Positions 1 to 25,692 of a stretch of DNA of 25,692 nt are shown here, piece by piece. The translations under genes and the position numbers were made by a program. Location: IMG/VR virus record IMGVR_UViG_3300025151_005385, positions 1-25,692 of that record; one strand, 5' to 3'. This DNA is from a virus. Positions within the stretch are counted from its first letter, which is position 1. Each line of letters starts with the position of its first letter. The notes under the pieces were generated by a model that was given only the letters and a program-made list of their open reading frames with translations, had not been told where the DNA came from and searched no databases.

Positions 1-969
1 GAAATAAGAGCGAAGTTAAAATCTCAAGAAGTGAATCGCTCCACTTCCAACACAGGCGGAGACAACGCCATCTACCCACACTGGAATATATCAGAAGGCT
101 CAGAAGCAGTAGTTAGATTCTTACCAGATAGAGACGAAAATAACACATTCTTCTGGACTGAAAGAAACATGATCAAACTGCCTTTCGCAGGTATAAAAGG
201 TCAAACTGATTCTAGACCAGTGACAGTGCAAGTACCGTGCATGGAAATGTATGGGAAAACTTGTCCAGTACTGACAGAAGTCAGACCGTGGTTCAAAGAC
301 AAGAGCATGGAAGACATGGGCAGAAAATATTGGAAAAAGAAAAGTTATATTTTCCAAGGTTTTGTCACAACGAATCCACTAGCAGAAGACTCAACACCAG
401 AGAATCCAATAAGAAGATTTATAATTGGACCTCAGATCTTCAACATTATTAGAGGGGCACTTATGGATCCAGAAATGGAAGAAATGCCAACTGATTATGT
501 GAAAGGTGTGGACTTCAGGATTACTAAAACAACTAAAGGTGGTTATGCTGACTACTCAACAAGTAAATGGTCGAGAAGAGAAAGGCCGTTGGACGAAGCA
601 GAAAGATCTGCTATTGACACACACGGTTTACACAACTTAGGTGACTTCAGACCAAAAGAGCCAACCGAGGCAGAGGTTAAAATAATTGCAGAATTATTTG
701 CCAAATCTGTAGAAGGTGAGGCTTATGATCTTGAGCAGTATGGACAGTACTTCAGACCAGCAGGCGTGGCTTACCAAGGTAAACCGCAGGCGGCAGTGCC
801 AACAGCATCGGCTCCAGCGGCTACACCAGTGGCAGAAGCGGCTCCAGTAACTGAAAGTGCACCAGCACAACCAGTACAGGTATCTGCAGGTACACAGGCT
901 CCAGCAGGAGACAGTGCCAAGAGAGCAGAAGACATCTTGAAGTTAATTAGATCAAGACAAGCAAAATAA
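1..969 (+). CDS. 32: gp32-like ssDNA-binding protein, 5'-truncated
   Basis: Single-stranded DNA-binding protein of the T4 replisome; it coats ssDNA during replication and recombination and works with UvsX and UvsY. The reading frame is open from base 1 with no ATG, so the true start lies upstream and the GTG at 31 is probably an internal Val codon. Of 322 visible residues, the core has the typical VVRFLPD strand (about 37-43) and the Cys pair C80 and C88, which may be part of the zinc site; T4 uses His plus three Cys, so ligands are uncertain. An Ala/Pro-rich linker (about 265-305) leads to a basic helix ending in RSRQAK instead of T4's acidic tail. It directly precedes uvsX. Identity rests on remembered similarity to marine T4-like gp32 proteins and on the neighbours. 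Confidence 0.85.
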   Translation, partial: EIRAKLKSQEVNRSTSNTGGDNAIYPHWNISEGSEAVVRFLPDRDENNTFFWTERNMIKLPFAGIKGQTDSRPVTVQVPCMEMYGKTCPVLTEVRPWFKDKSMEDMGRKYWKKKSYIFQGFVTTNPLAEDSTPENPIRRFIIGPQIFNIIRGALMDPEMEEMPTDYVKGVDFRITKTTKGGYADYSTSKWSRRERPLDEAERSAIDTHGLHNLGDFRPKEPTEAEVKIIAELFAKSVEGEAYDLEQYGQYFRPAGVAYQGKPQAAVPTASAPAATPVAEAAPVTESAPAQPVQVSAGTQAPAGDSAKRAEDILKLIRSRQAK

Positions 970-980
970 TCTGACATTTT

Positions 981-1014
981 ACCAAGGCCCTAATATTGAC
1001 GTTAGGGCCTAGGT
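981..1014 (+). terminator. Hairpin after gp32 (terminator or operator)
   Basis: A perfect 9-bp inverted repeat (AGGCCCTAA at 985-993, TTAGGGCCT at 1002-1010) encloses an 8-nt loop. ACC/GGT pairs extend it beyond one A-A mismatch. It starts 12 bases after the gp32 stop codon. No U-tract follows, so it may act as an mRNA 3' stabiliser, a weak terminator, or a DNA operator for the overlapping uvsX promoter. Confidence 0.5.
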
Positions 1015-1024
1015 ATGCTAAAAT
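996..1024 (+). promoter_or_regulatory. Sigma70-type extended -10 promoter for uvsX
   Basis: TTGACG (996-1001), a 17-nt spacer and TAAAAT (1019-1024), with an extended -10 TG at 1016-1017. The predicted start near 1031 leaves a leader of about 15 nt that contains AAGGA (1032-1036), 9 nt before the uvsX ATG. The -35 hexamer lies in the loop of the gp32 hairpin. Confidence 0.7.
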
Positions 1025-1045
1025 AGATTACAAGGATAATAAATT

Positions 1046-2098
1046 ATGACGAAAGTATTTGACGCAACAAAGTTTAGAAAGAGTATTACAAAATCAATCC
1101 AAGGACTAGGAATTGGATTCAGCGATCCTACAGATTGGATATCAACAGGAAATTACGCATTAAACTATTTGATGACCAGTGATTTCAACAAAGGCATTCC
1201 GTTAGGCAAAGTAACTGTACTTGCAGGAGAATCAGGGGCAGGCAAAAGTTACATAGCATCAGGAAACATTATTAAGAATGCACAGGATCAAGGTATATTT
1301 GTAATACTAATTGACACTGAAAACGCATTAGATGAACAATGGTTACAGGCATTGAAAGTGGACACATCAGAAGACAAACTTATGAAATTAAGCATGTCTA
1401 TGGTTGATGACGTAGCAAAAACTGTTTCAGAGTTTATGAAAGGTTACAAAGACCAACACGCAGACAACAAAGAAGGTGCACCTAAAGTACTGTTTGTTAT
1501 AGACAGTTTGGGTATGTTACTGACTCCAACAGATGTAAATCAGTTTGAAGCAGGTGAGATGAAAGGTGACTTGGGTAGAAAACCTAAGGCCTTAACGGCA
1601 CTTGTAAGAAACTGTGTTAATATGTTTGGTAGTTGGAACGTAGGACTTATTGCAACCAATCACACATACGCATCACAGGATATGTTTGATCCAGACGATA
1701 AGATATCAGGTGGCCAAGGATTTATCTATGCATCAAGTATTGTTGTTGCAATGAAAAAATTAAAACTAAAAGAAGATGAAAAAGGCAACAAAGTTACAGA
1801 TGTAAGAGGTATCAGAGCCGCTTGTAAAGTTATGAAAACAAGATATGCTAAACCTTTTGAAGGTGTACAGGTAAAGATTCCTTATGATACTGGTATGGAT
1901 CCATACAGTGGACTTGTAGATTTGTTTGAGAAAAAGGGCATACTTGTACAAACAGGAAATAGGCTGAAATATGTCGATCCACAAGGAAAAGAACACATAG
2001 AGTTTAGAAAAGCATGGACAGGTGATAAATTAGATATGATAATGGCTAACTTCAAAGAAGTTGTCCCGGCCGAAACAGATGAGGATGTTAAAGAGTAA
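1046..2098 (+). CDS. uvsX: UvsX, RecA-like recombinase
   Basis: RecA-family strand-exchange ATPase for phage recombination and recombination-dependent replication. It forms filaments on ssDNA with help from gp32 and UvsY. Walker A is GESGAGKS (61-68) and Walker B is the hydrophobic strand ending in VIDS (151-154). The GGQGFIYAS segment matches the RecA L2-region glycine turn. At 350 aa it is somewhat shorter than T4 UvsX (391). ATG at 1046 is preceded by AAGGA and a good promoter. The stop codon overlaps the next ATG (TAATG). Placement right after gp32 supports the call. Confidence 0.93.
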   Translation: MTKVFDATKFRKSITKSIQGLGIGFSDPTDWISTGNYALNYLMTSDFNKGIPLGKVTVLAGESGAGKSYIASGNIIKNAQDQGIFVILIDTENALDEQWLQALKVDTSEDKLMKLSMSMVDDVAKTVSEFMKGYKDQHADNKEGAPKVLFVIDSLGMLLTPTDVNQFEAGEMKGDLGRKPKALTALVRNCVNMFGSWNVGLIATNHTYASQDMFDPDDKISGGQGFIYASSIVVAMKKLKLKEDEKGNKVTDVRGIRAACKVMKTRYAKPFEGVQVKIPYDTGMDPYSGLVDLFEKKGILVQTGNRLKYVDPQGKEHIEFRKAWTGDKLDMIMANFKEVVPAETDEDVKE

Positions 2099-2331
2099 TG
2101 ATTGATTTTACGCATGAAGATATAGAACGTTTATGGAATTCTATATCACACTACGTTCCAGAAAGACAAAAAATAGATTGTGCAATTGACTTTATTAAAA
2201 GCCTCGAGGACATTGGTGTTGAGTACGACGAGATCAAAGCGTCTGCTGAATACGACCCAAAACTAGAAGAAGCAATTAACACTGTGTTCGAAGAAGACGA
2301 CGAGTCAGACGGATACGGCGAAAATGATTAA
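2098..2331 (+). CDS. Small acidic protein of unknown function
   Basis: A 77-aa protein with no family I can name. It is strongly acidic, ending in a Glu/Asp-rich stretch (FEEDDESD, about 64-71), and has no membrane segment or signal peptide. It is translationally coupled to uvsX through TAATG and overlaps the next gene by 8 bp. Its place between uvsX and a uvsY-like gene suggests an accessory role in recombination, by context only. The acidic tail could mimic nucleic acid or contact gp32 or UvsX, but nothing visible proves this. Confidence 0.75.
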   Translation: MIDFTHEDIERLWNSISHYVPERQKIDCAIDFIKSLEDIGVEYDEIKASAEYDPKLEEAINTVFEEDDESDGYGEND

Positions 2332-2785
2332 TTGGTACAACGAAGTCAGCCGAAACTTAGACAAGATACCAGATTGCATTGCGTACTTTGATAAAGAGTT
2401 AATCGAAGCAAAGAAACAATGTAAGATATACGGCAACCTTGAAAGGGCCAGCGCCGCACTTCCAGGCATAGTAGAAGAAAGATTTGGACAACTGCAACAA
2501 CTTGAGGCAATTTTAGAATATCTAAACATAGAATTGCGTAGATTAAGATCAAAGACATTCAGAAAATATTTAGAAAACTACAACAGAGCATTATCAAGCA
2601 GAGACGCAGAGAAGTACGTTGACGGTGAAGACGACGTAGTCGATATGGATAAAATTATTAATGACTTTGCATTGATAAGGAATCAATGGTTAGGCATCAC
2701 CAAAGGACTAGATCAGAAACAATGGCAGATTACAAATATCGTAAAACTGAGAGTCGCGGGTATGGAAGATGCAGACATCAAATAG
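2324..2785 (+). CDS. UvsY-like recombination mediator (tentative)
   Basis: A 153-aa, mainly helical, charged protein. T4 UvsY (137 aa) loads UvsX onto gp32-coated ssDNA. The C-terminal part, NQWLGITKGLDQKQWQITNI (about 122-141), resembles the end of T4 UvsY, where a helix with a short aromatic/aliphatic pattern leads into a basic helix. The middle has an RKYLENYNRAL segment (about 81-91), similar in style to the Arg/Tyr-rich UvsY core. Size and position two genes after uvsX fit. Similarity is faint by eye, so UvsY is a hypothesis. The gene overlaps both neighbours (8 and 17 bp), so it belongs to the uvsX operon. Confidence 0.5.
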   Translation: MINWYNEVSRNLDKIPDCIAYFDKELIEAKKQCKIYGNLERASAALPGIVEERFGQLQQLEAILEYLNIELRRLRSKTFRKYLENYNRALSSRDAEKYVDGEDDVVDMDKIINDFALIRNQWLGITKGLDQKQWQITNIVKLRVAGMEDADIK

Positions 2786-3395
2786 AATAATATTAACAGA
2801 CGTAGACGGAGTTCTTTTAGAATGGGAACATCACTTTACAAAATGGATGTTGCAAAGGACTTTGTTCGACGAGCGAGGTGCGAGATACCATCCGCATAGA
2901 TTACTCCCAGACAAACAAAATACCTATGAGATGGCAGAACGCTTTGGTGTTACTAAGGATGAAATAAGAAAACTGATTCGTGAGTTTAACAGGAGTGCAT
3001 GGATGGGCACACAACGTCCAATGCTTGAGTCACAGACATGGGTAAAATTATTAGCGGCAGAGGGTTGGACATTCATTCCCATCACATCTCAGACATCCGA
3101 CATACCTGCTCAGCAATTACGTAAGAAAAGATTAGGGGACTTATTCGGAGATCATGTGTTCACAAACTACCACATATTAGGCACAGGAGCGGACAAAGAC
3201 AGTGCATTATCCGAGTTTCATAATACCGGACTGTATTGGGTGGAGGACAAGCCAAAGAACGCTGTAGCCGGGCTCAAATACGGTTTAAAGCCTATATTAA
3301 TAGACCACCCATACAACAAAGATTTTAACCACGATGGAATAATCAGAGTAAGTAATTGGCAAGAAATACATCAATTACTTTCAGGCAGAAAATGA
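2769..3395 (+). CDS. HAD-superfamily phosphatase
   Basis: A 208-aa haloacid-dehalogenase-type hydrolase. Motif I is DVDGV with nucleophile D11 and general acid D13; motif II is probably T106/S107 (PITSQ); motif III is probably K143; motif IV is E159-D160. A helical insert at about 20-90 could be a C1-type cap. The family removes phosphate from sugars, nucleotides or proteins; the substrate is not readable. It overlaps the uvsY-like gene by 17 bp and the following glycosyltransferase by an ATGA junction, so it links the recombination operon to the glycan cassette. A sugar-phosphate or nucleotide substrate is plausible from context. Confidence 0.8.
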   Translation: MQTSNRIILTDVDGVLLEWEHHFTKWMLQRTLFDERGARYHPHRLLPDKQNTYEMAERFGVTKDEIRKLIREFNRSAWMGTQRPMLESQTWVKLLAAEGWTFIPITSQTSDIPAQQLRKKRLGDLFGDHVFTNYHILGTGADKDSALSEFHNTGLYWVEDKPKNAVAGLKYGLKPILIDHPYNKDFNHDGIIRVSNWQEIHQLLSGRK

Positions 3396-4066
3396 AAATA
3401 TACGTTGGACACGACAGCAGAGAAGATATAGCATACCAAGTCTGTGAACATAGCATCAAGCGAAGAGACCCATCAGCAGAAGTTATTCCATTGAAACAAA
3501 AGCAAATGCGAGATCAAGGATTATACACAAGACCGGTTGATAAATTAGCATCAACAGAATTTACATTCACAAGATTCTTCGTGCCTTACATGAATGACTT
3601 CAAAGGATGGGCGGTGTTCTGTGATTGTGATTTCCTATGGAAGATACCTAGTCACGAGCTGGCAAAGTATTGTGATAACTCAAAAGCAGTAGTGGTTGTT
3701 CAACACGATTACACACCTAAAGAGACAACAAAGATGGACGGACAAGTGCAGACTGTGTATCCAAGGAAAAACTGGTCAAGCATGGTTTTGTGGAATTGCG
3801 AACATCCTAAAAACAAAATACTTACTCCAGAGTTATTGAACACAGAATCACCTAAATTTTTACATAGATTTAATTGGTTGGATGACAACGAGATTGGTGA
3901 ACTTCCCCTTGAATATAATTGGTTGGTGGGTTGGTACAAAGAACCAGCAGACGGTAAACCAAAAATACTACATTACACAGAAGGCGGCCCTTGGTTTGAT
4001 GGATACCGTGACTGTGAATATGCCGACGATTGGAAAAAAGAATTAATAAATTTGTTTAGTTCTTGA
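3392..4066 (+). CDS. GT8-like glycosyltransferase
   Basis: A 224-aa GT-A-fold glycosyltransferase. It opens with MKIYVGHDSRED, a typical family 8-like first strand, and has the metal-binding DxD as DCD (78-80) within WAVFCDCDFLW. A C-terminal LHYTEGGPW (193-201) carries the His expected to complete the metal site. The ATG at 3392 was chosen because it overlaps the previous stop as ATGA and starts the first strand; an upstream in-frame start at 3356 would add 12 unstructured residues inside the HAD gene. It would transfer a sugar from a nucleotide sugar; donor and acceptor are unknown. It is the last rightward gene before a convergent block. Confidence 0.8.
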   Translation: MKIYVGHDSREDIAYQVCEHSIKRRDPSAEVIPLKQKQMRDQGLYTRPVDKLASTEFTFTRFFVPYMNDFKGWAVFCDCDFLWKIPSHELAKYCDNSKAVVVVQHDYTPKETTKMDGQVQTVYPRKNWSSMVLWNCEHPKNKILTPELLNTESPKFLHRFNWLDDNEIGELPLEYNWLVGWYKEPADGKPKILHYTEGGPWFDGYRDCEYADDWKKELINLFSS

Positions 4067-4067
4067 T

Positions 4068-4670
4068 TTAAAAATAGATTTTATCTATTTGTTCAGCATT
4101 ATCTTTCTTTTCTATAATTTCACTGTTGTTGAATCCTAACTCATACATGTACTCATCCATGTCATTTACTGTTGGCATTTCGGGAAATTTATTATTCTTA
4201 TACAAGTTTACTTCTTGTATCACATACCTAGCACGTGTGAATATATCCGGAGCGCCTTGCATTATCATTATTTCAGCACCTTGAACATCTTGTTTAATTA
4301 GATCAAAAGTAGCATCCTTACCGACCAATTCATCCAAAGTTTGCATTTGTCTTATCTCGTAGTCTTTGAAAATACCAAACACAGTTGATCCTTTTGTATA
4401 CGTGACCTTCTTTTTGCTTCCCTTGTCTATTTCACGTAGGTACATTTTAATTTCTCTATTGCTATCACCAAGAACAGCAATATGACATTTGTCGGCAATT
4501 CCTTTTAGGTGCGTTTCATATTTTGGGCCTGCTTCTATGCAAGTGTATTTTGCATCAGGCCAAATTAACTTAACATTCTTTGTCCAGAATCCTATGTTTG
4601 CACCTATATCAAGTATGTTGGATGGGGCAAAATTTTTGTCCTTTAATTTTTTTAGGTAATCGTACATCAT
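4068..4670 (-). CDS. FkbM-family SAM-dependent methyltransferase
   Basis: A 200-aa Rossmann methyltransferase. SAM motif I is DIGANIGFW (21-29), the ribose-binding acidic residue is E46 in CIEAG, and the FkbM signature IKxDxxGAE appears as IKQDVQGAE (125-133), with Gln in place of the usual Ile and Glu. FkbM-type enzymes often O-methylate sugars or polyketides. Here the target is probably a sugar of the glycan built by the neighbouring genes (inference). The start ATG at 4670 overlaps the upstream stop (ATGA); a second ATG follows directly. It is the last gene of the leftward operon. Confidence 0.8.
   Translation of the reverse strand: MMYDYLKKLKDKNFAPSNILDIGANIGFWTKNVKLIWPDAKYTCIEAGPKYETHLKGIADKCHIAVLGDSNREIKMYLREIDKGSKKKVTYTKGSTVFGIFKDYEIRQMQTLDELVGKDATFDLIKQDVQGAEIMIMQGAPDIFTRARYVIQEVNLYKNNKFPEMPTVNDMDEYMYELGFNNSEIIEKKDNAEQIDKIYF
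4071..4090. terminator. AT-rich inverted repeat between convergent genes
   Basis: AAATAGAT (4072-4079) and ATCTATTT (4083-4090) form a perfect 8-bp stem with a TTT loop, just past the stop codon of the rightward gene (4066) and within the last codons of the leftward gene. It could be a weak bidirectional terminator, but the stem is all A/T except two pairs and no separate U-tract follows. Confidence 0.3.
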
Positions 4671-5308
4671 GTTCTATAATAAACAATATCTGGCCATTTT
4701 TTAATTAACACCTTAAATCCTAGAGACTTTAGATGCTCTTTAATATCCCTTTTACTGCTACCGTACCTTTCGCTGTTACCATTTAATTCGATCATCACGT
4801 ATCTAACATTTTCTAAAGTTTTTTCTGCACCTTTGAGCACTTCCATCTCTAGGCCTTCGACATCTATTTTGATTACATCTATATTTTTGTATCCTAAAGA
4901 ATCTAGTTTGTTTATTTTTGTTTCTCCGGTTTCTAATAACACTCTGGTATTTTGTGTTGCACTTTCTTCGGTCAACTTAACATACCCGTCTTCATTCCCT
5001 AATGCTTGGTTGTAAGATTCGATATTATTATAGGAAAGGACATTTCTTGCAAGGCACCCATAATGCAAATTATTAGGTTCGTAGCAATGGATGTTTTTTG
5101 CAAACTTTTGCATAGACAAAGTCCAGGTACCGCACCATGCTCCGACATCTACAATAAGATCAAATTCCTTCTCTTGTTCTTTGCACCACTCTATAAATTT
5201 ATTCAGGCAGTTATCTTGCATATATGGATATCCTCTTTCACGCCATTGTTCGATTTGTGCATCAGTAGATGGAACCCATAATCCATCGGATAGTTGTTCT
5301 ATACTCAC
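4667..5308 (-). CDS. Second FkbM-family methyltransferase
   Basis: A 213-aa SAM-dependent methyltransferase with DVGAWCGTW (54-62), CYEPN (75-79) and a textbook FkbM motif IKIDVEGLE (146-154). An N-terminal extension of about 45 residues precedes the Rossmann domain. It overlaps both operon neighbours by ATGA junctions. It shares the fold but little direct sequence with the adjacent methyltransferase, so the two probably methylate different positions or sugars rather than being a fresh duplication. Activity on a glycan is inferred from context. Confidence 0.83.
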   Translation of the reverse strand: MSIEQLSDGLWVPSTDAQIEQWRERGYPYMQDNCLNKFIEWCKEQEKEFDLIVDVGAWCGTWTLSMQKFAKNIHCYEPNNLHYGCLARNVLSYNNIESYNQALGNEDGYVKLTEESATQNTRVLLETGETKINKLDSLGYKNIDVIKIDVEGLEMEVLKGAEKTLENVRYVMIELNGNSERYGSSKRDIKEHLKSLGFKVLIKKWPDIVYYRT

Positions 5309-6117
5309 AGTAAGCCTTTGTCCATTAATATTTCTACCGCTGTACCATTATCAAACTCTTCTGGAGTGAATTGTTGGTAGGCAAGGCTGTATAGCCATGG
5401 TTCAGGACCGCCGTAGTACGGATTCTCTATGTCTGACAATTCAACATTGCCAACATCTACAGCAAAACTTATGTCATCACAGAAGACAGGTATGCCTTCA
5501 CATATAGCCTCGACTGCCGCTATGCTACAACTAGTGACGAGGCACCATGCTTCTTTAAGATCCTCGGATAGGGGTACTGTTGCCTCACTCGGTCCTGATG
5601 TACCCCTGCCCCTAGGCTTGTGTCGAAGTTTGATAGGTCTATCCGTGTATCTTTTAATCTGATCTATTGTCTCATTTGTCCAATTCGGTCTGTTCAAGTA
5701 TCCGTGTATGCCTGTGGAACTAGGACAAACTAGTATGTGCTTACCAGCAAAGTTTGGTGCTTTTATCTTCAAACCAAATTTTTCAAATCTGTCTGCTTTG
5801 CAGTTTTTCAAGTAAGGAACGTGTATCCTATTTTTACAAATACGCCAGTAATGGTTGTTTGGTTTCAAGTTGTTGTTGTCAAATCTACCAAAGTATGGGG
5901 TATCAGTGAACCAGTAGTTATGATTACGAGCATCTAACTTTTGAATCATCTCTCTGTTATTGCCAACGAATCCCCAGAACATGCTATTGCCGACTGGATC
6001 TTTTTCTACTGCATTGTCCAGTTTGTTTATCTGATCTGGCCAGGACTTCTCAACACCGTTGAACACTTCCCATGCTTTACTTTTGTTATTATTAAATGGT
6101 GCGTAGATTGTTAGCAT
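5305..6117 (-). CDS. GT-B-like glycan protein, paralogue A
   Basis: A 270-aa member of a four-copy family in this window (others at 8620, 9548 and 13168). Shared blocks, in order, are: a DRPIKLRHKPR strand (159-169), matching RPHPR in paralogue D; AWCLVTSCSIAAVEAI (190-205), a loop of the type that binds nucleotide phosphates in GT-B enzymes; EGIPVFC (207-213); an IENPYYG segment (230-236); and a C-terminal LAYQQFTPEEFDNGTA. These resemble capsule-synthesis or CDP-glycerol-transferase C-terminal domains. A glycosyl- or glycerophosphate-transferase role is likely but not proven. It overlaps the SGNH gene by 26 bp and the methyltransferase by 4. Confidence 0.65.
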   Translation of the reverse strand: MLTIYAPFNNNKSKAWEVFNGVEKSWPDQINKLDNAVEKDPVGNSMFWGFVGNNREMIQKLDARNHNYWFTDTPYFGRFDNNNLKPNNHYWRICKNRIHVPYLKNCKADRFEKFGLKIKAPNFAGKHILVCPSSTGIHGYLNRPNWTNETIDQIKRYTDRPIKLRHKPRGRGTSGPSEATVPLSEDLKEAWCLVTSCSIAAVEAICEGIPVFCDDISFAVDVGNVELSDIENPYYGGPEPWLYSLAYQQFTPEEFDNGTAVEILMDKGLL

Positions 6118-6754
6118 CTATAAATTCCATAAGTTGTTCTGCCCACTGCATGTGGCCTTCTGCCGACGGATGCGGATCACTTTCACTGCTTACCATTCCT
6201 TTGTCTAAGATGAATTCGTATTGACTGAGTTTTGGACTAAAAAATCTATCCATGTTAATTGCATCTCTTATAACCTTGAAGTCAGAGGTGTTGCCTCCAA
6301 AATCGTTTGGCAAAGAGTTATACATCACATATGGTATCTCTTTTCTTTCAAAATAGTTTTGTAGATTAAAAACGCTGTCTAAGAATCGCATTGTCATATT
6401 ATTTTCAATATCCCAACCTGTATTTTTTCTTACAAAATTTACGTTATCTAAGGTCTTCCAGGTACGCCATGTTAGTTCTGTTCCTGGCATTCTTCCTTTT
6501 TTATGTCCGTCGTCAGTAATATAATCATTACGACTGGCACTTGACCATCCTATAACAGCGAAGTGTTTATCCCGATTATGACGTTCTAACCAAACTTTTG
6601 TTGTAAAACTTATCCTATCATTGCCCCTACCACCCATAGCAAAGTTTATCAAAGGCATATTATATCTTTCTGCCAGTATTTTAGTGGTAAATGTGTCAAC
6701 GCCATCTTTCGGACGACTCGTCAAAAAACTGCAACCATTTGAAAATAAAAACAT
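6092..6754 (-). CDS. SGNH/GDSL-type hydrolase
   Basis: A 220-aa esterase-like protein. Block I is SNGCSF, with nucleophile S9; block II is FAMGGRGND (38-46), with the oxyanion Gly and Asn; block III may be SSASRND (71-77); block V is DPHPSAEGH (193-201), giving the catalytic Asp and His. The family adds or removes acyl, often acetyl, groups on glycans. There is no signal peptide, so it acts in the cytoplasm. It is the first gene of the leftward operon behind a divergent promoter whose predicted start is only about 2 nt from the ATG. Substrate unknown. Confidence 0.72.
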   Translation of the reverse strand: MFLFSNGCSFLTSRPKDGVDTFTTKILAERYNMPLINFAMGGRGNDRISFTTKVWLERHNRDKHFAVIGWSSASRNDYITDDGHKKGRMPGTELTWRTWKTLDNVNFVRKNTGWDIENNMTMRFLDSVFNLQNYFERKEIPYVMYNSLPNDFGGNTSDFKVIRDAINMDRFFSPKLSQYEFILDKGMVSSESDPHPSAEGHMQWAEQLMEFIDANNLRTI

Positions 6755-6767
6755 AGTAGTCTATTAT
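6739..6767 (+). promoter_or_regulatory. Rightward sigma70-type promoter for GT61 operon
   Basis: TTGAAA (6739-6744), a 17-nt spacer and TATTAT (6762-6767). The predicted start near 6774 gives a leader of about 12 nt before the ATG at 6786, with no clear Shine-Dalgarno. The -10 overlaps the leftward -10 almost completely. Confidence 0.5.
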
Positions 6768-6792
6768 AACATAATTATTAATAAAATGTCAG
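6763..6792 (-). promoter_or_regulatory. Leftward extended -10 promoter for SGNH operon
   Basis: On the minus strand: CTGACA (6792-6787), an 18-nt spacer and a perfect TATAAT (6768-6763) preceded by the extended -10 TGT. The -35 covers the start codon region of the rightward GT61 gene. The predicted transcript starts about 2 nt before the SGNH ATG, so it would be nearly leaderless. Confidence 0.6.
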
Positions 6793-7874
6793 TCAAAAAT
6801 ATTAGCTCTCTGAGATATTTCCTCGACCGTTGGGAGATGGTTGATCCAGAATACAATTATACTGTGCCTTATCACGACTCCGTGAACCAACATTTTTCAA
6901 GTTTACCAACATTTGTAGCGGAATTTCATAACTGTAAAGTCCACACCTGTCCACTGTTGCTTACAAGAGAGAATAAATTAATCACAGAACACATCTGGAA
7001 ATTAACACATAAGTCACGTCATAAGCCTGAAAAAAGTCACAAATTATGGTCAGACTGGGATGACACTGTAGACCTAGAACTTCCCCCAGTTACCGAATCT
7101 TTTAATGAAAGAGACACATATGTGTGGCTACCCGTAGACGATGATAGCAAAGGCAACCCATGGCACATCTGGATAGATGTGATTTCAAAATTTAGATTAT
7201 TAGAAAAAAGATGGTCAACAAATTTTGCAAGATACTGTTTTATACTTGCGAATCACAGTCCTTATTTTGAAAAAGTTTGTAATGAACTTTTTCCGGATGT
7301 TAAGATTGTTGTAATGCCTAAAGGGGCCACGTGGCAATTCAAACACCTCATTGTTCCTAGTATGAGCAATTCTCATGACGGTGTCATCGTGCCACCTTTG
7401 GCGCCATGGTTAAGGCATTTCAAAGGTTTAAAAAATTTAAAAGGTGTAAAGCCACATAGGAAAATAGTTGTACTAAGGCCGGGTGCTAAGACAAGGAGGA
7501 TGCTGAATTCAGATGAGTTATTGTTAAAATTGAAAGGATGGGAAACAGTTACTCTCGAAAAATTATCGATTAAAGAACAAATGAAAACATTTGCAGAAGC
7601 GTCACATGTCCTTGCGGCGCATGGTGCCGGTCTAGTAAATTTGTTATGGTGTCAGCCAGGAACCAAGGTAATAGAAATACAAGACAGGAACATGATTCAC
7701 AAAAAAGTTTATCCTTTGCTTTCTCACAATCTCAACTTAGATCACAAACTTTATCTAGCAGATGTTGTAGAAATACCACGTGAGAATGGAAACAAACTGC
7801 CTGGTGTAAAAAGATTCAGCGACATGATCAATTTCAAAATTGATATCCCTGATATAATGGAGCACCTAGAATGA
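6786..7874 (+). CDS. GT61-family glycosyltransferase (DUF563)
   Basis: A 362-aa glycosyltransferase of the GT61/DUF563 type. The diagnostic C-terminal block is HGAGLVNLLWCQPGTKVIEI (279-298). An RKIVVLRPGAKTRRMLN segment (234-250) matches the preceding family block, where Arg residues probably contact the nucleotide sugar. The ATG at 6786 is chosen because the in-frame extension to 6621 runs antisense through the SGNH gene and crosses both promoters. The gene opens the rightward glycan operon and overlaps the oxygenase gene through ATGA. No signal peptide or membrane segment is visible, unlike eukaryotic GT61 enzymes. Donor and acceptor are unknown. Confidence 0.85.
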   Translation: MSVKNISSLRYFLDRWEMVDPEYNYTVPYHDSVNQHFSSLPTFVAEFHNCKVHTCPLLLTRENKLITEHIWKLTHKSRHKPEKSHKLWSDWDDTVDLELPPVTESFNERDTYVWLPVDDDSKGNPWHIWIDVISKFRLLEKRWSTNFARYCFILANHSPYFEKVCNELFPDVKIVVMPKGATWQFKHLIVPSMSNSHDGVIVPPLAPWLRHFKGLKNLKGVKPHRKIVVLRPGAKTRRMLNSDELLLKLKGWETVTLEKLSIKEQMKTFAEASHVLAAHGAGLVNLLWCQPGTKVIEIQDRNMIHKKVYPLLSHNLNLDHKLYLADVVEIPRENGNKLPGVKRFSDMINFKIDIPDIMEHLE

Positions 7875-8620
7875 AATTATCTGTTTTACAAAACAAACCC
7901 CAATTAATATTAGATCCCTACCCACATTTCATCATTGAAAATGCTCTGCCACAAGATGTATACGATCGCTTGGAACAAGAATGGCCTGGAGAACAACTGC
8001 TGTCCACTGAACCATTTGATTCAGGGATATGTTACAGACTTAAAGCAGATGAAATGTTGAAGCCAGGAAAAGTATCAAATTTATGGAAAGAATTTACCGA
8101 GTACCATACTTCTATGGCGTTTTACAATCAAATGCTCGAAGTGTTTGGCGACTTCATCCCCTACGTAGAAGATCTTACATTAGGCCCTCGAGGGTGGGAC
8201 AAAGGCAATGACAAAATCGGAACAGATTGTCAGACAGTTATGCATAAGCCTATTGACTTCAGTTCGAGAACAGCACACATCGACAATCCTAGAGAGATAT
8301 ATGCGGCTCTCCTTTACATGCCTTACAAGGATGATAAAAGCACCGGTGGTGATTTTCAAATACATAAAACGGAACAAGATATAAAAGAAGTTAATAAGAA
8401 CGGTGGACGAGAAGTCAATGAGAAAGCAGGAACCATTTATAAGACAGTTCCTTATAAAGCAAACACACTGGTTGTATTTTGTAACAATTCAGCAAAATGT
8501 GTACACAGTGTTTCCGCAAGAAAAGATGCTGTCATGCACAGAAGAAGTGTTAATATAATTGCAGAATTCAATAAAGTGGCCAAACGTAAAATGTTTGAAA
8601 TAAAGGAAAATAGAAAATAA
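7871..8620 (+). CDS. 2OG-Fe(II) oxygenase
   Basis: A 249-aa double-stranded beta-helix dioxygenase. The iron triad is H136-x-D138 (AHIDNP) with distal H212 (VHSVSAR), and R224 or R225 (HRRSVNI) is placed to bind 2-oxoglutarate. The family uses Fe(II), O2 and 2-oxoglutarate to hydroxylate or oxidise a substrate. Such enzymes are common in marine T4-like phages. The position between GT61 and another glycan gene suggests a sugar or aglycone substrate; a protein or nucleic-acid target cannot be excluded. It overlaps both neighbours by ATGA and TAATG junctions. Confidence 0.85.
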   Translation: MKLSVLQNKPQLILDPYPHFIIENALPQDVYDRLEQEWPGEQLLSTEPFDSGICYRLKADEMLKPGKVSNLWKEFTEYHTSMAFYNQMLEVFGDFIPYVEDLTLGPRGWDKGNDKIGTDCQTVMHKPIDFSSRTAHIDNPREIYAALLYMPYKDDKSTGGDFQIHKTEQDIKEVNKNGGREVNEKAGTIYKTVPYKANTLVVFCNNSAKCVHSVSARKDAVMHRRSVNIIAEFNKVAKRKMFEIKENRK

Positions 8621-9429
8621 TGTTATCTGGTATCCATACAACCAAGCCAAGAACACAGCGTTACATTGATGCTTTTGTAAGTGGATCTGGCCGAGGCAAG
8701 ATATATCAATTCCGTGCTTTGAAAGAATTGCCTAAAGAAGAGTTGACCATGTACGGTATACTTGCAGGTTCGGGTGAAGTATATAAGTGGTGCGAAAAAG
8801 AGAAGAAGAATTTTTATTTTATGGATCATGGCTATTTTACAAATGCCCATGATAGTCCTCACTGGTTGCGTATTACAAAGAACAAGCACTGTCAAAACGT
8901 TTTACAATCAAGGCCCGCTGACAGATATGAAAAAAATTTTAAGCAAGACATAAAGCCATGGAATAAAGGTAAAAAAATACTAATCTTGCCACCAACCAAT
9001 GCTATTGCAAATTTTTTCAATGCAAAAGATTGGTTACAAAACACATTAAAAACGATAAAAGCAAACACTGATAGGCAAATCGATATCAGAGAAAAACCCT
9101 ATAATCCAACAGTCACAACAGATCATGTTGGTGCAACGGTTAAAGTAGATAGGCCTACAATACACAAAGGTAATATAAATTGGAATGATTATCATGCTAT
9201 GGTGACTTACAACTCAAATACTATGATAGCCAGTCTGGCGAACGGAGTTCCTGTATTTTGTGACCCAATTAATTGTGCGGCCGCTCCGATATCAGAAACA
9301 GATTTCAGTAAAATAGAAACACCAAAATACGGAGATAGGATTGCATTATTTTCAAGTCTAGCGTATAATAACTGGACCGTAAAAGAAATGGCAGACGGCA
9401 CTGCATGGGAGATGTTGAATAAATGTTAA
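8620..9429 (+). CDS. GT-B-like glycan protein, paralogue B
   Basis: A 269-aa paralogue of the protein at 5305. The two share a WxTD/FMD-type N-terminal strand, ADRYEK (100-105; ADRFEK in A), a GKKILILPP strand (117-125), TDRQIDIREKP (150-160), VTYNSNTMIASLANGVPVFC, KIETPKYGDR and the terminal LAYNNWTVKEMADGTAWEML. RPHP of paralogues C and D is degraded to REKP, so active-site details differ among copies. The fold and context suggest a glycosyl- or glycerophosphate-type transferase, tentatively. The start ATG overlaps the oxygenase stop (TAATG). Confidence 0.65.
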   Translation: MLSGIHTTKPRTQRYIDAFVSGSGRGKIYQFRALKELPKEELTMYGILAGSGEVYKWCEKEKKNFYFMDHGYFTNAHDSPHWLRITKNKHCQNVLQSRPADRYEKNFKQDIKPWNKGKKILILPPTNAIANFFNAKDWLQNTLKTIKANTDRQIDIREKPYNPTVTTDHVGATVKVDRPTIHKGNINWNDYHAMVTYNSNTMIASLANGVPVFCDPINCAAAPISETDFSKIETPKYGDRIALFSSLAYNNWTVKEMADGTAWEMLNKC

Positions 9430-9548
9430 CTTGGTTTTTAATAGGAATCACATTAGGATTATGTATAAGATGCTTTTCTAAACCACATAAAAGCGAATTG
9501 GAAAAATACGAGGATCCATGGAACTGGACAGGTTTCGGAGGTGGATAA
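9423..9548 (+). CDS. 41-aa single-pass membrane protein
   Basis: A small gene: 41 codons from ATG at 9423, overlapping the previous stop by 7 bp and ending in the TAATG that starts the next gene. It has an N-terminal hydrophobic helix (LTWFLIGITLGLCIRCF, 2-18), then a charged segment and a Trp/Gly-rich end (WNWTGFGGG). The tight fit between coupled genes supports expression. It may anchor glycan enzymes at the inner membrane (inference only). The Gly-rich end is partly dictated by the next gene's Shine-Dalgarno. Confidence 0.6.
   Translation: MLTWFLIGITLGLCIRCFSKPHKSELEKYEDPWNWTGFGGG
9537..9541 (+). promoter_or_regulatory. Strong Shine-Dalgarno fixing the start at 9548
   Basis: GGAGG lies 6 nt before the ATG at 9548. 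It settles the start of paralogue C against an in-frame ATG at 9518, which has no such site and would lie inside the small membrane-protein gene. Confidence 0.7.
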
Positions 9549-10531
9549 TGAAAGTTGAAATATTCAGAAGAACAGTAAAAGATCGAAGGCGAGGCAACAG
9601 TTATGAATTACTGTATCATCTTAAACAAGGTATAGAAGCCGCAGGTGACCAAGCAGTAATCGTCAATGAGAACAGGACTGGACCTACTGTGGAGGGCGAA
9701 ATGATGCCAACAGCGCCGATGGCGGCCATGTTTGGCTATGGTGGAGACAAACAGATGCATCACACAAAGGGAAGGAGAAGAGAACTTGCTGACAACTGTA
9801 GAGCAAAAAATATTCCTCTTATAACATTTGATGGAGGACTGCTATCAAGTTTTGGCAATGTGTCAACATCTCCAGATCATCATTTTAGGGTGTCATTGTA
9901 TACCCCAATGAATGACGGCAACTTCCTTTCTGACAACAGTCCAAGTGATCGTTGGGACATGATGGTCAAAAAATTTAATGTGCGTTACGAACCATGGAGG
10001 AAATCAGATCCAAATGATCCAATATTGTTTGGACTACAACCAAAAGATAATTGGAGTATGAACGAACTTGATCCCATTGAATGGTTTAATGATGTGTATA
10101 AAAAATTGAGGCCTCTCACAAAAAGAAAATTTATTGTGCGTCCTCATCCAAACAATGTAGCAAATATAGATGAACGCAGAAACGAATTACCCAATGACGT
10201 AGAAATACAATTCACCAAGAAACACTTTGTAGGAGATGAGAAAAAGCACTATAGATTTCATTTCCAAGAGGCTTTAAATAATTGTCATGCTTTTATTACT
10301 CACAATTCTACTGCCAGTGTCGACTCCTGCGTTCGTGGAGTCCCTACCTTTGTTACCTCAGATCTTGCACTCTGTTGGCCTGTAGCAAACAAAGATTTAA
10401 CAAAAATAGAAACACCCGAATATCCGGACAGGACACAATGGGTCAATGACCTAGGATACAAACTGTGGAGCATACAAGAGATAAAGGACGGCACAGTCTA
10501 TAAAAGATTCAAATCAAAATTAGGTCTATAA
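9548..10531 (+). CDS. GT-B-like glycan protein, paralogue C
   Basis: A 327-aa protein, the longest of the four paralogues. An N-terminal Rossmann-like half starts with MKVEIFRRTVKDRRRGNSYE; the C-terminal half carries FIVRPHPNN (195-203), a loop with ITHNSTASVDSCVRGVPTFV, IETPEYPDR and LGYKLWSIQEIKDGTVY. RPHP followed by an S/T-rich loop and G-x-P-x-F is what is seen in capsule-synthesis and CDP-glycerol transferase-like proteins. Compared with A and B it has extra sequence around HHFRVSLYTP (111-120). It is coupled to the asparagine synthase gene by TAATG. Transferase function is probable, substrate unknown. Confidence 0.68.
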   Translation: MKVEIFRRTVKDRRRGNSYELLYHLKQGIEAAGDQAVIVNENRTGPTVEGEMMPTAPMAAMFGYGGDKQMHHTKGRRRELADNCRAKNIPLITFDGGLLSSFGNVSTSPDHHFRVSLYTPMNDGNFLSDNSPSDRWDMMVKKFNVRYEPWRKSDPNDPILFGLQPKDNWSMNELDPIEWFNDVYKKLRPLTKRKFIVRPHPNNVANIDERRNELPNDVEIQFTKKHFVGDEKKHYRFHFQEALNNCHAFITHNSTASVDSCVRGVPTFVTSDLALCWPVANKDLTKIETPEYPDRTQWVNDLGYKLWSIQEIKDGTVYKRFKSKLGL

Positions 10532-12246
10532 TGTGTGGCATATATGGCATCACGGACAATGATCCACAATTTATTAAGAATTATATAGAAACATGTAAGC
10601 ACAGAGGTCCCGATGGGTCAAGCATATGGACATCAGACCATGTGACATTAGGTCACAATCTTCTGAGTATTATGGCCGAACCAAACAAGTCTGTCCAACC
10701 ATGGAAGACTCCTAAAGGCAATGTTCTAGTATACAATGGAGAAATTTTCAACTACGTAGAATTAGTAAAAAAATATAAAAACTTTCAAGATACAACAGGC
10801 TGTGACACTGAACTGCTGGCATGGGGGTTAGACGAGTATGGGATAGAATTTATTGATCAAATCGACTCTATGCATGGCTTTGCGTATTACGACATGCAGG
10901 CCCATACCATTACATTAAGCAGAGATCATGCCGGGATCAAACCATTATTCTATGCACAAATAGAGAAAGGCCTAGTGTTTGCATCAGAGATCAAAGGTAT
11001 GCTTGACACTGTACCTGACGCTAGAAAACTTGACAATCTCGCCTGCAGTATGATGACCAGGGCCGGAACCAATCCTTTAAGAAACACCCTGTTTACAAAT
11101 GTAAAAAAAGTCTTACCCGGAGAAACTATAGTGTACAACATAAAAAATAAAACCTTAAAACACGTGAAGAGGATCTACATAAGGCCAAATGCAGATCAAG
11201 ATTATTCAAATGATGAACTAAAAGATATGTTTGCTAAAACTGTCAAGCAGTGTGCTATAGGTAAAAGAAAAATTGGAGTTTTCTTAAGTGGAGGCCTCGA
11301 TTCATCAGTTGTAGCATACGAACTTAAACAATATACAAAGAGCGTAAACACTTTCACAAATAGTATATCGCCAAATATTCATGCAGACGAGGATTACAAC
11401 AGTGACTCTAAAGCCGCAAAAAGATTTGCATCAGATCAAAAATTTAACCATCACAATGTTGTTGTTTCTCCGGCAGAATATCTGTCAGCGTGGGAAGACA
11501 GCATTTGGTATATGGAACAACCTAATTACAACCCAAGCAATCCGATGTATTGCTATACAAACAAATTTCTAGCAGATAATGATATAGTGATTACCCTGGC
11601 CGGTGACATGGGTGATGAATTGCTAGGTGGGTACGCAAAATATACAAACTTGTTTCATAGCAAAAATAAGCCAACTAGTTGGAGAGAACTTTTGAAATTG
11701 TGGATAGAAAGAATTAAGAAAGGCAGTTACGTACTGACAGAGAATCCAGTAGACGACGAAGTATTATTAAACGAACTTGAAAAATGTTATGGTGACGAAC
11801 TTTGGAACCCAAATGACCCAACGGCATCATACATGGCATTAGATTGTGTTGCCCAGGTTCCAGAATCATTTTTTACAAGAAACGATTACTACGGAATGGC
11901 GTACAGCATGGAAGGGAGATTTCCTTTGGCATCTAAAGAATTTATGCAGTACTGTCTGAACATTAAATCTAAACATAAATTCAAAAAAACGACTGCAAAG
12001 TCTTTAGTGAAAGAAGCGTATAAGAACGTGTTACCTGATTATATTCTAAACAAAGAAAAAACAGGATGGACTGTGCCCATAGGTTATTGGTTAATGGACA
12101 ATGTTGATGATGACCTGTCTAATGTCTATGATGAGGAAATAGGCCTGGAAAGACTTAAATCACAAGGCAGATCACAGAAGGCAGGTAAACGATTGATGCC
12201 AGAGTGGCAAGTAAAAAAATGGAGGCAAAAATATCAAATTAAATAA
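10531..12246 (+). CDS. asnB: Glutamine-hydrolysing asparagine synthase-like amidotransferase
   Basis: A 571-aa protein of AsnB length. The N-terminal class II glutaminase domain has the processed Cys2 (MCGIYG), RGPDG (25-29), YNGEIFN (68-74) and D92. The C-terminal ATP-pyrophosphatase domain has the PP-loop SGGLDSS (253-259). AsnB makes asparagine from aspartate, ATP and glutamine; relatives in glycan clusters amidate sugar acids. Odd point: Arg49 of E. coli AsnB, which holds the glutamine carboxylate, aligns with Leu44 (GHNLLSI), although Asn69, Glu71 and Asp92 are kept. In a glycosyltransferase operon, amidation of a uronic acid or amino-sugar substituent is as likely as free asparagine synthesis (inference). 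Confidence 0.9.
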   Translation: MCGIYGITDNDPQFIKNYIETCKHRGPDGSSIWTSDHVTLGHNLLSIMAEPNKSVQPWKTPKGNVLVYNGEIFNYVELVKKYKNFQDTTGCDTELLAWGLDEYGIEFIDQIDSMHGFAYYDMQAHTITLSRDHAGIKPLFYAQIEKGLVFASEIKGMLDTVPDARKLDNLACSMMTRAGTNPLRNTLFTNVKKVLPGETIVYNIKNKTLKHVKRIYIRPNADQDYSNDELKDMFAKTVKQCAIGKRKIGVFLSGGLDSSVVAYELKQYTKSVNTFTNSISPNIHADEDYNSDSKAAKRFASDQKFNHHNVVVSPAEYLSAWEDSIWYMEQPNYNPSNPMYCYTNKFLADNDIVITLAGDMGDELLGGYAKYTNLFHSKNKPTSWRELLKLWIERIKKGSYVLTENPVDDEVLLNELEKCYGDELWNPNDPTASYMALDCVAQVPESFFTRNDYYGMAYSMEGRFPLASKEFMQYCLNIKSKHKFKKTTAKSLVKEAYKNVLPDYILNKEKTGWTVPIGYWLMDNVDDDLSNVYDEEIGLERLKSQGRSQKAGKRLMPEWQVKKWRQKYQIK

Positions 12247-12250
12247 TATC

Positions 12251-13168
12251 ATGCCAAGCCTAGCAGTTATAACAACCTTTCCCCCGAACAGATGGGACAC
12301 ATATGCAAGAAGGATGATAGAAAGTCACATACGCAATTGGCCTGATGATGTCAAACTTTATGTGTATTACGAAAAAACCAAACCAGACCTTACACATGAC
12401 AAAATAGTATATGTAGATCTAGAGAAAGAGTGTCCAGAACTCGTGGCGTTCAAACACAAATACAAAGACGATCCCGTTGCAAACGGAGAGACAACAGAGA
12501 TACCTAACGGAGTAAGACGGCTATCTGGTGCAGGAGACAAGGACAAGAACAAAGGTTCTTTTTTATGGGACGCTGTTAGATTTTCACACAAAACCTTTAC
12601 TGTTGCTCACGCTATCAAAAATTTACAGACCGATTATGTATTATGGCTAGATGCTGACACATTTACCTTTAGACCTATTACAAAACAATTTGTTTTTAAC
12701 CTACTGCCTGAAAACAAATTAGTAAATTATTTGGGCAGGGTAACTTATCCGGAATGTGGATGGGTTTGTTACAATAAAAACCATCCAAAAATAAATTTGT
12801 TCATGGACGAATGGACAAAATTATATAATACAGGCAGTATATTCAAAGAAATAGAGTGGCACGACAGTTATTTGTTTTGGCAAATTCTACAACGTGTTGC
12901 ACCCGATGATGGTGTGGACATAGGTAAGGGAGCAGGAGTAGAAGGCCTACATGTCTTTATTAACAGTGTCCTTGGTGATTACATAGATCACATGAAGGGC
13001 AAAAGGAAAATAAAAGGAAAAAGTTCTCGTTCAGACCTAAGAGTAAAAAAGGACGTTGACTACTGGCAGAACGTAGAGAACTACGATCCTTTTGGGGGTG
13101 TACAGTTTGATCCAAAACAAGTTGAGGACATTGTAAGCAAAGTTGCCAAAGGCAAGCAGGGTAACTAA
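12251..13168 (+). CDS. GT-A-type glycosyltransferase-like protein
   Basis: A 305-aa protein with a GT-A pattern. The first strand is LAVITTFPPNRWDTYARR (4-21); a DxD motif, DADT (134-137), sits in YVLWLDADTFTF. A C-terminal LGDYIDHMKGKRKIKG segment (241-256) supplies a His in the region expected for the second metal contact. It probably transfers a sugar from a nucleotide donor. There is a 4-nt gap after the asparagine synthase stop with a weak ribosome site, and TAATG coupling to the next gene. No CAZy family can be assigned by eye. Confidence 0.72.
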   Translation: MPSLAVITTFPPNRWDTYARRMIESHIRNWPDDVKLYVYYEKTKPDLTHDKIVYVDLEKECPELVAFKHKYKDDPVANGETTEIPNGVRRLSGAGDKDKNKGSFLWDAVRFSHKTFTVAHAIKNLQTDYVLWLDADTFTFRPITKQFVFNLLPENKLVNYLGRVTYPECGWVCYNKNHPKINLFMDEWTKLYNTGSIFKEIEWHDSYLFWQILQRVAPDDGVDIGKGAGVEGLHVFINSVLGDYIDHMKGKRKIKGKSSRSDLRVKKDVDYWQNVENYDPFGGVQFDPKQVEDIVSKVAKGKQGN

Positions 13169-14037
13169 TGAAAATAGAAGCATGGCCATTACACGGTCCA
13201 CTAAACAGTAAAAACATATTTGCAAAATTTATAAAGTCTATGCAGGCAACTGGCGACGAGGTACACATAAACAAAGAGACCGACGGTGACATGGCAGTTA
13301 TATGGAGTGTGCTGTGGCAAGGCAGAATGCGAAACTACAAAAAGATATGGGACAGATACAGAGAGGCCAACAAGCCGGTAGTAGTCCTAGAAGTGGGCGG
13401 CATGAGGAGAAACAAAAGTTTTAAGATCGCAATCAATGGTGTAAACAGAAAAGCAGATTTTGCCAATCAGTCTGTTGACAACGAAAGGTGGCCGCTGTTT
13501 AATCATACGCTGAAACCATGGAAGCAGACAGGTGACAAGATACTGATATTAGGACAACACGATACATCTGAACAATGGAAAGGTATGCCTAGTATGAATG
13601 TTTGGTTTAACCAACAAATACACGAAATTAGAAAACACACAACGAGACCAATACAGATCAGGCCGCATCCAAGGAATCCTGTAGGCCTTGATTTAAAACA
13701 CTACAAGGATGTTAGTTTAGCACGTCCGGTGATGGACAGAAACACCGTAGACGACACAGACTTCAAAGACACATTGAAAGACGCTTGGGCAGTGGTTAAT
13801 CATAGTTCTAATCCTGCAATGGAGGCCGTAATTAATGGCATACCTGTATTTGTATCTGCAGACAGCCTATGTTATGAAGTTGGCAATCATTCTCTGACAC
13901 AGATTAATAATCCCAAAATGCCTGATAGGACAGAGTGGGCCAACAGGCTGTCATACACAGAATGGTTCGAAGATGAAATAGATAAAGGCCTCCCATGGCA
14001 GAGAATTCGAGACAGGATCACAAAAAATTATCTATGA
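13168..14037 (+). CDS. GT-B-like glycan protein, paralogue D
   Basis: A 289-aa member of the four-copy family. It starts MKIEAWPLHGPLNSKN, like paralogue C, and contains TRPIQIRPHPRNP (159-171), AWAVVNHSSNPAMEAVINGIPVF, INNPKMPDRTEWANRLSYTEW and a short basic end. It has the cleanest RPHP plus Ser-rich loop of the four, so it may be the most typical catalytic copy. Its C-terminal half lines up with paralogue A over nearly its whole length. It overlaps the next gene by ATGA. A transferase acting on glycan is inferred. Confidence 0.68.
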   Translation: MKIEAWPLHGPLNSKNIFAKFIKSMQATGDEVHINKETDGDMAVIWSVLWQGRMRNYKKIWDRYREANKPVVVLEVGGMRRNKSFKIAINGVNRKADFANQSVDNERWPLFNHTLKPWKQTGDKILILGQHDTSEQWKGMPSMNVWFNQQIHEIRKHTTRPIQIRPHPRNPVGLDLKHYKDVSLARPVMDRNTVDDTDFKDTLKDAWAVVNHSSNPAMEAVINGIPVFVSADSLCYEVGNHSLTQINNPKMPDRTEWANRLSYTEWFEDEIDKGLPWQRIRDRITKNYL

Positions 14038-14768
14038 AAACTATTGCAGAAATAAAATGGGAACCGTATATAGGAGAAACTGTAAACACAAATCTCATAA
14101 TACGCAATGGCAAAAAAATACAGGAGACTGCCTACTATGAGGACAAAGTAAAGGCCCAACCAATAGGCAATGCCTACTGCATAGGTAACGGTCCGTCTAG
14201 AAAAGGTTTTGACCTTGATATGCTCAAACACACTGGACAAACTTACGGTTGCAACGCACTGTACAGGGACTTCATTCCTGATTTTATATTCTCTGTGGAC
14301 ACCAACATGACAATGAAAATGGTCGAGGACGGAGTAGGTTTGAAGACTATACATTACGCACCTGCCTTACAGGTTAACAGGAAGGAGAGCAAGGGTATGA
14401 TACACCTCATACCTAATAATCCGCACTGGATATCAGGTAATGCCGCATTCTGGACAGCAGGAGTGCATGGACACAAAAATATCTATCTCATAGGATACGA
14501 CTTCAGGCAGTATGGCAAAAACAAATTCAACAACATATACCAGGATACAGAATGTTATGGCGAAAGGAATGATGACAACATATTTGATGGATGGTTAAAA
14601 CAGTTTCGTGACATGTTGAAAATGAGACCTTACGTAAACTATACTTTGGTTCACGACAACCCTCAAGAGTACATGCACAACTTACAGACAGGTACGGACC
14701 TAGGTAACAGTAAAGTTATAAGTTACAAAGAATTTGAGAAAACAGTCTTAACACCTAGTAAGGGTTAA
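14034..14768 (+). CDS. GT42/DUF115-like putative sialyltransferase-fold protein
   Basis: A 244-aa protein. Key signals are CIGNGPSRKGFDL (49-61), the nucleotide-binding turn shared by DUF115/MptE-like proteins and GT42 sialyltransferases (Campylobacter CST-I has GNGPS), and SGNAAFWTAGVHGHKNIYLI (134-153) leading into GYDF, which parallels the CST-I stretch ending in IYLSGIDF. DUF115 proteins act in flagellin glycosylation. A CMP-sialic-acid-like donor is possible but unproven. The start at 14034 is chosen because of the ATGA overlap; an upstream in-frame ATG at 13995 lies inside the previous gene. It ends 21 bp into the convergent SprT gene and closes the glycan operon. Confidence 0.65.
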   Translation: MKTIAEIKWEPYIGETVNTNLIIRNGKKIQETAYYEDKVKAQPIGNAYCIGNGPSRKGFDLDMLKHTGQTYGCNALYRDFIPDFIFSVDTNMTMKMVEDGVGLKTIHYAPALQVNRKESKGMIHLIPNNPHWISGNAAFWTAGVHGHKNIYLIGYDFRQYGKNKFNNIYQDTECYGERNDDNIFDGWLKQFRDMLKMRPYVNYTLVHDNPQEYMHNLQTGTDLGNSKVISYKEFEKTVLTPSKG

Positions 14769-15224
14769 TCCAGCAAGTTTAAATTTATGTTTCCATGCAT
14801 AAAAGTTAGCATTGTGATTTGAATAAGGATCTTTGACCCATGTCATCTGGTAGAGGTGAACCATTTCGTGGGCCAGAGTTTCAATAAAATCTTTCCATTT
14901 TGGAAATTTACAATGTAACTCTATATAAAATTCAACATCTATATGATAAGGTATAAGTTTTTGGTTGAATTTTCCTTTAGGTGTTTTTCTATTATCCCAG
15001 TTGGCTACACATCTGCCCCAGTCTTTATGTAACTTCTTAACTTGTATTTCAACCATTGGTAATCTACTGTTGAACAACCCTTTGTTAATAACTCTAAACC
15101 ACTGATACGCTTGTTCTTGTGTTGGTCTGTATCCAACTTGATTTTTATACCTAGTCGCAGTATTTTCCAATCTAACTTTAAGTTGTTTCCTTATGTTTAC
15201 TGCCTTATTTTTTATCTTTTTCAT
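14748..15224 (-). CDS. SprT-like zinc metalloprotease
   Basis: A 158-aa SprT/Spartan-type protein. The zinc site is HEMVH (119-123, HExxH) in ETLAHEMVHLYQ, with a third ligand probably H137 in SNHNANFYAWKHKF. The WGRC segment (69-72) matches the family's conserved strand. The cellular relative Spartan degrades proteins crosslinked to DNA. The basic N-terminus (1-30) could bind DNA. It stands alone on the minus strand, divergent from the uvsW-region operon, with no clear promoter of its own. A role in clearing proteins from phage or host DNA is an inference from the family and nearby uvsW. Confidence 0.85.
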   Translation of the reverse strand: MKKIKNKAVNIRKQLKVRLENTATRYKNQVGYRPTQEQAYQWFRVINKGLFNSRLPMVEIQVKKLHKDWGRCVANWDNRKTPKGKFNQKLIPYHIDVEFYIELHCKFPKWKDFIETLAHEMVHLYQMTWVKDPYSNHNANFYAWKHKFKLAGLTLTRC

Positions 15225-15226
15225 GG

Positions 15227-15254
15227 TTGACTATATTACCAATTATGCTATAAT
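15227..15254 (+). promoter_or_regulatory. Sigma70 extended -10 promoter upstream of the uvsW operon
   Basis: TTGACT (15227-15232), a 16-nt spacer and a perfect TATAAT (15249-15254) with extended -10 TG (15246-15247). The string TATGCTATAAT is nearly the same as TATGCTAAAAT before uvsX. The leader is about 28 nt with AGGA (15279-15282) before the ATG at 15289. Confidence 0.75.
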
Positions 15255-15288
15255 ATACTAATAATTATCTAAATTACCAGGAATAAAA

Positions 15289-16635
15289 ATGCACAACGAT
15301 TTGCCAAAAACAGTTAACGAAGCACTTAAAATACTAGCATATAATGATTATTTTTGGTCTGATGCATCAAATCCAGCAAAAATGAAGATCAAACCCCACC
15401 CCAAGGATTACGAGACTGTGAGATCCCTAGCAGAATCTCAATACGCATGGACAGAGAAACAGGCAAGATTAGCTCTCGTAATTTTGAAAAGATACCTAAC
15501 AAAATTCCAGGCACATGGAATGGATATTAAAAAGTTATTAGACAATCCCCAATACGAAGATGATTTTCGTGTAATAAGTTTTGACAAAGTCATAGAAAAA
15601 TACACAGATGAAGACAATGTAGACAGGATAGAGATGAGATTTCCTTACAATAAAAAAGTTATTCAACTAATACGTTGCATGAAGGACAAACGTAATCTGC
15701 CTGGAATGTATGCTCTGTTTGATGGTGAAAAAAAGAAATGGACTTTCCTACATACAGATGTCACTGCATACTACCTAACACTAATTGCTGTAAGATATGA
15801 TTTTAAATTTACCGACGAAAGTTTGTTGGACGACTATGAACAGATTAAAAAAGAAATAATTGGATTCCGTAAGCCAACAGCAAGACTTATCGGAGGTGAG
15901 ATTGTGATAGACAATGCACCAGAATCACTGCAGGAGTACTGGGATAAAAATTTGAAAGGCAGGCCTGCACTTACACAAGTTGACTCATTGAAGAATTTTG
16001 ATATTTCAACTAAAGGTATAGACGTCAAAGCGGCAACTTCTTTGGGTCATAAAATAGCACACAACAATTATCACAAGTTATGGATAGACTCAAAATCATT
16101 TAGCAAGACGGAAGTTGTAAAAGGATTGATGGAACTTGATTGTTTCCCATTGGTCATGCCAGTAAGCGGTGACATACACATGGAAGACGATGTGCGAGAC
16201 TTCTGGGAATGGTTAAATGCTTTTAAAACATATGGTATAGACATATTAAAGGATTGCAGTTGGGGGTTTGATGTCAAAGAACCTATCTACAAAAAAGATA
16301 TTGATAAACATCACAGTGACAGACACTACCTTTTAGACAATCAAAGGTCTAAAAGTTTTTTTGAGAACTTGTATGAACTACACCAAATGAGTAAACAATT
16401 CAAATTAATAAGCGATAATACCAAAATAATATTTGTAAGAAACAGAATACCAAGGGCATTAATCAAAAGCAACATTAAGCCAAATGCATCTCTTGTTGCT
16501 TTAGGTGGCGGGTACTACGCTACCGGAACAGATAACCTAAAAAGAATGCTTGAAAATCTTCCAAAAAAGTTGTATTATAGTGATCACCAACCGAGTAGTT
16601 GGGATTGGCATGATCACATTATAGTAAAACTTTAG
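15289..16635 (+). CDS. Unknown protein upstream of UvsW, possible HARP-like domain
   Basis: A 448-aa protein I do not recognise. Residues 1-95 are helical and rich in aromatic and basic residues. Around 112-175, a block running from RFPYNKKVIQLIRCMK through KKKWTFLHTDVTAYYLTLIA resembles HARP-type and UvsW-style N-terminal modules, where a predicted strand pair with W precedes a helix; this is an impression. The C-terminal half (about 260-448) has SWGFDV, KIIFVRNRIPRALI and a Gly-rich GGGYYATG turn, with no known catalytic motif. It has its own promoter and ends 1 bp before uvsW, so it may assist UvsW at forks or branched DNA. Real coding sequence beyond reasonable doubt. Confidence 0.8.
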   Translation: MHNDLPKTVNEALKILAYNDYFWSDASNPAKMKIKPHPKDYETVRSLAESQYAWTEKQARLALVILKRYLTKFQAHGMDIKKLLDNPQYEDDFRVISFDKVIEKYTDEDNVDRIEMRFPYNKKVIQLIRCMKDKRNLPGMYALFDGEKKKWTFLHTDVTAYYLTLIAVRYDFKFTDESLLDDYEQIKKEIIGFRKPTARLIGGEIVIDNAPESLQEYWDKNLKGRPALTQVDSLKNFDISTKGIDVKAATSLGHKIAHNNYHKLWIDSKSFSKTEVVKGLMELDCFPLVMPVSGDIHMEDDVRDFWEWLNAFKTYGIDILKDCSWGFDVKEPIYKKDIDKHHSDRHYLLDNQRSKSFFENLYELHQMSKQFKLISDNTKIIFVRNRIPRALIKSNIKPNASLVALGGGYYATGTDNLKRMLENLPKKLYYSDHQPSSWDWHDHIIVKL

Positions 16636-16636
16636 A

Positions 16637-18103
16637 ATGAGCAGTTGTAAATTAGTAATAAAAGACGAAGTAAACGTAAAATTTGAGAACCTATCACTCG
16701 AATGGCGTAAGAGACTATCAAACAAATTCAAATATGAAATACCGTATGCAAGACACTTGCCAGCAGTGAAACTAGGCAGATGGGACGGCAAGGTCAGTTT
16801 TTTTGGTCTAGGTGGCACAACATATCTAAATCTAGTAGATCAAATACTGCCAATTCTTGAAGAAGGTGGCGTATACGTAGATTTCGAAGACAAAAGGACC
16901 AAACATAATTTTGAATTCAAAGCAGTAGACAAAAATTACCTATCACACATAAATTGGCCAGAAGGACATCCTTGTGCTGGACAGCCTATTGAGTTACGAG
17001 ACTATCAAGTGGAAACTATTAACAAGTTTATAGAAAATCCACAATGCATACAAGAGATCGCCACTGGCGCAGGTAAGACCATTATTACAGCGGCACTGTG
17101 CCAATTGGTCGAACCGTATGGAAGGACACTAACAATAGTTCCAAACAAGAGCCTTGTTACACAGACAGAAGAGGATTTCCTTGCTTGTAACTTAGACGTT
17201 GGTGTGTACTACGGCGACAGGAAAGAACTAGGAAGATTCAACACGATAGCAACTTGGCAATCATTAAACGTGTTAGAGAAAAAGAGTAAAGACGAACACA
17301 CAACTGATTTCTTAGAAGCAATACAAGGCATCAATACAGTAATAATAGACGAGGTACACATGGCAAAAGCAGATGTACTTAAAAGATTACTGACTGGGCC
17401 ATTTGCACATTGTGGTATACGTTGGGGGTTAACTGGCACAGTGCCAAAAGCAGACTTTGAGTTTATGGGTTTGAAATGTAGTATAGGTGAAGTGGCAAAC
17501 AGAATTCAGGCAAGTGAATTGCAAGACAAGGGCGTTCTTGCTAATTGTCATGTTAACGTTATCCAAACACAAGACCATCCGCAGTTCAAAACTTACGCTG
17601 AAGAACTGAAATGGCTAACTACGGATAGTACCAGAATGAACTGGGTGGCAAACACAATACAAGATATTTCAACATCGGGAAACACATTAATTTTAGTAGA
17701 CAGAATTTCTGCGGGTGAAATATTAAACAAAAAATTAAAAGATTCTGTTTTCATATCAGGATCAACAAAAAATTTAGAAAGGAAAGAACACTACGATGAA
17801 GTGTCTACAACACAAAACAAAATTATTATTGCAACTTATGGGGTCGCATCCGTTGGAATTAATATTCCTAGGATATTCAATCTTGTTCTTATTGAACCTG
17901 GTAAATCTTTCGTAAGAGTTATTCAAAGCATAGGACGGGGAATACGTAAGGCAGAAGACAAAGACAACGTCCAAATTTGGGATATCACAAGTAGTTGCAA
18001 ATTTGCAAAAAGACATCTAGGCGCTAGAAAAAAGTTTTACAAAGAGGCAAATTACCCGTATAATATAGAGAAAATAGATTATGAAAATACTAACACTAGA
18101 TAA
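16637..18103 (+). CDS. uvsW: UvsW-like superfamily 2 helicase
   Basis: A 488-aa ATP-dependent DNA/RNA helicase close to T4 UvsW (503 aa), which unwinds R-loops and branched DNA and moves forks. The N-terminal module has LGRWDGKVSF (46-55) and LVDQI, matching T4's GNWDGRIRL region. Q-motif-like LRDYQ (120-124), motif I ATGAGKT (142-148), motif II DEVH (238-241), motif III LTGT (265-268) and motif VI QSIGRGIRK (430-438) are all present, so the enzyme should be active. It is one base after the previous stop and overlaps the next gene by 23 bp. A promoter lies inside its last codons. Confidence 0.93.
   Translation: MSSCKLVIKDEVNVKFENLSLEWRKRLSNKFKYEIPYARHLPAVKLGRWDGKVSFFGLGGTTYLNLVDQILPILEEGGVYVDFEDKRTKHNFEFKAVDKNYLSHINWPEGHPCAGQPIELRDYQVETINKFIENPQCIQEIATGAGKTIITAALCQLVEPYGRTLTIVPNKSLVTQTEEDFLACNLDVGVYYGDRKELGRFNTIATWQSLNVLEKKSKDEHTTDFLEAIQGINTVIIDEVHMAKADVLKRLLTGPFAHCGIRWGLTGTVPKADFEFMGLKCSIGEVANRIQASELQDKGVLANCHVNVIQTQDHPQFKTYAEELKWLTTDSTRMNWVANTIQDISTSGNTLILVDRISAGEILNKKLKDSVFISGSTKNLERKEHYDEVSTTQNKIIIATYGVASVGINIPRIFNLVLIEPGKSFVRVIQSIGRGIRKAEDKDNVQIWDITSSCKFAKRHLGARKKFYKEANYPYNIEKIDYENTNTR
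18036..18064 (+). promoter_or_regulatory. Internal sigma70-type promoter at the end of uvsW
   Basis: TTTACA (18036-18041), a 17-nt spacer and a perfect TATAAT (18059-18064), within uvsW. The predicted start near 18071 is about 10 nt from the ATG at 18081. It would let the small genes and gp62-like gene be expressed apart from uvsW. Confidence 0.55.
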
Positions 18104-18584
18104 CAGAACATACACATTAGAAAAGATTCCAGAATGGGTAGATGAAAAACTGAGATTTGCAGTCTTGGATAATTCAGATCCAAGCAACCCAGATTTCTTT
18201 TACATACCTTTGATATTCCTAGAAAGTTTCAACGCACCGGCGGCTGTTTTAGAAATTGGACCGCATAAAATAAAAATGCCTTTGGACTGGAAAATGTTGA
18301 TAGGCGAGGCAGGTCAACAAGAAATGCATGTCTTACCAATAACAAGTTTAAATGATAGAGGATTTGATGCATTCACATTCAATCCGTTGTCGAGTCCAAA
18401 GCCGGACTTTCATCCCATAGACGTGGTAGACATATACACAGAAGTAAAGTGGTACTTTCCAAAAATAAAATCTGGACAGATGTTAGCGGTGCCTCTGAAC
18501 AATGGGCCTGCACCTATGTGTGCATACTTTGTAAAAGATATTTCAAGACAATGTGAACAGGTAGACTATGGCTCGGTCTGGTAG
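18081..18584 (+). CDS. Conserved protein of unknown function
   Basis: A 167-aa protein of no family I can name; I recall similar proteins in marine T4-like phages, without a function. It starts MKILTLDNRTYTLEK, has a predicted beta-rich middle, a FTFNPLSSPKPDF stretch (about 94-106) and a conserved-looking KWYFPKIKSGQMLAVPL segment (about 123-139). There is no signal peptide or membrane helix. It overlaps uvsW by 23 bp and the next gene by 17 bp, and a promoter lies just upstream. Company with uvsW and gp62 suggests a replication or transcription accessory role, from context only. Confidence 0.75.
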   Translation: MKILTLDNRTYTLEKIPEWVDEKLRFAVLDNSDPSNPDFFYIPLIFLESFNAPAAVLEIGPHKIKMPLDWKMLIGEAGQQEMHVLPITSLNDRGFDAFTFNPLSSPKPDFHPIDVVDIYTEVKWYFPKIKSGQMLAVPLNNGPAPMCAYFVKDISRQCEQVDYGSVW

Positions 18585-18813
18585 AAGATCAATAACAATA
18601 GAGGCACCTATAATGATAACAAGTAACAAAATTGCTGTATGGATGGACGAGGACTGGATGCACAATTTTTTTGATTTCTTAAAAGAACACAAATTGAAAC
18701 TTTCCGCTTTACAACATAAGCAAAGGAAAATAAAATTAACATTTATAAATGCAAAAGAATGCACACTATTTGGATTAAAATATGCCAGCAGAGAAAAATC
18801 GAAAATTTTTTGA
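18568..18813 (+). CDS. Small basic protein of unknown function
   Basis: An 81-aa protein starting MARSGRRSITIEAP. It has the pattern WMDEDWMHNFFDFLKEHKLK (25-44) and a basic, Lys-rich second half. There are no catalytic motifs. It overlaps both neighbours (17 and 32 bp), as expected for a real gene in this tightly packed operon. It lies directly before the gp62-like gene; binding to DNA or a replication protein is possible from the charge but unproven. Confidence 0.68.
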   Translation: MARSGRRSITIEAPIMITSNKIAVWMDEDWMHNFFDFLKEHKLKLSALQHKQRKIKLTFINAKECTLFGLKYASREKSKIF

Positions 18814-19234
18814 TCTAAGGAACGGACTAAAGGCCGTTGACTTCAGAAACAAAGACTACTTTGATAGGATAGATGACAAGGAAAAATCCTTGTACTCACC
18901 GTATATGCTAATGAGGTACGTGTCTAATGTATCATCCAAAGATCCTTTTTATGTAGAACACTATGTAGAAATGGTGAACGAGTGTGTAAACAAGCACTGT
19001 TTCTCGCTTGGCAAACATAAAAAACTTTTATGGATCTTAACTGCTATGTGTGGAGCGGAGACACAACAGTTCCATCCATGGCTTAAACCAATGAAACGTG
19101 TGCCAAATAAAAGTCTTAAAAAACTACAACAGATATATCCAACATGGAAAGAAACTGACTTAGAAACATTAGACAAAATAATCACAGATAGAGAACTAGA
19201 GGATCTGATAGAGGCTCATGGGATCGACAGTTAA
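18782..19234 (+). CDS. gp62-like sliding-clamp-loader subunit (tentative)
   Basis: A 150-aa helical protein. T4 gp62 (187 aa) joins four gp44 subunits to load the gp45 clamp. The pattern FFDLRNGL (9-16), YSPYMLMRYVSN (39-50), an EMVNEC helix (63-68) and a late block with KETDLETLDKIITDRELEDL (about 125-144) follows the layout I know from marine T4-like gp62 proteins: a short helix, YxPYMxNRxLS, a long helix, then a C-terminal helix pair. Neither gp44 nor gp45 is in this window, so context gives only partial support. It overlaps neighbours by 32 and 17 bp. Confidence 0.55.
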   Translation: MPAEKNRKFFDLRNGLKAVDFRNKDYFDRIDDKEKSLYSPYMLMRYVSNVSSKDPFYVEHYVEMVNECVNKHCFSLGKHKKLLWILTAMCGAETQQFHPWLKPMKRVPNKSLKKLQQIYPTWKETDLETLDKIITDRELEDLIEAHGIDS

Positions 19235-20441
19235 TTTTATAAATTTAAATCTTAAAGATATAACTTCTACGTTTCTCGATAACAGTGCTAGGTGTTTTAC
19301 GAATTTTAACACAATACACTATAAAAACGCAAAAGCATCTGACATAAATTACTTGCCAATATATCTCAGGGTGCCTCACATTACTGACGAAATTCTATCT
19401 AAAATTCATAATGATATATTTTTATTAATGCAACAAGGTATTATTAGACCGTTGATTATAATGGCCACAGAACAATGGGATCTATTTGATACATTCAAAT
19501 GGAAACACAATAGATTAAATCTTGTTCCTGATTTTGGAGATGTACCTTACTCACAGGTAGTCAAGCATTTTACCACAAGGTCTATTCCAGAAGAAAACAT
19601 CACATGGCTTGTTCCAAACACACAACACATAAGAGATGTTTCTTACCTTAGAGAGAAAGGATACAGCATCAAAACAAAATTCTATACATACGACTTTTTC
19701 TTAGAAATAATGAAACCTGTGGCCCGTGACTATGAAATCAAACCAAAGAATTTTAAACGACATTTTAGTTGTTTGTGTAGAGGCACTCCAAGAAATCACA
19801 GATATGGAATAATTTACAACATATGGAAAAATAAACTCTTTAACAAAGGTGCCATAAGTTGTAGCAGTTATCAAAAACTAGAAGAATCAAAAGAATCTAA
19901 TTGGGTAAACGACACTGTATCGACTGAAACATTTATGAACAATTTTGAGGACTGGGAGAAAAATAAAGAACTATTCATTGGTAGTTTACCTATTCAGTAT
20001 GACAACCTCCTGAATGAACACTGGGGCGTGGAGTACAACGAAGCATCTATATTTGATGATAATTTCTTGTGGGTGGCATCGGAAACTAAAAAACCTCATG
20101 ACGGTGTATACATAACTGAAAAGACATGGAAGGCAATTGCTTATGGTTCTCCGTTCGTCATCAACGGCGATAACAGATCTTTACAGTACTTAAAGAACAT
20201 GGGGTTCAAAACTTTTAGTGAGTACTGGGACGAGTCTTATGACGAGGTCGATGACATCGAGAAAATAAAAAGAATAACTGAAATTATAAAAAACATATGC
20301 GTCAAGGATCTTGACCAAATAAATGATTTATACAAAAGTATGATCCCAATTTTACAACACAATCAAAAAATATTAATAAACAATACACAGCACACAGACT
20401 TAATCAAGAATCTTTCGGAGACACATGGCGTCAAAATATAA
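19218..20441 (+). CDS. Fucosyltransferase-like (GT10-type) glycosyltransferase
   Basis: A 407-aa protein whose C-terminal half has the donor-site pattern of alpha-1,3-fucosyltransferase-like enzymes: VASETKKPHDGVYITEKTWK (286-305), then AIAYGSPFVI (306-315) and DESYDEVDD (338-346). The SET..ITEKTWKAI..G.PF block is the diagnostic part. RHFSCLCRGTPRNHR (181-195) looks like the linker strand entering the second Rossmann domain. It is separated from the main glycan cassette by uvsW and sits between gp62-like and a zinc-finger gene, with 17-bp overlaps on both sides. It may add a terminal sugar to the same glycan; GDP-fucose as donor is a family-level guess. Confidence 0.7.
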   Translation: MGSTVNFINLNLKDITSTFLDNSARCFTNFNTIHYKNAKASDINYLPIYLRVPHITDEILSKIHNDIFLLMQQGIIRPLIIMATEQWDLFDTFKWKHNRLNLVPDFGDVPYSQVVKHFTTRSIPEENITWLVPNTQHIRDVSYLREKGYSIKTKFYTYDFFLEIMKPVARDYEIKPKNFKRHFSCLCRGTPRNHRYGIIYNIWKNKLFNKGAISCSSYQKLEESKESNWVNDTVSTETFMNNFEDWEKNKELFIGSLPIQYDNLLNEHWGVEYNEASIFDDNFLWVASETKKPHDGVYITEKTWKAIAYGSPFVINGDNRSLQYLKNMGFKTFSEYWDESYDEVDDIEKIKRITEIIKNICVKDLDQINDLYKSMIPILQHNQKILINNTQHTDLIKNLSETHGVKI

Positions 20442-21108
20442 ATGCACATACTGTGGCAAAGAGTTTTTAAAAGAACGAACACTACAGGTACATCTATGTG
20501 AACCAAAAAGACGATACCTACAAAAAGATGAAAAGTGGGTAGTAAATGCGTTCATGGTGTTTCAGAGGTTTTATCAAATACATCAACACAACTCGAGGCC
20601 AAAAACATACGATGATTTTGTTAAGAGTGCTTACTATAATGCATTTGTCAAGTTTGGTCGATTCATCATGCACATAAATCCACTGTATCCTGACAAGTAC
20701 ATTGATTATGTACTACGGTCTAAAATTAAACTCGATCACTGGGCCAGGGACGATCTCTACGAAGTCTATCTTATCGAAGCACTGAAGACGGAGCCTGTAG
20801 AGGCCGCACTGCAAAGAAGCATAACAACAATGATGGATTGGGCAACAGAACAAAATGCACAATGGTCTGATTACTTTAGACTGGTTAATAAAAACAGAGC
20901 AGTACAACACATACAGCAAGGCAACATAAGTCCATGGCTGTTGTTAGGTTGCAACGCAGGCAAAAGGATGTTAAAATCTTTTAACGACGAACAATTACAA
21001 ATGATAGAAAGATTTATAAATCCAAGTTTCTGGCCAAGCAAATTAAAAAGTTATCCGGCAGATCATATGTTGGTCCAGGACACAGCAAGGGAGGCCAAAA
21101 TTGTCTAA
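20425..21108 (+). CDS. C2HC zinc-finger protein of unknown function
   Basis: A 227-aa protein. The N-terminus is a zinc-finger-like module: C7-x2-C10-x12-H23-x-C25 (YKCTYCGKEF then VHLC). This differs from classical C2H2 fingers because a Cys ends it after only one residue. The rest is helical with many Trp and aromatic residues (SYPADHML near the end) and no enzyme motif. I recall relatives in marine T4-like phages. DNA or protein binding in replication or transcription is likely from the finger and the neighbours (gp62-like, mini-DnaE). It overlaps the next gene by 8 bp and contains that gene's Shine-Dalgarno. Confidence 0.75.
   Translation: MASKYKCTYCGKEFLKERTLQVHLCEPKRRYLQKDEKWVVNAFMVFQRFYQIHQHNSRPKTYDDFVKSAYYNAFVKFGRFIMHINPLYPDKYIDYVLRSKIKLDHWARDDLYEVYLIEALKTEPVEAALQRSITTMMDWATEQNAQWSDYFRLVNKNRAVQHIQQGNISPWLLLGCNAGKRMLKSFNDEQLQMIERFINPSFWPSKLKSYPADHMLVQDTAREAKIV
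21087..21094 (+). promoter_or_regulatory. Strong Shine-Dalgarno fixing a TTG start at 21101
   Basis: AAGGGAGG lies 6 nt before TTG at 21101. It is among the strongest ribosome sites in the window, and no ATG is suitably placed, so it justifies the rare TTG start of the 77-aa gene. Confidence 0.7.
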
Positions 21109-21334
21109 GATAGATTTAGAAGTTTCAGATAATTTAGAGTTCAATGAAGGCGACTGTGCAGTAATTATAAAAGAAGATGGCTCGATAGGAAGAGTGATAA
21201 TGCCAAAAGTTGATAAGGAGATATTAAAAACAGAAGGTTATAAAAAACTTCTAGATGTGTTAGAAGTATTACAACCAGGTTCAAGAGATAAAATGATTAA
21301 ACATGCTGAAAAAGATAAAGGGAGTATACACTAA
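21101..21334 (+). CDS. 77-aa protein of unknown function, TTG start
   Basis: The first half (KIDLEVSDNLEFNEGDCAV, 3-21) looks beta-rich and acidic; the second half is a basic helix (GYKKLLDVLEVLQ, 47-59) with a Lys-rich end. No family recognised. It begins with TTG behind AAGGGAGG and ends in TAATG with the mini-DnaE ATG, so the two are translationally coupled. The coupling suggests a partner or regulator of mini-DnaE, which is an inference. Confidence 0.72.
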   Translation: MSKIDLEVSDNLEFNEGDCAVIIKEDGSIGRVIMPKVDKEILKTEGYKKLLDVLEVLQPGSRDKMIKHAEKDKGSIH

Positions 21335-21924
21335 TGCCTGACGTAGACATAGATTTCTTTGACAGAGACAACACATTGAAGTTGTTCAAACACACACCAG
21401 CGTCCATGATCAAAGATGGCAAAAGTGAAAAACACAAAACTGGAGTGTACTTTCATGCTGTACCAGAACATCCTGTAACAGGACACGCATCGTTGGATTA
21501 CAAAAATGCGGAAGATAGAGGATACTTCAAGATAGACTGTTTGAACGTAAACATCTATAAAGATGTTAAATCAGAACAAGAACTTGTGGAACTAATGATA
21601 CAGGAACCCGATTGGGACATGTTGAAAGATCCTAAAGTGGTAGAGACCCTATTCCACCTAAATGGCCATTTCAACATTGTTTCCAAATTACAGCCAAAGA
21701 CAATAGAACAACTTGCGGCTGTGCTAGCCATCATACGTCCAGCAAAGAGACATCTGATGCACAAGGACTGGGTGGACATAATGAAACAAGTATGGATAAA
21801 ACCAACCGACGGGTCATACTTCTTCAAGAAATCACACGCAGTGGCATATGCACAGGCTATAGTGGTGCAGATGAATTTGATCAACAGGACTAAATATAGT
21901 TTTGATGAGACATCAAAAAACTAA
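21334..21924 (+). CDS. Miniature DnaE-like (C-family DNA polymerase) protein
   Basis: A 196-aa protein that follows bacterial DNA polymerase III alpha (DnaE, over 1000 aa) in motif order. PDVDIDF (2-8) matches the PDxDxDF metal-binding motif; KHKTGVYFHAV (34-44, roughly) matches the HxxGVVI-type strand; LDYKNAEDRGYFKIDCLN (54-71) matches the DxKDxxxxGxxKxDFLG block holding the third catalytic Asp (D68); LQPKTIEQLAAVLAIIRPA (119-137) matches the LxPxxFEDxxAxxALxRPG block; FFKKSHAVAYA (163-173) matches FxKSHxxAYA. PHP, thumb, clamp-binding and OB domains are missing. All three Asp positions appear kept, so activity is possible; a decoy or regulator of host Pol III is the main alternative. ATG overlaps the previous stop (TAATG), with AAAGGGAG just upstream. 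Confidence 0.72.
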   Translation: MPDVDIDFFDRDNTLKLFKHTPASMIKDGKSEKHKTGVYFHAVPEHPVTGHASLDYKNAEDRGYFKIDCLNVNIYKDVKSEQELVELMIQEPDWDMLKDPKVVETLFHLNGHFNIVSKLQPKTIEQLAAVLAIIRPAKRHLMHKDWVDIMKQVWIKPTDGSYFFKKSHAVAYAQAIVVQMNLINRTKYSFDETSKN

Positions 21925-22063
21925 AAAAAGAATCAAGAAAAAATCCAAAACAAAATCCAAGTCTTCGCTTACTTCAGAGATTAACAGTTATCAGCCGGAT
22001 AGTCCTTTAACATTACACTATCTTACGACAGGTGCTATACTTCCTGAAAAAAAGACTAGGTAG
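21905..22063 (+). CDS. 52-aa Lys-rich basic protein
   Basis: ATG at 21905 lies 20 bp inside the end of the mini-DnaE gene, and TAG ends at 22063, 8 bp into the convergent gene. The N-terminal 20 residues are mostly Lys/Arg/Ser (MRHQKTKKRIKKKSKTKSKS), and the rest is polar with LTTGAILPEKKTR at the end. It fills a stretch otherwise without a gene. Such a tail could bind nucleic acid, but composition alone is weak evidence for function, and chance coding in an A-rich region is possible. Confidence 0.45.
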   Translation: MRHQKTKKRIKKKSKTKSKSSLTSEINSYQPDSPLTLHYLTTGAILPEKKTR

Positions 22064-22069
22064 GTCTTC
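22045..22069 (-). terminator. Rho-independent terminator of the leftward gene
   Basis: On the minus strand, AAGAC (22068-22064) and GTCTT (22056-22052) form a 5-bp stem with a 7-nt loop, extended by a G-U pair, followed by a run of T (22051-22045). The stop codon of the leftward gene lies in the hairpin. The stem is short, so efficiency may be modest. Confidence 0.5.
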
Positions 22070-22430
22070 GTACTAATTGGATGGTACGTCTCTTCACCCG
22101 TTTCTTTGAAATTTCTGACAGTTTGACTGTTGGACCATGCACAATCTCGATATCTTTAGAATTTAAAGTTACCAAGGTAGATCTAAAATAACGAAATTCT
22201 CCTTTGAGGAATATGTTAATTGGTAATTTACGATTGGATTCGTGCCACCATGTTTCTCCACATTTCAAAAATTTCATCTTGTCCTGCGGCATCATGAGCC
22301 TGCCATAGTCATAGAAACTAATAACATTTGTGTCCTCGTTCTGCACTATGCCTACAAACTCCATATCGCCCTTTCTGATGAGGCTCAAGAATGGGAATTT
22401 GTCTCTGAGTGTGTTAAAAATTTCGTTCAT
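22056..22430 (-). CDS. Conserved protein of unknown function (leftward)
   Basis: A 124-aa protein with no nameable domain; I recall relatives in marine T4-like phages. It starts MNEIFNTLRDKFPFLSLI, has a VGIVQNEDTNVISFYDYG segment (26-43), a likely conserved GETWWHESNRKLPINIFL block (58-75) and a Lys/Arg-rich end. It lies alone on the minus strand between a replication operon and a late gene. No clear promoter or Shine-Dalgarno is visible before it. The basic C-terminus could bind nucleic acid. Confidence 0.7.
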   Translation of the reverse strand: MNEIFNTLRDKFPFLSLIRKGDMEFVGIVQNEDTNVISFYDYGRLMMPQDKMKFLKCGETWWHESNRKLPINIFLKGEFRYFRSTLVTLNSKDIEIVHGPTVKLSEISKKRVKRRTIQLVRRPT

Positions 22431-22438
22431 TCTATATC

Positions 22439-22446
22439 TATAAATA
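22439..22446 (+). promoter_or_regulatory. T4-type late promoter box TATAAATA
   Basis: An exact match to the T4 late promoter octamer recognised by gp55 with RNA polymerase, 16 nt before the ATG at 22463. It is the only exact copy on either strand that I found, and it lies before a virion-type gene, which supports a late role for that gene. A sliding clamp and gp33-like co-activator would be needed as in T4. Confidence 0.7.
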
Positions 22447-22462
22447 CTGTTAAATATGTATT

Positions 22463-23266
22463 ATGCAAACAGTACAAAGGTATTTAATAAATCAGTTGGT
22501 AATAGCCTACATAAGTGGTTACCATGGAAGGAATTCAAAAGTGTACGATAGACGCTTAACACTGCATAGAGGGGTATCTAACCCGGTTTCATTCACGTTT
22601 AAAAACGAGGATCAGAAGGCGCAGGACATCACATCTAAAACATATGAGTTCAATATGATTGATACAGAGAGCAAGAAAGCGGTACTTACGAAGACATTGA
22701 CCATACTAGATGACGGATCTACAGTGAGCACTAAAGGTGACGCAAGTTGCACGATCACTGAAGGCGATCTTCTACCGCTGGATGCAAAGTTCTACAATTT
22801 CTCAGTTCGTGAAGTTAAGTCTGATAACAGTAGAGAAATAACATATTCAGACACAGGATATGCGGCGGCTGGTACAGTAGAACTGTTAGATGGGGCATAT
22901 CCAGAATTTGTGCCAAGCACCAATGTTTCTACTTTTACCACAGGCGGTCCACTGGCATATGTGTCAGGCAACATCGACGCTAGGCCTGGTATAAACAACA
23001 ACAAGGCATTACACACAATCGCTGTGTACACAAAAAACTTCCAAGGCTCTTTTAGAGTGCAGGCTACTATGAGTGCAAGTCCTAGTGATTCAGATTTCTT
23101 TGATATTACCTTAGATGGTGAATCATCAAGCACTGTGACGTATATTCTACCTACTACCTTGGTGTATCAGTATAACTTTACAGGTGTTTACCATAGTGTG
23201 AGATTTGTATGGGGCAACGACACTGGTAACACTGGAGTGATTGACAAAATCCTTTATAGACAGTAA
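22463..23266 (+). CDS. Putative virion structural protein (BppU-N-like)
   Basis: A 267-aa, beta-rich, Ser/Thr-rich protein. Residues 27-150 (from KVYDRRLTLHRG through KNEDQKAQDIT to EITYSDTGYAAAG) resemble the N-terminal baseplate/fibre-attachment module of BppU-type proteins and similar proteins I recall from marine T4-like phages. The second half (about 155-267), starting GGPLAYVSG and ending DKILYRQ, looks like a second beta-sandwich with a jelly-roll-like strand pattern. A late promoter box precedes it. An alternative ATG at 22456 is in another frame and gives only 31 codons. Baseplate, fibre or capsid-decoration roles are all possible. Confidence 0.62.
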   Translation: MQTVQRYLINQLVIAYISGYHGRNSKVYDRRLTLHRGVSNPVSFTFKNEDQKAQDITSKTYEFNMIDTESKKAVLTKTLTILDDGSTVSTKGDASCTITEGDLLPLDAKFYNFSVREVKSDNSREITYSDTGYAAAGTVELLDGAYPEFVPSTNVSTFTTGGPLAYVSGNIDARPGINNNKALHTIAVYTKNFQGSFRVQATMSASPSDSDFFDITLDGESSSTVTYILPTTLVYQYNFTGVYHSVRFVWGNDTGNTGVIDKILYRQ

Positions 23267-23269
23267 AAT
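23241..23269 (+). promoter_or_regulatory. Sigma70-type promoter for gp61
   Basis: A perfect TTGACA (23241-23246), a 17-nt spacer and TAAAAT (23264-23269), with the -10 on the stop codon of the preceding gene. The predicted start near 23276 falls at the gp61 ATG (23277), so this transcript would be leaderless or nearly so. Confidence 0.55.
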
Positions 23270-23276
23270 ATAGGGT

Positions 23277-24290
23277 ATGAACCTGATCCAGAATACAATT
23301 CTGACAAGTCTGCCTGCGGGTAGAAAAAAAACTCCAAGTGGTTGGATAAGTTTCAATGCACCATGTTGTGTACACAACGGCGAGACTGCAGACAAAAAGA
23401 AACGTGGCGGCATAATGACAAGTGCTGATGGCACTGTGAGTTATCATTGTTTCAACTGTGGATTCAAAGCAAGTTATGTGATAGGACGTAAACTGACCTA
23501 CAAGATGAGGCAGTTTATGAGTTACATCGGAGTACCAGAGGACACTATACGTAAATTGGCCATAGAGGCAATGCGTGAAGAAGAGAGCGACACCAAATAT
23601 GAAAAGAAAAAATTTGTTACTTTTAAAAATAAAACACTTCCTAAGGACGCACAAAAATTAGATGTGTGGTTAGAAAAATATGTTTCTAAAGACCTCACAG
23701 AACAACAATGGCAAAAAATTGATGGTTTGTTAAAATATTTGGAGAACAGAGGTATAGGTGCAGACTGGTATGACTTCATGTATTCCCCAGACAAAATATG
23801 GGACGTGCATCAGAGATTGTTGATCCCATTTTATTGGAGAGGAGATATAGTTGGCTTTACTGGTAGGATGTTTGAAAAGTCAGACGGAGTAAAATATTAC
23901 ACAGATGTCTGGCCTGGGTACGTTTTTAATATGGATGCACAGGATTGGACAAGGAAGTTTGTGATTGTTACTGAAGGACCGTTTGATGCTATATCCGTTT
24001 CTGGTGTGAGTATCCTTGGGTCAGAGATAAATGATATACAGCGAGAGCTCATAGACGGACTAGGCCGACAGGTTATAGTAGTACCAGACAGAGATGCTCC
24101 AGGAGAAAAACTGATAAATCAAGCAAAAGAATTTGGATGGAGTGTAGCGTTTCCTGAATGGGAAGACGGAGTAAACGACATAGCAGAAGCAGTTCAAAAA
24201 TATGGTAGACTGTTTGTGTTACAATCAATACTTAAAACAACAGAATCTAACAAACTAAAAATAGATTTGAAAAGGAAAATGTATGGTTAG
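23277..24290 (+). CDS. 61: gp61-like DnaG-type primase
   Basis: A 337-aa primase near T4 gp61 length (342). It makes RNA primers on the lagging strand together with gp41. The N-terminal zinc site is built from C30/C31, H33, C58 and C61 (PCCVHN and YHCFNCGF). The TOPRIM catalytic core has TEGPFDA (232-238), VPDRDAPG (269-276) and DGVNDIAEA (297-305), giving the Glu and Asp metal ligands. AGGG lies just before the start. It overlaps the next gene by 8 bp and sits close to gp41, as in T4 gene order. Confidence 0.9.
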   Translation: MNLIQNTILTSLPAGRKKTPSGWISFNAPCCVHNGETADKKKRGGIMTSADGTVSYHCFNCGFKASYVIGRKLTYKMRQFMSYIGVPEDTIRKLAIEAMREEESDTKYEKKKFVTFKNKTLPKDAQKLDVWLEKYVSKDLTEQQWQKIDGLLKYLENRGIGADWYDFMYSPDKIWDVHQRLLIPFYWRGDIVGFTGRMFEKSDGVKYYTDVWPGYVFNMDAQDWTRKFVIVTEGPFDAISVSGVSILGSEINDIQRELIDGLGRQVIVVPDRDAPGEKLINQAKEFGWSVAFPEWEDGVNDIAEAVQKYGRLFVLQSILKTTESNKLKIDLKRKMYG

Positions 24291-25191
24291 TTGGCACATA
24301 GAACCTACTTCAAAATGCATATTAGAATGTCCTCTTTGTGACAGGACCTGGTTTTATGAAAAATTTAAAAAAAGAGAACTGCATGAAATTAACATTGGCC
24401 ATCTTGCAAAATTTCTAGGGAATGATTCTGCAGTAACAATGTGTGGCAACAACGGCGATCCTATATATCATCAAAATTTCTTAGAGTTATGTTCTGTGTT
24501 GAAAAAACAAAATACAGCGATTGCAATACACACCAATGGGAGTGGCAAGAATAAAGAATGGTGGCAAAACCTAACAAAACAACTGGGTCCAAAGGATAGT
24601 ATTACTTTCGCAGTAGATGGTCTCGAAGATACAAATCATATCTATAGGAAGAACGCGAAATGGGACACTATAATGACTGCAATGAAAGTTTGCGTTTCCG
24701 CCTCCGTCAAAGTAATTTGGAAATTTATTGTATTCAAACAGAACCAACATCAAATAGAAGTTGCAAGGAAACTGTCAAAAAAAATTGGCATTGATTATTT
24801 CATGCTTGAAAAAAGTGATAGGTGGTGGGATCAAACAGATTTAATGCCAGATCAAAAATATGTAGACCACAAGCATGAATACAAAAGCACAGTGGTAAAA
24901 GGTAAAAATGTTAAAGGCATAATGAACCCAACTTGCATGGTTAAAAACAAACCCGAGTACGAATTGTATATAGACAGTGCTGGTAATTTTTATCCTTGTT
25001 GTTGGCAAGGACTTTATGCATTTCGTCATAAGGATATTTTTGATCCGAGGCTAGAAAACTTCAATATTAAAAATACCACGGCAGAAGAGATTTTGGCACA
25101 CCCAAAGGTAAAAGAATTTTTTGACAAAATTTATGACTATGAAAAAGTAAACAAATGTTGTAAAATATACTGTGGAGCAACAAATGGCTGA
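24283..25191 (+). CDS. Radical SAM enzyme with SPASM-like C-terminus
   Basis: A 302-aa protein. The [4Fe-4S] motif is C12-x3-C16-x2-C19 (SKCILECPLC), followed by GNNGDP (55-60), which fills the place of the GGEP SAM-binding motif. C-terminal cysteines C218, C239/C240, C292/C293 and C297 could hold an auxiliary cluster of the SPASM or twitch type. Such enzymes modify peptides, proteins or sugars through a 5'-deoxyadenosyl radical. It is squeezed between primase and helicase genes by 8-bp overlaps on both sides. The substrate is unknown; a link to the glycan cassette or to a peptide or protein target cannot be decided here. Confidence 0.83.
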   Translation: MVSWHIEPTSKCILECPLCDRTWFYEKFKKRELHEINIGHLAKFLGNDSAVTMCGNNGDPIYHQNFLELCSVLKKQNTAIAIHTNGSGKNKEWWQNLTKQLGPKDSITFAVDGLEDTNHIYRKNAKWDTIMTAMKVCVSASVKVIWKFIVFKQNQHQIEVARKLSKKIGIDYFMLEKSDRWWDQTDLMPDQKYVDHKHEYKSTVVKGKNVKGIMNPTCMVKNKPEYELYIDSAGNFYPCCWQGLYAFRHKDIFDPRLENFNIKNTTAEEILAHPKVKEFFDKIYDYEKVNKCCKIYCGATNG

Positions 25192-25692
25192 ATACACTTT
25201 TGATGTACAAAAACTTTATATAGAGATGCTACTAGCAGATGCAGAATCATTTGCTAGGGCACAGAATATATTCAAACCTGAATCGTTCGATCGTAAATTG
25301 CAACCTATTGCAAAGTTTGTTAAGGATTACATGGACGAGTACAAGGTTATGCCAGATGTTGAACAAGTAAATGCTAAACATGATATAAAATTAAAATCAG
25401 CAAAAGATCTAGACCCAAGTCACTTCAATTGGCTACTAGATGAATTTGAAACATTCTCAAGACACAAAGCATTAGAACATGCAATACTACAATCAGCAGA
25501 CATGCTTGAAAAGGGAGATTATGCTCCTGTCGAAGACATGGTCAAGGAAGCAGTAAATGTGGGACTTACACGTGATCTTGGTACAGACTACTTTGAGGAT
25601 CCTAAAGGAAGACTTGAGGCACTCAAGGCAAACAACGGACAGATCAGCACTGGCTGGAATAACTTAGACAAGAAACTGTTTGGCGGTTTTAA
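25184..25692 (+). CDS. 41: gp41-like DnaB-family replicative helicase, 3'-truncated
   Basis: Starts with ATG at 25184, overlapping the radical SAM gene by 8 bp, and runs off the window after 169 visible residues. The first 120 residues are helical, as in the DnaB N-terminal domain (AEYTFDVQKLYIEMLLAD at 2-19). The last visible stretch, ISTGWNNLDKKLFGGF (154-169), is the typical entry to the RecA-like motor domain. Walker motifs lie past the window edge. T4 gp41 is the hexameric helicase that works with gp61, which fits the neighbouring primase. Confidence 0.83.
   Translation, partial: MAEYTFDVQKLYIEMLLADAESFARAQNIFKPESFDRKLQPIAKFVKDYMDEYKVMPDVEQVNAKHDIKLKSAKDLDPSHFNWLLDEFETFSRHKALEHAILQSADMLEKGDYAPVEDMVKEAVNVGLTRDLGTDYFEDPKGRLEALKANNGQISTGWNNLDKKLFGGF

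Follow-up and report, generated by a model that had tools for sequence, protein, structure and literature searches.

Group 2.2 jumbo phages are known to encode a split minimal DNA polymerase III (Pol III) alpha subunit, borne on two separate and distant genes beside a B-family polymerase, the C-terminal unit holding the Mg2+- and template-binding parts. Membership of this family also implies that the genome has no further Pol III alpha domains. Iyer et al. (2021; PMC7824862), who described it, put the split enzyme forward as a model for the ancestral Pol III module, and the case that such a polymerase needs explaining was made already there. For phage CBB, a 172-aa 'truncated' Pol III alpha, far shorter than normal, was reported (PMC5259590); it was called a truncation, the two-gene split being unrecognised, and the protein may be either half. 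An alpha subunit is also listed in the paper on phage Atu_ph07 (PMC6102473), and both halves of phage Phosso are annotated in GenBank as 'DnaE-like DNA polymerase III alpha'. A literature search retrieved no biochemical study or assay of this split family.

Among cellular members of the C-family, the PHP and (HhH)2 domains are nearly universal; the metal-binding Asp residues (D401, D403 and D555 in Escherichia coli DnaE) are conserved throughout the family, and D405 is an extra Asp of the DnaE type, replaced by Asn in PolC (PMC3919608). In Bacillus subtilis, RNA primers are extended for PolC by DnaE, an accessory enzyme of the C-family (PMC5627055).

The DNA analysed here (the window) is a virus record of 25,692 bases, a 25.7-kb fragment of an uncultivated marine member of the split family. 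Its 196-aa ORF, with an ATG start and the N-terminus MPDVDIDF, is called the C-half below; its coordinates and those of its neighbours are collected in Table 1. The nearest isolate homologues are those of Atu_ph07 and Phosso (55% identity), and a homologue on a 328-kb contig is closer still (59% identity); CBB also carries one. The window protein is a new member of a family already in the literature, and not a discovery in itself. What the analysis adds to that family is a common marine clade, together with a fixed breakpoint and the residue conservation. The clade differs from the phages of Iyer et al. in being marine and uncultivated, in that its N-terminal half is not linked to the C-half on one contig, and in that some of its contigs add a one-piece Pol III alpha.

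Table 1. Features of the C-half and of the surrounding replication block in the window.
Feature	Coordinates	Strand	Remarks
UvsW-type helicase	16637..18103	+	Start of the conserved replication block (PHROG, locus comparison)
phrog_11279	18081..18584	+	Member of the conserved block (PHROG, locus comparison)
phrog_11758	18782..19234	+	E 5.2e-15; possible clamp-loader small subunit (gp62-like), an inferred reading
phrog_11058	20425..21108	+	Conserved upstream neighbour (PHROG, locus comparison)
77-aa ORF	21101..21334	+	Overlaps the C-half by TAATG; 130 clade loci
C-terminal half of split DNA polymerase III alpha core (very probable)	21334..21924	+	PHROG 11778; family, fold, profile, conservation
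PDVDIDF block	21337..21357	+	Residues 2-8; D3/D5/D7 = E. coli D401/D403/D405
KHKTGVYF strand	21430..21453	+	Residues 33-40; = E. coli KHAGGVVI 510-517
FKIDCL	21526..21543	+	FKIDCLNV = residues 65-72; K66 = E. coli K553
Fingers block LQPKTIEQLAAVLAIIRPAK	21688..21747	+	Residues 119-138; = E. coli LQPDCFEDMIALVALFRPG (ends 641)
FKKSHAVAYA	21823..21852	+	Residues 164-173; = E. coli FNKSHSAAYA 756-765
phrog_11637	22056..22430	-	Directly downstream of the C-half; 10/11 compared loci
phrog_14467, virion structural protein family	22463..23266	+	Conserved neighbour (PHROG)
phrog_47, DNA primase	23277..24290	+	Conserved neighbour (PHROG)
DnaB-like (gp41) replicative helicase	25184..25692	+	Cut by the window end

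An earlier note on this DNA had read the 196-aa protein as a miniature DnaE, containing five DnaE blocks in order and the three catalytic Asp residues but lacking the PHP, thumb, clamp-binding and OB domains. All five blocks are indeed present in the DnaE order, and the named domains are indeed absent. In addition to the correspondences of Table 1, D68 of the FKIDCL block is E. coli D555, the third catalytic Asp, and H34, G37, R135-P136 and H168 correspond to H511, G514, R639-P640 and H760, respectively. The C-half shares with E. coli DnaE (2HNH) the metal site (D401, D403, D555 and D405), the KHxxG, RP and KSH blocks, their order and the fold, but has 196 residues against 1160. The PHP, (HhH)2, clamp-binding and OB domains are lost, as is nearly all of the thumb (for PHP and (HhH)2, the protein gave no Pfam match), and the fingers are largely gone between RPG and KSH, E. 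coli residues 642-755 being represented by about 26 residues. It should be noted that the GS motif is missing as well, which the earlier note had overlooked. This motif binds dNTP phosphates in Pol-beta-type nucleotidyltransferases.

Homology to the DnaE core, with its three catalytic Asp, was upheld by the PHROG, hhalign, fold and conservation evidence. In the PHROG search, residues 3-187 matched positions 8-195 (of 197) of phrog_11778, 'DNA polymerase', with an E-value of 1.5e-65, and phrog_405, which is full-length DnaE, matched at 1e-5. The Pfam Pol III finger domain gave 0.0043 for the window protein, below the cut-off; across the family the best value was 3.3e-5, and 15 of 22 members matched at E up to 1. 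When the C-half was compared by hhalign with a small DnaE alignment, the probability was 83-85% (E 7-9e-6) and D68 fell on E. coli D555, against 0.2% probability in the control comparison. A single-sequence search of the PDB with the 196-aa protein returned nothing relevant, while in a PDB profile search all seven matches were to Pol III alpha, with collinear blocks, but were weak (E 0.12 to 2.5); the statistical support comes from families and profiles, and within the PDB only the profile and fold searches were informative. No cellular relatives were confirmed in a search of genome contigs.

The earlier note had called for a structure or profile search against DnaE structures in the PDB, and such a search did match Pol III alpha. 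The C-half was modelled with AlphaFold2 from an alignment of the window protein with its metagenomic homologues (31 sequences in all), giving a mean pLDDT of 89.5 and a pTM of 0.80. The best PDB fold match of this model, which spans E. coli DnaE residues 401-781, was 2HNH (Z 8.6, rmsd 4.5 A, 177 residues), such a large rmsd being expected in the absence of the thumb and of part of the fingers. After re-alignment of 842 PDB chains, Pol III alpha or PolC occupied each of the top 14 rows of the ranking (Z 8.6-5.8), and the first unrelated row had a Z of 3.8. From this alignment of the entire model to Pol III alpha, the three Asp would be expected to come together in one site. Foldseek gave a modest E-value of 0.003 and a probability of 1.0 for 2HPI.

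The missing dNTP-binding part was found elsewhere. When five complete phage genomes holding the C-half were searched with Pfam PF07733, each contained a distant gene of about 170-180 aa with a GxGRGS motif, matching positions ~20-97 of PF07733 only. This family (PHROG 11127, bearing the GRGS motif) is referred to as the N-half. Its members typically end in EFL(K/R) followed by the stop codon, at a point where DnaE reads ERFLNPER...PDFDVDF, and in 101 of 115 loci the terminus lies 33 residues past the start of GRGS. The N-half model aligns to E. coli residues 278/282-397 with a Z of about 10 (best Z 11.8, to 5LEW), only Pol III alpha or PolC being matched above noise, and hhalign gave 97%. Since the N-half ends at about residue 397 and the C-half starts at about 401, the two halves tile DnaE with a break at ~397-401.

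Both halves, together with a B-family polymerase, were present in all 10 isolate genomes checked and in all 7 metagenomic contigs longer than 200 kb, the latter having been picked for having the N-half; the expectation that T4-like phages with a B-family polymerase also hold homologues was thus borne out. The pairwise distances of N- and C-halves correlate across 18 genomes (r 0.83, reached by 0 of 2000 permutations), a correlation also expected from plain vertical descent alone. The GRGS motif on the partner, the shared breakpoint and the co-occurrence lead us to identify the window protein, with high confidence, as the C-terminal unit of a Pol III core that is split in two.

The first suggestion in the earlier note, that the 196-aa protein works alone as a tiny active polymerase, could appeal to its three catalytic Asp residues and to its confident isolated fold. 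However, the missing N-terminal part is encoded by a separate distant gene ending where the C-half starts, which makes a stand-alone enzyme very improbable: GRGS is found in none of 143 C-halves and in all of 114 N-halves, and no large related genome that was checked lacks the partner.

Residues D3, D5, D7, H34, G37, K66, D68, R135, P136, H168 and Y172 are invariant in 143 distinct C-halves, with the proviso that one row of the alignment is gapped at D3-D7, so that these three Asp occur in 142 of 143 and D68 in 143 of 143. Between the window C-half and 79 members of its clade, the median dN/dS is 0.036, the dS values being close to saturation. This conservation bears on another suggestion of the earlier note, namely that the protein is a decoy or inhibitor binding the Pol III partners of the host. 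The protein does resemble the host enzyme, and phages do make host-targeting proteins, but a decoy would have no need of the metal and nucleotide residues, all of which are retained across 143 sequences, and the partner-contacting PHP, clamp-binding and OB domains are missing. We consider this the least probable of all the readings discussed here.

Returning to the split core, we propose that the C-half supplies the Mg2+-binding palm strands and the reduced fingers of a phage-specific enzyme, and that it would bind the separately encoded N-half of ~170-180 aa, with its GRGS dNTP-phosphate motif. The C-family nucleotidyltransferase site rebuilt by the pair would comprise about 370 residues and lack the PHP (which is likewise absent from the N-half), thumb, clamp-binding, HhH and OB domains. 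The reassembled pair is likely to be catalytically active, and it would probably work as a low-processivity accessory polymerase beside the B-family replicase of the phage; the explanation as a whole, including this accessory role, seems to us a probable one.

In the N-halves, the conserved DnaE residue R390, which precedes FL (alignment position E174), is changed to Glu, and this may alter the nucleotide pocket. Polymerase activity is not assured, because the thumb and the RPG-KSH part of the fingers are mostly missing and R390 is Glu. The pair could instead be a nucleotidyltransferase other than a templated polymerase, acting in DNA-end addition, repair or recombination. Such a function would suit the retention of the Pol-beta-type metal site with loss of the thumb and of much of the fingers, and UvsX, UvsY and UvsW are all encoded within the window; the blocks that are kept (RP and KSH..Y), however, are those of the DnaE fingers, and the neighbours include a primase and a replicative helicase. 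A non-templated function is accordingly regarded as unlikely, if less so than a stand-alone enzyme or a decoy.

If the halves reassemble into an active enzyme, they would define the smallest part of the bacterial replicase that still catalyses, and one may then ask why the pair is so strongly constrained in phages that have a B-family replicase of their own.

The gene neighbourhood offers some indication of the role of the split core. The order UvsW, phrog_11279, phrog_11758, phrog_11058, small ORF and C-half is largely common to RaK2-like and related jumbo phages, and so is the order that follows, with phrog_11637, the structural gene, the primase and the DnaB-like helicase. As the earlier note pointed out, the C-half overlaps the 77-aa ORF by TAATG, and no such ORF was detected in the other phages compared. 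The same note had placed the gene near a clamp-loader-like gene; the phrog_11758 member plausibly fits that description, because its homologue in phage Slicko01 lies directly 3' of an RFC-type gene. The N-half lies near the gp44 clamp loader in GAP32 and Atu_ph07, and near an AAA-ATPase in Phosso.

Because the C-half lies with a primase and a helicase and the N-half near the clamp loader, and because of the precedent of B. subtilis DnaE, a role in short-patch synthesis beside the B-family replicase is favoured. Our best guess, drawn from gene neighbourhood and that precedent, is that at the fork the pair would extend RNA primers or fill short gaps; primer extension itself is put forward tentatively, with somewhat less than even confidence. 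Were it true, the split enzyme would be the phage counterpart of Pol alpha or of B. subtilis DnaE. The latter is a functional analogue only, an accessory C-family polymerase working beside another main replicase; it is, however, full-length and a single chain, and the parallel is offered as a hypothesis.

The window, being only a fragment, shows neither an N-half nor a B-family gene of its own, and neither gene was found on the contigs of the window clade, which are fragments of up to 91 kb. N-half profile matches on five clade contigs proved to be a different, one-piece polymerase. An N-half cluster, MAEKTKTKINDHGDV... (L126, L133, L141, L160, L474-L502), has the tetranucleotide profile nearest to that of the window clade, and its contigs come often or partly from the same metagenomes as those of the C-half clade. 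In a contig-overlap search no contig carried both a clade C-half and an N-half. The MAEKTKTKINDHGDV cluster is a probable but unproven N-half of the window clade, the assignment being circumstantial because few genes are common to the two sets of contigs; the genome from which the window derives would be expected to encode such an N-half.

The one-piece enzyme is a compact Pol III alpha encoded by nine clade contigs (L183-L187, L374-L377), about 5 kb downstream of their C-half; in the window this position would fall just past the end (25692). In L183 it has 562 aa, with a GS motif, PDVDIDF, KVD, fingers and a C-terminal extension, and is devoid of PHP. An endonuclease III (HhH-GPD) gene adjoins it in the five contigs whose flanks were read.

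Its presence, and the finding of no clade contig with an N-half, would fit a marine clade that has lost the N-half, its C-half having taken another partner or role and the one-piece enzyme supplying the C-family activity. Yet other clade contigs reaching past gp41 (e.g. G026 and G016) do not have the one-piece gene, the C-half is intact, with the low dN/dS given above, and a matching N-half cluster occurs in shared metagenomes, so that loss of the N-half appears improbable, if not to the degree of a self-contained enzyme. With the split core retained, marine members might run three DNA polymerases, namely the B-family replicase, the split Pol III core for primer extension or gap repair and, in a subset, the one-piece enzyme. 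The split enzyme would then rank among the smallest functioning C-family polymerases, and would show that catalysis can dispense with the PHP, thumb and HhH domains; this reading we regard as doubtful.

Some other genes of the window deserve mention. Inside the replication block, a 407-aa ORF (19218-20441, +) is without Pfam or PHROG match and has no counterpart in the four clade contigs compared. A 448-aa protein encoded 5' of UvsW (15289-16635, +) is conserved in the clade at 71-84% identity; it has no PHROG match, and its match to DUF7400 is sub-threshold only. The gap between primase and helicase is occupied by a Radical SAM/SPASM gene (24283-25191, +), found in only 24 of about 130 clade loci. 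Finally, a variable cassette at ~4000-14800, with FkbM methyltransferase, 2OG-Fe(II) oxygenase-like and asparagine-synthase genes, is probably concerned with surface or metabolite modification, and is followed by a gene for a SprT-like metallopeptidase (14748-15224, -).
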